The notes under the pieces are model-generated. The model was not told the origin of the DNA. It worked only from the letters and a program-made list of their open reading frames with translations, and did not search any database. DNA of 64,000 nt. Origin: Amycolatopsis sp. FBCC-B4732 (GTDB taxonomy: Bacteria; Actinomycetota; Actinomycetes; Mycobacteriales; Pseudonocardiaceae). A program made the position numbers and the translations under genes. The stretch lies in assembly GCF_023008405.1 (NCBI RefSeq), contig NZ_CP095376.1:3806001-3870000 (forward strand). Direction: 5' to 3'. Of the stretch, positions 1 to 64,000 are shown one piece after another (position 1 is the stretch's first letter; each line of letters opens with the position of its first letter).

Positions 1-734
1 CCGAAGACACCTCGGCGTACCAGGTCGCGGTGCTGCGGGAGCCCGCCGGCCGCGGCGGCTCGGCGTACGTGCACGACGAGCTGGCGCCCGAGCACCGGGT
101 CCGGGTGTCGGAGCCGCGCAACCACTTCCCGCTGGTGCCCGCCGAGCGGTACCTGTTCGTCGCGGGCGGCATCGGCATCACGCCGATCCTGCCGATGCTC
201 GAACGGGCCGGCGACTGGCAGCTCGTGTACGGCGGCCGGACGCGCTCGTCGATGGCCTTCACCGACGAGCTGGCCCGCTACGGCGACCGCGTGACGATCC
301 GGCCGCAGGACGAGGACGGCCTGCTCGACCTCGCCGGGCTGCCGGTCGAGCCGGGCACGGCGGTGTACTGCTGCGGCCCCGCGCCGCTCCTGACGGCGGT
401 GGAACGGCTCGGCCTCGAAAACCTGCACGTCGAGCGCTTCGCCGCGGAGCCGGACGACGGCCCGCGCACGGCGTTCGAGGTCGAGCTCGCCGGCTCGGGG
501 CGGGTGCTGGCGGTGCCCGCGGACCGGTCGATCCTCGACGTGGTCGAGGAAGCCGGGGTCACGGTGCTGTCCTCGTGCCGCGAAGGCACGTGCGGCACCT
601 GCGAAACCGGCGTGCTCGGCGGGACACCGGAGCACCGCGACGCCGTGCTGACCGACGCCGAGCGGGAAGAGAGCGAGGTGATGATGCTCTGCGTGTCCCG
701 CGCGCGCTCACCCCGCCTGGTGCTCGACCTCTGA
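1..734 (+). CDS. PDR-type ferredoxin oxidoreductase, 5'-truncated by the window edge
   Basis: A reductase of the vanillate-demethylase-reductase (PDR, class IA) type. Such proteins carry electrons from NAD(P)H through a flavin to a C-terminal plant-type [2Fe-2S] cluster and on to a Rieske oxygenase or P450. The frame is open from base 3, so the N-terminus with much of the flavin domain lies upstream of the window. The sequence shows a nucleotide-binding motif GGIGITPILPM near nt 165-200. A ferredoxin domain follows with SSCREGTCGTC (CxxxxCxxC, nt 570-602) and the fourth cysteine in MMLC near nt 690. The stop is TGA at 732-734. The partner oxygenase is not in the next genes and probably sits upstream. 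Confidence 0.9.
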   Translation, partial: EDTSAYQVAVLREPAGRGGSAYVHDELAPEHRVRVSEPRNHFPLVPAERYLFVAGGIGITPILPMLERAGDWQLVYGGRTRSSMAFTDELARYGDRVTIRPQDEDGLLDLAGLPVEPGTAVYCCGPAPLLTAVERLGLENLHVERFAAEPDDGPRTAFEVELAGSGRVLAVPADRSILDVVEEAGVTVLSSCREGTCGTCETGVLGGTPEHRDAVLTDAEREESEVMMLCVSRARSPRLVLDL

Positions 735-776
735 CTGAGCGTCACTGCGCGGCGGACTCGGCCGATCTGTAGTGCC

Positions 777-2243
777 ATGGGACGGGTGAAGACGTTTCGC
801 ACTTTCCTGGACAAGGCGGACGAGCGGCTGGGCGACGGGCTCGAAAGCGTGCTCTGCGCCCACCACCGGCGGCGGCTGCGCGGGCTCGGCTGGGGTGACG
901 TGCTCGCCCCGGGCGGGTCGGCGGACCGGCTCGGCGGCCGAGCCCCGGTCCGCGACGGCAACCGCGTCGAGGTGCTGATCGACGGCGAGGAGTCGCTGCC
1001 CGCCGTCGAGGCGGCGATCCGGCGGGCGAAGTCGCACGTCCACATCGCGAACTGGCACGCGAGCGCGGACTTCCGGCTGACGCGCGAACCCGGAGCGCCC
1101 ACCCTGCGCGAGCTGCTCGCCGAGACCGCCGGCCGCGGCGTCGAGGTGCGGGTGCTGCTGTGGGGCGGCCCGCCGGTGCCGGCGTTCCAGCCCTCGCGCA
1201 AGCTCGCGCGCTCGGAGCAGCGGAAGTTCACCGACGGCTCGGCGGTGCGCTGCGTGCTCGATGCCCGCGAGCGGACCATGCACTGCCACCACGAGAAACT
1301 GGTGGTCGTCGACGACGCGCTCGCGTTCGTCGGCGGCGTCGACTTCACCGCGCTGGAGGGCGACCGGCACGACAGCCCGGACCACCCGCCGCGGCCGATC
1401 GGGTGGCACGACCTCATGACGCGGCTCGAAGGACCGGTGGTCGCCGACGTCGCGGACCACTTCCGGCGGCGGTGGACCGAGGTGGCGGGGGAAGACCTGC
1501 CCGCGCCCGCGGTGCCCGGGCCGGCGGGCGGCAGCCGGGTGCAGCTGCTGCGGACGGTGCCGAACAGCACCTACGACTTCCTGCCCCGAGGCGAATTCAC
1601 GCTGCTCGACGGCTACCTCCGCGCGCTGCGCTCGGCACGACGGCTCGTCTACCTGGAGAACCAGTTCCTGTGGTCGCCGGAGATCGCCGAGGTGCTGATC
1701 GACAAGCTGCGCACCCTGCCCGACGACCGGTTCCGGGTGGTCCTGCTGCTCCCCCGCAAGCCGAGCAACGGCTCGGACACCACCCGCGGGCAGCTGGGCC
1801 GCCTCCTGGACGCCGACGACGGTCACCAGCGGCTCCTCGCGACGACGATCAGCGCCCACGACGGCGACGAGGCGGCGCCGGTGTACGTCCACGCGAAGCT
1901 CGGCATCGTCGACGACGAGTGGCTGACCGTGGGCTCGGCGAACCTCAACGAGCACTCGCTGTTCAACGACACCGAGGTCAACATCGCCACCGACGACCAC
2001 GCACTGGCGCGCTCGACGAGGCTGCGGCTGTGGGCCGAGCACCTCGGCCGCCCGGTCGAAGAGCTGGAGAACACCGACCCGGCCGACGTCGTCGACCACC
2101 TCTGGCGCCCGCTGGCCGAGGAGCAGGCCGAGCGGGAACGCCGGGGCGAGCGGCGCACGCACCGGCTGGTGCTGCTGCCGGGCGTGTCCCGGCGGGCCGG
2201 GCGGTTGCAGGGCCCGCTGCGGGGGCTGCTCGTGGACGGCTAA
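777..2243 (+). CDS. Phospholipase D / cardiolipin-synthase family protein
   Basis: A 488-residue protein of the phospholipase D superfamily, which makes or breaks phosphodiester bonds, usually in phospholipids. Both HKD motifs are intact: H172-x-K174-x4-D179 in HCHHEKLVVVDD, and H372-x-K374-x4-D379 in VHAKLGIVDDEW followed by GSANLNEHS. The protein therefore looks catalytically competent. No N-terminal membrane segments are seen, unlike classical cardiolipin synthases, so it may be a soluble or peripheral PLD-like enzyme. The substrate cannot be told from sequence. The ATG lies 42 bp after the upstream reductase. The 3' end overlaps the convergent aldehyde dehydrogenase by 4 bp. Confidence 0.85.
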   Translation: MGRVKTFRTFLDKADERLGDGLESVLCAHHRRRLRGLGWGDVLAPGGSADRLGGRAPVRDGNRVEVLIDGEESLPAVEAAIRRAKSHVHIANWHASADFRLTREPGAPTLRELLAETAGRGVEVRVLLWGGPPVPAFQPSRKLARSEQRKFTDGSAVRCVLDARERTMHCHHEKLVVVDDALAFVGGVDFTALEGDRHDSPDHPPRPIGWHDLMTRLEGPVVADVADHFRRRWTEVAGEDLPAPAVPGPAGGSRVQLLRTVPNSTYDFLPRGEFTLLDGYLRALRSARRLVYLENQFLWSPEIAEVLIDKLRTLPDDRFRVVLLLPRKPSNGSDTTRGQLGRLLDADDGHQRLLATTISAHDGDEAAPVYVHAKLGIVDDEWLTVGSANLNEHSLFNDTEVNIATDDHALARSTRLRLWAEHLGRPVEELENTDPADVVDHLWRPLAEEQAERERRGERRTHRLVLLPGVSRRAGRLQGPLRGLLVDG

Positions 2244-3811
2244 CGCAGGCGCAGCTTCCGCAGCGTCTTGAGCCCGGACAGCATGCTCTCGACGTACTTC
2301 TCGTAGCCCTGCCCCGGCCGCGGGCCCATCACCTGCTTCTTCAGCACGGCCAGGTTCTGCCCGTCGGTGTACTTGAGCAGGCCCTGGTCCCCGTGGCGGG
2401 CGCCGACGCCGGAGTTCTTGATGCCGCCGGACGGGGTTCCCTTGGCGGCGAACGCCGTGGCGAGGATGTCGTTGACGTTCACGTTGCCGGACTCGATGCG
2501 CGCGGCCAGCGCGCGGGCCGCCGGGACGTCGGTGCTCCAGATCGAGGCGTTCAGGCCGTAGTCCGTGTCGTTGGCCAGCTCGACCGCTTCGTCGACCGTG
2601 CGGTAGGTGTGCAGCGCCACCACGGGACCGAAGGTTTCCGTGACGCCGCAGAGCATGTCCTTCGTGACGCCTTCGAGGATCGTCGGCTCGAAGAACGCCG
2701 GGCCGAGGTCGGGGCGGGGCTTGCCACCGCACAGGACCGTGGCCCCCTTGGCGACGGCATCGTCCACGTGGGACTTGACGCGGCGCATGTGGTCCACCGA
2801 AACGAGCGATCCCATTTCGGGGCCGAAGTCGTACGCCGCGCGGACGTCGAGCGCCGAAGCCGCGGCCACGAAGGCCGTCTTGAACTCGTCGTAGCGGGAC
2901 TCCGGCAGGTAGATCCGCTCGACGTGCATGCAGATCTGGCCGGTGTTGCCGAACGCGCCGAACACCGCGCCCCGCACGGCTTCCCCGATGTCGGCGTCCT
3001 CGAGCACGATCATGGGGTTCTTGCCGCCGAGCTCGAGGCAGCAGCCGATGAGGTTGCGGCCCGCCCGCTCGCCGATCACCTTGCCGGTGGCCGTGGAGCC
3101 GGTGAACATCACGTAGTCGGCCTGGTCGATGAGCGCCGGCCCGACGTCCGGGCCTTCGCCGCAGACGACCTGGAAGAGACCCTCCGGCAGGCCGGCTTCC
3201 TCCAGCAGCCGCACGCCGTACAGCGGTGAGAGCGCGGTCTTGTTGTCGGGCTTCAGCACGACCGCGTTGCCGGCCATCAGCGCCGGGATCGCGTCGGAAA
3301 CGCCGGTGGCGAACGGGAAGTTCCACGGCGCGATGATGCCGACGACGCCCTTGGGCCGCCGGACCTCGGTCGACGACGTCACCAGTGGCACCGGACCACC
3401 GCGCTTCACCGGCGCCAGCAGCTTGGCCGCCCGCTTGAGGTAGTGGCTCATCACCATCGGCGGGTCGCAGGTCTCCTCGATCGCCATCCGCCGATTCTTG
3501 CCGCTCTCCACCTGGATGAGGTCGGCGATCGCCCGCGCTCGGTCGACGAACAGCGTGTGCGCCCGCTTGAACACGGCCAGCCGCTGCTTGACCGGCGTGG
3601 CGGCCCACTTCCGCTGGGCCTCGCGCGCGACGGCGAACGCCCGCTCGATGTCCGCCGGCGTCGACTGCGGCAGCTCGACGAGGACGTCGCCGGTGTAGAC
3701 CTCGGTGAGTTCCCAGGTCGCGCCGGACCCCGGCACCCGGGCGACCAGCTGGTTGAGGAACGCGTCGGTCACCGAGGCCGGGCGGGAAAGCTTGACCGGG
3801 GTGAGGGTCAT
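2240..3811 (-). CDS. Aldehyde dehydrogenase, succinate-semialdehyde dehydrogenase type
   Basis: An NAD(P)-dependent aldehyde dehydrogenase of 523 residues, closest in style to the actinobacterial succinic-semialdehyde dehydrogenase (GabD2) group. Catalytic features are present: N164 in APWNFPF, general base E260 in ELGGKNP and nucleophile C294 in NTGQICM. Its ATG overlaps the TGA of the GMC oxidoreductase upstream (ATGA, 3808-3811), so the two are translationally coupled. The pair reads as an alcohol-to-aldehyde-to-acid module. The substrate is not determined, and succinate semialdehyde is only the family default. The 3' end converges on the PLD gene with a 4-bp overlap. Confidence 0.88.
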   Translation of the reverse strand: MTLTPVKLSRPASVTDAFLNQLVARVPGSGATWELTEVYTGDVLVELPQSTPADIERAFAVAREAQRKWAATPVKQRLAVFKRAHTLFVDRARAIADLIQVESGKNRRMAIEETCDPPMVMSHYLKRAAKLLAPVKRGGPVPLVTSSTEVRRPKGVVGIIAPWNFPFATGVSDAIPALMAGNAVVLKPDNKTALSPLYGVRLLEEAGLPEGLFQVVCGEGPDVGPALIDQADYVMFTGSTATGKVIGERAGRNLIGCCLELGGKNPMIVLEDADIGEAVRGAVFGAFGNTGQICMHVERIYLPESRYDEFKTAFVAAASALDVRAAYDFGPEMGSLVSVDHMRRVKSHVDDAVAKGATVLCGGKPRPDLGPAFFEPTILEGVTKDMLCGVTETFGPVVALHTYRTVDEAVELANDTDYGLNASIWSTDVPAARALAARIESGNVNVNDILATAFAAKGTPSGGIKNSGVGARHGDQGLLKYTDGQNLAVLKKQVMGPRPGQGYEKYVESMLSGLKTLRKLRLR

Positions 3812-5436
3812 GACCGGCTCCCGAGGACGAGCTGGGCACCCATCTCGCCGATCATGATGCAGGGCGCGTTGGTGTTGCCGCCGGTGATCGACGGCATGAT
3901 CGAGGCGTCGCAGACGCGCAGCGCGTCGACCCCGCGGACCTTGAGGTCGGGCCCGACGACGGCGAGCTCGTCGACGCCCATCCGGCAGGTGCCGACGCCG
4001 TGGTAGACCGACGTCGCGCGGTTGAGGATCGCGTCGCGCAGGGCCTGGCCCTTGAGGTCCTCGCCCGGGTGGATCTCTTCCTTGACCGCGCCTCCGAACG
4101 CCTTCGAGGCCATGATCTCGCGCACCATCTCCGAGCCTTCGCCGAGCACTTCGAGGTCGGCCGGGTCGGCGAGGTACTGGAAGTCGATGAGCGGCGCGGC
4201 CGTGGGGTCGGCCGAGGCGAGCCGCAGCGTGCCGCGGCTCTTCGGGTAGATCAGCGTGGTGAGGACGGTGAGGGCACCGCGCTTGTCGACGGCGTGCCGG
4301 ATCGGGGCGTCCTGGTTGGGCGAGACGTAGGCCCAGGGCAGCAGGTGCAGCTGCAGGTCCGGGACCGCGTCGGCCTGGGAGGTGCGCAGGAAGGCGACCG
4401 CCTCGAAGACGGAGTTCGCGAGGAAGGTGGAGCCGGGCCGCAGCAGTTCCTTGGCCAGGCCGCGGGCGAAGAACGGCGCCGTGCCGCGGAGCTTGCTGGA
4501 GGCCACCTGGAAGGTCAGGGCGTGGAACATGTGGTCGTGCAGGTTGTCCCCGACGGGCAGGTCGGCGACGACGTCGATGCCGTGTTCCTTCAGGTGCTCG
4601 GCGTGCCCGACGCCGGAGAGCATCAGCAGCTGCGCGGACCCGACGACCCCCGCGGCGAGGATGACCTCCTTGCCGGCCCGGACCGTGCGCCGGCTGCCGT
4701 CGGCGTCGACGACTTCGACGCCGGTGGCGCGGCCGTTCTCGACGAGCACCTTCTTCGCCAGCACGCGCGACTGGAGCTGGAGCGACGCAGGCGCGTGGTG
4801 GAGGTAGCCGCGCGAGGCGCTGTAGCGCAGGCCGTCGGCGGCGTTCTGCTGCATCCGGCTGACGCCCTCTTGGGACTCGGCGTTGTAGTCGTCGAGGATC
4901 TCGCAGCCGATCGCGTCGGCGGTGGCCTCGAGGAACTGCAGCGTCCCTTCCTGCGGGATCTTGTTGCGGGTGATCCGGATGGGCCCGCCGGCGCCGCGGA
5001 AGGCGTTCTCGCCGTCCTCGAAGTCCTCCATCCGCTTGTAGGCGGCGTTGACGCGGTCGGCGTCCCAGCCTTCGTTGCCCTCGGCGGCCCAGGAGTCGAA
5101 GTTGGCGCGGTTGCCGCGGACGTAGACCATGCCGTTGACGGAGCTGGAGCCCCCGACGACCTTGCCCCGCGGCACCGGCATCCGACGATCTAGAACGTGT
5201 TTCTGCGGGACGGAGTAGTAGCCCCAGTCGACGAGGTTCTTCAGCTGCGGCACGGCGTGCATCGGCGCGACCATGCCGGGCTTGGTGACCAGCAGCTGAC
5301 TGTCGCTCTTGCCCGCCTCCAGCACGATCACGCTGGCCCCGGCCTGCGCCAGCCGCCCGGCGACGGCGGCACCGGAGCTCCCCGACCCGACGACGACGTA
5401 ATCGGCTTCGTCGCTGCGTGGCGCCCGCTTCGCCAT
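3808..5436 (-). CDS. GMC-family FAD oxidoreductase (choline-dehydrogenase type)
   Basis: A 542-residue glucose-methanol-choline oxidoreductase that oxidises an alcohol using FAD. The N-terminal dinucleotide fold YVVVGSGSSGAAVAG (GxGxxG) is followed by a long FAD domain. Near the C-terminus lie the catalytic His in VYHGVGTCRMG and the Asn in GGNTNAPCIMIGE. A longer frame runs upstream to 5631, but the ATG at 5436 is preferred. It has a good GAGGAG ribosome site 5 nt upstream, and the FAD motif begins about 15 residues later. It is the first gene of an operon with the aldehyde dehydrogenase. A KstR-like palindrome sits 33 bp upstream of the start, suggesting TetR-type control and perhaps a lipid or steroid alcohol substrate (inference). 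Confidence 0.88.
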   Translation of the reverse strand: MAKRAPRSDEADYVVVGSGSSGAAVAGRLAQAGASVIVLEAGKSDSQLLVTKPGMVAPMHAVPQLKNLVDWGYYSVPQKHVLDRRMPVPRGKVVGGSSSVNGMVYVRGNRANFDSWAAEGNEGWDADRVNAAYKRMEDFEDGENAFRGAGGPIRITRNKIPQEGTLQFLEATADAIGCEILDDYNAESQEGVSRMQQNAADGLRYSASRGYLHHAPASLQLQSRVLAKKVLVENGRATGVEVVDADGSRRTVRAGKEVILAAGVVGSAQLLMLSGVGHAEHLKEHGIDVVADLPVGDNLHDHMFHALTFQVASSKLRGTAPFFARGLAKELLRPGSTFLANSVFEAVAFLRTSQADAVPDLQLHLLPWAYVSPNQDAPIRHAVDKRGALTVLTTLIYPKSRGTLRLASADPTAAPLIDFQYLADPADLEVLGEGSEMVREIMASKAFGGAVKEEIHPGEDLKGQALRDAILNRATSVYHGVGTCRMGVDELAVVGPDLKVRGVDALRVCDASIMPSITGGNTNAPCIMIGEMGAQLVLGSRS

Positions 5437-5468
5437 TTCCGCTCCTCGGTCCGCCCGGACACGTAAAC

Positions 5469-5482
5469 TGTAACGTGTTCTA
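5469..5482. promoter_or_regulatory. KstR-like 14-bp palindromic operator
   Basis: The sequence TGTAACGTGTTCTA fits the pattern TnnAACnnGTTnnA that I recall for KstR, the TetR-family repressor of cholesterol and lipid genes in actinomycetes. It lies 33 bp upstream of the GMC oxidoreductase ATG, where it would overlap the promoter. A second, overlapping inverted repeat (ACACGT, 8-bp gap, ACGTGT) covers 5459-5478. No kstR gene is in the window. Confidence 0.5.
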
Positions 5483-5542
5483 GTCAGGCAACCGTATAGC
5501 GTCGAGCCCCGGGAGCGCAACGGTCCCCGGCCCGCACCGGCG

Positions 5543-5599
5543 ACGCCATGAACGACCCTTTCATGACATCCGGCGAGGTGAACGACTCGTTCATGACGT
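5543..5599. repeat. 57-bp dispersed palindromic repeat, copy 1 (degenerate)
   Basis: This segment aligns over 57 bp, without gaps, to the reverse complement of the element at 51502-51558, with about 47 identical positions. Its core TCCGGCGAGGTGAA and its end CGTTCATGACGT are shared. The arms here are imperfect inverted repeats. It lies between the divergent GMC promoter and the end of folA, outside any gene. Confidence 0.75.
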
Positions 5600-5655
5600 T
5601 CGCAGGGCCGCACCGAGCTGCTCCGGGACACCCCGACCGGCTCACGAGCCGAAGC

Positions 5656-6114
5656 TCAGCCCCAGGTCAGGAACCGGTAGTGCAGCCCGGTCGAAGACTC
5701 CAGCCAGTCCCCCGCGGACTCCGCCGCCCGCCCCACCTCGGGCGCGCGGGTGTCTCCCTCGAACGACTCCCGGATCTCCGTCACCACGATCCGGTCCGCC
5801 ACCGGCAGCGCCGCCGCGTAAACCGCCGCCCCGCCGATCACCCACACGTCGCCCGACACCGCCGCCAACGCCGAGGTGAGCGACGGAAACGTCTCGGCCC
5901 CGTCCTGCGGGGTCCGCGAAAGCACCAGGTTGCGCCGCCCGGGCAGCGGCCGGAACCGCGGCGGCAGCGACTCCCACGTGCGCCGCCCCATCAGCACGGC
6001 CGCGCCCGCCGTCACCGACTTGAAGTGCTTCAGGTCCTCCGGCAGGTGCCACGGCAGCTCGCCGTCGCGGCCGATGACGCCGTTCGCCGACTGGGCCCAG
6101 ATCAGGCCGATCAC
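5656..6114 (-). CDS. folA: Dihydrofolate reductase
   Basis: A 152-residue dihydrofolate reductase that reduces dihydrofolate to tetrahydrofolate with NADPH, recycling the folate oxidised by thymidylate synthase next door. Family hallmarks are visible: [23 protein letters not shown] at the N-terminus (with the active-site acid in PEDLKHF), [15 protein letters not shown] and WVIGGAAVY. The GTG start at 6114 is chosen because it overlaps the thyA stop by 4 bp (GTGA) and gives a canonical N-terminus. The thyA-folA order with coupling is the classic folate pair. Confidence 0.97.
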
Positions 6115-6908
6115 ACCGCCACCGGGGCCTTGATACCCGGGTGCGGGTCGTACCCCTCGAGCGCGAAGTGCTCGTAGGTGTAGCCGAACAGGCTCTCCGC
6201 CGGCTTCAGCTCGAGCGCCGGGAACTGCCGCGCCTCGCGGGCGAGCTGCGTGCGGACCTGCTCGACGTGGTTGTCGTAGACGTGGCAGTCGCCGCCGGTC
6301 CAGATGAAGTCGCCGACGCCGAGGCCCACCTGCGCGGCGATCATGTGGGTCAGCAGCGCGTAGCTCGCGATGTTGAACGGGACGCCGAGGAACAGGTCCG
6401 CGCTGCGCTGGTACAGCTGGCAGGACAACCGGCCGTCGGCGACGTAAAACTGGAAGAACGCGTGGCACGGCGGGAGCGCCATGCGCGGGATGTCGGCCAC
6501 GTTCCACGCGGACACGATGATCCGCCGCGAGTCGGGGTTCTCGCGCAGCGTGCGCAGGACCTCCGCGATCTGGTCGACGTGGCCGCCGTCCGGGGTCGGC
6601 CACGAGCGCCACTGGACGCCGTAGACCGGGCCGAGGTCGCCGTCTTCCGCCGCCCACTCGTCCCAGATCGTCACGCCGTGCTCGCGCAGCCAGCCGACGT
6701 TCGCGTCGCCGCGCAGGAACCACAGCAGTTCGTACGCGATCGAGCGGAAGTGGACCTTCTTCGTGGTGATCAACGGGAAGCCGTCCGAGAGGCGGTAGCG
6801 CAGCTGGTGCCCGAAGATCGACCGCGTGCCCGTACCAGTACGGTCCCCTTTGCGGGCCCCCGTTTCGAGCACGTGGCGGAGGAGGTCTTCGTACTGCGTG
6901 TCCGGCAT
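6111..6908 (-). CDS. thyA: Thymidylate synthase (ThyA)
   Basis: A 265-residue folate-dependent thymidylate synthase converting dUMP to dTMP, the usual length for ThyA. Conserved parts are [17 protein letters not shown] near the N-terminus, the nucleophilic cysteine in [14 protein letters not shown], and [19 protein letters not shown], which contacts dUMP and folate. The ATG at 6908 is preferred over an ATG 19 codons upstream because [10 protein letters not shown] matches the normal family start. It is co-transcribed with folA downstream. Its promoter lies in the 114-bp gap shared with furA. Confidence 0.97.
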
Positions 6909-6988
6909 GCCCGCGAGCCTAACCAAGGCGCACGGCGAACGGCGTACCCGGCCGCACGACACCACCGAGTGGATCTTCGGGTCATAAC

Positions 6989-7017
6989 TTGACTCATTCC
7001 AGATAGCGCCCTAGGGT
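6989..7017 (+). promoter_or_regulatory. furA-katG promoter, probably leaderless, with FurA box
   Basis: A -35 hexamer TTGACT (6989-6994) and a -10 hexamer TAGGGT (7012-7017) are separated by exactly 17 bp. The expected transcription start, about 6-7 nt after the -10 box, falls on the GTG at 7023. The transcript would then be leaderless, as I recall for furA in mycobacteria. The AT-rich stretch AACTTGACTCATTCCAGAT over the -35 resembles actinobacterial FurA boxes, which would give autorepression. Confidence 0.75.
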
Positions 7018-7022
7018 CGGCG

Positions 7023-9751
<2,729 letters not shown>

Positions 9752-9759
9752 GCACGCAC

Positions 9760-9798
9760 GAAGGCCCGGCCGGTCCACTGTGGACCGGCCGGGCCTTC
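9760..9798. terminator. Bidirectional hairpin terminator between katG and the molybdenum-hydroxylase operon
   Basis: Two 18-nt arms (9760-9777 and 9781-9798), starting GAAGGCCCGGCC and fully complementary, are separated by a 3-nt loop. The hairpin lies 8 bp after katG and 5 bp before the end of the convergent operon, so it can serve both. There is no T-run, as is usual in actinomycetes. Confidence 0.85.
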
Positions 9799-9803
9799 GG
9801 CGT

Positions 9804-10622
9804 TCAGGAGCGCGCCGCGGCCTCGGTGAGAGCGCGGCGGGTCAGCACGCGGGCCAGGTGGCGGCGGTACTCCGCCGTCGCGTGCGGCTCGTCCGGCGGG
9901 TTCGTGCCCTCCGCGGCCAGCGCCGCCGCGTCCGCGATCGACGCGCCCGCCGCCAGTGCCTCCTCCGTCGCGGTGGCCCGCAGCGGTACGCCGCCCATGT
10001 TGATCAGGCCCACCCGGCCGCCGGTGACGGCCACGCCGACCATCGCCCAGTCGATCGCGCGGCGGGTGAACTTCTGGAAGCCCCAGCCCAGCCCGGTCTG
10101 GCGGGGCAGCCGGACCTCGGTGAGCAGCTCGTCGGGCTCCAGCGGCGTCGTGAACGGGCCGAGGAAGAACTCCGCCGCCGGGATGCGGCGCTCCCCCGCC
10201 GGGCCGCGCGCGACCAGCACCGCGTCCGACGCCAGCACCGCCGCGGGCAGATCGGCCGCGGAGTCGGCGTGCACCAGCGAGCCGCCGAGGGTGCCGCGGT
10301 GGCGGACCTGGCGGTCGCCGACCTCGCCGGACGCGTGCGCCAGCAGCGGCGCGTGCTCCCGCAGGACCGGGTCGTGCGCGAGGTCGCTGTAGCGGGACAG
10401 CGCACCGATCACGACGTCGTCGCCGTCGAGCCGGACGTAGCGGAGCTCGTCGACCGGGCCGATGTCGACCACGTACTCCGGCGCGGCCAGCCGCAGTTTC
10501 ATCAGCGGCAGCAGGGAGTGCCCGCCCGCCAGCACCTTGGCCTCGTCGCCGTGCTCGGCGAGCCTGGCCAGCGCTTCGTCCACTGTGGACACACGCTCGT
10601 AGCGGAATTCTGCGGGGATCAC
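9804..10622 (-). CDS. Molybdenum hydroxylase FAD subunit (CoxM-like)
   Basis: The 272-residue medium subunit of a xanthine-oxidase-family enzyme, holding FAD between the iron-sulfur subunit and the external acceptor. FAD-binding motifs are [14 protein letters not shown] near residue 33 and [18 protein letters not shown] near residue 110, followed by the CO dehydrogenase flavoprotein C-terminal domain. The GTG at 10622 overlaps the stop of the [2Fe-2S] subunit by 4 bp (GTGA) and gives [11 protein letters not shown], the usual start of this family. It is the last gene of the L-S-M operon and ends at a bidirectional hairpin. Confidence 0.92.
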
Positions 10623-11089
10623 CGGTCCACCTCCTGACCCGAAGCGTCGATCACGGCGCTGACGATGTTGTGGTACCCCGTGCAGCGGCAGAGGTTGCCC
10701 TCGAGCCCGGCCCGGACCTCGTCGCGGGTCGGCTTCGGGTTGTCGTTCAGCAGCGACACCGACGCCATGATCATCCCCGGCGTGCAGAACCCGCACTGCA
10801 GGCCGTGCTGCTCGCGAAACGCCCGCTGCACGGGGTGCAGCGACCCGTCCGGCTCCGCCAGCCCCTCGACGGTGGTGACGGCGTGGCCGTCGGCCTGCGC
10901 GGCCAGCACCGTGCAGGACTTGACCGACTCGCCGTCGAGCAGCACCGTGCAGGCGCCGCAGGACGTGGTGTCGCAGCCGATGTTCGTGCCGGTGAACCCG
11001 GCCGTGTCGCGCAGGAAGTGCACCAGCAACGTCCGGTCCGGCACCTCCTCGGTCACCGGCCGCCCGTTGACCTCGATCGAGACCTTCAC
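10619..11089 (-). CDS. Molybdenum hydroxylase [2Fe-2S] subunit (CoxS-like)
   Basis: The 156-residue small subunit carrying two [2Fe-2S] clusters that relay electrons from the molybdenum site to FAD. The N-terminal ferredoxin cluster is in [16 protein letters not shown] with a fourth Cys in VKSCTV. The C-terminal four-helix cluster is in [10 protein letters not shown] and [12 protein letters not shown]. Both clusters have all their cysteines. The ATG overlaps the stop of the large subunit (ATGA), and its own stop overlaps the FAD subunit start. All three genes are tightly coupled. Confidence 0.95.
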
Positions 11090-13350
11090 CGCGCGCTTCC
11101 CTTCCCAGCTTCTTCAAGAGCTTCCCAGACCCGGATCGGGGTCGTGGGCATGTCCAGGTGGTGCACACCGCGCTTCGAAAGCGCGTCGACCACGGCGTTG
11201 TGCACCGCCGGCGTCGAACCGATCGTCGCCGCTTCGCCGATCCCCTTGACCCCCAGCAGGTTCCGGTCGGTCGGGGTGGCCATGTCGACGAGCTCGAAGT
11301 CCGGCAGCTCGACGGCGGTGACGAACGAGTAGTCCGCCAGCGTCGCGGTCGTCGGGTTGCCGTCTTCGTCGTAGGTGACGACCTCCATCAGCGCCTGCGC
11401 CGCGCCCTGCCCGAGCCCGCCGTGGCGCTGGCCGCGGAAGGTGAGCGGGTTGACGATCGGCCCGGCGTCGTCGACCGCGACGATCCGGCGCAGGTCGACC
11501 TTGCCGGTCTCGGTGTCGACCTCGACGACGGCGAGGTGCGCGCCGAACGGGAACGTCGGCTTGCCGCCGCCGAACCAGACGTCGGCCGAGAGCTTGCCCT
11601 CCCCGGCCGTCTCGGCGACCTGCGCCCAGCTCAGCACCGTGCTCGACGGCGCGCCGCGGACCTGCCACACGCCGCGTTCGGCGTCCAGCTCGAGGTCGTC
11701 CGGCGCCGCTTCCAGCAGGTCGGCCGCCAGCTCGCGGGCCTGCGCGATGACCTCGTCGGCCGCCTGCCGGATCGCCGAGCCGCCGAGCTGCAGCGACCGG
11801 GAGCCGAACGTGCCGACCGCCTTCGGCACCTCGTCGGTGTCGCCGTGCTTCACGGTGATCTTCTCCAGCGGCACGCCGAGCTGGTCGGACAGCAGCATCG
11901 CCAGCGACGTGCCGAGCCCCTGGCCGTGCGGCGAGCTGCCGGTCCACGCGACGACCGAGCCGTCCGGGTGGATGTCGACGCGGCCGCTCTCGCCGCCGGA
12001 GTCGCCGCCGGTGATCTCGACGTAGGCCGCGATCCCGAGGCCCAGCTCGACCGGGTCACCGGCTTCGCGCCGCCGCTTCTGCTCGGCGCGCAGTTCGGCG
12101 TACCCGGCGGCGTCGAGGACCTTGTCCAGCGCGGCCGCGTACTCGCCCGTGTCGTAGGAGGCGCCGGTCGGCGTCCGGTACGGGAACTCTTCGGGCCGGA
12201 TGAAGTTGACCCGGCGGACCTCGGCCGGGTCCATCCCGATCTTCGCGGCGAAGACGTCCATCCCGCGCTCGACCGCCGCGGTCGCCTCCGGGCGGCCCGC
12301 GCCGCGGTAGGCCGCGATCGGCGTGGTGTTGGTGACGACCCCGCGGCTGCGCGTTTCCACCTTCGGGAACCGGTAGACGCCGACGGCCATCAGCTCGGTC
12401 AGCGTCGGCAGGAACAGCGTCCGCGGGTACGCGCCGGCGTCCTGGATGACGTCGAGGCGGTAGGCGAGGACGGTGCCGTCGCGCTTCCCGCCGATGGTGA
12501 CGGTGTTCAGCTGCCCCCGGCCGTGGGTCATCGCGGTCAGGTTCTCGCTGCGCGACTCCACCCAGCGCACCGGGCGCCCGATCTCCTTGGCGGCCCAGCC
12601 CAGCACGGTCGCTTCGGGGTCGGCGCCGATCTTCGCGCCGAAGCCGCCGCCGACGTCGGGCGCGACGACCCGGACGTTCTCTTCGCCGACGCCGAGGCTC
12701 GCGGCCAGCTGCGTCCGGGCGATCTGGGCGTTTTGGGTGGACAGCCAGACCGTCAGCCTGCCGTCTTCGCCCCACGCGCACGAAGCACCGCGCACCTCGA
12801 GCGGCGCGGGCGCGACGCGCTGGTTCACGATGGTCTGCGAGACGACGACTTCGCAGTCGGCGAAGATGCTCTCGTCGAACTCCGCGACACCGTTGACCTG
12901 CACGACGTTGCTGCCGGTTCCGGGGTACAGCAGCGTCTCGTCCGCGAGGGCGGCGCCGATGCTCGCGACGGCGTCGAGGGGTTCGTAGTCGACGTCGACC
13001 AGCTCGGCCGCGTCGGCCAGCTGGTAGCGCTCTTCGGTGAGGACCAGCGCGACCGGTTCACCGACGTAGCGCACGACGCCGTCGGCCAGCCACGGTTCCT
13101 TGACCGGCCCGGCCGCGTGCGGTTCGAGCCCGAGTTCGGCGGCGGTGAACACGCCGAGCACGCCCGGCGCCGCCTTCGCCTCGCTGACATCGATGCCCCC
13201 GATCCGCGCGTGCGCGATGGGGCTGCGGACGAACACCGCGTGTGCGGCTCCGGAAAGCGCTTCCTCCCGCAAATCGTCCACGTAGGTGCCGCCCGCGGTG
13301 ATCAGGTTCTGATCCTCTTGGCGGACGACCCGGGTTCCGACAATGCTCAT
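11086..13350 (-). CDS. Molybdenum hydroxylase large subunit, CO-dehydrogenase form II type
   Basis: The 754-residue molybdopterin-binding catalytic subunit of a xanthine-dehydrogenase-family enzyme. The active-site loop reads AYRGAGR (in [14 protein letters not shown]). This is the form II CoxL signature; true CO-oxidising form I enzymes carry AYxCSFR. The substrate is therefore probably an aldehyde, N-heterocycle or other small organic molecule and not CO, though form II roles are poorly defined. Molybdopterin-binding glycine-rich segments ([20 protein letters not shown]) are present. It is the first gene of the operon. The order L-S-M differs from the M-S-L and S-L-M orders I recall for form I and form II clusters. 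Confidence 0.92.
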
Positions 13351-13429
13351 CTGGTCTCCTGCTCGCCGTTACCCCGCCGATCATGCCTTGTCCACGGGGG
13401 TGCCGTCAGCCCGAGAGCGGGAAAGTCTT

Positions 13430-14191
13430 TCAGGCGTAAGCCTGCCAGCCGAGCACGGCGGCCAGCCCCAGCCCGGCGATCCCGATCCCGATGCGCAGCG
13501 GTGTCGCGGGCAGGTGGCGCACGAGGGTCGAGCCCAGCCACGAGCCGCCGAGCGAACCGAGGCAGACGGCGAGCGCGGCGAGCCAGACGACCTTGCCGGT
13601 GCAGGCGAACACGATCGCGGCGAGGAAGTTCGCCGATCCGGTGACCAGGTTCTTCGCGGCGTTCGTCCGGGCGAGCGGCTGGCTCCACACCGAGACGAGC
13701 AGGGCGAGCATGAGAACACCGGCGGCGGCACCGAAGTAGCCGCCGTAGATGCCGATGAAGAACGCGGCGACGCCGGTGGCGGGCCGGAGGCCGTGGTGCT
13801 CGGCGGCTTCGGCCAGGCGGCGCAGGCGCGGGCCCGCCATCAGGACCACGGCGGCGCCGCCGATGAGCCACGGGACGATCGCGGTGAACGCGCCGGACGG
13901 CGTCAGGAGGAGCACGGCTCCGCCGACCGCGCCGCCGACGGTGGTGATGAGGCAGAGCGGGACGATCCGGGCGCGCTGGCCGGCGAGTTCGGGCCGGGCG
14001 CCGGCGGCGGCCCCGGCGGTGGTGCCGAGCATGGCGACGGTGTTGGTCACGTTGGCGACGACCGGCGGCAGCCCGGCGGCCAGCAGCGCCGGGTAGGAGA
14101 CGAGCGAAGCGAGCCCGGCGATGGCCCCGGTGAGCCCGGCGCCCACGCCGGCGAGCACGAGGAGCAGCAGGGTGGCCGGGTCGGTGATCAC
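13430..14191 (-). CDS. TSUP-family membrane permease (TauE/SafE type)
   Basis: A 253-residue polytopic membrane protein of the TSUP family, whose members move sulfite, sulfonates or other organic anions, mostly outward. About eight hydrophobic segments are seen in two similar halves. Family motifs are GAGLTGAIAGLASLVSYPAL near the N-terminus and GIYGGYFGAAAGVL in the second half. The start is GTG (VITDP). It stands alone, 79 bp upstream of the molybdenum hydroxylase operon on the same strand, so it could be read with it. The cargo is unknown. Confidence 0.85.
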   Translation of the reverse strand: MITDPATLLLLVLAGVGAGLTGAIAGLASLVSYPALLAAGLPPVVANVTNTVAMLGTTAGAAAGARPELAGQRARIVPLCLITTVGGAVGGAVLLLTPSGAFTAIVPWLIGGAAVVLMAGPRLRRLAEAAEHHGLRPATGVAAFFIGIYGGYFGAAAGVLMLALLVSVWSQPLARTNAAKNLVTGSANFLAAIVFACTGKVVWLAALAVCLGSLGGSWLGSTLVRHLPATPLRIGIGIAGLGLAAVLGWQAYA

Positions 14192-14265
14192 GTTGTCATC
14201 TCAACACGGCGGGCCGGCCCGGCGCCGGTGAGCTTGCTCCCACCAGCGCGGCCCCGAGATCCACG

Positions 14266-14309
14266 CAAGACCCGCGGTATAGGTCGTTATACGAATTACC
14301 CGGGTCTTG
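14266..14309. promoter_or_regulatory. Nested inverted repeat in the divergent intergenic region
   Basis: A 9-bp perfect inverted repeat (CAAGACCCG at 14266-14274, CGGGTCTTG at 14301-14309) encloses an inner one (GTATA at 14277-14281, TATAC at 14288-14292, 6-bp spacer). It lies in the 217-bp gap between the TSUP gene and the discoidin protein, in a locally AT-richer stretch. It could be an operator pair for a GntR- or TetR-type protein, or a transcribed hairpin. Confidence 0.4.
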
Positions 14310-14375
14310 TCCGAAACCGGACGGGATCCGCTCCCGGGGTTGCCCGCGCGCCGCCCGCCGTCCCAGAATCCGCGC

Positions 14376-14389
14376 TGACAAGGTTGTCA
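14376..14389. promoter_or_regulatory. Candidate LacI-family operator
   Basis: TGACAAGGTTGTCA is a perfect 6-bp inverted repeat around GG, 20 bp upstream of the start at 14409. Actinobacterial LacI proteins typically bind 14-16-bp palindromes of the form TGACAACGTTGTCA (recalled consensus). The LacI regulator encoded at 17551-18597 is the obvious candidate binder. Confidence 0.55.
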
Positions 14390-14408
14390 ACGGCCTGGGA
14401 GGTCACGC

Positions 14409-17400
14409 ATGGGCGAGCTCGACCGGCGGCACGCGCTCGCCCTGTTCGGGGCGGCCGGTGCCGCCGCGCTGCTGGTGAACCTGCCCGGCCGGGCGGACGC
14501 GGCCGCGGCGCCGCCCGATCCGGTCGCCGCCACGTACCTGCGGGTGCTGCTGCGGCACACCCGCTGGGCCGAGCAGCAGTTCGACGCGAAAGCCGGGATC
14601 TACCCGGCCCGCGACTTCACCTTCGCCGTCGTGCTCGGCAACGCCGTCCTCCTCACCCGCGGCGGCTACGACGCCGAGGTCGCGGGCGTCGGCCAGGACA
14701 CGCTCAAGGCCCACACCCTCGCCACGCTCCGGCACTTCGCCGCGTCCAACCTGCTCACCGGCGGGACCGAGTGGGGCCGCAAGCTGTTCTTCGACACCAC
14801 CTTCCAGTCGTACTTCCTGCTCGCCGCCCGTCTACTGTGGACGGACCTGGACACCGCGACGCGGGCGAACGTCGAACGCATCGCGACCGGACAGGCCGCG
14901 TACACGACGGCGCTCGGCAGCGGCGACGACCCGGCCTCCGGCAGCTGGACCCCCAACGGCCTCCAAGGCGGCCACGTCGGCGACACGAAACTGGAAGAAA
15001 TGGGTGTCTACGCCCAATCCCTCGCCCCGGCGCTGGCCTGGGCGCCGGCCGACCCGCGCGCGCAGGCGTGGCGCGACGCCTTCGGCACCTGGAGCCGCAA
15101 CGAAGCCGGGCTGCCCGCGGCCGACCTGGCCAACCCGCGGCTCGTCGACGGCCGTCCGGTCAGCGCCAACACCGCCACCAACCTCTACGACACCTTCCTC
15201 GTCGAGAACCACGGCTCGTTCGGCCCGCACTACCAGGAAGAGCTCTGGCGCACGTCCGGCCGCAACGCGATGCACTTCCTCGCCGCCGGGACGCCGCTGC
15301 CCGAGGTGCTCACCGCGCAACCGAACGGCGAACTGCTCTGGCGCACCATGCTGCTCATGACCAGCGACGCCGGCGAACCGCTGATGCCGATGGTCGCCGA
15401 CCGCGAGCACCTCTACGGCCGCGACGTCATCCCGCTCGCCTTCCGCGCCCAGGTCCTCGGCGACCGCTACGCCGCCTACGCCGAGGCGCAGCTGGCCGGC
15501 CGGCTCGAGCCGTACCAGGCTTACCCGCCCGCCGACCGGATCACGAAGTTCTCCGGGGAGCCGAAGTACGAGCCGGAGGCCCGTGCCGAACTCGCCATCA
15601 GCTACCTGCTGCACGAGTGGCGGGCGAGCCACGGCGGCCGGGTCACGCCGGTGCGCAAGGACGAGTTCGACGCCCACGCCGCCGGGGTCGCCGACTTCGG
15701 GACCGGGCCGGGGCTGCTCGCCCACCGCTCCCCCGGCGCCTGGGCGGGCACCGTGACCAAGCCCGGGTTCGTCAAGTTCGCCTGGCAGCCGCACCACGAC
15801 GACTGGCTCTTCGTGCTCGGCGGCGCCAACCCCGCGCTGCTGCCCGCGACGAACATCGCCGTGCGCGAACGCCACGCGACGACGTACGAGAAGGTCCGCG
15901 ACGGCTTCGACGGCACCGTCGGCGTCCTGCGCTTCGACACCGGGTACGCCGCCCTCGCCACCCTGCCCACCGGCGCCGCCGTCTACGCGAGCACCGGCGT
16001 CGCCGAGAGCGAAGGCGTCCTGAACGTCCACAACCTCGCCATGCCCGGCGTGCCCGGCCTCGACGGCGACCGCAGCTACACCGCGGCCGAAGGCACCGTG
16101 ACCGTCGAGGCGCAGGCCGGGCCGGCCGGCGCGCGCACCGACGACGTCACCTTCGCGCCGGTCACCGCGCGGTACGTCCGGATGCTCGGCGTCCAGCCGG
16201 ACCCGCAGTACGGCTACTCGCTCTGGGCGTTCGAGGTCCGCGACGGCGAGGGCCCCGACCTCGCCCGGGCCGGCACGGCGACGGCTTCCTCCGCGACGGC
16301 GGGCAAAGAAGCGAAGTACGCCACCGACGGCGACCCGGCGACGCGCTGGGCGGTGTCCACATCGGACCGGACGCGCGCGGACAGCTGGCTCGCCGTCGAC
16401 CTCGGCGCCCCCGCGTCCCTCGATCGCGCGCGGCTGAGCTGGGAGGCGGCCGCCGGGCGGAAGTACCGGATCGAAACCTCGCCCGACGGCGTGACCTGGA
16501 CAGCGGTGGCGACCTACCCGGTCCCGGCGCTGCGCAGCACCGGCGGCCGGCTGGACATCGACGGGCGGGCCGGGATCGTCGTCGACAGCCCGAACCCGCT
16601 CACCGTCACCGGCGACCGCGTCACCCTCTCGGACGGCCCCGCCGCGCCCCTGCTCGCGGAGCTGTACCCGGCACCGGCCGGCGCGAAGCCGTCCGGACGC
16701 GTCACGACCACCGCGCCGGCGGTCCGGGCGAGCGTCACCGACGGCTTCCTCGTGCTGGTCAACCTTTCCGGTACCGCTGCCGCGGGCACCGCGGAGCTCC
16801 CGCAGAACCGGCCGGAGAAGCGGCTCTACCGCGGGGAACAGGTCCTCACGACGACCGGGACCACGTTCACGCTGGACCTCGCGGCCGCCGAAGGCCGCGT
16901 CGAACCCCCGCGGTTCACCGTGCGCGGCCCGGCCGGGCTGAAGGCGGTCGTGCGCGACGCGAGCCGCGTCGACCTCACCGCGCCGGGGGCGCTGCCGTCG
17001 GTCGTCACGGTGACACCGGACGGCGGCCGCGCGCGGGCGGTGGTGCTGCCACCCCGCCGGACGGTGCCCGTCGTGTTCGGCGAGCTCCGGCCCCACCCCC
17101 TGGCCGACCTCGCGCTCGGCGCCCGTGCCTTCCCCGCCGAACCGCTGCCGCCCGGGATGTCGAGCCCGGCCGCCGCGGTCGACGACGACCCGGCGACCGC
17201 GTGGCGGCCCGGCCCCGGCGGCCGGCTGGTCGTCGATCTCGGCGCGGTGACCGCGGTTTCCCGGGTCGAGCTGGCCTGGACGCCCGGGCGCGTGCCCGCC
17301 GCCACGGTGGAAACCAGCACCGACGGCGTCACCTACACCACCGCGGGCCCGGCGGGCCGTGGCCGCACCGCCACCGTGAAGATCACCGGGCCGGCCCGGT

Positions 17401-17468
17401 ACGTCGCCGTCCGGACGGACTGGCGCAGCGGCGACGCGGGTCTCACGCGGTTGTCCGGGTGGACTTGA
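14409..17468 (+). CDS. Large exported discoidin-domain (F5/8 type C) protein, catalytic role unknown
   Basis: A 1019-residue exported protein I cannot assign to a named enzyme. It begins with a Tat-like signal (DRRHALALFGAAGAAALLV, likely cut after ADA near residue 31). Residues about 40-440 are alpha-helical with Trp/His/Asp-rich motifs (TRWAEQQFD, VENHGSFGPHY, EWGRKLFFDTT) and recall the alpha/alpha toroids of polysaccharide lyases and glycosidases. This fold is only a guess. A discoidin/CBM32-like module follows near residues 615-710 (ATDGDPATRW, WLAVDLG), and a second at the C-terminus near 900-1019 (VDDDPATAW, LVVDLG). GGGAGG-type ribosome site and a LacI-like palindrome lie just upstream. 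Its place beside LacI, GH3 and GH16 genes suggests a role in glycan breakdown. Confidence 0.75.
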   Translation: MGELDRRHALALFGAAGAAALLVNLPGRADAAAAPPDPVAATYLRVLLRHTRWAEQQFDAKAGIYPARDFTFAVVLGNAVLLTRGGYDAEVAGVGQDTLKAHTLATLRHFAASNLLTGGTEWGRKLFFDTTFQSYFLLAARLLWTDLDTATRANVERIATGQAAYTTALGSGDDPASGSWTPNGLQGGHVGDTKLEEMGVYAQSLAPALAWAPADPRAQAWRDAFGTWSRNEAGLPAADLANPRLVDGRPVSANTATNLYDTFLVENHGSFGPHYQEELWRTSGRNAMHFLAAGTPLPEVLTAQPNGELLWRTMLLMTSDAGEPLMPMVADREHLYGRDVIPLAFRAQVLGDRYAAYAEAQLAGRLEPYQAYPPADRITKFSGEPKYEPEARAELAISYLLHEWRASHGGRVTPVRKDEFDAHAAGVADFGTGPGLLAHRSPGAWAGTVTKPGFVKFAWQPHHDDWLFVLGGANPALLPATNIAVRERHATTYEKVRDGFDGTVGVLRFDTGYAALATLPTGAAVYASTGVAESEGVLNVHNLAMPGVPGLDGDRSYTAAEGTVTVEAQAGPAGARTDDVTFAPVTARYVRMLGVQPDPQYGYSLWAFEVRDGEGPDLARAGTATASSATAGKEAKYATDGDPATRWAVSTSDRTRADSWLAVDLGAPASLDRARLSWEAAAGRKYRIETSPDGVTWTAVATYPVPALRSTGGRLDIDGRAGIVVDSPNPLTVTGDRVTLSDGPAAPLLAELYPAPAGAKPSGRVTTTAPAVRASVTDGFLVLVNLSGTAAAGTAELPQNRPEKRLYRGEQVLTTTGTTFTLDLAAAEGRVEPPRFTVRGPAGLKAVVRDASRVDLTAPGALPSVVTVTPDGGRARAVVLPPRRTVPVVFGELRPHPLADLALGARAFPAEPLPPGMSSPAAAVDDDPATAWRPGPGGRLVVDLGAVTAVSRVELAWTPGRVPAATVETSTDGVTYTTAGPAGRGRTATVKITGPARYVAVRTDWRSGDAGLTRLSGWT

Positions 17469-17550
17469 TCGATTTCGGACCGGTCGCGGCGGGGCCCGGG
17501 GCGAGTACCTTGGCACCACAGGACTTGCCACCCCCCGCTCGGGAGGACGG

Positions 17551-18597
17551 ATGCGCGTCACGATCGCCGAGGTCGCCCGCCGCGCGCGGGTGAGCAAGAC
17601 GACCGTGTCCAGGGTCCTCAACAACAAAGCCGATGTGGACGCCGCGACCGCGATCCGGGTGCGCGAGGTGATCGCCGCGACCGGGTACATCCCCAGCGCC
17701 GGCGCGGTCGGCCTGGCCCGCGGCGTGACCCGCACGGTCGGGATGCTCGTGCCGGGGCTGACCTGGCCGTGGATGGGCGAAGTGCTGCAGGGCGTCGCCG
17801 ACGTCGTGGAGTCGAAGGGCTACGGCCTGCTGCTGTCCACCGCCAACCGCGGCGCCGAATCCCTGGACGAGTTCTCGCGGCAGGTGTCGGCGAAGGCGTT
17901 CGACGGCCTGCTGCTCATCGAACCGCCGGACGCGGTGCGCCACCTGCGCGTCCTGCACGACTCCGGGCTGCCGGTGGTGGTGATCGACGACCGCGGCCGC
18001 CGTCCCGCGTTCCCCTCGGTGGGCACGGACAACCGCCACGGCGGCGCGGTGGCGGCCCGCCACCTGCTCGCCACCGGCCGCGCCCGGCTGGCCACGGTCA
18101 CCGGGCCGCGCGACTTCGGCTGCACCGCCGACCGCCTCAACGGGTTCAACGAAGCCGTCCTCGACGCCGGGCTGACGCTCGACTCCCGGCTGATCATCGA
18201 AGGCGACTTCACGAGCGAAAGCGGTGAAGCCGCGATCCTCCAGCTGCTGGCGTCGGGCCCGGAGTTCGACGCGGTGTTCGCGCACAACGACCTCACCGCG
18301 GCCGGCGTGCTGGCCGGGCTGCGCAAGTCCGGGCGCGCGGTGCCGGGGGACGTCGCCGTGGTCGGCTTCGACGACATCCCCCTGGCCGCGCACACCCAGC
18401 CGCCGCTGACGACGATCCGCCAGCCGCTGCGGGCCATGGGCGAGACGGCGGCCCGGCAGCTGCTCGCGCAGCTCGCCGGGGCGCCGCCGCCGGGACGGCC
18501 GCTGATCGTCCCGACCGCACTGGTGGTCCGGGAATCGACTCAGGAAACGGTCAGCGCGCCCGACAGGGGCACGTTCCGCGACGAGTCGCCGACGTAG
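17551..18597 (+). CDS. LacI-family transcriptional regulator
   Basis: A 348-residue LacI-type regulator. The N-terminal helix-turn-helix (TIAEVARRARVSKTTVSRVLNNK, written by family as VTIxDVA...) is followed by the hinge and a periplasmic-binding-protein-like sensor domain with VGFDDIPLAAHTQPPLTTIRQP near the end. Such proteins repress sugar-utilisation genes until a sugar binds. GGGAGG precedes the ATG by 4 nt. Its last 58 bp overlap the convergent GH3 gene; the typical LacI ending VVRES comes just before the overlap, so the final 18 residues may be a recent extension. The likely targets are the glycan genes on both sides. Confidence 0.95.
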   Translation: MRVTIAEVARRARVSKTTVSRVLNNKADVDAATAIRVREVIAATGYIPSAGAVGLARGVTRTVGMLVPGLTWPWMGEVLQGVADVVESKGYGLLLSTANRGAESLDEFSRQVSAKAFDGLLLIEPPDAVRHLRVLHDSGLPVVVIDDRGRRPAFPSVGTDNRHGGAVAARHLLATGRARLATVTGPRDFGCTADRLNGFNEAVLDAGLTLDSRLIIEGDFTSESGEAAILQLLASGPEFDAVFAHNDLTAAGVLAGLRKSGRAVPGDVAVVGFDDIPLAAHTQPPLTTIRQPLRAMGETAARQLLAQLAGAPPPGRPLIVPTALVVRESTQETVSAPDRGTFRDESPT

Positions 18598-21443
18598 ACG
18601 CGGTACTGCCCCGCGTTCGCCGTCCACGAACCGGTCCAGTGCGCCAGGTCCCGCGGGGTGAGCGGGAACGACACGGCCTGGCTCTGCCCGGGGTTCAGCT
18701 GGACCTTCTTGAACCCTTTCAGCTGCTTGGGCGGCTCCCCGTTGCCGGCGGGCTGCCCGACGTAGAGCTGGACGACGTCGGCGCCGGCCCGCGTGCCGGT
18801 GTTGGTCACCGTCGCCGTCACGGTGGCGGTGCCGTTGATCCCCTGCGGCGTGACGACCAGGTTCGAGAACCCGAACGTCGTGTACGACAGGCCGAAGCCG
18901 AACGGGAACAGCGGGTCGAGGTTGCGGCTGTCGTACCAGCGGTAGCCGACGTTGAGCCCTTCGGAGTACTCGATCCGGTCGTTGGCGCCCGGGAACTGCT
19001 GGACGTTCGCCGTCGGCAGGTCGGCGAGCTGCTTCGGGAAGCTGACCGGCAGCTTGCCAGAGGGGTTGACGTCGCCGTAGAGCAGCGACGCGATCGCGTT
19101 GCCGTTCTCCTGGCCCGGGTACCAGCCCTCGATCACCGCGGCGACCTTACCCAGCCACGGCATGGTCACCGCCGAGCCGGTGTTGAGCACGACGACCGTG
19201 CGCGGGTTGGCCGAGGCCACGGCGTCGATCAGGTCGTTCTGCTGGTGCTGCAGATCGATCGTCTCGAGGTCCTCGGTCTCGGATTCGCCGTAGCTGGCGA
19301 ACACGATGGCCACGTCCGCGGTGCGCGCCTGGGCCACCGCGGCCGGGATGTTCGGCGTCTGGACGTGCTCACCCGCGCCGTCCACATAGGACACCGTGAC
19401 GCCGGTCCCGGCCCGCGCCCTGATCCCGTCGATCGGGTTCACCGACGCCGGTGACGGGTTCACCTTGGCGCTGCCGCCGCCGATGTTCTGCGGGTCGATC
19501 CCGTCGCCGCCGGAGAGCGCGATCGATTTCGTCGAAGCGGTCAGCGGCAGGACGCCGGTGTTCTTCAGCAGCACCGACCCGGCCGCGGCGACGTCCCGCG
19601 CGGTCGTCACGTTGGCCGCGTTCGTCACGACCGACTGGGGTGTCCCCCGCCGGGCCCGGTCGAAGACGCCGAACCGGAACATCTGCGTGAGCACCCGCCG
19701 GACCATGTCGTCGACGCGCGCCTGCGTGACCTCGCCGCGCGAAACGGCGTCGAGCAGGCCCTGGCCGAAGAACGCACCGCCGGGCATCTCCATGTCCAGC
19801 CCGCCATTGGCCAGCTGCCGCGGGCCGCCGGTCGCCGAACCCCAGTCGGAGCCGACGAAGCCGCCCCAGTTCGCGTCCTGCTTGATCGCCGTGGTGAGCA
19901 CGCCGCTGTTCTGGCACGCGGGAACGCCGTTGATCTGGTTGTAGGCGCACATCATCGACGCGACCTGGCCCTGGCTCGCCACCTGCTGGAACGCCGGCAG
20001 GTACAGCTCGTGCAGGGTCCGGTCGTCGACGATGACGTTGTCCGACGGCGTGCCGCGCGACGCCCCGGCCTCGACGTTGTAGGCGGCCGCGTGCTTGGCC
20101 TGCGCCAGTACGCCCTGGCTCTGGATGCCCTGGATCGTCGCGGTCCCGGCCGCCCCGGCGAGGTACGGGTCCTCGGCGTAGGTCTCGAAGTTCCGGCCCC
20201 ACCGCGGATCGCGGACCAGGTTGATCGTCGGGCCGAGCGCGATGTCGACGCCCTTCCCGGCGAACTCGGCACCCATCGCCGTGCCGTACCGGTTCAGCAG
20301 GCCGGTGTCCCAGGTCGCCGCGGCCGTCACCGGCGCCGGGAACTGGGTGACGCCGTCGAGGCCGTCGCCGACCCCGGCCGGCCCGTCCTGCAGGCCGAGC
20401 GCCGGGATGCACAGCTCGGGCACGGCGTCGGTGTTGCCGATGTACGGCCCGGTGGCGCCGTTGCCGTGCAGCACCTTCACCTTCTGCTGCGGGGTCATCG
20501 CGGCCATCAACTGGGTGACCCGGTCCGCGACCGGAGCCGTGGAGCCGACCCACGGGCACCCGGTCGGCGGCGGTGCGCTGTCGGCGGTGTGCACGGCGAA
20601 CTCCCACAGCGAGACGCCCCACTGGGTGGCCCGTGCGGTGGCGTTCACCCGGACGTACCGCGCCGTGCCCGAAACGGCCGGGTGTTCGGTGCCGCCCGCC
20701 CCGGTGACGGTCGCCGCCGTCGTCCACGACGTCCCGTTGGTCGACAACTGGACCGTGTACGCACTCGCGTACGCCGCCTCCCAGGTCAGGTCGACGCCGC
20801 AGACCTGGCGGGCGCTGCCGAGGTCGACCTGGAGCCACTGCGGGTCGGTGGCCAGGCTCGACCACCTCGTCCCGCCGTCGCCGTCGACGGCCGCGCTCGC
20901 CGGGAACGCGTCCGACTGGACGCTCGACGCGGTCGCGGGCTGGCGCAGCGCAGCGTTCGCACTGCCGCACGCCTGGGCCGAGCCGTCGCCGAAGACCTGG
21001 AACTCCCACAGCGACACGCCCCACTGGGTCGCGCGCTGGGTGGTGGTCAGCCGGACGTAACGGCCGCTGCCCGACACCAGCAGCGTCTGGGTGCCGCCGG
21101 TGCCGGTCGTGGTCGAGTACACGGTGCTCCACTGGCCGCCGTCCGCCGAGGCCTGGATCGTGAACGCCTTGGCGTAGGCCGCCTCCCACTGGAGGACGAC
21201 CTGGTTCAAGGGGTGCACCGAACCGAGGTCGACCTGCAGCGTCTGCGGATCGGCGGCGAGGCTGGACCAGCGCGTGCCCGGGTCGCCGTCGACCGCCGCG
21301 CTCGCCGGGAAGGCGGCGTTCTCGGTGGAGGACGCGGTCACGGCGTGCCCCTGCGAGAGCAGCGCGGGGGCCGCCTGGGCGGCGAGCGGTGGGACGGCGA
21401 GCAGGCCCGCCGTCACCACCGCGGCGAGGACGAGCCGCCTCAC
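18540..21443 (-). CDS. Secreted GH3 beta-glucosidase with two N-terminal discoidin modules
   Basis: A 967-residue glycoside hydrolase family 3 enzyme that would release glucose (or a similar sugar) from beta-glucan oligosaccharides outside the cell. Order: signal peptide (1-23, LVLAAVVTAGLLAVPPLAAQA), discoidin module 1 (about 25-155), discoidin module 2 (about 160-290), GH3 catalytic TIM barrel, GH3 C-domain and a C-terminal fibronectin-like domain. The nucleophile is D533 in GFVGSDWGS. A longer frame exists upstream, but the GTG at 21443 overlaps the GH16 stop (GTGA) and starts directly at the signal peptide. It is the second gene of the GH16-GH3 operon and is coupled to it. Confidence 0.93.
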   Translation of the reverse strand: MRRLVLAAVVTAGLLAVPPLAAQAAPALLSQGHAVTASSTENAAFPASAAVDGDPGTRWSSLAADPQTLQVDLGSVHPLNQVVLQWEAAYAKAFTIQASADGGQWSTVYSTTTGTGGTQTLLVSGSGRYVRLTTTQRATQWGVSLWEFQVFGDGSAQACGSANAALRQPATASSVQSDAFPASAAVDGDGGTRWSSLATDPQWLQVDLGSARQVCGVDLTWEAAYASAYTVQLSTNGTSWTTAATVTGAGGTEHPAVSGTARYVRVNATARATQWGVSLWEFAVHTADSAPPPTGCPWVGSTAPVADRVTQLMAAMTPQQKVKVLHGNGATGPYIGNTDAVPELCIPALGLQDGPAGVGDGLDGVTQFPAPVTAAATWDTGLLNRYGTAMGAEFAGKGVDIALGPTINLVRDPRWGRNFETYAEDPYLAGAAGTATIQGIQSQGVLAQAKHAAAYNVEAGASRGTPSDNVIVDDRTLHELYLPAFQQVASQGQVASMMCAYNQINGVPACQNSGVLTTAIKQDANWGGFVGSDWGSATGGPRQLANGGLDMEMPGGAFFGQGLLDAVSRGEVTQARVDDMVRRVLTQMFRFGVFDRARRGTPQSVVTNAANVTTARDVAAAGSVLLKNTGVLPLTASTKSIALSGGDGIDPQNIGGGSAKVNPSPASVNPIDGIRARAGTGVTVSYVDGAGEHVQTPNIPAAVAQARTADVAIVFASYGESETEDLETIDLQHQQNDLIDAVASANPRTVVVLNTGSAVTMPWLGKVAAVIEGWYPGQENGNAIASLLYGDVNPSGKLPVSFPKQLADLPTANVQQFPGANDRIEYSEGLNVGYRWYDSRNLDPLFPFGFGLSYTTFGFSNLVVTPQGINGTATVTATVTNTGTRAGADVVQLYVGQPAGNGEPPKQLKGFKKVQLNPGQSQAVSFPLTPRDLAHWTGSWTANAGQYRVYVGDSSRNVPLSGALTVS

Positions 21444-23686
21444 TGGTAGACCCGCACGTAGTCGATCACCATGTCCTGCGGGAGCACGGTGCCCGCGCCC
21501 GGCGGGCCGGGGAAGTCCCCGCCGATGGCGTTGTTGAGGATCAGGAAGAACGGGTGGTCGTACACCCACGGGCCCCGCGTGCTCTCGACCGTGTCGCGGT
21601 TGATCGTCTCGAAGGCGTTTCCGTCGACGTAGAAGGTCATGTGCGAGGCGTCCCAGTCGAGCCCGAACTTGTGGAACCCGGCGGCGACGTCCTGCCCGAG
21701 GTCCAGGGGTGCGCCGATGCCGCCCGCACCGTTGTACGCCGGGGCGTGGATGGTCGAGTAGGCCAGGTTCGGCGACTTCCCGACGTGTTCCATGATGTCG
21801 ATCTCACCGCAGTTGGGCCACGGCGTGCCGCTGAAGAAGTTGGCGCCCAGCAACCAGAACGCGGGCCACAGCCCCTGCGTGCCGGACACCTTGATGTTGG
21901 CCTCGACGTGCCCGTAGGTGAAGCTGAACTTGCCGGCGGTGTTGATCCGGCCGGAGGTGTACTGGCAGGTGCCGCTGCCGCTGACCGGGTCGACCGGGCA
22001 GGCGCTGCCCGGCGTGGCTTCGCGGCGGACCTGGATGACGAGGTTCCCGCGGCCGTCCTGCTTGGCGTTGTTGTTGTTCGTGTAGTACTCGAGCTCGTTG
22101 TTGACGCCCGCGCCGGTCTCGGCGGTCCACTTGCTCGCGTCCGGGTTCGCGCCCGCGGCCCCGTTGAACTCGTCGCTCCAGACCAGCGTGCCCGGGAAGT
22201 GCGGAGCGGGCGGCACGGGCGGCGGGGGCGTCGGGTTGCCGCCGGTGCCGTAGACGTCGAAGCCCCACAGCGAGTAGCCGTAGCCGTTCGAGCGGGCGGT
22301 GCCGTACATCCGGACGTACCGGCCGGACCCGTTGACGGTCAAAGTTTCCTTGAACCCCTTGCCGCTGGTGGTCGAATAGAGCGAGGTCCAGTTCGCGTTG
22401 TCGTTCGACACCTGGATCTGGTAGGCGACGGCGTAGGCCGGATCCCACTGCAGGACGACCTGGTGGATCGCGGCGGTGGCCCCGAGGTCGACGGTGATCC
22501 AGCCGGGGTCGACCCAGCCGGTGGTGGCGCTCGTCGCCCAGCGCGTGGCGGGGTCGTGGTCGAACGCCTTCGCCGGGAGGCACCCGGGGCAGGCGCCGTC
22601 GTCCTGGTAGGAGGACGCCGTGCCGGACTTGCCGTAGGACAGCAGGGCATCGCCGGGCTGGGTGGTGCCGCCCCCGCCGTAGACCTGGAACTCCCAGAGC
22701 GAGTAGCCGTACTGGGTGGCCCGCTGGGTCCCGGTGAGCCGTACGTACCGGCCGCTGCCGGTGACGTTCAGGGTCTGGCTGCCGCCGGTCGCGGTGGTGG
22801 TCGAGTAGAGGGACGTCCAGGTGGCGCCGTCGGCGGAGGCCTGGATCGTGAAGGCCTTGGCGTACGCGGCTTCCCAGGTGAGGACGACCTGGGACAGCTG
22901 CTGGGTGGAGCCGAGGTCGACCTGGAGCCATTGGGGGTCGCCGAAGGCGCTGGACCACCGGGTACCGGCGTCACCGTCGACGGCGGCCGACGCGGGGAAG
23001 GCACCGGATTCGGTGGACGACGCCGTGACGGGGCGGCCTTGGGAGAGCAGAACGGGAGCGGCCTGGGCAGCCGGCGCGGTGAAGAGGGCGGCGAGGGTGA
23101 GCGCGAGGACGGCGAGGGCGGTCCAGCGAGCCCCGACCCACCGGCGCCCGGTCCGGAGCGAGCCGGCCCGGCGGGCTCCGGTCCGACCGGCCCCGGTCCA
23201 GCCAGTTCCGGCCCGGCGCCGGGCAGTGATCCGGCGGGTCCCGGTCCAGCCAGTTCCGGCCCGGCGCCGGGCAGTGATCCGGCGGGTCCCGGTCCAGCCA
23301 GTTCCGGCCCTGCGGCCGGCAGTCCGGCCGGCCCCAGACCGGCGGCCCTCAGTTCCCTCGGTTCCGGCCGGGCCGTCGACGGGCCGGACCGGGCCACTCC
23401 AGTCGGCCGCCAGCCGGGGCGAACCACCACCCCCGTCGGCCGCCGGTCGAGGCGAACCACCACCCCCGTCGGCCGCCGGCCGGGGCGAACCACCACCCCA
23501 GCGAGCCCCCAGCCAACGAACCCCGGTCCGGCGGGATCCGGTCCAGCTTCCCCCGGCCCACCAGCCGGCGGGCCGGAGCGAGCCGGCCCGGCGGGCGGCA
23601 CGTGGCACCACCCCACCCACCCGGGCGGATCTCGTTCCTCCCCCGGCGGCTGCGGACGGAGTGGTCTTCGGCGTGCGGCGTTGCAT
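21440..23686 (-). CDS. Secreted GH16 beta-glucanase (laminarinase type) with discoidin modules and a repeat-rich N-terminal extension
   Basis: A 748-residue endo-acting beta-glucanase of family GH16. The catalytic motif is E628-I-D630-I-M-E633 in NCGEIDIMEHVG. Two discoidin modules (about 210-350 and 360-500) precede it. The hydrophobic core of the signal peptide lies unusually deep, at about residues 189-209 (TALAVLALTLAALFTAPAAQA-like, cut before APVLL). The start ATG at 23686 has an excellent ribosome site, GGAGGTG, 3 nt upstream. About 185 Arg/Gly-rich residues with internal repeats therefore sit in front of the signal peptide. Alternative: the real start is an in-frame GTG near 23125, just before the signal core. 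The GH3 gene follows with a 4-bp overlap. Confidence 0.85.
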   Translation of the reverse strand: MQRRTPKTTPSAAAGGGTRSARVGGVVPRAARRAGSLRPAGWWAGGSWTGSRRTGVRWLGARWGGGSPRPAADGGGGSPRPAADGGGGSPRLAADWSGPVRPVDGPAGTEGTEGRRSGAGRTAGRRAGTGWTGTRRITARRRAGTGWTGTRRITARRRAGTGWTGAGRTGARRAGSLRTGRRWVGARWTALAVLALTLAALFTAPAAQAAPVLLSQGRPVTASSTESGAFPASAAVDGDAGTRWSSAFGDPQWLQVDLGSTQQLSQVVLTWEAAYAKAFTIQASADGATWTSLYSTTTATGGSQTLNVTGSGRYVRLTGTQRATQYGYSLWEFQVYGGGGTTQPGDALLSYGKSGTASSYQDDGACPGCLPAKAFDHDPATRWATSATTGWVDPGWITVDLGATAAIHQVVLQWDPAYAVAYQIQVSNDNANWTSLYSTTSGKGFKETLTVNGSGRYVRMYGTARSNGYGYSLWGFDVYGTGGNPTPPPPVPPAPHFPGTLVWSDEFNGAAGANPDASKWTAETGAGVNNELEYYTNNNNAKQDGRGNLVIQVRREATPGSACPVDPVSGSGTCQYTSGRINTAGKFSFTYGHVEANIKVSGTQGLWPAFWLLGANFFSGTPWPNCGEIDIMEHVGKSPNLAYSTIHAPAYNGAGGIGAPLDLGQDVAAGFHKFGLDWDASHMTFYVDGNAFETINRDTVESTRGPWVYDHPFFLILNNAIGGDFPGPPGAGTVLPQDMVIDYVRVYQ
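23195..23310. repeat. 48-bp tandem repeat, two perfect copies and one partial
   Basis: Copies start at 23195, 23243 and 23291; the first two are identical and the third diverges after about 20 bp. The unit is 16 codons, so all frames are kept. It encodes RRAGTGWTGTRRITAR in the GH16 frame, and GPASSGPAPGSDPAGP on the opposite strand. Confidence 0.9.
23402..23500. repeat. 33-bp tandem repeat, three copies
   Basis: Copies start at 23402, 23435 and 23468 (GTCGGCCGCC...), each 33 bp with a few substitutions. The unit is 11 codons and encodes GGGGSPRPAAD-like blocks in the GH16 frame. Confidence 0.9.
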
Positions 23687-23797
23687 GGGCACCTCCACGG
23701 CGAACCGGCGCCGGGGCGGCCTTGCCCCGGCGCGGATCGGCTCACGTGGCCCTCGGCGCGAGTGTGGGTCCCGGCCGTCGGCACGCTCTTAGTTCAG

Positions 23798-23826
23798 GAT
23801 ATAAATAAAGAGCCGTAAAATGTCAA
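23798..23826 (-). promoter_or_regulatory. Promoter of the GH16-GH3 operon
   Basis: On the minus strand a consensus -35 TTGACA (23826-23821) is followed after 17 bp by TATATC (23803-23798), within a very AT-rich stretch; TATCCT with 19-bp spacing is the alternative -10. The transcript would start near 23790, about 100 nt upstream of the GH16 ATG. Confidence 0.65.
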
Positions 23827-23935
23827 CTTCCCTGCGCCGGACGGTCGCGGACCACGGCCGGGATTGGTCCGGGAGAACGAATCCGCGCCGGATCCTTGAC
23901 TCCGCCGAACCCCGCGGTGTTGACTTCGACCCGCT

Positions 23936-23947
23936 GGAACCGGTTCC
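23936..23947. promoter_or_regulatory. Candidate LacI-type operator
   Basis: GGAACCGGTTCC is a perfect 12-bp palindrome with a central CG, typical of LacI/GalR operators. It lies in the divergent promoter region of the GH16 and beta-helix genes. It differs from the palindrome at 14376-14389, so the two may bind different regulators. Confidence 0.4.
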
Positions 23948-24155
23948 GTGACCGCCACCCGGATCGGTTCTCCGCGTCACGCACACCCTCGGGCTGACCG
24001 GTTCGCGCCGTCGCACCCACCCTGGTACCGCTCCTCCGGCTCACGGTGCCGGCGGGTGCCGGGGCGCGAACCCGCCGCACCACCCGACGCCGGCGCGAGC
24101 TGTGGGGCTCGCCCGGTCCCTTTCGCACGTCCTCCCCCGATCAGCAGGCAGGCCG

Positions 24156-26369
24156 ATGAGATCAACGACGTTCTCCCCCGTACACCGCCTCCTCGTCATC
24201 GCCACCACCTTCGTCACCGCGGTCACCACCGCGGCGGTGGTCGGCGCCGCGCCGGCCCAGGCCGCCGCGTGCGGGACGACCAACCTCGCCCAAGGCCGCA
24301 CCACGACCGCGTCGTCCGCCGAAAACGGCGGCACCCCCGCGTCCGCCGCGGTCGACGGCAACGCCGGCACGCGCTGGTCCAGCGCGTTCAGCGACCCGCA
24401 GTGGCTCCAGGTCGACCTGGGCTCCGCCCAGCAGCTCTGCGACGTGGCGCTCACCTGGGAAGCCGCGTACGCGAAAGCGTTCAGCGTGCAGCTCTCGAGC
24501 AACGGCACGAGCTGGACCGACGCGTACACGACGACCACCGGCACCGGCGGCACGCAGACCGTGCCCGTCACCGGCACCGCCCGCTACCTGCGGGTCTACG
24601 GCACCCAGCGGGCGACCGGCTACGGCTACTCCCTGTGGGAAGTGGCCGTGCACGGCACCGGCGGCGGCACCACGATCCCGCCGACCGACCCGCGCAACCC
24701 CGACCTCGGGCCGAACGTCTCGGTATTCGACCCGTCGACGCCGGCCGCGACGATCCAGAACCGGCTGACGCAGCTGGCGAACCAGCAGCACACCAACCAG
24801 TTCGGCAACGAGCGCTACGCCGTGCTGTTCAAGCCCGGCAGCTACAACGCCGACGTCAACCTCGGCTTCTACGAACAGGTGGCGGGCCTCGGCCTCTCCC
24901 CCGACGACGTCAACCTCAACGGCCACGTCCGCGTCGAGGCGGATTGGCTGCAGCAGGGCGACAACCCGAACAACAAGGGCAACGCGACCCAGAACTTCTG
25001 GCGCTCCGCCGAGAACCTCTCGGTGACGCTGCCCGCCGGGCAGGTCGAGCGCTGGGCCGTCGCGCAGGCGGCACCGTACCGCCGGATGCACCTCAAGGGC
25101 AGCCAGATCCAGCTGTGGAACGGCGGCGACGGCTGGGCCAGCGGCGGCCTGATCGCCGACAGCAAGATCGACGGCGTCGCCGTTTCCGGGTCGCAGCAGC
25201 AGTTCCTCACCCGCAACAGCGAGCTCGGCGGCTGGCAGGGTGGCGTCTGGAACATGGTGTTCGTCGGTTCCACCGGCACCCCGCCGGCGTCGTTCCCGAA
25301 CCCGCCCGAAACGGTCGTCGGCCAGACGCCGGTGATCCGCGAGAAGCCGTTCCTCTACGTCGACGGCTCGGGCAGCTACAACGTGTTCGTCCCGGCGCTG
25401 CGGCAGAACTCGCAGGGCACGAGCTGGGGCCACGGCGCGCCGGCCGGGCAGTCGATCTCGCTGAGCGAGTTCTACGTCGCACACCCGTCGGACTCGGCGG
25501 CGACCATCAACGCCGCCCTCGCCGCGGGCAAGAACCTGCTCGTGACGCCCGGTGTGTACCACCTCGACCAGGCGCTGAACGTCACCCGCCCGGACACCGT
25601 GGTGCTCGGCCTCGGCCTGGCGACGTTGCTGCCCACCAACGGGAACGCGGCCATCACGACGTCCGATGTGGACGGTGTGAAGATCGCGGGCCTGCTCGTC
25701 GACGCGGGCGCGGTGAACTCGCCGGTGCTCGTGCAGGTCGGCCAGCCGGGGTCGAACGCCAACCACGCGGCCGACCCGACGTCGCTGCACGACGTGTTCT
25801 TCCGGATCGGCGGCGCGGCCGTCGGCAAGGCCACGCAGACGCTGGTGGTGAACTCGAACAACGTCATCGGCGACCACATGTGGCTGTGGCGCGGCGACCA
25901 CTCGAACGGCGTCGGCTGGAACGTCAACACCGCGGCCAACGGCCTGGTCGTCAACGGCGCGAACGTGACGATGTACGGCCTGTTCGTCGAGCACTACCAG
26001 CAGTACGAGGTGCTCTGGAACGGCAACGGCGGGCGGACGTACTTCTTCCAGAACGAAATGCCGTACGACCCGCCGGACCAGGCGTCCTGGACCAGCGGCG
26101 GCGGCCGGCAGGGCTGGGCGGCGTACAAGGTGGCCGATTCGGTGACCAGCCACGAAGGCTGGGGCCTGGGCAGCTACTGCTTCTTCAACACCAATCCGTC
26201 CATCGTGGCCAGTCACTCCTTCGAGGTGCCGAACACCAGCGGGGTCAGGTTCCACAACCTCGTTTCGGTCTCACTCGGCGGCGTCGGCACGATCGCGCAC
26301 GTCATCAACGATTCGGGTGACGCCGCGAACACCGGGCACCAGGTGAGCCCGCTGGTCAGCTACCCGTAG
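24156..26369 (+). CDS. Secreted discoidin-domain beta-helix protein (coagulation factor 5/8 family)
   Basis: A 737-residue exported protein. The signal peptide (LLVIATTFVTAVTTAAVV, cut near AQA-A) is followed by one discoidin module (about 35-175) nearly identical in style to those of the neighbouring GH16 and GH3 enzymes. A long Asn/Gly-rich C-terminal part (GPNVSVFDPSTPAATIQ, ALLFKPGSYN-like, GVYHLDQALNVTRPDTVVLGLGLATL) looks like a right-handed parallel beta-helix. I recall close relatives in Streptomyces annotated as coagulation factor 5/8 proteins or, probably wrongly, adenylyl cyclase. The catalytic activity is unknown; a beta-glucan or glycan lyase/hydrolase role is inferred from context. 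The ATG at 24156 is chosen because it begins the signal peptide. The 3' end overlaps the convergent monooxygenase by 99 bp. Confidence 0.82.
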   Translation: MRSTTFSPVHRLLVIATTFVTAVTTAAVVGAAPAQAAACGTTNLAQGRTTTASSAENGGTPASAAVDGNAGTRWSSAFSDPQWLQVDLGSAQQLCDVALTWEAAYAKAFSVQLSSNGTSWTDAYTTTTGTGGTQTVPVTGTARYLRVYGTQRATGYGYSLWEVAVHGTGGGTTIPPTDPRNPDLGPNVSVFDPSTPAATIQNRLTQLANQQHTNQFGNERYAVLFKPGSYNADVNLGFYEQVAGLGLSPDDVNLNGHVRVEADWLQQGDNPNNKGNATQNFWRSAENLSVTLPAGQVERWAVAQAAPYRRMHLKGSQIQLWNGGDGWASGGLIADSKIDGVAVSGSQQQFLTRNSELGGWQGGVWNMVFVGSTGTPPASFPNPPETVVGQTPVIREKPFLYVDGSGSYNVFVPALRQNSQGTSWGHGAPAGQSISLSEFYVAHPSDSAATINAALAAGKNLLVTPGVYHLDQALNVTRPDTVVLGLGLATLLPTNGNAAITTSDVDGVKIAGLLVDAGAVNSPVLVQVGQPGSNANHAADPTSLHDVFFRIGGAAVGKATQTLVVNSNNVIGDHMWLWRGDHSNGVGWNVNTAANGLVVNGANVTMYGLFVEHYQQYEVLWNGNGGRTYFFQNEMPYDPPDQASWTSGGGRQGWAAYKVADSVTSHEGWGLGSYCFFNTNPSIVASHSFEVPNTSGVRFHNLVSVSLGGVGTIAHVINDSGDAANTGHQVSPLVSYP

Positions 26370-27806
26370 GACGGCGGCGACGTACGCGTCCGGGCGGACC
26401 AGCCAGGCTTCGCCCGGACGCGCACCCAGCGCCCCGCCCACCGGGATCTCCACCGCCCGCGTCCCTTCGGCTCGCACGCCGGGGGTCGTCAGGACGAGGA
26501 AACCCCGGCGGGCCAGGTCACGCAACCGTCCATTCTCGACGGTGACGTCCGGCAGCAGCACCCCCGGCCCCGGCGGCGGCAGCGTCCCCCGCCGGGGCCG
26601 TCCGGCGTGCGGGCGCGCCGGATCGGGCGTGGTCAACGGCGAATCCGCGTACCAGAACGGTTCGGCGAGCCGGCCCGAGTCGACTTGCTCGTGCACCGCC
26701 GGGTCGGTGGCGGCGCGGGTGAGGACGTCCAGGCGGCGCGCGCGCTGCCCGTCGTCCTGCGGCACCAGGAAGTCCATGGTCGCGGTCGTGACCGCCGCGT
26801 TCTCGGCGGCCGCCGCGTGGCGCTCGGTGTGGTAGCTCTCCAGCAGCTCCTCTTCGGCGTGGCCGCGCAGGACCCAGGCGAGCTTCCAGGCCGCGTTCTC
26901 CGCGTCGGCGACGCCGGAGTTGAGCCCGCGCGCCCCGAACGGCGCGACCAGGTGCGCGCAGTCGCCGGCCAGCAGCACGCGACCGACGCGCATCCGGTCG
27001 ACGAGCCGCGTGTGGAAGCGGTACACCGAGCGCCAGACGACCTCGTACGGCCGGTCGCCGATGATCGCCCGGATCCGGTGGTCGAGGGCGCCACCGGTCT
27101 CCTCGGCCGCGAGGTCGTAGTCGTCGGGGACCTGCCAGTCGATGCGGAACTGCGAACCCGGGCACGGGTGGATGAGCACCTGGCGGCCCGGGTTCCACGG
27201 CGGGTCGAAGTGGAACCGGCGCTCGGCCGCCCAGCCCGGCAGGTCGGCACGGATGTCGCAGATCAGGAACAGGTCGCCGAAGGAGAACCCGGCGAGCTGC
27301 TGTCCGAGGGCCCGCCGCACGGTGTCTCCCCGCGAGCCCGCGCACGCGATCGCGTAGTCGGCTTCGATCCGGCGCGGCCCGTCCCGGGTTTCGCACTGGA
27401 TTTCGACGCACCCGGGCTGCATGACGCCGGTGACGCGGTGCCCGCGCCGGACGTCGATCAGCGGCTGCTCGGCGATCAGCGCGTCGAGGACTTCCTCGAC
27501 GCGCGCCTGCGAGATGTTGACGAACGGCGGGAGCGCGGACCCGCCGTCGGGCAGCTTCAGCGAGAACAGCTCGGTCTCGCGGTGGAACGTCCGGGCGGTC
27601 GTCCAGGTGAGCCCTTCCTCGGCGAGGCACCCCGCGCCGAGCGACGCCCAGACGTCCAACGTGTCCCGTTGCTGGCAAATCGCCTTGGACCCCACGGGGT
27701 CGCGCACCTCGTGCTCGTCGACGAGCACCACCGGCACACCCCAGCGCGCGAGCAGCAGCGCGGCCGTCTGACCGACCGGGCCGCCGCCGAGGATCGCGAC
27801 CGTCAT
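26271..27806 (-). CDS. FAD-dependent aromatic monooxygenase (MhpA/PheA type)
   Basis: A 511-residue group A flavoprotein hydroxylase that would insert oxygen into a phenolic ring using NAD(P)H. Seen: FAD GxGxxG motif in VAILGGGPVGQTAALLLARWG, the mid DG-type segment around residue 160 (ACAGSRGDTVRRALG), and the second FAD motif GDCAHLVAPFGARGLNSG near residue 290. The C-terminal thioredoxin-like tail is as in 3-(3-hydroxyphenyl)propionate hydroxylases. It is coupled to the MBL gene upstream (ATGA). The last 99 bp overlap the convergent beta-helix gene, an unusually long overlap. Confidence 0.9.
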   Translation of the reverse strand: MTVAILGGGPVGQTAALLLARWGVPVVLVDEHEVRDPVGSKAICQQRDTLDVWASLGAGCLAEEGLTWTTARTFHRETELFSLKLPDGGSALPPFVNISQARVEEVLDALIAEQPLIDVRRGHRVTGVMQPGCVEIQCETRDGPRRIEADYAIACAGSRGDTVRRALGQQLAGFSFGDLFLICDIRADLPGWAAERRFHFDPPWNPGRQVLIHPCPGSQFRIDWQVPDDYDLAAEETGGALDHRIRAIIGDRPYEVVWRSVYRFHTRLVDRMRVGRVLLAGDCAHLVAPFGARGLNSGVADAENAAWKLAWVLRGHAEEELLESYHTERHAAAAENAAVTTATMDFLVPQDDGQRARRLDVLTRAATDPAVHEQVDSGRLAEPFWYADSPLTTPDPARPHAGRPRRGTLPPPGPGVLLPDVTVENGRLRDLARRGFLVLTTPGVRAEGTRAVEIPVGGALGARPGEAWLVRPDAYVAAVLRVADQRAHLVPGVRGVTRIVDDVRDRADAAE

Positions 27807-28765
27807 CCTTGGAGCTGGTCCCAGACTTCACGGTCGCGTTCGGCGGTCCACACCACCGGCCGTTCGATGCCGCCGAGCTCGTCCCAGAGCCGCGAGACGT
27901 CGAAGGGCAGGCAGTGCTCGAAGATCGGCCAGTGCCCGTACTGGTCGTTCAGGGCCGCGTGGGTGCGCTCGAAGGCGTCCTTGAGCGTGCCGCCGGCGTC
28001 GCGGACCGCGCCGACCTCACGGATCATGGTGCGCAGGAAGTGCCGGGTCTGCGCGACGGCGGCATCGACGGCGTCCCGGCCCCGGCTCACCCCACCGCGC
28101 CCGCCGATCAGCGTCTCCGCGCCGAACTCGCCGACGCGGTCCAAAGTGGATGAAGCCCAGTCCCGGTGGAAAGCGTCCCCGGTGTACAGCGCGGCTTCGG
28201 CCTCGACGAGGTCACCGGCGTAAAGGATCTTCTGCCGCGGCAGCCAGGCGACGATGTCGCCTTCGGTGTGCCCACGCCCGCAGTACTGGAGGACGAGATC
28301 GCCGCGCTCGCCACCGAGGTCGATGGTGAGCCGGTCGGAGAAGGTCAGCGTCGGCCAGGTAAGGCCGGGGACGGAGTCCGCGCCTTTGGCCAGCCGCGGC
28401 ATCCGCCCGAATTCACTGGCCCAGTCCTCCTTCCCGCGCTCGGCGACCAGCGCCCGGGTGTTCTCGTGCGCGACGATGACTTCGGCGTCGAACGCGGAGG
28501 CGCCGAGCACGCGCACGGCGTGGTAGTGGCTCAGCACCAGGTAGCGCACGGGTTTGCCGGTGTGCTCCCGCAGCTTGGCGAGCCACTCACGGGCCGCGAC
28601 GGGAGTGGCCAGCGCCTCGAAGCAGACGAGGAAGTCCTCGCCCTCGATGGCACCGATGTTGGGGTCGCCCTCGGCGGTCAGCGCGTAGACCCCGTCGTCC
28701 AGGACTTCCAGGGTCTGCGCCTTCTCCGCCAGGTCGGCCGAAGAGGCGAAAGCTTTCTTCGTCAC
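27803..28765 (-). CDS. MBL-fold protein with an altered metal site
   Basis: A 320-residue metallo-beta-lactamase-fold protein. The usual HxHxDH motif is replaced by SHYHAVRVLG: the two first histidines remain, but Asp and the third His are lost. GRGHTEGD keeps its His and YAGDLVE its bridging Asp, while the C-terminal His loop reads GGRGG. I recall a subfamily with the same HYHAVR pattern, so this is probably a family feature and not decay. The role may be hydrolysis of a lactone or ester formed in aromatic breakdown, given coupling to the monooxygenase. GTG 28765 is preferred, with AAGGAG 8 nt upstream. A MarR operator lies in its promoter. Confidence 0.85.
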   Translation of the reverse strand: MTKKAFASSADLAEKAQTLEVLDDGVYALTAEGDPNIGAIEGEDFLVCFEALATPVAAREWLAKLREHTGKPVRYLVLSHYHAVRVLGASAFDAEVIVAHENTRALVAERGKEDWASEFGRMPRLAKGADSVPGLTWPTLTFSDRLTIDLGGERGDLVLQYCGRGHTEGDIVAWLPRQKILYAGDLVEAEAALYTGDAFHRDWASSTLDRVGEFGAETLIGGRGGVSRGRDAVDAAVAQTRHFLRTMIREVGAVRDAGGTLKDAFERTHAALNDQYGHWPIFEHCLPFDVSRLWDELGGIERPVVWTAERDREVWDQLQG

Positions 28766-28779
28766 GGCTCGGGCTCCTT

Positions 28780-28801
28780 GATCGTCAAAGGATTGACTAT
28801 C
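28780..28801. promoter_or_regulatory. MarR-type operator in the divergent promoter
   Basis: Two 9-bp arms, GATCGTCAA (28780-28788) and TTGACTATC (28793-28801), form an inverted repeat with one mismatch and a 4-bp spacer, core GTCAAAGGATTGAC. It sits 15 bp upstream of the MBL gene start and 64 bp from the divergent MarR gene. Size and place fit autoregulated MarR control of the MBL-monooxygenase operon. Confidence 0.75.
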
Positions 28802-28864
28802 TTTCGGCCAGGCTAGCCCGCCGGCCCGCCGCACGGAACCCCCGCGTCGCCTAACCTTGGCCGC

Positions 28865-29395
28865 ATGACCGACCGACCGGCCGACCTCGACTACCTCTCG
28901 TTCGTCGACTACGCGATCGGGAAGACGCAGGCCGAGCTCCCCGCAACCGACCCGGTGGCCATGCGCCTCGGCCTGACCCTCCACCGCCTCGCCGGAGCCC
29001 TGGTCTACGACTGGGAGTCGACGGTCCACCGCCCCCGGGGCTGGAGCTGGGGAGGGTTCCGGGTGCTGTTCGTGCTGTGGCTGGCCGGCCCCCTGGAGTC
29101 CCGCCACGTGGCGCGCCTGGCGGGCATGAGCCGAGCGGCGGTGTCGGCACTGGTCAAGACCCTGGAGCGCGACGGCTTGGTGACGCGCGCGGCGGTCCCC
29201 CGCGACCGCCGCGCGGTCGAGCTGGACCTGACGAAGGAGGGCCGCGCATCGGTGGCGGAGGCGTACCAGGAGCACAACGCCCGCGAGCAGGCGTGGTCGG
29301 CTTCGCTCACGCCGGAGGAGCGAACGGTGCTGATCGGCCTGCTCGAGAAGCTGACAACCGGCCCGGCAGCGGCGACAGCCCAGCGACTGACCTAG
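28865..29395 (+). CDS. MarR-family transcriptional regulator
   Basis: A 176-residue MarR-type regulator with a winged helix in the middle (LESRHVARLAGMSRAAVSALVKTLERDGLVTR, residues about 75-107) and the wing PRDRRAVELDLTKEG. MarR proteins usually respond to phenolic ligands and repress a divergent operon; here that operon encodes an MBL protein and an aromatic-type monooxygenase. A TAACCT box at 28852-28857 lies 7 bp before the ATG, so the mRNA is probably leaderless. Confidence 0.93.
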   Translation: MTDRPADLDYLSFVDYAIGKTQAELPATDPVAMRLGLTLHRLAGALVYDWESTVHRPRGWSWGGFRVLFVLWLAGPLESRHVARLAGMSRAAVSALVKTLERDGLVTRAAVPRDRRAVELDLTKEGRASVAEAYQEHNAREQAWSASLTPEERTVLIGLLEKLTTGPAAATAQRLT

Positions 29396-29967
29396 CCGGC
29401 GAGGCCTTTATTCGGACGAGCAGCAGCGGCGGCCCGGACGGCTGAGCCGTGAACGAACGCCTGACTGCCCCTTCGTCCAGCTGACGAGGGCGCGGACCGT
29501 GGCGATGATGACCAGCTGCGGCGGGCACCTCACGGCACGGAGCGGTGCACCATGGCACGCAATCACTACGGCGACCCACCGCCCAGCTCACGACCCGACG
29601 ATGCTTTGGCCCGGATAGCCAATGAAAGACGGCGACAAGCAGCTGCGGAGACGGGCTCAGCACCTGACTTCGTCCGGGCGATTAGTGCGCATGACGAGCG
29701 GACACTGCGGCGGATGGGCGCCCGCCTGCAGTCCGAGCGATCAAGCGTGAAGCGGTGAACGAGCTGCGGTCGATGCCTTGGCCTGGATGATCCCGTAGAC
29801 GAGGACGGGCTGCCACCACAGCAGCCGATCGACCAGACGACGAGCAGACGCTGTGGCACGGTGTCGGTGGATGGATCCGCTGGAGCATCGGCGAATGGGC
29901 TTGCCGGCGCGAAGCGGGGCAGCGCATGGGTGTAGGCCCGGAGCCTGGTGGCTACGGGCCGATCCCA
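29396..29967. other. 572-bp stretch with no convincing gene
   Basis: Codon-position GC bias is weak here compared with neighbours. The only open frame of note runs 29552-29758 on the plus strand (68 residues, containing ARIANERRRQAAAET and ending SVKR) with a poor ribosome site. It has no recognisable domain and may be chance or a relic. No repeat, terminator or RNA stands out. Confidence 0.5.
29552..29758 (+). CDS. Small hypothetical protein, doubtful
   Basis: A 68-residue charged frame with an Arg/Ala-rich helix. A GGAG-like site lies about 10 nt before the ATG. There is no family I recognise and codon bias is not typical of the genome. It is listed only because it is the single candidate in a 572-bp gap. 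Confidence 0.2.
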   Translation: MARNHYGDPPPSSRPDDALARIANERRRQAAAETGSAPDFVRAISAHDERTLRRMGARLQSERSSVKR

Positions 29968-31191
29968 TCAAGCCGCGAAGGGCAGTGGCTGATGCAGGTT
30001 GTTGCGCCGGGGTTTTCGGTGCTTGTCCAGGAACACCGGGGGTAGGAACTCGGGGTGGCCGTCGGGGGCGAGGCGGACCTGCCAACCCGAGCGGTGCATC
30101 AGCCGGTGGTGATGCGCGCACAACAAAACCAGGTTCGCGAGATCCGTGGGGCCGCCGTCGGCCCAGTGACGGATGTGGTGACCTTGACAGTGCCGCGGTG
30201 GGCGATGGCAGCCCGGGAACGCGCAACCTCGGTCACGCAGGAACAGGGCTCGGCGGAGGCCGGGTGAGATCAGGCGACGGGCTCTACCCAAGTCCAGAGG
30301 TTCGCTGCTGGCGCCGAGGACGGTGGGGATCAGCTTGCAGTCGCAGGCGTGGATGCGGGCCTCGACTGCCGAGATCAAGCCGGTGTCGCCCAATGTCGCG
30401 TGGCCGAGCCCGGATCTCAGGTCGTCCAGGGACACCGCGACCATCACGTGGGCGCGTTCACCGGCCTGCGCGGGCAGCTCTGGGGAGTTCAAGGCCAGGT
30501 CGATGGCGTCGGAGAAGGCGTCGCCGTAGCGTTCCTGCGGGGAACGGAAGTCTCCGCCGTCGTCGGCGGTGCGGCGTTCGGCCAGGGCGTCGAGCAGGGC
30601 GCTCGCGCGGGTGCCGGTCTCGTCGTCGAACCGGCCTGTGAGTTCCCAGGTTCCGGTTCTTTTGCGGCGCAGCGACAGTTCGCGGGCCGGGGCGGCGGGT
30701 TCGGTGTCCTCGGGCTCGGCGCCGTCGGGGTCGAGGTGGGCCAGGATCCGGGCGCCGAGGGCGGCGACTTGTTTGTGGCCTGCGTCGGCGGCGAAGGCGA
30801 GCAGGTCCTGTTCGGCGGAGTCGCGGTGCTCGACGGGGATCCGAGACACAGCCTCGATGATGGTATCGATCATCGGGGTACTCAAGGCACCCGTCAGAGC
30901 GGCAGCGCCGGTGGCGGGGGCGACAGCGGCCGGGGAGTCAAGGGTGTGCGCAGAGGTGAGAGCCTGGGCTCGGGCCACGGTGCGCTGGGCGGCCGCGTGG
31001 GGAATTTCCGCGAGGTGCTCCAGCAACCGGGCAACCGAGCGATAGCCGAACAGTTCCATAACCCCGCGGGATTCGATTTCCACCAGCAGAGTACCGATTT
31101 CCGCCTCGGCAGACCGCACCACGGTGAGCAGCCCACGGAGACGGTCGGCCAAAGCCTCCGCGTCCGCTTGCCACACCGCTTCTCTGTCCAC
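29968..31191 (-). CDS. HNH endonuclease with DUF222 (13E12 repeat family)
   Basis: A 407-residue protein of the 13E12/DUF222 family, common in multiple copies in actinomycete genomes and thought to be mobile or selfish. The N-terminal DUF222 helical domain covers about residues 20-300. The C-terminal HNH nuclease motif is complete: CAFPGCHRPPRHCQGHHIRHW, then GGPTDLANLVLLCAHHHRLMH (Cys pair plus HH...N...HH). It would cut DNA with a divalent metal. It is a lone gene with no sign of terminal repeats, in a region of weak coding on the 3' side. Its biological role is not known. Confidence 0.9.
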   Translation of the reverse strand: MDREAVWQADAEALADRLRGLLTVVRSAEAEIGTLLVEIESRGVMELFGYRSVARLLEHLAEIPHAAAQRTVARAQALTSAHTLDSPAAVAPATGAAALTGALSTPMIDTIIEAVSRIPVEHRDSAEQDLLAFAADAGHKQVAALGARILAHLDPDGAEPEDTEPAAPARELSLRRKRTGTWELTGRFDDETGTRASALLDALAERRTADDGGDFRSPQERYGDAFSDAIDLALNSPELPAQAGERAHVMVAVSLDDLRSGLGHATLGDTGLISAVEARIHACDCKLIPTVLGASSEPLDLGRARRLISPGLRRALFLRDRGCAFPGCHRPPRHCQGHHIRHWADGGPTDLANLVLLCAHHHRLMHRSGWQVRLAPDGHPEFLPPVFLDKHRKPRRNNLHQPLPFAA

Positions 31192-31356
31192 ACAACAAGA
31201 TTACCCGGCCATCGACCACATGTTCATCACTCGATCAGGTGGCGATGATCGTTGCGTGGGGAATCGGCACTGCCGACCACCACAAAAACGCAACCACCAC
31301 GAGCGCCGATTTCCCACGCCCCGGCGAAGCCGTATCAGTAAAGCCGAAAAAGGCTT

Positions 31357-31992
31357 TTAACTGGCAATCCCAGGCAAGCGCAGAGTGTGCCCAGTCTGCT
31401 CAGCCTTCGCCCGCAGGTACCGAACGTTGTTGTCAGTGGCGAAAACCCCAGTAGGCACCTGATCCCGCACCCCAATCCCAGCAGCCCGCAACTGAGCAGC
31501 CTTGTCAGGGTTGTTGGAGAGCAGATCGACCTCCCCGGCCCCCAGCGCCTTGAGCATCTGCGCGGCAACGGCGTAGTCCCGAGCATCCTCAGGCAACCCG
31601 AGCGCGGCATTGGCGGCATAGGTGTCAAGACCGTCATCCTGCAGCGCATAGGCGTCGAGCTTGTTGTAGAGCCCGATCCCCCGCCCCTCCTGCCGCAGGT
31701 AGAGCAGGTAACCACCCGCAGCGGAAATCCGTTCGACAGCCTCAGCCAACTGCGGCCCGCAGTCACACCGAGCGGACCCGAACACGTCCCCGGTCAGACA
31801 CTCGGAGTGCGGCCGGACGAGCGGAACCTCCCCCGGCGTACCGAGCACGAAGGCCAAGTGCTCCCCGCCGTCCGAGAGCCCCCGGAAGGTGACGGCTTCG
31901 GCGTCGACCTCGACGCCGCCGTGCAGGCGCAGCGGGATCCGCACCCGGGTCCGCACCTCGGCCGTCACGTCGTCGCCCCTGGATTCGCCCAC
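31357..31992 (-). CDS. ribA: GTP cyclohydrolase II
   Basis: A 211-residue stand-alone GTP cyclohydrolase II, which opens the imidazole ring of GTP with loss of formate and pyrophosphate at the start of flavin synthesis. Zinc ligands C65, C76 and C78 are in CLTGDVFGSARCDCG, and the catalytic arginine region is YLRQEGRGIGLYNKLDAYALQD. It is not fused to a RibB domain, and no other riboflavin genes are nearby, so it may serve a secondary flavin or deazapurine route. A TAGGGT box on the minus strand (32005-32000) would place the transcript start at the ATG. Confidence 0.95.
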   Translation of the reverse strand: MGESRGDDVTAEVRTRVRIPLRLHGGVEVDAEAVTFRGLSDGGEHLAFVLGTPGEVPLVRPHSECLTGDVFGSARCDCGPQLAEAVERISAAGGYLLYLRQEGRGIGLYNKLDAYALQDDGLDTYAANAALGLPEDARDYAVAAQMLKALGAGEVDLLSNNPDKAAQLRAAGIGVRDQVPTGVFATDNNVRYLRAKAEQTGHTLRLPGIAS

Positions 31993-32072
31993 AAGATCGA
32001 CCCTACACGAAGTTCAAATTCGAACACCGGCATGCGGGAAAACCGGTGGCGGGGCGGTCGTAAGCTCGGGCC

Positions 32073-32705
32073 ATGATCCCCGGCGCCACCGCGGCTTCCT
32101 TCCTCCTCGTCGTCATCCTGGGCGCGATGTCCCCCGGTCCGGACTTCATCGTGGTCACCCGGTCGTCCCTCACCGGGGGACGGCGGGCCGGGATCGCCGC
32201 CGGGTTCGGGATCGCGCTCGGGGTCTTCGCCTGGGTCGTGGCGATCGCGCTCGGGGTCGCCGCCGTGCTCACCGCCTCCGCGGTCGCCTTCACCGTCGTG
32301 AAGCTGGTCGGGGCCGGTTACCTCGTCTTCCTCGGGGTCAAAGCCTGGCTGGCCGTCCGGCGCGGGGAGTACCGGGACCTCGGGGCGGACGCGGACGAAG
32401 AGCCGCTCAAGGCGGCCGCCGCCTTCCGGCAGGGGTTGTTCACCAACCTGCTCAACCCCAAGGTCGCCGTCTACTTCCTCGCCCTGCTCCCCCAGTTCCT
32501 CCCCGCCGACGGCTCGACCCTGCAGACCCTCGAACTCGCCGCCATCGCGACCGCCGGCACCGTCTTGTGGTTCGTCACGCTCGCCGTGGTCGTCGGGGCG
32601 CTCAAGAAGGTCTTCCGCAACGGCCGGGTCCGGCGCGGGCTCGACGCCGTCCTCGGCAGCCTGCTCGTCGGGCTCGGCCTCAAGGTCGCCGCCACGACGG
32701 CGTGA
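32073..32705 (+). CDS. LysE/RhtB-family amino-acid exporter
   Basis: A 210-residue membrane protein with about six hydrophobic segments. The family signature is GAMSPGPDFIVVTRSSLTGG near residues 17-36, with the mid-protein GLFTNLLNPKVAVYFLALLPQF. RhtB/LysE proteins export amino acids such as homoserine, threonine or lysine; the cargo here is unknown. A TAAGCT box at 32061-32066 sits 6 bp before the ATG, which suggests a leaderless transcript. It ends 2 bp before the convergent MetE-like gene. Confidence 0.92.
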   Translation: MIPGATAASFLLVVILGAMSPGPDFIVVTRSSLTGGRRAGIAAGFGIALGVFAWVVAIALGVAAVLTASAVAFTVVKLVGAGYLVFLGVKAWLAVRRGEYRDLGADADEEPLKAAAAFRQGLFTNLLNPKVAVYFLALLPQFLPADGSTLQTLELAAIATAGTVLWFVTLAVVVGALKKVFRNGRVRRGLDAVLGSLLVGLGLKVAATTA

Positions 32706-32707
32706 GC

Positions 32708-33769
32708 TCAGCCGAGCTTCTCGGCCGCCAGGCGGGTGCCTTCGACCCGGGCCTTGATCTTCGCGAACGCGAGGTCGCGCGAAGTCGACGTGTCGTCCGC
32801 GAACGGCGAGAACCCGCAGTCGTCGCACGTCCCCAGCCGGTCGACCGGTACGTACCGGGCCGCCCGCAGCACCCGGTCGCGGACCTCCTCCGGGGTCTCC
32901 ACGCGCGGGTCGATCGGGTCGATGACGCCGACGAACACCCGCTGGTCCGCCTTCAGGTTCTCGGCGATGATCCCGAGCGCGCGGTCCGGGTCGGGCTCGC
33001 TGGCCAGCTGGACGAAGAAGCGCCCGGCCTTGAGGTCGAACAGCGCCGGCAGCAGGCCCGCGTAGTCGACGTCGAGGCTGTGCACCGAGTCCAGGTCACC
33101 GCCCGGGCAGGTGTGGACGCCGATCTTCGCGCGCTCCTCCGCCGTGAAGCGGTCGAGGACCGCGTTGTTCAGGTCGACGAACTGGCGCAGCAGGCCACCG
33201 GACGGGTCCAGCTTCAGCGAAAGCCGGCCCTCGGTGAAGTCGATCTGGACGCTGTCCGCGCCCGCGTCGAGGCTGCGCCGGATGTCCGCCTCGGCCTCGT
33301 TCACCAGGTCGGCGACGAACTGCTCCTGCGAGTACCCCTCGATGCCGTCGGCCGGGTAGATCAGCGAAAGCGCGGAGGCGGCGATCACCGCCTGCTTGAC
33401 CGGCTTGGCCGTGACCGCCTTCGCGCGCGTCAGGTACTCGTCCGCGTGGGTCGCGTAGCGGAACGGGCCCGCGGTCAGCCGCGGCAGCCGGCGGGTGTGG
33501 CCGTCGGCGAACGGGATGACGACGCCGTCCGGGGCCAGCGCCGTGAGTCCGGCCAGCGGGTACGTCGCGAAGCTCGGCTTCCCCTGCTCGCCGTCGGTCA
33601 GCACCGGGGACCCGGTCTCCTCGAACCGGCTGATCGTGTCGGCCAGCGCCCGGCTCTCCAGCTCGGCGAGCGCGGCGGCGTCGATCCGCCCGGCGGCGAA
33701 CTCCCCGAGGCCTTCGACGAGGTACGCCGGGCGGGGGATGCTGCCGATCGGTTCGGTGGGCAGGGTCAT
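32708..33769 (-). CDS. MetE-like cobalamin-independent methyltransferase-family protein
   Basis: A 353-residue protein matching only the C-terminal catalytic barrel of cobalamin-independent methionine synthase. The zinc-thiol site is kept: H219 and C221 in GVHTCPGGD, and C315 in GTCDDCGFS. Short MetE-C proteins include core methionine synthases, methylcobalamin-dependent enzymes and epoxyalkane coenzyme M transferases. Which applies is not clear, so I do not call it a methionine synthase. Start ATG 33769 is supported by GGAGGA 6 nt upstream. Confidence 0.85.
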   Translation of the reverse strand: MTLPTEPIGSIPRPAYLVEGLGEFAAGRIDAAALAELESRALADTISRFEETGSPVLTDGEQGKPSFATYPLAGLTALAPDGVVIPFADGHTRRLPRLTAGPFRYATHADEYLTRAKAVTAKPVKQAVIAASALSLIYPADGIEGYSQEQFVADLVNEAEADIRRSLDAGADSVQIDFTEGRLSLKLDPSGGLLRQFVDLNNAVLDRFTAEERAKIGVHTCPGGDLDSVHSLDVDYAGLLPALFDLKAGRFFVQLASEPDPDRALGIIAENLKADQRVFVGVIDPIDPRVETPEEVRDRVLRAARYVPVDRLGTCDDCGFSPFADDTSTSRDLAFAKIKARVEGTRLAAEKLG

Positions 33770-33948
33770 CGAGGTCCTCCAGCTGCTTGAAGGTGCAGGC
33801 GCGCGAAGAGGACACAACGGCCCCCATCCGTCACCCGGGCCGTCACCGGCCATGTTCGAAAGGCAACTTAACGTGCTCGCGGGCGGTCACGGAGCGCGGA
33901 TCACCCGGTCGGAGCAGCAAAAAGCACGAAATCAGAAGACGTTCGGCG

Positions 33949-33973
33949 GTTCGTTCGGAGGACGATTGGGTAT
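33949..33973 (+). promoter_or_regulatory. Sigma-B/F-like promoter upstream of the DUF3040 gene
   Basis: GTTC (33949-33952), a 15-bp spacer and GGGTAT (33968-33973) fit the actinobacterial general-stress sigma consensus (GNTT or GTTC, 14-16 bp, GGGTAT). The expected transcript start is near 33980, about 38 nt before the ATG at 34018. The rest of the gap 33770-34017 shows nothing else. Confidence 0.6.
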
Positions 33974-34017
33974 TCGCTCTGGCGACACGGCGGGTTCGGC
34001 GCCGAAGGAGTACCCCG

Positions 34018-34281
34018 ATGCTCAGTCACCACGATCGCACCGAGCTCGAGAAGATCGAGCGCAGTCTCGAGCTCAGCGACCCCGATCTGGCCACCGCGCT
34101 GCGCGACGGCAAGCGGCCGAAGTCGCGCGCGCTCCGGAGCACCCTCCTGATCTTCCTCGACGTCGTCGCCGTGACGCTGCTGGTCGTGGGACTGGTCCTG
34201 CCCGACCCCGGGGTGACGCTGTGCGGGATCATCGCGCTCACCGGCACCGTCTGGACCCACGTGGCGCGGCACCGGGTCTGA
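34018..34281 (+). CDS. DUF3040 small membrane protein
   Basis: An 87-residue DUF3040 protein: a charged N-terminal part (LSHHDRTELEKIERSLELSDP) followed by one or two hydrophobic segments (TLLIFLDVVAVTLLVVGLVL, GVTLCGIIALTGTVW). The function of the family is unknown. The start is ATG 34018 with AAGGAG 7 nt upstream. The sigma-B-like promoter suggests expression under osmotic or stationary-phase stress. dinB follows 15 bp later and may share the transcript. Confidence 0.85.
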   Translation: MLSHHDRTELEKIERSLELSDPDLATALRDGKRPKSRALRSTLLIFLDVVAVTLLVVGLVLPDPGVTLCGIIALTGTVWTHVARHRV

Positions 34282-34296
34282 GGCGAGACTGGGCCC

Positions 34297-35334
34297 GTGA
34301 AGTGGGTCCTGCACGTCGACCTCGACCAGTTCATCGCCGCGGTCGAGGTCGCCCGCCACCCGGAGCTCGCGGGCAAGCCCGTCGTCGTCGGGGGCAACGG
34401 CGACCCCACCGAACGCGCCGTCGTCGCGACCGCTTCGTACGAAGCCCGCGAGTTCGGCATCCAGTCCGGCATGCCGCTGCGGCTCGCGGCGAAGCGCTGC
34501 CCGGACGCCGTCTTCCTGCCCAGTGACCCGGACGCCTACCTCGAGGTGTCGGCGCGGGTGATGGCGGTGCTGCGGGAGTTCCCGGTCGTCGTGCAGGTGC
34601 TGGGCTGGGACGAGGCGTTCCTCGGCGCGGAAGCCGACGACCCCGAGGCGCTCGCGGCCGAGCTGAAGGCCGCCGTGGCCCGCGAGACCGGCCTGTCGTG
34701 CGCGGTCGGGATCGGCGACAACAAGCTGCGGGCCAAGCTCGCCACCGGTTTCGGCAAACCGGGCGGGATCTACCGGCTGACGCAGGAGAACTGGTGGGCC
34801 GTGATGGCCGGGCGCCCGACCGACGCGCTGTGGGGCATCGGCGGCAAGACGGCGAAGAAGCTGGCCGAGCTGGGCATCGAGACCGTCCTCGACCTGGCGG
34901 GCGCGGACGCGGCGGCGCTGGCCGCGCGGTTCGGCCCGAAGACCGGGCCGTGGCTGCGGCTGCTCGGCGGCGGCATCAGCGACGCGGACGTCAGCGCGAC
35001 CCCGTACGTCGCGCGCTCCCGCAGCCGCGAGACGACGTTCCAGCGCGACCTCACCGACCCGGCCCAGATGGCGGCGGAGGTCTCGGCGCTGGCGAAGCGG
35101 GTCACCCAGGACGTCCTGGAGGAGGGCCGCCCGGCGGCGCGGATCGCGGTCAAGGTGCGGTTCGTGCCGTTCCTGACCCACACGCACAGCATCACGTTGC
35201 CGGAGCCGACCTCGGACGCGGCGGAGATCGACCGGGCGGCGCGCGAGGTGCTGGGGATGTTCGAGCTGACCCGCGCGGTACGGCTGCTGGGGGTGCGGGC
35301 CGAGTTCGTCCGGGAGGACGAGGACCAGTTGTGA
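34297..35334 (+). CDS. dinB: Y-family DNA polymerase IV, DinB2-like with a non-aromatic steric gate
   Basis: A 345-residue Y-family translesion polymerase. The N-terminus reads VLHVDLDQFIAAVE: metal ligand D8 is present, F12 is kept, but the steric-gate position 13, normally Phe or Tyr, is Ile. Catalytic D105-E106 lie in VLGWDEAFLG. HhH and little-finger domains follow (PTDALWGIGGKTAKKL near residue 170). Mycobacterium smegmatis DinB2, recalled to have Leu at this site, uses ribonucleotides readily, so a similar relaxed sugar choice is predicted. No beta-clamp motif QLxLF is evident at the C-terminus, which ends EFVREDEDQL. The start is GTG. Confidence 0.92.
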   Translation: MKWVLHVDLDQFIAAVEVARHPELAGKPVVVGGNGDPTERAVVATASYEAREFGIQSGMPLRLAAKRCPDAVFLPSDPDAYLEVSARVMAVLREFPVVVQVLGWDEAFLGAEADDPEALAAELKAAVARETGLSCAVGIGDNKLRAKLATGFGKPGGIYRLTQENWWAVMAGRPTDALWGIGGKTAKKLAELGIETVLDLAGADAAALAARFGPKTGPWLRLLGGGISDADVSATPYVARSRSRETTFQRDLTDPAQMAAEVSALAKRVTQDVLEEGRPAARIAVKVRFVPFLTHTHSITLPEPTSDAAEIDRAAREVLGMFELTRAVRLLGVRAEFVREDEDQL

Positions 35335-35394
35335 AGGCCTTCGGAGGCGAAGTGGAGCTGTTGAGGAACCGCTTCACCCACCGGAGGCCTTCGT

Positions 35395-35848
35395 GTCGTC
35401 GAGCAGGGCTGGACCTGCACAGCGGCGGCGAAGATGTTCATGGTCACCAACGAAACCGCCCGCAAATGGGCCGACCGCTACCGCACCGAAGGCGTGACCG
35501 GGATGACCGACCGCGGCAACCGCCTGTCCCGCATCGACGTCACCAAGTTCGGCACCATCCCCGACGAGAAAGCCGACACCGCCGTCGGTGTCCTCCACCG
35601 CGCGCTCACCTGATTCGCCGACCACACCGTCACCGTCGAACGCGTGTCATCGGACAACAGCGCCTGGTCCCCGGCCTGGCGCGAGGCCTGCACCGAGCTG
35701 GGCACCACCCCGAAACGAACCCGGCCCCACCAGCCACAGACCAACAGCAAGATCGAGCGCTTCCACCAGACCCTGGCGAGGGCTGGGCCCACGCCCGCTT
35801 CCCGCAAGCCACCCATCACCCGGCTGACCAACCTCCCGGACAGAAAAC
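35395..35848 (+). pseudogene. IS481-family transposase relic
   Basis: Fragments of an IS481-type transposase. First the N-terminal helix-turn-helix (VVEQGWTCTAAAKMF, ETARKWADRYRTEG). Then a jump over much of the catalytic core to DVTKFGTIPDEKADTAVGVLHRALT, an in-frame TGA at 35611-35613 where the family has Trp, and FADHTVTVERVSSDN, then RTRPHQPQTNSKIERFHQTL with the DDE-region glutamate. A further frameshift follows. The central part of the catalytic domain is deleted, and no terminal inverted repeats were recognised. The element is dead. Confidence 0.88.
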
Positions 35849-36496
35849 CTAGAACTCCTCCGGCAGCGGCAACGGCCGGTCCGGGTCCACTTCCACCCCG
35901 CCGGCCCTCAGCGTGTGGTCCAGCATCGCCCAGATCGTGCCCGTGAGCTGGTCCGTCAGCTGCGCCAAGCTCAACGTGCCCGGGTGGTCGAGCCACCGTG
36001 TCGTCGCCGACTCGACGTAGCCGACCAGGCCGAACGCGATCGTGTCCGCCGGGGCCGGGTCGAGGCCGAACGCCGTCAGGTAGCCCGAGAACAGGCCGCT
36101 GAGGTGGCGGGCGATCGTGCCGCGGACGTCCGTCGTGCCCGGGCCGGTGCGCAGCAGGTAGCGGTGCAGGTGGACGTGTTCGGTGAGCCAGCGCAGGTGG
36201 GTCGAGATGACCGCCGAGATCATCTCGTTCGGCGAGCCCGACGGGTGCCACAGCGGGGCGAGCTCGGCCGTCACCAGCTCGGCCGCGCGCTCGGCGATGG
36301 CGCGCTGGAGGTCGGCCGCGTCGGCGAAGTGGCGGTAGAGCCGGGTGCGGGCCACGCCGGCGCGCTCGGCGATCTGCTCCGTCGAGACCTCCGGGCCGTG
36401 CTCGGCGATGGCCGCCAGCGCCGCGTCGACGAACTCCGCGCGCCGCCGTTCCTGCTGGCCCGCCCAGCGCGCCGCCCGTCCGTCGACCTTGGTCAC
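35849..36496 (-). CDS. TetR-family transcriptional regulator
   Basis: A 215-residue TetR regulator with the N-terminal helix-turn-helix VSTEQIAERAGVARTRLYRHFADAADL (residues about 38-64) and a helical ligand-binding domain. It is divergent from the AurF-like oxygenase gene, with an 88-bp gap holding AT-richer partial palindromes (ACTAGT at 36546-36551; GTA and TAC flanks). That layout suggests it controls the oxygenase and itself. It ends at the edge of the IS481 relic. Confidence 0.92.
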   Translation of the reverse strand: MTKVDGRAARWAGQQERRRAEFVDAALAAIAEHGPEVSTEQIAERAGVARTRLYRHFADAADLQRAIAERAAELVTAELAPLWHPSGSPNEMISAVISTHLRWLTEHVHLHRYLLRTGPGTTDVRGTIARHLSGLFSGYLTAFGLDPAPADTIAFGLVGYVESATTRWLDHPGTLSLAQLTDQLTGTIWAMLDHTLRAGGVEVDPDRPLPLPEEF

Positions 36497-36584
36497 CCGG
36501 GAAGCCTACTCAAGTCCCGCGCGCCGGTGTACGCTCGCCGAAGTAACTAGTACATCGCGTACCCCCTACTTTCCGGAGGCCGCC

Positions 36585-37475
36585 ATGGGCGTCGAGGCCC
36601 AGGACCGGGACGTCACCGCGGCTCGTCTGCTCAAGAGCTCCGCGAAGAACTCCTACGACCCCTACGTCGACATCGACTGGGCCGCGCCGCTCGCCGAGGG
36701 CAAGGCCTACATGCCGCTCGAGCGCGTCTCCCTCTACGGCACCGAGCTGTGGGCGAGGCTGACGCCGGAGCAGCGGATCGAGCTGTCCAAGCACGAGATC
36801 GCCAGCATCATGAGCGTCGGCCTGTGGTTCGAGATCGTCCTCATGCAGCTGCTCGCCCGGTACGTCTTCGACCTGGACGCGCGCAGCGAGCACGCGCAGT
36901 ACGCGATGACCGAGATCGGCGACGAGACCCGGCACTCGGTGATGTTCGCCCGCACCGCCGAGCGGCTCGGCGTCCCGCGCTACGGCGTCCCGAAGGTGGT
37001 GCACCGCGCCGCCAAGGTGTTCGGCGCGACGGCGGCCGGCCCGTCGATGTTCGCCAGCGTGCTCGTCGCCGAAGAGACCACCGACCGGCTGCAGCGCTCG
37101 ATGATGGACGACGACGGCATCCAGCCGCTGATCCGCTCGGTCAACCGCATCCACGTCGTCGAGGAGGCGCGGCACGTCCGCTTCGCCAAGGAAGAGGTGC
37201 TGCGGGAGACGCCGAAGCTGTCGAAGGCGAGCCTGCGGCGGCACCGGGTGCGGACCGCGCTCGTCGCGTTCGGCGTCATCGACAGCATGGTCGACCCGCG
37301 GATCTACCGCAGCGTCGGGATCGACCCGCGCGAGGGCCGGGCCGCGGCGCTCGCGAACCCGCACTTCCACGAAACGCGCCGCTGGATGGCCGAGAAGATC
37401 GTGCCGTTCCTGCGCGACGCGGGGCTGATCGGCGGCCGGTCGGAGGGCATCTGGCGGCGCGCCCATCTCGTTTGA
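36585..37475 (+). CDS. AurF-like di-iron oxygenase
   Basis: A 296-residue ferritin-like di-iron protein of the AurF family, whose founder oxidises the amino group of p-aminobenzoate to a nitro group. The set of ligands matches AurF: E83, E114 and H117 in EIGDETRHS, E163 in VAEETTDR, and H190, E194 and H197 in HVVEEARHVRF, including the AurF-specific H-x3-E-x2-H that adds a third histidine. Start ATG 36585 has CCGGAGG 8 nt upstream. No biosynthetic cluster surrounds it, so it could be an N-oxygenase, a decarboxylase or another acting enzyme with an unknown substrate, under the divergent TetR. Confidence 0.88.
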   Translation: MGVEAQDRDVTAARLLKSSAKNSYDPYVDIDWAAPLAEGKAYMPLERVSLYGTELWARLTPEQRIELSKHEIASIMSVGLWFEIVLMQLLARYVFDLDARSEHAQYAMTEIGDETRHSVMFARTAERLGVPRYGVPKVVHRAAKVFGATAAGPSMFASVLVAEETTDRLQRSMMDDDGIQPLIRSVNRIHVVEEARHVRFAKEEVLRETPKLSKASLRRHRVRTALVAFGVIDSMVDPRIYRSVGIDPREGRAAALANPHFHETRRWMAEKIVPFLRDAGLIGGRSEGIWRRAHLV

Positions 37476-37532
37476 GGCACTGACGGCGGAATTCCCTTCG
37501 CACCGATTGCCCGGTTCCGCCACGATGCCCGG

Positions 37533-38186
37533 GTGACCGCTGAGATCCCCGCCGCCCCGGCGCCGCCGCGGCGCTCGCCGTTCGCCCACCCCGTGTTCGC
37601 CGGCCTGATCGGGGTCATCGTCGGCGCGGTGCTGGTCGGCGTGCCGTGGCTGGCGCTGACCCTGCTCGGCGGGCCGAGCGGGCGCGCGCTGAGCGTGCCC
37701 TCGAGCCTCGGCGGGCTCGGCCGCACCCAGGACACGCTCGCGAAGTTCGACGTGGAGAAGAGCAAGGTCCAGGTCGCCCGCGTCGACAAAGCCGACCGGG
37801 AAACGGCCGCCCGGACGTCGGCGGCCTACGGCGGCGCGGGCGCGGTGGTGCAGCAGTACCAGGACGACCGGCTGGAACGCAGCTTCCAGCTGATCGCGGT
37901 GCGCGCGGGGTCACCGGAGCTGGTGGCGCCGTACGAGGACGCCGAGGAACTCGGCCTGGCCGCCCCGAGCACCGAACTGGTGCGCGTCGGCGCCGTGCAG
38001 TGCCTGGTCCACAACGACGCCGCGGCCGCGGGCTCGACGCCGGACCCCGACCGGTCGTTCGTCACCCACTGCCAGCGCAGCGGCCCGGACCTGACCGTCA
38101 CGCTGCGCAGCATCTCGGCCGAGGGCAACCGCGACCCCCGCGAGCTGGCCGGGATCGTCGAAGAAGCCTGGAAGGAACTTTCGTGA
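37533..38186 (+). CDS. Membrane-anchored hypothetical protein
   Basis: A 217-residue protein with a Pro-rich N-terminus, one membrane segment at about residues 20-46 ([20 protein letters not shown]) and an extracytoplasmic domain of about 165 residues. Two cysteines (QCLVHND, HCQRSG) could form a disulfide. No family is recognised. The GTG start gives a short charged-free N-terminus. It is coupled to the acetyltransferase gene by a 4-bp GTGA overlap. Confidence 0.75.
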
Positions 38187-38668
38187 CGACCACCGTCCGG
38201 CCGGCCCGAGCCGGCGACGAAGCCGCGCTCGCCAAGATCGACGAGCGCACGTGGGACTCCACGGTGTCCCCCGCTCCCCCGCCGCCGCCCGGCACGCCGT
38301 TCTTCGACGAGGGCGCGCGGCCGGAGAACTTCCTCGTCGCCGAGCACGACGACGTCGTCGCCGGGTACGTCCGGCTCGCCGAGGGGTTCGGCATCCCGGC
38401 CCACGCGCACGTGCTGGTGGTCGGCGGGCTCGCCGTCGACCCGGACCGCCAGGGCCTCGGCATCGCGGGACGGCTGGTGGACGCGGCCGCGGCGGAGGCG
38501 CGCCGGCGCGGGGCCCGCAAGCTGACGCTGCGCGTGCTGGGTCACAACGCCGCCGCCCGCCGGGTCTACGAGCGGTCGGGGTTCGTCGTGGAAGGCGTGC
38601 TGCGCGGGGAATTCCGCATCGACGGCACCGATGTCGACGACGTTCTCATGGCCCTTTCGCTCGCTTGA
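38183..38668 (+). CDS. GNAT-family N-acetyltransferase
   Basis: A 161-residue GCN5-related acetyltransferase. The acetyl-CoA-binding motif A is [22 protein letters not shown] (Q/RxxGxG/A, residues about 77-98), with the typical C-terminal [22 protein letters not shown]. The substrate is unknown. The GTG start overlaps the upstream stop, so it is translated with the membrane protein. Confidence 0.93.
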
Positions 38669-38701
38669 CAGCTTCCCGGCGGCTTTGCCATCCTGGGTCC
38701 C

Positions 38702-38769
38702 GGGCCGAGAGGCGCTGCGACGGAACTCTTTCCGCCACGCTCGGCCCGCGACACGCATCCAAGGGCGCC
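38702..38769 (+). promoter_or_regulatory. S-adenosylhomocysteine (SAH) riboswitch
   Basis: An SAH aptamer in the ahcY leader. P1 is a perfect 8-bp stem, GGGCCGAG (38702-38709) with CTCGGCCC (38740-38747). The conserved core AGGCGCTGCGACGG follows P1. P2 ends in CGGAA (38721-38725) with TTCCG (38730-38734) and a 4-nt loop. The pseudoknot strand GGCGC (38711-38715) can pair with GCGCC (38765-38769). Bases 38764-38773 are also the left arm of a terminator, so SAH binding would release the RNA from termination and switch on SAH hydrolase. Confidence 0.9.
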
Positions 38770-38793
38770 TCCCGCGAGGGAGGTGCCTTTTTT
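38764..38793 (+). terminator. Intrinsic terminator of the SAH riboswitch
   Basis: GGCGCCTCCC (38764-38773) pairs with GGGAGGTGCC (38778-38787) across a GCGA loop, with one G-U pair, and is followed by six T residues (38788-38793). T-tailed terminators are rare in this GC-rich DNA. The left arm overlaps the aptamer pseudoknot strand. Confidence 0.9.
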
Positions 38794-38871
38794 GGTGTCA
38801 CAGCCGTCCGCCGTCACCCCGGTGAGTCCTCCCGCGCGCTCCGCAACCAGCCTCAGGAAAGAGCTCGAGGA

Positions 38872-40332
<1,461 letters not shown>

Positions 40333-40452
40333 TCCGAGATTGCTCCGTTTGACGCAGTTTGCCGAAGCGCGAAAGTGGCCATCCTCCCCGTGACAGCGCA
40401 TCCGCCCGGCCGGCATGCCGGACGGAACCCATGCGAAGGAGTGTGTGTCAAA

Positions 40453-40608
40453 GTGATCGTTCTCGGTGTAATTCTCCTGATCATCGGGTTCATCGTGGGT
40501 ATCCCGGTGCTTTACACCATCGGCATCATCCTCGCGGTGGCCGGCGTGGCACTGGCCATCCTGGGCGGCACCGGCCGCCGGATCGGTGGACGTGCGCACT
40601 GGTACTGA
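40453..40608 (+). CDS. DUF6131-like tiny membrane protein
   Basis: A 51-residue protein of two hydrophobic helices (VIVLGVILLIIGFIVGIPVL, GIILAVAGVALAILGG) and a short basic tail GRRIGGRAHWY. I recall this arrangement as the DUF6131 family of actinomycetes; the function is unknown. The GTG at 40453 is preferred. AAGGAG lies 12 nt upstream, a long spacing, and the in-frame GTG at 40441 is too close to that site. Confidence 0.75.
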   Translation: MIVLGVILLIIGFIVGIPVLYTIGIILAVAGVALAILGGTGRRIGGRAHWY

Positions 40609-40635
40609 TGAATGAACGGCCCGCGGCCTGGCGCG

Positions 40636-41090
40636 TCAGCAGCAATGCTGACCGCGCCAGGCCGTTCGGCCTTCTCGCACCACCACGGCGATCGCGAGCG
40701 CGACCGCCGGATCGGCCCACCACCAGCCGAACAGGGCGTTGAGCGGTAACCCCGCCAGCAGCACCGCGGAAAGGTAAGCGCAGAGCAAAGTCTGCCGCGA
40801 ATCCGCGACCGCGCCGGCCGACCCCAGCTCCCGCCCGGCGCTGCGCCGCGGCCAGGATGGGCATCACGGCGAGCGAAACCGCCGCGAGCACGATTCCCGT
40901 GCGTGAGGTTTCCGGCGCGGCACCGCCGAAGAATGTGCCTGCGGCCTCGACCGTGACGTAACCCGCGAGCGCGAAAAACGACAGGGCGATCATTTTCAGT
41001 GCCCGCCGTTCGCGCTTTTCCGGGTCCTCACCGGAAAACTGCCAGGAGACCGCGGCCACGGAGGCGACTTAGATCAAGGAATCGAGTCAT
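40636..41090 (-). pseudogene. Decayed cation-efflux (CDF-type) transporter
   Basis: Remnant of a cation transporter. The start region MTRFLDL at 41090 is joined out of frame to AAVSWQFSGEDPEKRERRALKMI, so the first three membrane helices (roughly 90 residues) are deleted. The frame then runs to AAQRRAG, where a single-base change near 40834 shifts it. The natural sequel, ELGSAGAVADSRQTLLCAYL through NALFGWWWADPAVAL to WRGQHCC and a stop at 40636-40638, is readable only in the next frame. It once followed arsR with an ATGA overlap. Confidence 0.8.
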
Positions 41091-41370
41091 GCCGGCTCGC
41101 CTTCGTCCCGCGGTTCGACCGCCGGCACGACGTGGACGAGCTCCCGCAGCGCGCGGGCCAGGCGCGCGTCCGCGATCTCGTACCGCACCTGACGCCCCTC
41201 GTAGCCGGCCACGACGAGCCCGCAGCCGCGCAGGCACGACAGGTGGTTCGAGACGTTCGGCCGCCAGCCGGCCCGGGTAGGCAGGACCGTCGAGCGCCCT
41301 CAGGATCCGGCAGCGGGTCGGGTCGGACAGCGCGCGCCCGATCCGGGCGAGTGCCGCTTCCCACGTCGCA
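41087..41370 (-). pseudogene. Decayed ArsR-family metal regulator
   Basis: The ArsR parts lie in two frames. TWEAALARIGRALSDPTRCRIL and DGPAYPGRLA come first. A deletion of about 20-45 bases then removes most of the recognition helix, and PNVSNHLSCLRGCGLVVAGYEG, RQVRYEIADARLARALRELV and the end EGEPA follow in another frame. No start codon remains in the first frame; it meets TAA upstream. The DNA-binding helix is destroyed, so it cannot repress. The adjacent transporter is broken too. Confidence 0.82.
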
Positions 41371-41461
41371 AAATAAGGGGTCCTCCGGCTCCGAGGGGGA
41401 GGGAGAGCCGAAGGACCTCGTTAGTGTTAGCACATCGCCAAGCCCGTGTACACAGCTGCAT

Positions 41462-41473
41462 ACACGATCGTGT
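41462..41473. promoter_or_regulatory. 12-bp palindrome, possible relic operator
   Basis: ACACGATCGTGT is a perfect palindrome about 60-90 bp upstream of the arsR relic, next to a second short palindrome GTGTACAC. ArsR/SmtB operators are AT-richer 12-2-12 repeats as a rule, so the assignment is weak. Confidence 0.3.
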
Positions 41474-41498
41474 TACCGCTTTGACTGTCCTAACGCCA

Positions 41499-41545
41499 CG
41501 AAGGCCTCCCCGGCCGGCGCGTGGCACCCGGCGGGAAGGCCTTCG
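41499..41545 (-). terminator. Hairpin terminator after the Cys-rich gene
   Basis: CGAAGGCC (41499-41506) pairs with GGCCTTCG (41538-41545), and the stem extends inward with mismatches. It lies 19 bp after the stop of the small Cys-rich gene on the minus strand and would end the Ku transcript as well. Confidence 0.65.
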
Positions 41546-41563
41546 CGGATCCTGGCGGGAGGC

Positions 41564-41770
41564 TCAGGAAGCTCGGCGCAGCAACGATTTCTCCGGTGCG
41601 GCGGTGCAGGCGCAGCCGCCGGGGGCCGGGCAGTCGACGATCAGCGCGTGCCGCACCCGATCGGGGTCCGCGCACGCGGTGTCGGTGCACTCGGCGAACC
41701 CGCGTTCCGGGTGCACCACCAGCGTGCCGTGGCAGTGGTCGATCCGGGCCTCACACGAAGCACACTCCAT
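41564..41770 (-). CDS. Small Cys-rich putative zinc-binding protein
   Basis: A 68-residue protein with paired cysteines and histidines: MECASCEARIDHCHGTLVVHP, ECTDTACADP and DCPAPGGCACT. I recall actinomycete proteins of the same shape (CxxC, DHCHGTLVVH, CxxxxC) without a known function; a zinc ribbon is likely. It lies 75 bp downstream of ku on the same strand and may share its transcript. A hairpin follows. Confidence 0.75.
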   Translation of the reverse strand: MECASCEARIDHCHGTLVVHPERGFAECTDTACADPDRVRHALIVDCPAPGGCACTAAPEKSLLRRAS

Positions 41771-41845
41771 GAGTCCTTGGTACCACCGGGAAGCGGGCGG
41801 GCCCGGGACCGGGACGGCGTGTCGGCGCGACCACCCGTCCGGGGC

Positions 41846-42745
41846 TCACGCGGACTTCGGCGCCCGCTTCCGCGCGGCCGGCTTCTTCTTCGCCGCCGGC
41901 TTCGCGTCCTCATCGGACCCGTCCTCCTCGGACGCCTCCGAAGTGGACGCGTCCGAAGCGGACTCGCGCGACTTCTTCGCCGCGTCGACGCTGGCCTGCA
42001 GTGCCGCCATCAGGTCGACGACGTCCGCCTTCGCGGTGACCGCGGCGGGCTTGGTCGTCTCCTCCCCCGCGACCTTGGCCTCGATCATCTCCTCGAGGGC
42101 CTCGCGGTAGTGGTCGTGGTACTTCTCCGGCTCGAACACCGGCTCGGCCAGCGAGTCGATCAGCGAGCCGGCCATGGACAGCTCCTGCGGGCGGATCTGC
42201 GGCGGGTCGTCGCGCAGGAACGGGAAGTCGGGTTCGCGGACCTCGTCCGGCCACAGCATCGTCGTCATCACCAGCACGTCGGCGTGCACCCGCAGCACCG
42301 CCATGCTCTCCCGCTGCCGGACCGCGACCTTCGCGACGGCCACCTGGCTCGACTTGTGCAGCGCGTCCCGCAGCACGACGTACGGCTTCACCGCGTTCTT
42401 CTGCGGCTCCAGGTAGTAGGTCCGGTCGTACTGGATCGGGTCGATCGACTCCAGCGGCACGAACTCCAGGACGTCGATCGTGCGCTGCGAGGACAGCGGC
42501 AGCTCGGCCATCTCGGCGTCGGTGATCACGACCATCTCGCCGTCGGGCAGCTCGTAGCCCTTGGCGATCTCCGGGTACGGGACCTCGGCGCCGTCGATCG
42601 TGCAGAACCGCTTGTACTGGATGCGGCCGCCGTCGGCCTCGTGCACCTGGCGGAGCGAGACGTTCTTGTTCTCGGTGGCCGCGTACAGCTGGATCGGGAT
42701 GCTGACCAGCCCGAACGACACCGAGCCCTTCCACATCGCCCGCAT
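41846..42745 (-). CDS. ku: Ku protein for non-homologous end joining
   Basis: A 299-residue bacterial Ku that forms a ring on double-strand DNA ends and recruits LigD. The core runs from MRAMWKGSVSFGLVSIPIQLY to about residue 260 (RYxPEKYxDxYRxAL-type FEPEKYHDHYREALEEMIEAK). It ends in a Lys/Ala-rich tail (KPAAKKKPAARKRAPKSA) thought to bind DNA or LigD. The ATG at 42745 is chosen over one nine codons upstream because GGAGGTG lies 7 nt before it and the N-terminus is canonical. A LigD-like phosphoesterase lies 9 kb away, but no LigD polymerase is in the window. Confidence 0.95.
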   Translation of the reverse strand: MRAMWKGSVSFGLVSIPIQLYAATENKNVSLRQVHEADGGRIQYKRFCTIDGAEVPYPEIAKGYELPDGEMVVITDAEMAELPLSSQRTIDVLEFVPLESIDPIQYDRTYYLEPQKNAVKPYVVLRDALHKSSQVAVAKVAVRQRESMAVLRVHADVLVMTTMLWPDEVREPDFPFLRDDPPQIRPQELSMAGSLIDSLAEPVFEPEKYHDHYREALEEMIEAKVAGEETTKPAAVTAKADVVDLMAALQASVDAAKKSRESASDASTSEASEEDGSDEDAKPAAKKKPAARKRAPKSA

Positions 42746-42819
42746 GCCACGCACCTCCGAGATCGTCTTCACGCTCGGTAGTTACCGTAGCCCGAATCGT
42801 CCCCCGGCGACAGTCCGAT

Positions 42820-44046
42820 CTAGACCTCTGCCAGGTACTTCTCCCACTTGGCGGGGTCGAGGAACCAGTGCTGGAAGTCGGTCGGGTCGGTGAACCCGTT
42901 GGCGAACCTGCGGGCCACGGCCGGGTTCTGCCCCGCGACGCCGAGGATCTGGAGCACGTGCGGAGGCGGCGGCAGGAGCAGCGCGTTGGTCCATTCGGTG
43001 ACGTGCCGGGCGTACTCCCAGTAGCGCTCGAACGTGGCGTCCATCCACTCCGCGTCGAACGGCCGGTCGCCGTGCTCGAGGATCGCGGTCAGGTAGGTCG
43101 CCGCGCAGTGGCTCGCGTTGTTCGAGCCCTGCCCGGTGATCGGGTCGTTCGCCACGACGACGTCGGCCATGCCCAGCACCCGCGCCCCGCCCGGCAGGAT
43201 GCCGACCGGGTTGCGCACGACGGGCGTGTACCCGCCGGCCAGCGCCGCCTTGCCGTCGGTGAGCTCGGCGTCGCGGCAGCGCTCGTACTCCCACGGCACG
43301 AACTGCCGCATCAGGTCGAGCAGCCGCGTGAAGTGCTCGGCCGGTGCCGGGTGGTCGCCGAAGCAGTCCAACGGCCCGCCCGGGACGCCCTCGAAGAAGA
43401 GGATGTCGCAGTTCCCGCTCAGCGTGTACGCCGGGATCATGAACAGCTCGCCGACGCCGGGCACGATGGTGAACCGCACGGCCTGCTTGTCCGGGTGCTC
43501 CGGCCGCGGCCGCACGCCGTGGGCGTAGACCAGCGAGAGCGCGCGCATCGGCTTCGTGTACGGCGACCGCTCGGGCACGCGGTCGAACAGCTGGACCAGC
43601 TCGCCCTTGCCGGCCGAGACGATCACCAGGTCGTAGAGCCGGGACAGCGCGTCCAGTTCGGACGTCATCACGCCGTGGATGACGAGCTTGCCGCCGCGGT
43701 CCTCGAACAGCTCCAGCCAGCCCGCCATCTTCACGCGCTGGTCGACCGACTGCGCGTAGTGGTCGAGCTCGGCGAACCAGTCGAGCGCGCGGCCGCCGTC
43801 CGGCGCCGCCACCGACACGCCGAGGCCCTCGACCCGGACGGTCTCGTCCTCCCACTGGTTCAGCCCGAGGTCCCGCTCGTGCTGCAGCGCGTCGTTGAAC
43901 ATGCACTGCGTCGACATCACCCGCCCGGCCCGGATCTCCTCCGGCGTCCGCGCGGACATCACCGTGACGTCGTAGTCCTTCGCCAGCAGCCCGAGGGCCA
44001 GCTGCAGCCCGGACTGGCCGGCGCCCACGATCAGGACTCTGCGCAT
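42820..44046 (-). CDS. Styrene-monooxygenase-like FAD flavoprotein
   Basis: A 408-residue flavoprotein resembling StyA, the FADH2-using oxygenase of styrene monooxygenase. FAD binds the N-terminal VLIVGAGQSGLQLALGLL; VMSTQCMFNDALQHERDLGL and NDPITGQGSNNASHCA (the second FAD segment near residue 300) are characteristic of the group. It needs reduced FAD from a reductase, and none is next to it. It lies 19 bp after cvnD on the same strand with GAGGAG 11 nt upstream, so it is read as the fifth gene of the conservon. The substrate is unknown. Confidence 0.88.
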   Translation of the reverse strand: MRRVLIVGAGQSGLQLALGLLAKDYDVTVMSARTPEEIRAGRVMSTQCMFNDALQHERDLGLNQWEDETVRVEGLGVSVAAPDGGRALDWFAELDHYAQSVDQRVKMAGWLELFEDRGGKLVIHGVMTSELDALSRLYDLVIVSAGKGELVQLFDRVPERSPYTKPMRALSLVYAHGVRPRPEHPDKQAVRFTIVPGVGELFMIPAYTLSGNCDILFFEGVPGGPLDCFGDHPAPAEHFTRLLDLMRQFVPWEYERCRDAELTDGKAALAGGYTPVVRNPVGILPGGARVLGMADVVVANDPITGQGSNNASHCAATYLTAILEHGDRPFDAEWMDATFERYWEYARHVTEWTNALLLPPPPHVLQILGVAGQNPAVARRFANGFTDPTDFQHWFLDPAKWEKYLAEV

Positions 44047-44065
44047 GAAGCTCTTCTCTCCTCGT

Positions 44066-44686
44066 TCAGGCCTGCGGGACGCTGCCGGCCAGCTCGCGCG
44101 GGCCGGACAGCACGGCGAGGGACAGCGTGTGGCCGACCAGCTCGGTCAGGGTGGCGATGGTCGAAGCCCGGTCGCGGGCGTCGCAGGTGACCAGCGGGAC
44201 GCTCGGGTCGAGGGCGAGCGCGTCCCGCACCTCGTCGAGGTCGTGCACCGGCATGCCCTCGAACTGGTTGACCGCGACCACGAACGGCAGCTCCGAGTCG
44301 TTCTCGAAGTAGTTGATCGCCGCGAACGACTCGTCGATCCGGCTGGTGTCGACGAGCACGACCGCGCCGAGCGCGCCGCGGCTCAGGTCGTCCCAGAGGA
44401 ACCAGAACCGCGCCTGCCCCGGCGTGCCGAACAGGTACAGCAGCAGGTCCGGGCGCAGCGTGATCCGCCCGAAGTCCATCGCCACGGTCGTGGTCGACTT
44501 GCCGCCGGGCGGGATGTCGTCGACGCCTTCGCCGGCCTCGGTCATCCACGCCTCGTTGCTCATCGGCGGCACTTCCGACACCGCGCCGACGAACGTGGTC
44601 TTGCCGACACCGAAGCCCCCGGCGACGACGATCTTCGCGGAGATCGTCAGCAGATCGCCCTCAGGCGGGGAGCCGCTTGAGCCCAT
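44066..44686 (-). CDS. cvnD: Conservon GTPase CvnD
   Basis: A 206-residue Ras-like small GTPase of the CvnD/MglA-related group. The P-loop is VVAGGFGVGKTTFV, switch II is YLFGTPGQARFWF, and the base-recognition motif is AVNQFEG in place of NKxD. It acts as a GTP switch at the membrane with CvnA-C. The ATG at 44686 follows a TTG one codon upstream; it overlaps cvnC by 26 bp. Order cvnA-B-C-D is complete here. Confidence 0.94.
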   Translation of the reverse strand: MGSSGSPPEGDLLTISAKIVVAGGFGVGKTTFVGAVSEVPPMSNEAWMTEAGEGVDDIPPGGKSTTTVAMDFGRITLRPDLLLYLFGTPGQARFWFLWDDLSRGALGAVVLVDTSRIDESFAAINYFENDSELPFVVAVNQFEGMPVHDLDEVRDALALDPSVPLVTCDARDRASTIATLTELVGHTLSLAVLSGPRELAGSVPQA

Positions 44687-45029
44687 CAAGGATCCTCTCG
44701 AGCACGTTGGTGTCGTGGTGGTAGGCGTGCGCGGTGGGGTGGACGAACACCGCGCCCTGGGAGGCGAGGTCGCCGATCAGCACCCGCACCACGCCCAGCG
44801 GCAGGTCCAGCCCGACCGACAGCTCGGCGATCGAGGACCGCACGCGGGCGCGTTCGTAGAGCGAGCGCGACTCGGGCATCAGCGTGTCGCTCAGCGCCGG
44901 GTCGTACTGCGGGACCGAAACCAGCGTCTCCACCAGCAATTGGTGGCGGGTGCTGGTGCGGCCGCCGGTGAGCGCGTACGCCCGGATCCGGCGGCTGCGC
45001 CGCGGCAAGGCGGTGTCCTTCTCGGACAC
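44661..45029 (-). CDS. cvnC: Conservon protein CvnC (DUF742)
   Basis: A 122-residue DUF742 protein with a winged-helix-like core: RIRAYALTGGRTSTRHQLLVETLV, RARVRSSIAELSVGLDLPLGVVRVLIGDLASQG and the conserved end LERILDGLKRL. The GTG at 45029 has a strong GGAGGTG site 6 nt upstream. An ATG at 45056 that overlaps the cvnB stop (TGATG) is the alternative and adds nine residues. It belongs to the membrane-associated complex of conservons. Confidence 0.93.
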   Translation of the reverse strand: MSEKDTALPRRSRRIRAYALTGGRTSTRHQLLVETLVSVPQYDPALSDTLMPESRSLYERARVRSSIAELSVGLDLPLGVVRVLIGDLASQGAVFVHPTAHAYHHDTNVLERILDGLKRLPA

Positions 45030-45055
45030 GGGGATCACCTCCTCGGGCACGCCCA

Positions 45056-45493
45056 TCACACCCGCGGCCGGCGCGCGGTGAGCACCTGGCGCAGTTCGGC
45101 GCGCACCTCGGGGGTGAGCGCGTGGCCGGCGTTGGTGATGAACTGGGTCATCTCGTAGGCGACCACCTTCATGTCCGCGTCGCCCGTGGTCAGCACCGCG
45201 AGCCCGGCACCGGAGCCGATGCCCATGAAGAGGAAGTAGCCGTGGGTGAGCCGGATGATGATCTGCTCGCAGGCGCCCTTCCCGAACAACGCGGCGCTGT
45301 TGCCGGCCAGCGAGAGCAGGCCGCTGGCGATCGCGGCCAGCTGCTCGGCCTCCGCATCGCCGACCGAGTCCGACGCGGTGAGCGGGAAGCCGTCGACGCT
45401 CATGATCAGCGCGTGGCTGACGCCGTGCACCTTGCGGACGAAGTCGTCGAGCAGCCAGGCGAAGTTCGCCGGTGCCGGGTGGTGGGCGCTCAC
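45056..45493 (-). CDS. cvnB: Conservon protein CvnB (roadblock/LC7)
   Basis: A 145-residue roadblock/LC7-domain protein, probably a regulator or GTPase-activating partner of CvnD. Core sequence: FAWLLDDFVRKVHGVSHALIMSVDG, GLLSLAGNSAALFGKG and YFLFMGIGSGAGLAVL. The start is GTG, overlapping the cvnA stop by 4 bp. Confidence 0.95.
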   Translation of the reverse strand: MSAHHPAPANFAWLLDDFVRKVHGVSHALIMSVDGFPLTASDSVGDAEAEQLAAIASGLLSLAGNSAALFGKGACEQIIIRLTHGYFLFMGIGSGAGLAVLTTGDADMKVVAYEMTQFITNAGHALTPEVRAELRQVLTARRPRV

Positions 45494-46725
45494 GAGCCGG
45501 TTCCTCCGGGCGTTTCGTCCTGCTGGTGGTTTTCGGCGCGCGCGGCCCGCTCGCCGTCGGCGAAGGCGCCGAGGTCGGCGAGCAGCTGCTCGTGCCCGTT
45601 CGCCGCCGGTTCCGCGGCCGGGGGCGGCGGTGGCGGTTCGGGCGCGGCACCGCGGATGCTGCCGGGCACGCGCCGCGGCAGGCCGTTGGCGGTGGTGCCG
45701 CCGGTGGCCCGCTCGACCGGCCGCGGCCGGGGCGTGGGCTTGCGCGGCACCGGCGCGGGCTCCTCCCGCGGGAAGGCACCCGGGCGGCGGCGCGGCAGCC
45801 CGCCGGCCGCGACCGGCTCGCCGCCGGTCTTCGCCGGTTCGATCGTGACGGTCCGGGCGCCCGACCAGGCGTTGTCGGCGAGCTCGGTGACCACGCCGGT
45901 GGGCAGCAGCACGGTCGCGACCGTGCCGTGCGGGCTGCGCCGGTCCAGGCGCACGCTGACGTCGTGCCGCGCGGCGAGGCGGGCGACGACGGCGAGGCCC
46001 ATGTGCCGCGCCGAGGCGTCGTCGAGGTCGCCGCCCGCGGCCAGCCGCCGGTTGAGGCCGTCGACGCGGTCGGCGGGGATGCCGATGCCCTCGTCCTCGA
46101 TCCGGACGAGCACGCTGCCCTGCTCGGTCAAGTGCGCGCTGACGTGCACCGGCGAGCTGGGCGAGGACTGGTTGGCGGCGTTGTCGAGCAGCTCGGCGAG
46201 CACCCGGCCCAGGTCTTCGGCGGCGAAGCCGACGACCCCGAGGTTCACCACGCGGCCGATGGTGATCCGGGCGTAGTGGTCGATCGAGGACATCGCGGCG
46301 CGCACGAGGTCGAGCACCGAGGTCGCGCGGGCGGCGTCGTCGGCGGTGTCCTGCCCGGCCAGCACGCGCAGGTTCTCGGCGTTGCGCCGCAACCGCGTGG
46401 CGAGGTGGTCGAGCTGGTAGAGCTCGGCGAGGCGGTGGTGGTCCTCCTCCCCCGCTTCGAGTTCTTCGAGCCGCGCGAGGAGCTGGTCGAGCAGGTTGAG
46501 GTCACGCAGCGCGACACTGGCGCAGATCTCGGCCAGCACGCCCTCGTTCCGCGTGTCCTCGGGGGTGATCACCTCGGGCCGCGACAGCTCCGCGATGGCC
46601 GGCCCGGCCGTGGGCTCGTACCCGGGGTGCTTCGGCGGCGCGGTGAGGTACTGCGCGGCAGCGACCCGCGAGCGGTCCAGCAGGACGCGTGATCGATCCA
46701 GGAGTTCCCGGGCCCGGCTCGCCAT
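45490..46725 (-). CDS. cvnA: Conservon sensor CvnA (histidine-kinase-like ATPase), soluble form
   Basis: A 411-residue sensor of the conservon. The H-box-like region DHLATRLRRNAENLRVLAG (H107) is followed by a HATPase domain: N-box ELLDNAAN (N182) and G-box EDEGIGIP (210-217). The tail after residue 300 is long, Pro/Arg-rich and disordered. CvnA proteins usually have N-terminal membrane helices and an extracellular sensor; neither is present here, so this is a shortened cytoplasmic form. Upstream, 350 bp separate it from the divergent TetR gene. Confidence 0.92.
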   Translation of the reverse strand: MASRARELLDRSRVLLDRSRVAAAQYLTAPPKHPGYEPTAGPAIAELSRPEVITPEDTRNEGVLAEICASVALRDLNLLDQLLARLEELEAGEEDHHRLAELYQLDHLATRLRRNAENLRVLAGQDTADDAARATSVLDLVRAAMSSIDHYARITIGRVVNLGVVGFAAEDLGRVLAELLDNAANQSSPSSPVHVSAHLTEQGSVLVRIEDEGIGIPADRVDGLNRRLAAGGDLDDASARHMGLAVVARLAARHDVSVRLDRRSPHGTVATVLLPTGVVTELADNAWSGARTVTIEPAKTGGEPVAAGGLPRRRPGAFPREEPAPVPRKPTPRPRPVERATGGTTANGLPRRVPGSIRGAAPEPPPPPPAAEPAANGHEQLLADLGAFADGERAARAENHQQDETPGGTGS

Positions 46726-47075
46726 GTGGTCCCACTTCTTCCTTGCTCAGATTCGGCAACGACAGCATCGCGCCGACCCCCGGGCGGCGATGCCGGACAT
46801 GCAAGCAGAAAGGTTCGTCGGATGTCCACAGCGGGTCCCCGTCCGATCGCGCGGGGTGATCGGTTTTCGGCGCCGTCGCTGCTGGTGAGCGCAGCGGACT
46901 AGGCCATTCGGTTCATTTTTGCATCTTGCACCTGGCAACAGAGCGCACACGACGCCCGATACCGCAGGCAACCGGGCCCCGTACCGCGAAATCCCAGGTC
47001 GCGCCCGATTCGTCCGAAAATTGCGGGCCACGCACTTTTTTGCGGGCCACGCAACTTTTTCGCTAAACTCCGTTC
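46726..47075. other. 350-bp divergent region between cvnA and the TetR gene
   Basis: No gene is seen. The cvnA side is GC-rich without a clear promoter. The TetR side holds the direct repeats and -10 box listed at 47021-47069. A moderately AT-rich stretch lies at 46905-46930. Confidence 0.6.
47021..47069 (+). promoter_or_regulatory. TetR promoter with tandem operator-like repeats
   Basis: TTGCGGGCCACGCA occurs at 47021-47034 and again at 47040-47053, a 19-bp period, each followed by a CTTTTT run. The second copy overlaps the expected -35 region. A TAAACT -10 box (47064-47069) lies 6 bp before the ATG at 47076, so the transcript is probably leaderless. The repeats are likely binding sites of the TetR protein itself. 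Confidence 0.6.
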
Positions 47076-47741
47076 ATGCCGTCGGACCCACCACCCCAGC
47101 TGACCCTGCGCGAGCGCAAGAAGCGCGAAGCACGCAAGGCGCTCGCCCAAGCCGCGCTGCGGCTGACGCTGGACCGCGGCTTGGAGAACGTGAAGGTCGA
47201 GGACATCGCCACCGAAGTCGGCGTGTCACCCCGCACATTCAACAACTACTTCTCCAGCAAGGAGCAGGCGGTCTGCTCGGTCGTCGTCGACCGGCACGAG
47301 GGGATGCGCGAGGCCCTGCTCGCGCGGCCGGACGGCGAGCCGCTCTGGGATTCGGTCAAGTACGCGGTGCTCGAGCAATATTCGCGTGAGGGCGAGCCCG
47401 ATCGCGCGTATGTTGCGCGTATCCGTGAGCTGATGGGACGGCTCATGCTGCGTGGCGAGTTCCTCAACGCCCACGCGGCCGTCGAGCGCGTCCTGGCCGA
47501 AACGATCGCGAAACGGGTGGGCGGTGTGGACCACCTGTTGTGCCGGCTGATGGCGGCCTCGGTGGAAAGCGCTGTCCGCGTCGCCTTCACCAACTGGTTC
47601 ACCACCGAAGGCGAACCGTTCCTGCCGATCCTGGAACGGCTGCTCGACGAGCTTTCCGCGGGGATGCCCACCCTGACCGCCGGCACCGCTGCTCCGCAAC
47701 CCGAACCGACCACCACCGCACTGGGGGAATCGTTGTGCTAG
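47076..47741 (+). CDS. TetR-family regulator of the ABC exporter operon
   Basis: A 221-residue TetR regulator, helix-turn-helix VKVEDIATEVGVSPRTFNNYFSSKEQAV at about residues 38-65, in the AcrR-like style with the NNYF motif. The C-terminus ends APQPEPTTTALGESLC, overlapping the start of the first ABC gene by 7 bp. It probably represses itself and the exporter until a drug or lipid binds. Confidence 0.94.
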   Translation: MPSDPPPQLTLRERKKREARKALAQAALRLTLDRGLENVKVEDIATEVGVSPRTFNNYFSSKEQAVCSVVVDRHEGMREALLARPDGEPLWDSVKYAVLEQYSREGEPDRAYVARIRELMGRLMLRGEFLNAHAAVERVLAETIAKRVGGVDHLLCRLMAASVESAVRVAFTNWFTTEGEPFLPILERLLDELSAGMPTLTAGTAAPQPEPTTTALGESLC

Positions 47742-49468
47742 TCAAGCTCCTGCGCAGTCACCTGCGCCCGTACCGGAGCACCTTGTGGGTGATCGTCCTG
47801 CTGCAGCTCGTGCAGACGATCGCCATGCTCTACCTGCCGACGCTGAACGCCGACATCGTCGACAACGGCCTCATCAAGGGCGACATGGACTACATCCTGC
47901 GCGTCGGCGCGATGATGCTCGTCATCACGCTCGCGCAGATCGCCGGCTCGATCGGGGCGGTGTACTTCGGCGCCCGCACCGCGATGGCGGTCGGCCGCGA
48001 CATCCGCTCCGGCGTCTTCCACCGGGTGCAGGACTTCTCGGCCCGCGAGGTCGGCCAGTTCGGCACGCCGTCGCTGATCACCCGCACCACCAACGACGTC
48101 CAGCAGATCCAGATGCTGGTGCTGATGACGCTCACTCTCATGGTGTCGGCGCCGATCATGTGCGTCGGCGGGATCATCCTCGCGCTGAACCTCGACGTCC
48201 CGCTCTCGTCGCTGCTGCTGGTCATCGTGCCGGTGCTGGCCGTCGCGGTCGGCACGATCATCGCCAAGATGCGCCCGGCGTTCCGGCTGATGCAGGAGCG
48301 CATCGACCGGATCAACCAGATCCTGCGCGAGCAGATCATGGGCATCCGCGTGATCCGCGCGTTCGTCCGGGACAAGCACGAGCGGGAGCGCTTCGACGTC
48401 GCCAACGACCAGCTGCTCACCGTGTCGCTGCGGGTCGGCAAGCTGATGGCGCTGATGTTCCCGATCGTCATGCTGGTGATGAACGCCTCCAGCGTCGCCG
48501 TGCTGTGGTTCGGCGGGCAGCGGATCGACTCCGGCAGCATGCAGATCGGCGCGATGACCGCGTTCCTCTCCTACCTGCTGCAGATCCTGATGGCCGTCAT
48601 GATGGCCACGTTCATGTTCATGATGGTGCCGCGCGCCGAGGTCAGCGCCGAGCGGATCAGCGAGGTGCTCGACACCGAGTCGAGCGTCCGCCCGCCGGTG
48701 TCGCCGATCCGGCCCGGCGCGGTGCACGGGCACCTCGAGCTCGCGAACGTCGAATTCCGCTACCCCGGCGCGGAAAAGCCGGTGCTGTGCGACATCTCGC
48801 TGATCGGGCGGCCGGGTGAGACCACCGCGGTGATCGGCTCGACGGGGACCGGCAAGACCACGCTGCTCAACCTGATCCCGCGCCTGATGGACGCCACCCG
48901 CGGCACGGTGAAGGTGGACGGCGTCGACGTCCGCGACCTCGACCCGGCGGTGCTCGCCCGCGCGGTCGGGCTGGTGCCGCAGAAGCCGTACCTGTTCGCC
49001 GGCACGGTGGCGAGCAACCTGCGCTACGGCAATCCGGACGCGACCGACGAAGAGCTGTGGCACGCGCTGGAAGTGGCGCAGGGCAAGGACTTCGTCGAAG
49101 CGATGGCGGAGGGGCTCGAGGCGCCGATCGCCCAGGGCGGCACGAACGTCTCGGGCGGTCAGCGCCAGCGGCTCGCGATCGCGCGGATGCTGGTGCACAA
49201 GCCGGAGATCTACCTGTTCGACGACTCGTTCTCCGCGCTCGACTACGCGACCGACGCGGCCCTGCGCCGCGCGCTGGTGTCGGAAACGGCCGAGGCGACG
49301 GTGGTCATCGTGGCGCAGCGGGTCAGCACGATCCGCAACGCCGACCGGATCATCGTCCTCGACGAGGGCCGCGTCGTCGGCACCGGCACCCACCACGAAC
49401 TCATGGACGGCAACGAAACCTACCGGGAGATCGTGCTGTCCCAGCTCACCGAACAGGAGGCGGCGTGA
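47735..49468 (+). CDS. ABC exporter half-transporter, subunit 1 (degenerate ATP site)
   Basis: A 577-residue type IV ABC exporter: six membrane helices (about 1-310) and an ATPase domain. Walker A is GSTGTGKTT, signature NVSGGQRQR, Walker B IYLFDDS. The catalytic Glu after Walker B is Asp, as in the degenerate site of heterodimeric exporters. The GTG at 47735 is supported by GGGGGA 5-7 nt upstream and by VKLLRSHLRPYR, a normal N-terminus; the long upstream frame is not real. The partner is the next gene. Confidence 0.93.
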   Translation: MLVKLLRSHLRPYRSTLWVIVLLQLVQTIAMLYLPTLNADIVDNGLIKGDMDYILRVGAMMLVITLAQIAGSIGAVYFGARTAMAVGRDIRSGVFHRVQDFSAREVGQFGTPSLITRTTNDVQQIQMLVLMTLTLMVSAPIMCVGGIILALNLDVPLSSLLLVIVPVLAVAVGTIIAKMRPAFRLMQERIDRINQILREQIMGIRVIRAFVRDKHERERFDVANDQLLTVSLRVGKLMALMFPIVMLVMNASSVAVLWFGGQRIDSGSMQIGAMTAFLSYLLQILMAVMMATFMFMMVPRAEVSAERISEVLDTESSVRPPVSPIRPGAVHGHLELANVEFRYPGAEKPVLCDISLIGRPGETTAVIGSTGTGKTTLLNLIPRLMDATRGTVKVDGVDVRDLDPAVLARAVGLVPQKPYLFAGTVASNLRYGNPDATDEELWHALEVAQGKDFVEAMAEGLEAPIAQGGTNVSGGQRQRLAIARMLVHKPEIYLFDDSFSALDYATDAALRRALVSETAEATVVIVAQRVSTIRNADRIIVLDEGRVVGTGTHHELMDGNETYREIVLSQLTEQEAA

Positions 49469-51474
49469 GTACCACGGAATCGCCCAAAGCCGCCGTCACC
49501 GAGGCCGGGGAACGGCCGACCGCCGAGCGGCACAAGAACACCGGTGCCGCGACGGTCGGGCCCGGCCGCTGGATGGCCGGCGGCGCGCCGCCGGAGAAGG
49601 CGCTCGACTTCAAGGGTTCGCTGAAGCGGCTGCTGCGGCTGCTGCGCCCGCAGCGGGCCGCGCTCATCGGGGTGCTCGTGCTCGGCGCGGCCAGCGTCAC
49701 GCTCACCGTGATCGGGCCGAAGATCCTCGGCCAGGCCACCGACGCGATCCTGGCCGGCGTGCTCGGCAAGCAGGTGCCGCCGGGCGTCACCAAGGAGCAG
49801 GTCGTCGCCGGGCTGCGCGCCCGCGGCGACGGCACGCTCGCCGACATCTACAGCCGCGTCGACCTGGTGCCCGGCGTCGGCATCGACTTCGACAAGGTCG
49901 GGCAGATCCTGCTCACCGTGCTGGCGCTGTTCGTGATCTCGTCGTTCTTCGGGCTGATCCAGGCCCGGCTGACCACGACCCTGGTGCAGCAGGCGGTGTA
50001 CCGGCTGCGCGAAGAGGTCGAGGCCAAGTTCTCGCGGCTGCCGCTGAAGTACTTCGACCGCCAGCCGCGCGGCGAGGTGCTTTCCCGCGTCACCAACGAC
50101 ATCGACAACCTGGCGATGTCGCTGCAGCAGACGCTGTCGCAGATCGTCTCGTCGCTGCTGACGGTGGTCGGCGTGCTGATCATGATGTTCCTGATCTCGC
50201 CGCTGCTGGCGCTGATCGCGTTGCTCACGGTGCCGCTTTCGGCGGTCGTGGCGGCGAAGATCGGGAAGCGGGCGCAGCCGAACTTCATCAAGCAGTGGTC
50301 GACGACCGGGAAGCTCAACGCGCACGTCGAGGAGATGTACACCGGGCACTCGCTGGTCAAGGTGTTCGGCCGCCGCGACGAGGCCGCCGCGGTCTTCGAC
50401 AAGCAGAACGAAACGCTGTACGAGGCGAGCTTCCGGGCGCAGTTCATCTCCGGCATGATCCAGCCGGCGATGATGTTCATCGGCAACCTGAGCTACGTGC
50501 TGGTGGCGGTGATCGGCGCGCTGCGCGTCGCGTCGGGCAGCTTGACGCTCGGCGAGGTGCAGGCGTTCATCCAGTACTCGCGCCAGTTCAGCCAGCCGGT
50601 GACGCAGATCGCGAGCATGGCGAACCTGCTGCAGTCCGGCGTGGCCTCGGCCGAGCGGGTGTTCGCGCTGCTCGACGCCGAGGAGCAGGCCCCGGAGCCC
50701 GCTTCGCCGGAGCGGCCCGCCGAGATCCGCGGGCGCGTCGAGTTCCAGGACGTCTCGTTCCGCTACCTGCCGGAGAAGCCGCTGATCGACGGCCTGTCGC
50801 TGACGGTCGAACCCGGCCAGACGGTCGCGATCGTCGGCCCGACCGGCGCAGGCAAGACGACGCTGGTCAACCTGCTCATGCGCTTCTACGAGCTGGACGG
50901 CGGGCGGATCACGCTCGACGGCGTCGACATCGCGAAGATGAACCGCGAGGAGCTGCGCGACCAGACCGGCATGGTGCTGCAGGACGCGTGGCTGTTCGGC
51001 GGCACGATCGCGGAGAACATCGCCTACGGCGCGGACGACCCAAGCCGGGAGGAGATCGTCGAGGCGGCTCAAGCGACGTACGTGGACCGCTTCGTCCGCA
51101 CGCTGCCGGACGGCTACGACACGGTGCTCGACGACGAAGGCGGCACGGTCAGCGCGGGCGAGAAGCAGCTGATCACGGTCGCACGGGCATTCCTGGCCAA
51201 GCCGGTGATCCTGATCCTCGACGAGGCGACCAGCTCGGTCGACACCCGCACCGAGGTGCTGATCCAGCGGGCGATGAACTCGTTGCGGAGCGGCCGGACG
51301 AGTTTCGTGATCGCGCACCGGTTGTCGACGATCCGCGACGCCGACGTGATCCTGGTGATGGAGCACGGCCGGATCGTGGAGCAGGGCGACCACGAGACGC
51401 TGCTGCACAGTGGTGGCGCGTACGCGAGGTTGTACGCGGCCCAGTTCGCGGAGGCGATGGCCGAGACGGACTGA
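49465..51474 (+). CDS. ABC exporter half-transporter, subunit 2
   Basis: A 669-residue partner with a 60-residue polar N-terminal extension (STTESPKAAVTEAGERP...), six membrane helices with a large extracytoplasmic loop, and an ATPase domain. Walker A GPTGAGKTT and Walker B ILILDEATSSVD are canonical. The signature is changed to TVSAGEKQ. That altered signature would face the Asp-variant Walker B of subunit 1, giving one degenerate and one active site, like TM287/288 or LmrCD. The GTG overlaps the previous stop and has AGGAGG upstream. Cargo unknown. Confidence 0.93.
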   Translation: MSTTESPKAAVTEAGERPTAERHKNTGAATVGPGRWMAGGAPPEKALDFKGSLKRLLRLLRPQRAALIGVLVLGAASVTLTVIGPKILGQATDAILAGVLGKQVPPGVTKEQVVAGLRARGDGTLADIYSRVDLVPGVGIDFDKVGQILLTVLALFVISSFFGLIQARLTTTLVQQAVYRLREEVEAKFSRLPLKYFDRQPRGEVLSRVTNDIDNLAMSLQQTLSQIVSSLLTVVGVLIMMFLISPLLALIALLTVPLSAVVAAKIGKRAQPNFIKQWSTTGKLNAHVEEMYTGHSLVKVFGRRDEAAAVFDKQNETLYEASFRAQFISGMIQPAMMFIGNLSYVLVAVIGALRVASGSLTLGEVQAFIQYSRQFSQPVTQIASMANLLQSGVASAERVFALLDAEEQAPEPASPERPAEIRGRVEFQDVSFRYLPEKPLIDGLSLTVEPGQTVAIVGPTGAGKTTLVNLLMRFYELDGGRITLDGVDIAKMNREELRDQTGMVLQDAWLFGGTIAENIAYGADDPSREEIVEAAQATYVDRFVRTLPDGYDTVLDDEGGTVSAGEKQLITVARAFLAKPVILILDEATSSVDTRTEVLIQRAMNSLRSGRTSFVIAHRLSTIRDADVILVMEHGRIVEQGDHETLLHSGGAYARLYAAQFAEAMAETD

Positions 51475-51501
51475 GCTCCGGCAGTCGGCGACGCCTGAGC
51501 A

Positions 51502-51558
51502 ACGTCATGAACGGGTCTTTCACCTCGCCGGACGCGGTGAAAGACCCGTTCATGACGT
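51502..51558. repeat. 57-bp perfect palindromic repeat, copy 2
   Basis: Two 22-bp arms (51502-51523 and 51537-51558), beginning ACGTCATGAACGGGTC, are perfectly complementary with a 13-nt loop CTCGCCGGACGCG. It lies 27 bp after the ABC operon. A diverged copy in the other orientation is at 5543-5599. It may work as a terminator here, but its second occurrence points to a dispersed, MITE- or REP-like element. Confidence 0.9.
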
Positions 51559-51627
51559 CCGGGCCGCGCCACCCGCCCGGCCCGGTACCCTGGAAGCTCT
51601 TGCGGCGGAAGGGGTACCGGGGCGGCC

Positions 51628-52695
51628 ATGGCCGACAGACTCGAGGAATACCGCGGCAAACGCGGCAAGGACCGCACCCCCGAACCCTGGCCGGACGGGC
51701 CGCCGGAGCCCGGGGGCGACGACCTCTTCGTCATCCAGGAGCACCACGCCACCCGGCTGCACTGGGACTTCCGGCTGGAGCGCGACGGCGTGCTCGTCTC
51801 CTGGGCCGTTCCGAAGGGCCTGCCGCTCTCCCCCGGCGTCTCGCGGCTCGCCGTGCACACCGAAGACCACCCCATGGAGTACCTCACCTTCGCGGGCGAG
51901 ATCCCCGCCGGCGAGTACGGCGGCGGCCGGATGACCGTGTGGGACACCGGGAAGTATGAAACCCTGCACTGGAACGACCACAAGGTCGAGGTCGTCTTCC
52001 ACGGCGCACGCGCGCGCGGCAAGTACCTGTTCCTCAACCGGCACGACGAGGACGACCGCGACTGGACGCTGCGGCGCCTCGACCCCGCCGAGCCCGGCCA
52101 CGAAGACGCGCCCGAGTTCCTCGAGCCGATGACGGCGGTCCCCGGCGACCTGCCCGCGGACGACGACGAGTGGGCGTACGAATTCGCCTGGGGCGGCTTG
52201 CGGACGATGCTGCTGGTCAGCGGCGGCCGCGTCACCGCGCACGACGAAACCGGCGCCGACGTGACCGGGCGGTACCCCGAGCTGCACAAGCTCGGCGAGG
52301 AGTTCGGGTCGACGGAAGTGCTGCTGGACGGCGAAGTCGTCGTGGTCAAGGACGGCAAGCCGCACCCGGACGGGCTCGAAGAACGGCGCAAGGCCGACGG
52401 CGCCGCCGCCAAGCGGCTCAAGGCCCACTGCCCCGTCTTCTACTTCGCTGCCGACGTCCTGCACCTCGACGGCAAGCCGACCCTGGACCTGCCCTACACG
52501 AAACGCCGGGAACTCCTCGACGGGTTCGCCGTCGAGGACCGGCACTGGCAGGTGCCCCGCTACTTCGCCGGCGGCGGCGAGGCCGTGACCGGCGCGAGCC
52601 GGCAGCACGGCCTCCCCGGCGTCGTCGCGAAACGGGCCGACAGCCCCTACCGCCCCGGTGCCGGCTCGGGCGACTGGCTGCTGATCAAGAACTGA
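51628..52695 (+). CDS. LigD-type 3'-phosphoesterase fused to a catalytically dead ligase-like domain
   Basis: A 355-residue relative of LigD. The N-terminal phosphoesterase domain (about 25-150), which trims 3'-phosphates and ribonucleotides at DNA ends, keeps its site: H39/H40, H45 and D47 in EHHATRLHWDFRL and the later VHTEDHP. Residues 180-355 resemble the adenylation domain of an ATP-dependent ligase, but motif I (KxDGxR) reads A187-W-G-G-L-R, losing the nucleophilic Lys. Motif IV reads PGVVAKR with Glu lost; LLDGEVVV survives. It should not ligate but might bind nicks or regulate. GGCGGAAGG-type site is far upstream; the ATG choice is the natural N-terminus. Confidence 0.88.
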   Translation: MADRLEEYRGKRGKDRTPEPWPDGPPEPGGDDLFVIQEHHATRLHWDFRLERDGVLVSWAVPKGLPLSPGVSRLAVHTEDHPMEYLTFAGEIPAGEYGGGRMTVWDTGKYETLHWNDHKVEVVFHGARARGKYLFLNRHDEDDRDWTLRRLDPAEPGHEDAPEFLEPMTAVPGDLPADDDEWAYEFAWGGLRTMLLVSGGRVTAHDETGADVTGRYPELHKLGEEFGSTEVLLDGEVVVVKDGKPHPDGLEERRKADGAAAKRLKAHCPVFYFAADVLHLDGKPTLDLPYTKRRELLDGFAVEDRHWQVPRYFAGGGEAVTGASRQHGLPGVVAKRADSPYRPGAGSGDWLLIKN

Positions 52696-53065
52696 CGCGG
52701 CGGGCCAGCGCCAGTCCCGCGACGACGACCACGGCGCCGGCCACGACGTTGCCCACCAGGGCACCGGTCGACGGCGGGGTTTCGCCGCCGTGGCGGAGCA
52801 GCCACGGCGAGACGGCGGCCCACGCGCCGAGGACCGGCACGACCCAGCCGATCAGGGCGAGCCGCCGGGTGGCCGTGCGGGCGATCGCCAGCGCGATCAG
52901 GACCAAGCCGACCAGGGTGTCGCTCAGCGCGAGCACGCCCGCGCCGCCGAAGCCGGCGATCCACGGGGCCAGCACCAGGTAGAGCCCGGCCAGCAGGACG
53001 AAACCCGCCGCCGCGCCGACCAGCGCCGTGCGCGGGCGGGGAGCCGGGGTGCTGTGCGAAGTCAT
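52685..53065 (-). CDS. SPW-repeat membrane protein
   Basis: A 126-residue protein with four hydrophobic segments and two SPW-type motifs, APWIAGF and SPWLLRH, typical of the SPW repeat family of unknown function. It converges on the LigD-like gene with an 11-bp overlap. GGAGATGAC covers the start. Confidence 0.8.
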   Translation of the reverse strand: MTSHSTPAPRPRTALVGAAAGFVLLAGLYLVLAPWIAGFGGAGVLALSDTLVGLVLIALAIARTATRRLALIGWVVPVLGAWAAVSPWLLRHGGETPPSTGALVGNVVAGAVVVVAGLALARRVSS

Positions 53066-53111
53066 CTCCTCACCTCCACCCGCTCGGGTACCCGGCCGTC
53101 GCAGCCGGTAA

Positions 53112-53152
53112 CCGGGGCCTGCCCGCCGCCCTCGGAACGGACAGGCCCCCGG
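53112..53152 (-). terminator. Hairpin after the secreted LAS-like gene
   Basis: GGGGCCTG (53114-53121) pairs with CAGGCCCC (53142-53149), extended by CCGG outside with a one-base bulge. It follows the stop of the gene at 53156 on the minus strand. No T-run. Confidence 0.5.
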
Positions 53153-53155
53153 ACG

Positions 53156-53665
53156 TCAGCAGCCGCAGGTGTAGTACGTGATGTCCCAGTGGTTTCCTTC
53201 GTCGCAGTAGAGGTTGCCGGAGCCGGCCTTCCACTGCGGGTAGCCATCGCCGCGCAGCCCGATGTAGCCGAAGCTGTTCTTGATGTAGGCGTCGATGCAG
53301 CTGTTGTGCGCGATGTCGACCTTGTAGCCGTTGTAGTGGCTGTAGGTGCCCGACGCGTGGCCGACCTCGGTGCCGCCGGTGATGTTGATCGCGCAGCCGC
53401 TCGCCCGCTTCAGCGTGATCACGCCGCTGACCGTGCTCTGGTTGATCTGCTCGTACGACGTGCAGGTCGAGTTCGACCGCGTCGTGCAGCCCCCGCTGGA
53501 CGAGTGCGTCACCCCGGCCGCGGACAGCTGCGACGCGGCCGCCGACTGGCTGAGCTTGGTCACCTCGACGCTCGCGGACGCGGTGCCGATGGTCGCGAAC
53601 ACGACCGTCGCCGCCGAAGCGACCAGCCCCAGTGCCGCCCGCGCCAGAATCCGTTGTCCCGGCAT
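53156..53665 (-). CDS. Small secreted protein with a LAS/M15-type metallopeptidase motif
   Basis: A 169-residue secreted protein. Signal peptide 1-31 (LGLVASAATVVFATIGTASA) and a mature part with six cysteines. The sequence S109-H110-Y-N-G-Y-K-V-D117 followed by E156-G-N-H159-W-D161 mirrors the SxHxxGxAxD and ExxHW zinc motifs of VanY-type D-Ala-D-Ala peptidases and other LAS enzymes (M15, hedgehog). It may cut peptidoglycan peptides. ATG 53665 has GGAGG 8 nt upstream. It lies 99 bp downstream of the AfsR-type regulator on the same strand and may be under its control. Confidence 0.75.
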   Translation of the reverse strand: MPGQRILARAALGLVASAATVVFATIGTASASVEVTKLSQSAAASQLSAAGVTHSSSGGCTTRSNSTCTSYEQINQSTVSGVITLKRASGCAINITGGTEVGHASGTYSHYNGYKVDIAHNSCIDAYIKNSFGYIGLRGDGYPQWKAGSGNLYCDEGNHWDITYYTCGC

Positions 53666-53764
53666 GCCGTTGCCTCCTCGATCCGACGATCCGTCGGCGG
53701 CAGCCAAATCGGGAGGCCCATAACTTCGCCAAACACCCGGCCGCGGGCGAGGCTGGTGCGGGCG

Positions 53765-56725
53765 TCAGGTCCTGATCTTCGTCAAGAGTTCACGGCTGCG
53801 GTCGCGGGCCGGGGATTCACCGCTCACGCTGGTCAGCTCCCCCAGTGCACGCAGCTCCCAGAGCGGGAACCCCAGCTCGCGGAACAGCCCGGCCGAGCCG
53901 CGCAGGCACCGCGCCGCCTCGGCCGCGGCGTCTTCGGCCGCGTGCGTCCGGCCCAGGCTGAGCAGGGCGTACCCGGCGCCGCGGCGGTCACGCAGCTCCC
54001 GGAAGACGGCCATGGCGGCCAGCAGGTGCCGCCGCGCCCCCACCGGATCCCCCGCCCGGCGGTGGGCCTCGCCCAGGCTGCGGTGGGTGTAGGCGGCGGC
54101 GTGCCGGTGCCCGATCTGGTCGAACAGCGCCAGCGACCGCGTGAGGCACCGCTGCCCGTCGGCGAACTCCCCGGCGTCGGTGTGCAGGTCGCCGAGGCTG
54201 CGCAGGACGTGCGCCTCCCAGTGCCGCTCCCGCGTCCGGACGGCGCCGCCGAGCGCCCCGGTGAGCAGGTCGGCCGCCTGGTCGTGCCCACCGTGGCGGC
54301 GCAGGACGTCGGCGTAGCGCTTCGCGGCCTGGTCGTGCCAGCGGCCGTCGTCGCACTGGCGGGCCAGCAGCATGCTCACTTCGAAGCTCTCGACCGCGCC
54401 CCGCACGTCCCCGACGTCTTCGGCGAGCGACCCGAGCTGTGCCGCGGCGGCCGCCTGCCCGCGCCGGTCCCCGCAGTCCCGGAGCAGGTCGAGGGCTTCC
54501 CGCAACTCCGCTTCGGCGGCCCGCGGATCACCCCCGTCGAGGTGGACGTCGGCGAGCGCGGCCAGTGCGGTGCCGGTGCCGCGAGGGTCCTCCAGGTCCC
54601 GGTAGCGGTGCTCGGCCATGGCGAAGTAGTTCCGCGCCTGGCGGGCGTGGCCGTGCTGCCAGTGCACGGCCCCGAGGTTGTAGAGCTTCTCGGCTTCGGC
54701 CCGCGGATCCCGCCGCCGCCGGGCGGCGGCGAGCCCGAGCACGGTGACGGCCCGGGCGGCTCGGCCGAGCCACGGGCTGCCGGCGAGGGCGGTGCAGGCG
54801 TCGGCGAGCCGCTCGGTCAGGTCGTGCCAGCCGTGAGCGCCGGCGAGCCGGACGGCGGCCGCGAGGTGACTGGTTTCGGCGGCCGCCCAGGCCGCGGGAT
54901 CGGCGGCGATCCGGCGCAGGACCGCGGGATCCGGCTTCGCCCCCGCTGCCGATGGCCGACGCGCCGGACGGCCCAGCGCGCGCTCCGCCAGCGCCAGCGC
55001 GGCCTCGCACGCGCGACGCAGGGCGGCCGGGTCGACCTCACCCGGCGGGCCCTCCGCCAGCACCAGCCGCACGAACGGCGGGATCGTCCCGGCCGCGTCC
55101 AGCAGGTGCGCCGCGGTCAGCTCGTCGAGGCGGTCGCGGGCTTCCGGTGTCGGGCGGTCGAGCAGGGCCGCCGCGGACCAATCCGGGACGGCGCCCTCGA
55201 ACGCGGCCAGCAGCCTCAGCAAAGCGACGTCAGCGGCGGGCCGCTCGTGCAGCGCCGATGTCACCGCGGCCCGGACGCTCAGGTCGCCCGCGGTCAGCTC
55301 GTCGAGGCGGCGCCGGTCGTCGGCGAGGCGGGCCGCGAGTTCGGCGATCGGCAGGTTCGGCCGGGCCGCCAGGCGCACCCCGGCGATCCGGACCGCCAGG
55401 GAAAGACCGCCGCACCGGGCGAGAAGTCGTTGCGCCGCTTCTGGTTCCGCCCGCAGCCGGGAATCCCCCGCGACCGCGGCCAGCAGCGCGTGAGCGTCCT
55501 CAGTGGACAGATCAGGCACCGGAACCGCGTGCGCGCCGCACAGGCCGGGCAGCTCGCGGCGGGTCGTGACCAGCGTGGCGCAGCCCGGGCCGCTCGGCAG
55601 CAGGGCTCGCACCTGGGCCTCGGACGCGGCGTCTTCCAGCAGCACCAGCAGCCGCCGGTCGGCGGTGTAGCCGCGCCAGAGTCCCGGTAATCCCGTGCGG
55701 TCGGCCAGTTCCGACGGGGTCGCGCCGAGCAGGCGCAGGAAGCCGGAAAGCACCGCCGCGGGTTCGGCGGGGGTGCCGTCGGACCCGCGCAGCGATGCGG
55801 TCAGCTGGCCGTCGGGGAACCGGCGGCGGACCCGCCACGCGGCTTGGACCGCGAGCGCGGACTTGCCGGCCCCGGCGGCGCCGTGCAGCACGACCGGCGC
55901 CGGACCCCGCAGCGCGCGCGTGACGTCGGCGAGTTCGGCCGCGAGGCCGGTGAAGTCGGGCACCGCGGGCGGGAGCTGCGCGGGCGGGCCCGGCGTCGTC
56001 CACTCGGTGCCGGCGATCCGGCGGTACACCGCGACGAGGTCCGCGCCCGGCCACACGCCCGCCTCTTCCCAGAGCGCCCGGCGCGTGCGGCGGAGCACCT
56101 CCAGGGCCGATTCGCGGCGCCCGACCGTGCCGAGCGCGGACGCGAGCCGGGCGGCGAAGCGCTCGTCGGCGGGCCGGGCCGCGACCACCGGGCCGAGCCG
56201 CTCGACGACGGACCGGCCGTCGCCGTCGGCGAGTTCCAGCTCGACCAGCTGCAGCAACGCCGCCGAGCGCCGGTCCTCCAGCCACAGCTTGTGCGCCTCC
56301 AGCAGCGGTCCGCCGGCGACGTCGGCGAACGCGTCGCCGCGCCAGCAGGCCAGTGCCCGCTCGAGGCCGCGGCGGCGCTGGGCGCGGTCGTCGGCACCCG
56401 CCGACAGCCACGTCAGGAACTCGTCCGCGTCCAGCTCCCCCGGCTCGACGCTCAGCGCGTACCCGCGCGGGCCGGACCGCAGCCGCTGCCCGGCCTCGGC
56501 GGCGCCGAGGCCGGGTGAGAGCGTCTTGCGCAGCTTGGACACGGTGACCTGCACGATCGCCGCGGCGCTCGACGGCGCGCCGTCCGGCCACAGCTCGTCG
56601 ACCAGCGTGTCGCGGCCGACGAACTGGCCGGCGCGCGCGAGCAGCACGGCGAGCAGCCGCCGCGGCTGGGCCGCCGAGGGCAGCGGGACGGAGGCCGTCA
56701 TCGGGCCGAGCACCTGGAACCGCAC
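53765..56725 (-). CDS. AfsR/SARP-type transcriptional activator with NB-ARC and TPR domains
   Basis: A 986-residue regulator. An OmpR-like DNA-binding domain (MRFQVLGPM..., DTLVDELWPDGAPSSAAAIVQV, residues 1-95) is followed by BTAD (95-240), an NB-ARC ATPase (P-loop HGAAGAGKSALAV near 290; VTTRRELPGL), and a C-terminal helical TPR array (about 690-950, e.g. DRRGQAAAAAQLGSLAEDVGD). Such proteins activate secondary metabolism or differentiation genes after ATP binding. No biosynthetic cluster surrounds it, so it is probably a global AfsR-like or orphan regulator. The only downstream co-directional gene is the secreted LAS-like protein. Confidence 0.94.
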   Translation of the reverse strand: MRFQVLGPMTASVPLPSAAQPRRLLAVLLARAGQFVGRDTLVDELWPDGAPSSAAAIVQVTVSKLRKTLSPGLGAAEAGQRLRSGPRGYALSVEPGELDADEFLTWLSAGADDRAQRRRGLERALACWRGDAFADVAGGPLLEAHKLWLEDRRSAALLQLVELELADGDGRSVVERLGPVVAARPADERFAARLASALGTVGRRESALEVLRRTRRALWEEAGVWPGADLVAVYRRIAGTEWTTPGPPAQLPPAVPDFTGLAAELADVTRALRGPAPVVLHGAAGAGKSALAVQAAWRVRRRFPDGQLTASLRGSDGTPAEPAAVLSGFLRLLGATPSELADRTGLPGLWRGYTADRRLLVLLEDAASEAQVRALLPSGPGCATLVTTRRELPGLCGAHAVPVPDLSTEDAHALLAAVAGDSRLRAEPEAAQRLLARCGGLSLAVRIAGVRLAARPNLPIAELAARLADDRRRLDELTAGDLSVRAAVTSALHERPAADVALLRLLAAFEGAVPDWSAAALLDRPTPEARDRLDELTAAHLLDAAGTIPPFVRLVLAEGPPGEVDPAALRRACEAALALAERALGRPARRPSAAGAKPDPAVLRRIAADPAAWAAAETSHLAAAVRLAGAHGWHDLTERLADACTALAGSPWLGRAARAVTVLGLAAARRRRDPRAEAEKLYNLGAVHWQHGHARQARNYFAMAEHRYRDLEDPRGTGTALAALADVHLDGGDPRAAEAELREALDLLRDCGDRRGQAAAAAQLGSLAEDVGDVRGAVESFEVSMLLARQCDDGRWHDQAAKRYADVLRRHGGHDQAADLLTGALGGAVRTRERHWEAHVLRSLGDLHTDAGEFADGQRCLTRSLALFDQIGHRHAAAYTHRSLGEAHRRAGDPVGARRHLLAAMAVFRELRDRRGAGYALLSLGRTHAAEDAAAEAARCLRGSAGLFRELGFPLWELRALGELTSVSGESPARDRSRELLTKIRT

Positions 56726-56828
56726 GGCTACAACACCCCACCCGCGAGATCACCTGATCGAGCGAACTGAATCTAGCCGCCGCGCGCGCGGCGCGTCCCC
56801 CGATCACCCGGATGGCCGACGACGTCGG

Positions 56829-57533
56829 TCAGGTGTGCGCGAGCAGTTTCTCGAGCAGTTCCGGGTGGTCGGCGAGCCCCTCCCGCAGGGTGTGCTCGCG
56901 CAGCGGCTTGAGGTCGCCGAAGGGCGGGTTCGCCCAGTCCAGCGCGCCCTGCGGCGGCTCCGGGTCGTACTCGATGCCGAACTGGACGTTCGTCGCCAGC
57001 TGCCGCCCGGCCAGCCGTTCCACCAGGTGCAGCGCGAGGTCGATGCCCGCCGACACCCCGGCCGCGGTGATCACGGAGCCGTCCTCGACCCACCGCTGCG
57101 CGACCGGCGTGGCGCCGAGCCCGGCGAGGACGTCGCGGAACATCCAGTGCGTGGTCGCCTTCTTCCCCTCCAGCAGGCCCGCCGCGCCGAGGATGAGCGA
57201 GCCGGTGCAGACCGACGTCATCAGCTCGGCGCCGGCGGCCGCGGCGCGCAGCCACGCGAGGAGGCGCTCGTCGGCCATCGCGCGCAGCGTCGGCACGGTG
57301 CCACCGGGCACGAGCACCGCGTACGGCGCCGGGACTTCGTCGAAGGTGTGGCTCGGGGCGACGCGCAACGGCGTGTCCGTGCCGACGGTGCCGGTGCTCG
57401 CGCCGACGACGACGGTCCGGTAGCCGGCGTCCATCCGCGCGAGCGCGCCGAGCACCTGCAGCGGGCCGACCAGGTCGAGCGGCGTGAGGCCGGGGTACAC
57501 GACGAAGGCGAGGGTCTTCTGCTCATCGGTCAT
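56829..57533 (-). CDS. DJ-1/PfpI-family protein (isonitrile-hydratase-like)
   Basis: A 234-residue DJ-1/PfpI domain protein. The nucleophile elbow is SVCTGSLILGAAGLLEGKKATTHW, with FVVYPGLTPLDLVGPLQVL at the N-terminus and AGVSAGIDLALHLVERLAG late. This layout is that of the InhA isonitrile hydratase and related amidotransferase-like proteins. The reaction here is not known. It is divergent from a GlxA regulator with the same fold, with a 99-bp gap, and is a probable target of it. Confidence 0.9.
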   Translation of the reverse strand: MTDEQKTLAFVVYPGLTPLDLVGPLQVLGALARMDAGYRTVVVGASTGTVGTDTPLRVAPSHTFDEVPAPYAVLVPGGTVPTLRAMADERLLAWLRAAAAGAELMTSVCTGSLILGAAGLLEGKKATTHWMFRDVLAGLGATPVAQRWVEDGSVITAAGVSAGIDLALHLVERLAGRQLATNVQFGIEYDPEPPQGALDWANPPFGDLKPLREHTLREGLADHPELLEKLLAHT

Positions 57534-57632
57534 GTCCCGACCATGGCGGGCCGGGACGCCGGGCGGGGCGCCGGTGTCCGGATTCCTGCGAACCGCGTCC
57601 GAGCGCCCGGTCCGGCTGCTAGCGTGCCGATC

Positions 57633-58610
57633 ATGTCAGGGTCACCCAGACGGGTCGTGATCGTCGGGTACGCCGACGCCGAGCTGCTGGACATCGCCTG
57701 CCCCGCCGATGTGTTCGACGCCGCGAACCGGCTCGGCGCGCGGCCGCCGTACGAGCTCCAGCTCGCTTCGGTCGACGGCCACGGCATCCGCACCTGCGCC
57801 GGGCTGGTGCTGCAGCCGCACCTGCGGCTCGACCAGGTCGCCGGCGACCTCGACACGCTGGTCGTCGCGGGCGGCTGGGGCAGCCCCGCCGCGGCGGCCG
57901 ACGAGCGCGTCCTCGCCCACGTCCGGCGGCTGGCCCGCACCAGCCGCCGGGTCGCGTCGGTCTGCACGGGCGCCGAGGTGCTCGCCGCGGCCGGCCTGCT
58001 CAACGGCCGCCGCGCGACCACGCACTGGCGCTACGCGGCGAAGCTCGCGCGGGACTACCCGGCGGTGACGGTGGACCCGGTGCCGCTCTACGTCCGCCAC
58101 GGCAACGTCTACACGGCGGCGGGCGTGACGAGCGGGCTCGACCTGACGCTGTCGCTGGTGGAGGCCGACCACGGCCCGTCACTGGCCCGCGAGGCGGCCC
58201 GCGCGCTGGTCACCTACCTGCAGCGGCCCGGGAACCAGGCCCAGGTGAGCCTGTTCCTGTCCGGGCCGCCGCCGGAGCACCGCGAGGTCCGCGACCTGAC
58301 CGCGTACATCGCCGAGCACCTCGAGGAAGACCTGGGCACGCCGGCGCTCGCGGCCCGCGCGGGCATCAGCACGCGCCAGCTCACCCGGCTGTTCGACGCG
58401 CACCTGGGCACCACGCCCGGCCGGTACGTCCGGACGATCCGCACCGAGCAGGCGGCCCGCCTGCTCTCCGGCACCGACCTCCCGCTGGCCACGATCGCCC
58501 GCCGCTGCGGCTTCGGCTCGACGGAAACCCTCCGGCAGGCGTTCCTCGACCACTTCGACACGCCGCCGTCGGCGTACCGGCGGGTGCACGTCCGCCAGGC
58601 GTACGGCTGA
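57633..58610 (+). CDS. GlxA-family AraC regulator with DJ-1 sensor domain
   Basis: A 325-residue regulator. The N-terminal DJ-1/PfpI-like domain (residues 5-190; VASVCTGAEVLAAAGLLNGRRATTHW) is followed by an AraC-type DNA-binding domain (220-320; LAARAGISTRQLTRLFDAHLG, IARRCGFGSTETLRQAFLDHF). The DJ-1 Cys is kept. A TAGCGT box at 57620-57625 lies 7 bp before the ATG, fitting a leaderless transcript. It probably controls the divergent DJ-1 enzyme. Confidence 0.94.
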   Translation: MSGSPRRVVIVGYADAELLDIACPADVFDAANRLGARPPYELQLASVDGHGIRTCAGLVLQPHLRLDQVAGDLDTLVVAGGWGSPAAAADERVLAHVRRLARTSRRVASVCTGAEVLAAAGLLNGRRATTHWRYAAKLARDYPAVTVDPVPLYVRHGNVYTAAGVTSGLDLTLSLVEADHGPSLAREAARALVTYLQRPGNQAQVSLFLSGPPPEHREVRDLTAYIAEHLEEDLGTPALAARAGISTRQLTRLFDAHLGTTPGRYVRTIRTEQAARLLSGTDLPLATIARRCGFGSTETLRQAFLDHFDTPPSAYRRVHVRQAYG

Positions 58611-58675
58611 GGCATCCGGACGAACCGGTCGCCCGGCGGCCCCTGGCGCGGGCGCCGGGATCCCGCTGTCAGGAT

Positions 58676-60601
58676 GTGCGGGTGGACCGCCCCGACCTCG
58701 CCGACGACGCCACCGGACCGATTCGCCGGGTCACGGACGAGGTGTCCCCTTCGCCGGGGCCCGGCACGTCCGGAACGCCGGGAACGCCCGGGAAACCGGC
58801 CCGCCGCACGCCACCGGAGGCCGGCCGCCGCCGCGCGGACACCGGGGCGCAGCGGGTGCCGCCCGAGACCGGCTCGCACCGCATCCCGGCCGACGTGGCG
58901 GCTCCGCGCACCAGCCGCCGAGCCGACACGGGCGCCCAGCGGCTCCCGGCCGGCGACCTGGGCGAGACCGCCCGGACCCGTCGCGGGGACACCGGGCCGC
59001 ACCGCACCGCGGCCGCCGCCGACCCCGCACCAGCCCGCCGCGGCGCCCCGCGAGCCCCGGCCGTCGACCAAGGCGAGACCGCACGAGCCCCCCGCGGCGC
59101 CCAGCAAGCCCCCACGGGCGACCAAACCGGCACTGCCCGGCCCCGCCGCGGAGACACCGGCCCCCCGCGCGCCGCCGACCAAGCTGACAGCGCGCCACCC
59201 CACCGCAGCGCCCAGCAAGCCCCGGCCGGCGACCAAGGCGACCCCGCGCGACTCCGCCGCGGAGACACCGGCCCGCACCGCACCGCCCGGCGTGGCGACA
59301 CCGGGCCCCAGCGCGCCGCCGCGAGTTCCCAGCCGCGCACACCGGCCGAACCCGAAACCGGCCACGGCCACGGGCATGGCCATGGGCACGGCCCCGCCGC
59401 CCCCGCGTCGCGCCGGGTCAAGCTGCTCCTGATCTGGCTGCTCGCCCCGCTGGCCCTCGCCACCGTCGTCGGCATGGTCGTCCTCTACCCCTGGGGCAAG
59501 GCGTCCCCCACGAGCGTCGTCCCCCAAGGCACGCCCGTCCACGCGAACATCACCGCCACCGCCACCGGCCCCTGCCTCGCGCAAGGCCAGGTGCAGGTCG
59601 GCGACCAGACCGACCCGAACGCGAAACCCTGCCTGACCGTCGACCTCACCATGACCGACGGGCCGGCGAACGGGAAGCAGCTCAAGCTGACCGTCCCGAT
59701 CGAGCCCAGCACCCCGCGGTTCGCCGCCGCGGACGCCGTCGTGCTCGCCTACAACGGCGGGAACGCCAATGACCCGGCCAGTTTCCAGCTGGTCGACTTC
59801 CAGCGCGGGACGCCGCTGTTCGTGCTCGCCGCGCTGTTCGCCGTCGCCGTGCTCGTGCTCGGGCGCTGGCAGGGGGTCGCCGCGCTCGTCGCGCTCGGGC
59901 TGTCCTTCGTCGTCATCGCGCTGTTCATCCTCCCGGCCATCCTCGCCGGCGAAAACCCGCTGGTGGTGGCGATCGCGGGAGCGGGCGCGATCATGTTCAT
60001 CGCGCTCTACCTGACCCACGGGCTGTCCGCGAGAACGTCCGCCGCGGTGCTCGGGACGCTCGTCAGCCTCGCGCTCATCGGCGTCCTCGCCGCGATCTTC
60101 TCCGCCGCCGCCTCGCTGACCGGCCTCGACGACAGCACCTCGACGCTCATCGGCTCGCTCGGCCACGGCATCGACGCGCGTGGGCTGCTGCTCGCCGGCG
60201 TCGTGATCGGGGCGCTCGGCGTGCTCGACGACGTCACCGTCACCCAGACGAGCGCCGTCTGGGAGCTGCGCCGGGCCAACCCGGACCTGACCTGGCAGGA
60301 GCTCTACCGCTCCGGGCTGCGGATCGGCCGCGACCACGTCGGCTCCGCGGTCAACACGCTCGTGATGGCCTACGCCGGGGCCGCGCTGCCGGTCCTGCTG
60401 TACTCGTCGATCTCCGGGGTCGGGCTGGGCGCGCTGCTCGGCAGCGAGGACATCGCGCAGGAGATCATCCGGACGCTCGCCGGCAGCGTCGGCATCGTCG
60501 CGGCCGTCCCGGTGACGACGGTCCTGGCCGCGCTGATCGCCTCCCGCGAGCCGGCGGCCCACCTCAGCAGCACCACGAAGGCCGTTCCGTCCCACCCGTG
60601 A
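58676..60601 (+). CDS. YibE/F-family membrane protein with a long repeat-rich N-terminus
   Basis: A 641-residue membrane protein. Residues from about 240 on form a YibE/F domain with about eight hydrophobic segments (VKLLLIWLLAPLALATVV, LFVLAALFAVAVLVLG, GVVIGALGVLDDVTVTQTSAVWEL). The first 230 residues are Pro/Arg/Gly-rich, with six copies of a motif RR(G/A)DTG(P/A)xR, larger repeats around AQQAPxGDQ, and a GHGHGHGHGHG run just before the first helix. The N-terminus is cytoplasmic by the positive-inside rule. YibE/F function is unknown; the His run might bind metal. The start is GTG (58676); the ATG at 58674 is out of frame. Confidence 0.85.
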   Translation: MRVDRPDLADDATGPIRRVTDEVSPSPGPGTSGTPGTPGKPARRTPPEAGRRRADTGAQRVPPETGSHRIPADVAAPRTSRRADTGAQRLPAGDLGETARTRRGDTGPHRTAAAADPAPARRGAPRAPAVDQGETARAPRGAQQAPTGDQTGTARPRRGDTGPPRAADQADSAPPHRSAQQAPAGDQGDPARLRRGDTGPHRTARRGDTGPQRAAASSQPRTPAEPETGHGHGHGHGHGPAAPASRRVKLLLIWLLAPLALATVVGMVVLYPWGKASPTSVVPQGTPVHANITATATGPCLAQGQVQVGDQTDPNAKPCLTVDLTMTDGPANGKQLKLTVPIEPSTPRFAAADAVVLAYNGGNANDPASFQLVDFQRGTPLFVLAALFAVAVLVLGRWQGVAALVALGLSFVVIALFILPAILAGENPLVVAIAGAGAIMFIALYLTHGLSARTSAAVLGTLVSLALIGVLAAIFSAAASLTGLDDSTSTLIGSLGHGIDARGLLLAGVVIGALGVLDDVTVTQTSAVWELRRANPDLTWQELYRSGLRIGRDHVGSAVNTLVMAYAGAALPVLLYSSISGVGLGALLGSEDIAQEIIRTLAGSVGIVAAVPVTTVLAALIASREPAAHLSSTTKAVPSHP

Positions 60602-60629
60602 CACCGGTGCGCCGCCCGCGAGGACGACA

Positions 60630-61271
60630 TCAGTCGAGCGTCGCCACGAACCGGCTGACGGCTTCCATCGTGAAGCGCTGGACGTACTTGCCCGACGGCG
60701 CCACCGACGCCAGCCGGTAGAGCGGGCGCTCGGCCACGCCGGAGCCGCGCGCCTCCGCCTTCAGCTCGGCGACCAGCAGCTCGCCGAAGACGAGGCCGTT
60801 CGCCTCGGTGTTGTTCATCAGCGCGTTCGCCAGCTTCCGCAGCTGCAGGATGCCCAGCTCGCGCCCGCCGGTCCCGGAGAACACCGCGAGGTCCACCTTC
60901 GCGACCTTGCCGCGCTGCCCCGCGTTGACCAGCAGGCTGACCGTGCGGCTGCCGCGGACGTCGCCGACGACGAGGTCGAGCCGGGTCGCGGCGACCAGGT
61001 CGACCCGGCGCAGGCCCCAGGTGCGCACGAGCAGCGTCGAGCCCTCCAGCCAGACGCGGCGCCGGATGCTGACCGCCATCACGTACAGCAGCGGCAGGGC
61101 GATCACCAGCGCGACGATCAAGCCCGGCACCGTGCCGCCGATCAGCCCGGCGACGCCGCCGAACGCCGCGGCCACGATGACCACGCCGATCAGGCCCGAG
61201 ATCCCGCGGCGACGGCGTCCGCGCGGGTCCTCCTCGAACAGCGCGATCCGCTCGGTCGTCTCCTCGGCCAT
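60630..61271 (-). CDS. Membrane protein with PH-like domain, hypothetical
   Basis: A 213-residue protein with an acidic-basic N-terminus (EETTERIALFEEDPRGRRRRG), two adjacent membrane helices (GLIGVVIVAAAFGGVAGLIGG and VPGLIVALVIALPLLYVMAV) and a cytoplasmic domain that looks like a bacterial PH domain (RRRVWLEGSTLLVRTWGLRRVDL). No specific family is recognised. The ATG at 61271 directly follows the MBL stop, so the two are co-translated. Confidence 0.75.
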   Translation of the reverse strand: MAEETTERIALFEEDPRGRRRRGISGLIGVVIVAAAFGGVAGLIGGTVPGLIVALVIALPLLYVMAVSIRRRVWLEGSTLLVRTWGLRRVDLVAATRLDLVVGDVRGSRTVSLLVNAGQRGKVAKVDLAVFSGTGGRELGILQLRKLANALMNNTEANGLVFGELLVAELKAEARGSGVAERPLYRLASVAPSGKYVQRFTMEAVSRFVATLD

Positions 61272-61273
61272 GC

Positions 61274-61858
61274 TCACGCCCCCGTCCCGGCGAGGAACGG
61301 GTTGCCCGCGCGTTCCCGGCCGATCGTCGTCGCCGGGCCGTGGCCCGGCAGCACCACCGTGTCGTCCGGCAGGCTCGCCACCAGCTCCCGCACCGCCTCC
61401 GCCACGTCGCCGCGGCCCACCGACCCGGCGAACAGCGTGTCGCCGGTCAGGGCGAGCCGCCCGCCTTCCGCCGTCTCCAGGACGAGCACCACCGAACCCG
61501 GGGTGTGCCCGGGCGCGGGCCGGACGTCGATCTCCAGCCCGGCGAAGGTCCCGGCTTCGAGCGGGACGCTGGCACCGTCGTGGAGGTCCGCGTCGGCCGG
61601 GTGCAGGTGCAGCGGGACGCCGTGCTCGGCCGACAGCGAAGCGGCCGAAGCGACGTGGTCGGGGTGCCCGTGGGTGGCCACGAGGGCCGCCGGGACCAGC
61701 CGGTGCTCGGCGAGCGCGGCGGCCAGCGGCGCGGCCACCTCCTGCCCCGGATCCACGACCACGCACGGCCCGCCGGCGGCCTCCGCCAGCAGGTAGCAGT
61801 TGGCCTGCAGCGGGCCGCTGCCGAACCCGACGACGAGCACCGAACGCCTCCCGGACAT
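61274..61858 (-). CDS. MBL-fold hydrolase, glyoxalase II-like
   Basis: A 194-residue metallo-beta-lactamase-fold hydrolase with a full metal site: THGHPDH, the later His in APGHTPGSVVL, Asp in LTGDTLFAGSVGRGD, and PGHGPAT near the end. It likely hydrolyses a thioester such as a glyoxalase II substrate. I recall that in Mycobacterium a glyoxalase-II-like gene sits beside a cyclophilin gene and relA; the same divergent pair is seen here. Confidence 0.93.
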   Translation of the reverse strand: MSGRRSVLVVGFGSGPLQANCYLLAEAAGGPCVVVDPGQEVAAPLAAALAEHRLVPAALVATHGHPDHVASAASLSAEHGVPLHLHPADADLHDGASVPLEAGTFAGLEIDVRPAPGHTPGSVVLVLETAEGGRLALTGDTLFAGSVGRGDVAEAVRELVASLPDDTVVLPGHGPATTIGRERAGNPFLAGTGA

Positions 61859-61987
61859 CCGCGCCGGATGGCGCCGATCACGATCGGGTTGAGACTAGCG
61901 GGCCCTGTACATGGTCCTCACAGGCTGTGCCCATACACTGCCGCTACCTCAGACGTGTGACACGAGCGGAAACCTGGAGGGTACGGG

Positions 61988-62866
61988 GTGGCGACCAACC
62001 AGCAGCGCCGCGAAGCTGCGAAGCGCAAGCTCGAGAGGCAGCTCGAGCGCCGATTGGAGCAGCAGAAGCGACGCAGGAGGATCGGCGCCGGTGTAGTCGG
62101 CGTGGCGGTCCTCGTCGTCGCGGGCGTGGTGGTGTGGATCGTGAGCGCGAACGGCGGTGACAGCACCGACACGGCCGCGTCGTCGTCCTCGGCCACCCCG
62201 CCGCCGACCGAAGTCCAGATCCCGACGCAGCGCACCGCGCTGCCGAAGCGGGCCACGGCGCTGCCGAACCCGACGACGTGCGACTTCAAGGCCGACACGA
62301 CGGGCAGCAAGGCGCCGAAGAAGGTGAACACGCCCGACGGCAAGAACGTCCCGTCGACCGGCACGGTCAACGTGACGCTCAAGAGCACCGCGGGCGACAT
62401 CCCGCTGACGCTCGACCGGGCGCTCGCGCCCTGCGCCGTGCAGAGCTTCATCAGCCTCGCGAAGCAGAACTTCTACAACGACACCATGTGCCACCGGCTC
62501 GGCACCGAGGGCCTGCAGATGCTGCAGTGCGGTGACCCGTCGGCCACCGGCGACCCGACGACCGACGGTCAGGGCGGCCCGGGCTACACGATGCCGGACG
62601 AGGCGTTCCCGGAGATCAAGTACGGCCGCGGCATCCTCGCCATGGCGAAGACGTCCGCCCCGAACTCCGGTGGCAGCCAGTTCTTCATGGTCTACGGCAA
62701 CGCCGAGGGCCTCCCGGCGGACTACTCGGTGTTCGGCAGCATCAGCGACGAGGGCCTGAAGGTGCTCGATGCGGTCGCCAAGGCGGGCATCGCGAACCCG
62801 AACCCGCAGGACGGCACCGGAGCGCCGACCAAGCAGGTCAAGTTCACGGGCGTCACCGTCGCGTAG
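61988..62866 (+). CDS. Membrane-anchored cyclophilin-type peptidyl-prolyl isomerase
   Basis: A 292-residue prolyl isomerase. A basic coiled N-terminus (REAAKRKLERQLERRLEQQ) precedes one membrane helix (about 32-54), a Ser/Thr/Pro linker and a cyclophilin domain (about 120-292) facing outside. Catalytic-site parts are MCHRLGTEG (Arg) and SGGSQFFMVYG. It would assist folding of exported proteins. The start is GTG. The stop overlaps the following gene start by one base (TAGTG). Confidence 0.93.
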   Translation: MATNQQRREAAKRKLERQLERRLEQQKRRRRIGAGVVGVAVLVVAGVVVWIVSANGGDSTDTAASSSSATPPPTEVQIPTQRTALPKRATALPNPTTCDFKADTTGSKAPKKVNTPDGKNVPSTGTVNVTLKSTAGDIPLTLDRALAPCAVQSFISLAKQNFYNDTMCHRLGTEGLQMLQCGDPSATGDPTTDGQGGPGYTMPDEAFPEIKYGRGILAMAKTSAPNSGGSQFFMVYGNAEGLPADYSVFGSISDEGLKVLDAVAKAGIANPNPQDGTGAPTKQVKFTGVTVA

Positions 62867-63609
62867 TGCCGCCCCGCTACGAGCTGAACGGGGATCCGCT
62901 CGGCCCGGACGCCGCGCTCGCGGGAATGGTCTCCTACGGCCACTTCACCGCGATGCAGGTCCGGGACGGGCGGGTCCGCGGGCTCGCGTTCCACCTCGAA
63001 CGGCTCGCGACGAGCACCCGGCTGCTGTTCGGCACCGACCTCGACGTCGAATTGGTGCGCTCCTACGTCCGGCAGGCGATCGACGGCGAACCGGCGCTTT
63101 CGGTGCGGGTCCCTGGTGCTGACGCGCTCGTTCGACGAGCCGATGCGGCCGGAGATCCTCGTCCGGACACTCCCGCCGCACCCGCCGGGCGCACTGGCCG
63201 GGTTCGACGACGCGTTGTTCGTCGACCACGCCGGCCGGATCAGCGAAGCGTCGATCTGGAACACCGGATTGCTCCACGGCGACGCTGAGACGACCGCGGC
63301 TTCGCCGCGGGCCGGGGGCTCCGCCACCCGGAACCCCCGAAGGATGGTGTCGTGTGGCCGGAGGCCGCCGTGCTGCCCGGGATCACGATGCCGGTGCAGA
63401 AGGAGTCCCTGCGGCGCCTCGGCGTACCGCAGGAAACGCGTGAAGTCCGGCCGGCCGGCCTCCGCGACTTCGACGCGATGTTCGTGACGAACTCCGAAAC
63501 GCCCGGCCGCCCGGTCGCCGCCGTGGACGACCTCGTCCTGCCGCCGGCGGACCGCGCGGTGGCGTTGCTCGCGCGGGCCTGCGAAACCGTTCCCTGGGAC
63601 GAGATCTGA
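62866..63609 (+). pseudogene. Class IV aminotransferase (branched-chain type), broken
   Basis: Remains of a PLP-dependent class IV aminotransferase in three frames. Frame one covers MPPRYELNGDPLGPDAALAG to EPALSVRV. An extra C in the CCC at 63111-63113 shifts it, and LVLTRSFDEPMRPEILVRTLP continues in the next frame. About 30 residues with the PLP-lysine region are then missing before LAGFDDALFVDHAGRISEASIWN. After GLLHGD a 62-bp insertion shifts the frame again, before VVWPEAAVLPGITM to the end VPWDEI. It cannot make an active enzyme. Confidence 0.85.
63284..63345. repeat. 62-bp palindromic insertion inside the aminotransferase pseudogene
   Basis: This segment breaks the otherwise alignable text GLLHGD / GVVWPEA. 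It contains a 7-bp stem CCGCGGC-TTC-GCCGCGG (63294-63310) and a second imperfect stem GGGGGCTCC with GGAACCCCC. It resembles GC-rich palindromic intergenic elements of actinomycetes. The ends are uncertain by a few bases. Confidence 0.65.
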
Positions 63610-63682
63610 ACCACGGCCGCACCGGCCCCGTGTAGGGGGCAACACCGGAACCCGCCGGGGTCGCCGGGGAGAGGTGCCGACC

Positions 63683-64000
63683 ATGGCCGAAAACCGGGCT
63701 CCCGCGGTGCGCCGAGTCCTCGGGCGGGCCGGGCAAGCCGGTGCCGCCGGTGTCCTCTTCGCGGTGCTCGCCGGGGGTCCGGCCCTCGCGCAGGCCGCAC
63801 CGGACCCGCCGTCGGTCAAGTACTACATCGTGCCGCACGCCGACAACCCGGACGACATCACGCTGTTCAGGATCGCCGAACGCGCGCTCGGCGACGGGAA
63901 CCGCTTTCCCGAGATCTTCCGGCTGAACCAGGGCCGGCCGCGGCCGGACGGCTCGCCGTTCACCGACGCCACCCGGATCGAACCGGGCCAGGTGCTCCAG
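63683..64000 (+). CDS. Secreted LysM-domain protein, 3'-truncated by the window edge
   Basis: The first 106 codons of an exported protein. A signal peptide (VRRVLGRAGQAGAAGVLF, AVLAGGPALAQA, cut near AQA-A) is followed by a LysM-like segment: YYIVPHADNPDDITLFRIAERALGDGNRF, PEIFRLNQGRPRPDG and RIEPGQVLQ, where the pattern of an opening IV, central ERxLGDGxRxxEIxxLN and closing PGQ-L is that of LysM domains that bind peptidoglycan or chitin. AGAGGTG precedes the ATG by 7 nt. The rest lies beyond the window. Confidence 0.82.
   Translation, partial: MAENRAPAVRRVLGRAGQAGAAGVLFAVLAGGPALAQAAPDPPSVKYYIVPHADNPDDITLFRIAERALGDGNRFPEIFRLNQGRPRPDGSPFTDATRIEPGQVLQ

Follow-up and report, generated by a model that had tools for sequence, protein, structure and literature searches.

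Does the leader of ahcY, the gene for S-adenosylhomocysteine (SAH) hydrolase, sense SAH in Amycolatopsis sp. FBCC-B4732, and at which step and in which direction would it then control the gene? SAH inhibits methyltransferases and Amycolatopsis species produce methylated antibiotics, so clearance of SAH should matter to these organisms. The founding paper of the SAH riboswitch class is reportedly that of Wang et al. in Mol Cell in 2008. The DNA analysed here, referred to as the window, comprises 64,000 nt (GCF_023008405.1, contig NZ_CP095376.1, positions 3,806,001–3,870,000, forward strand), and all features given by window coordinates lie on its plus strand.

An SAH aptamer in front of ahcY

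In a cmscan search of the 64-kb window the SAH riboswitch (RF01057) was the sole Rfam family to reach its gathering threshold, at positions 38701–38777 (38.8 bits against 37, an excess of just 1.8 bits; E 0.0012 for the whole window), and this match was also recovered in the genome-wide search. Base by base, the leader can form an 8-bp P1 (38702–38709 with 38740–38747), a P2 hairpin at 38721–38734 (5 bp, 38721–38725 with 38730–38734) and a 5-bp pseudoknot between GGCGC (38711–38715) and GCGCC (38765–38769). The first-pass annotation had assigned 38702–38793 to an SAH aptamer overlapping a terminator on account of these pairings, and had proposed the covariance-model search as a check: reading and search both bear it out, and its coordinates are right. 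The downstream gene that it had called ahcY (38872–40332, 486 aa), the presumed target of control, is upheld by matches to PF05221 (480 bits) and PF00670 (254 bits). With a score above gathering, formable P1, P2 and pseudoknot, and a gene of SAH/methionine recycling behind it, the leader belongs to the SAH riboswitch class. The aptamer is ordinary for this known class, and we judge the element to be an authentic SAH riboswitch with a predicted platform acting on transcription, very probably as an ON switch.

Statistical support for the pseudoknotted SAH fold is given in the accessible part of PMC2891591, and a Kd of 20 nM with at least 1000-fold discrimination against SAM is cited in the available portion of PMC11188199. 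The SAM/SAH riboswitch (RF01727) gave no match at gathering in the window, and assignment of the leader to that class was rejected because RF01057 alone reached gathering. RF01727 also has a pseudoknot fold (PMC7367207, as far as its accessible text goes) and accepts both SAM and SAH in vitro but, in the part of PMC2864571 open to us, is reported from Rhodobacterales only, before metK.

The pseudoknot strand lies in a T-tailed hairpin

The 3′ strand of the pseudoknot is wholly contained in a second structure. Positions 38764–38773 can pair with 38778–38787 (10 bp, GCGA loop), and T6 follows at 38788–38793. Counting AAG/TTT, the hairpin extends to 13 bp (38761–38790). As in an intrinsic terminator, a G+C-rich stem (13 pairs, 8 of them G-C) thus has a T run at once behind it. 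Sequence reading confirms the earlier claim that the pseudoknot strand is inside the left arm of a T-tailed hairpin at 38764–38793; pseudoknot and hairpin are mutually exclusive pairings. The calculated energy of 38764–38793 was −22.9 kcal/mol, and removal of the pseudoknot strand (38770–38793) left a 4-bp stem of −6.0 kcal/mol, in a program that scores neither pseudoknot nor ligand. In this ligand-free model, part of the 5′ strand of the pseudoknot was paired within the P1-P2 region.

We examined how unusual such a hairpin is in the window. A loose terminator scan of 28001–48000 yielded 8 sites against 7.1 in shuffles, a number no higher than chance; seven of these sites had 5 or 6 pairs, the ahcY hairpin 13. 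A stricter scan (stem of at least 8, T-rich tail) of both strands of the window retained 2 sites, both on the plus strand, compared with 2 altogether in 15 first-order random sequences of equal length, scanned on one strand each. Only two T runs of at least 6 occur in the 64 kb, again on the plus strand with both strands scanned, and one of them is the ahcY tail. Stem length, rarity in the strict scan and the two T runs together indicate that the hairpin and its tail are not background. A chance hairpin was accordingly rejected, on this scarcity and on the double covariation of the last pseudoknot base described below. The annotation had further held that T-tailed terminators are rare in this kind of genome; this is correct for the window as judged by the strict scan, but fails at ahcY throughout the genus, where a T run is the rule (50/52).

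Upstream of P1 lies a promoter-like element at 38665–38694, with TTGACA (38665–38670), an 18-base spacer and CATCCT (38689–38694). TTGACAG followed about 18 bases on by CCAnnnTGG recurred in nearly all displayed ahcY leaders of the genus; it was missing from L005 and L217, stood about 40 bases farther upstream in a minority, and some rows of the comparison end at an edge. A strict sigma-70 scan did not list 38665–38694, so that it is from conservation that we infer a promoter here, with a putative RNA start at about 38700–38702, at the first base of P1. TTGACA also contains the stop codon (38666–38668) of the gene preceding the leader, which encodes a GNAT acetyltransferase.

A second SAH switch before metH

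The genome (10.19 Mb, one contig) carries two SAH riboswitch matches. The second, absent from the first-pass annotation, scored 44.5 bits (positions 1501–1579 of its extracted locus, L001) and is followed by a gene whose product, like MetH, has a homocysteine methyltransferase domain and a pterin-binding one. After the pseudoknot strand this leader reads GCCTCCC-GACAAA-GGGAGGC, with the GTG start of metH 6 bases past GGGAGG. Aptamer, pseudoknot strand GCGCC and the GCCTCCC/GGGAGG hairpin arms are common to both switches, whereas at metH no T tail follows the hairpin and the ribosome-binding site is contained in its right arm. The missing T tail and the distance of GGGAGG from the GTG predict control of metH at translation. 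Matching arms thus appear to build a terminator in the ahcY leader and, before metH, to cover the ribosome-binding site.

One pseudoknot base covaries with two partners

Related loci were collected. Among 384 loci, 6 gave no pseudoknot candidate and 378 were parsed; genomes arriving by two routes are counted twice in the pseudoknot and platform tallies of these 378. The pseudoknot was GGCGC/GCGCC in 352, AGCGC/GCGCT in 11 (one genus) and GGCGT/ACGCC in 11 (four families). The other four comprised two single variants and two mis-registered rows (L279, L283), which were excluded from the set of 324 distinct relatives used for P1 and P2 variation. The sets of distinct elements (326 and 324) drop exact copies only.

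In 317 of 326 distinct elements, a hairpin of at least 5 pairs uses the last pseudoknot base. This base was C with G at both partner positions in 308/317, and T with A at both in 9/317. A base with two alternative partners is expected to show just this, a change matched in two places at once; the nine T/A cases, metH leaders of one genus, probably represent one event. All five pseudoknot bases were within one unbroken stem in 138/317. Variation elsewhere was also compensated: P1 pairs 5–7 across the set of 324, although non-standard bases frequently face each other at the outermost position of P1, the inner P2 pairs, and the inner pair of the terminator stem. At inner stem pair 12 of the hairpin, the 66 distinct T-tailed ahcY copies carried C-G (27), T-A (14), T-G (4), G-C (3) or G-T (1).

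No hairpin of at least 5 pairs on the last pseudoknot base was found in 9/326 elements, six of them in named Actinomycetospora. The Actinomycetospora-type ahcY leaders (L059, L098, L122, L127, L129, L133, L306) keep the aptamer and miss this hairpin, and to judge from their sequences they probably use another platform.

These data bear on a different reading of the locus, in which the hairpin is a constitutive terminator of the acetyltransferase gene and its overlap with the aptamer has no regulatory role. In its favour, the acetyltransferase gene precedes the leader in the same orientation, and none of the other sites in the 20 kb scanned resembles a terminator as closely. Against it, a conserved promoter-like element at and after the acetyltransferase stop codon intervenes before the hairpin, the hairpin persists at metH without a T tail and with its arm as ribosome-binding site, and covariation ties the last pseudoknot base to both of its partners. 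We rejected this explanation as very improbable. Even less credible is a decayed switch, whose aptamer no longer binds and whose hairpin terminates at a fixed rate: the covariance-model score barely above gathering would suit it, but a copy is retained on the ahcY side in 62/72 matched genus genomes (52 directly before ahcY, 10 with a reversed gene between) and the stems are kept by compensated changes.

Expression platforms at ahcY and metH

Comparison across the genus separated the two genes. Of its 126 matches, 124 were parsed (L269 and L270 were not, so that genome G056, with two more matches, enters as metH only): 62 lie before metH, 52 directly before ahcY and 10 before ahcY with an intervening gene. 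A T run of at least 3 within 12 bases behind the hairpin was present in 50/52 direct ahcY copies, 1/10 with an intervening gene and 0/62 metH copies. The run has 3–4 bases in 26/52 direct copies and 2 bases in L028 and L217; in these short-T copies termination may be partial. By genome, 42 combine a direct ahcY copy with a metH copy, 10 have metH and an intervening-gene ahcY, 10 ahcY only and 10 metH only. The predicted pair, T-tailed at ahcY and tailless at metH, was seen in 40 of the 42 genomes with both copies, the genomes of L028 and L217 being the exceptions.

In the 10 matched genomes (of 72) with an intervening gene (L221, L203, L227, L228, L237, L247, L248, L252, L259, L188), a methyltransferase-domain gene on the opposite strand separates switch and ahcY; in L221 this arrangement covers 301–1280, with the switch at 301–378 and the ahcY ATG at 1280. 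Third codon positions vary most in the methyltransferase frame (five pairs compared), which identifies it as the coding one. A transcript from switch to ahcY would be antisense to this gene, given its orientation. A metF-ahcY operon was rejected for these copies since the gene in between is oppositely oriented and codes for a methyltransferase.

Within and beyond the genus, the 378 parsed loci precede metH (221), ahcY (139) or other genes (18). At metH, a start codon lies 4–16 bases past the right arm in 216/221 rows, and a T run of at least 3 occurs in 1/221. For ahcY, T runs of at least 3 were found in 51/62 rows of the genus and 24/77 outside it, so that T-tailed ahcY hairpins are not a phylum-wide feature. 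Outside the genus, 31/77 ahcY rows have a possible start codon 4–16 bases past the right arm; the test counts any in-frame start, and the right arm was unparsed in 1/221 metH and 10/139 ahcY rows.

We then mapped these states on a tree of 102 AhcY fragments, near copies included, which holds 45 of the 62 ahcY rows from the genus (the others were left out as too short or as identical sequences); it is midpoint-rooted with unsettled bootstrap and gives no direction of change. The state with a T run and a distant start codon was found in 54 tree rows, among them 42 of the 45 from the genus, and was clustered (9 changes compared with 33.8 when shuffled). Well-supported branches force at least 4 changes of platform state. 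In a clade of 15 Micromonosporaceae rows the start codon is beside the right arm, and four Actinoplanes of this clade also have T4.

Could the ahcY switch act mainly on translation, with hairpin and pseudoknot affecting ribosome loading and the T tail incidental? Start codons 4–16 bases past the right arm, at metH and in the 31/77 ahcY rows outside the genus, fit such control. In the window, however, the ahcY ATG at 38872 is 78 bases downstream of the T tail and has its own AGGAAAG 10 bases upstream, and T runs of the genus accompany distant starts in 42/45 tree rows. We regard mainly translational control of ahcY as unlikely, and control at transcription as the better account of this locus.

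Spread of SAH switches and unusual downstream genes

At E 0.001, 72/80 Amycolatopsis genomes had a match; 46/80 had one above the cut-off, and 26 of the 72 matched genomes had none above it. In wider samples, which overlap and each include the genome studied here (G000), matches were found in 106/200 genomes of the family, 41/249 of the order and 32/296 of the class, while 14 control genomes gave no SAH riboswitch match. Where more than 40 genomes were searched together, stricter filtering applied, at the cost of weak matches. After the first survey, 94 family matches outside the genus were without a locus, and loci were taken for 60; at least 120 stretches were chosen by the standard pseudoknot pattern, and are thus no census and biased to the consensus.

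The view that most SAH riboswitches are proteobacterial, expressed in the first-pass annotation, has to be adjusted, these switches being common in this part of the Actinomycetota at the frequencies just given. The accessible portion of PMC3766115 places their greatest abundance in beta- and gamma-proteobacteria and reports them from Mycobacteriaceae too. The part of PMC4239095 available to us gives ahcY and metF as the proteobacterial core, with metH added in Comamonadaceae, and states that SAH switches of Proteobacteria do not control metK.

Several actinobacterial elements precede other genes. In L313 and L317 (L349 and L355 represent the same genomes), a switch lies before a metK-like gene with ahcY about 1.2 kb downstream; SAM synthetase domains were confirmed for L313, whose switch, at 36.3 bits, is slightly below gathering. 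Five switches (L060, L079, L169, L154, L334) precede adenosine-deaminase-like genes, called by PF00962 for L169 and L154 and by eye for the other three. SAH hydrolysis also releases adenosine, whose removal would pull the AhcY reaction. Switch-like elements before MOSC-domain proteins were seen in L032 (PF03476) and, by eye, in L036, L135, L151, L314 and L315; we know of no link between these proteins and SAH recycling. A methyltransferase-domain gene follows the switch in L092 (Nocardia carnea) and L384 (same order). Finally, a switch-like element in L161 (4481–4557, minus strand; 33.8 bits, below gathering) precedes a 289-aa reading frame without a Pfam match in its first 150 residues.

Discussion

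We conclude, with a probability of about 0.82, that the leader senses SAH and, as a riboswitch controlling transcription, switches ahcY on. The ON direction had been proposed in the first-pass annotation, with SAH blocking termination; it is inferred from the mutual exclusion of pseudoknot and hairpin, and T runs, covariation and start-codon distances favour it. What is predicted here from sequence, an approach blind to Rho- and NusG-dependent effects, comprises the binding of SAH, the promoter with its RNA start, the termination event and the sense in which ahcY is controlled. In the proposed scheme, RNA polymerase would start at or near P1 and first make P1, P2 and both pseudoknot strands. 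At high SAH, the ligand would bind and lock the pseudoknot, so that the left arm of the hairpin is occupied; with only the 4-bp remnant left to form, polymerase would read through and SAH hydrolase would be made. At low SAH, the hairpin 38764–38787 would form as it emerges, followed by the U tail, and transcription would stop with 78 bases still to go to the ahcY start. For metH, stabilisation of the pseudoknot by SAH would, through the same competition, uncover the ribosome-binding site.

Known systems offer partial parallels. The ahcY leader of Burkholderia glumae (L385, 55.2 bits) has AAAGGAGG between the covariance-model match and the start codon, and visual inspection of this interval showed T runs of at most 3; the leader described here differs in that its pseudoknot strand doubles as the left arm of a T-tailed hairpin. 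As a single proteobacterial example the B. glumae leader is uninformative for the class. The metXZ element of beta-proteobacteria, in the accessible text of PMC4239095, is similar in having a predicted pseudoknot followed by a terminator hairpin in methionine metabolism, but sits before metX/metZ, and that text names no ligand for it. In the literature within our scope, which left aside subscription papers and the founding paper of 2008 and so is weak evidence of novelty, we found no description of a pseudoknot strand shared with a terminator or of the metH/ahcY pair.

In this small and self-contained example, the pseudoknot that would bind the ligand is itself the predicted antiterminator, and the high-G+C window around it has few T-tailed hairpins. 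We lean towards one architecture with two read-outs per cell, the Amycolatopsis hairpin masking the ribosome-binding site at metH and terminating at ahcY; as part of the same reading, and held with the same confidence, the ahcY start codon would have moved away, with a U tract behind the stem. This predicted pairing of termination with translation, built on a shared hairpin, is a platform variant specific to the lineage, and its presence in one genome deserves specialist attention. The same aptamer can be compared there under transcriptional and translational control. With platform states spread over the genus and its neighbours, the evolution of expression platforms can be put to a direct test. 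If the two-read-out reading is true, ahcY and metH would form a natural pair in which the expression platform passes between translation and transcription while the aptamer remains unchanged.
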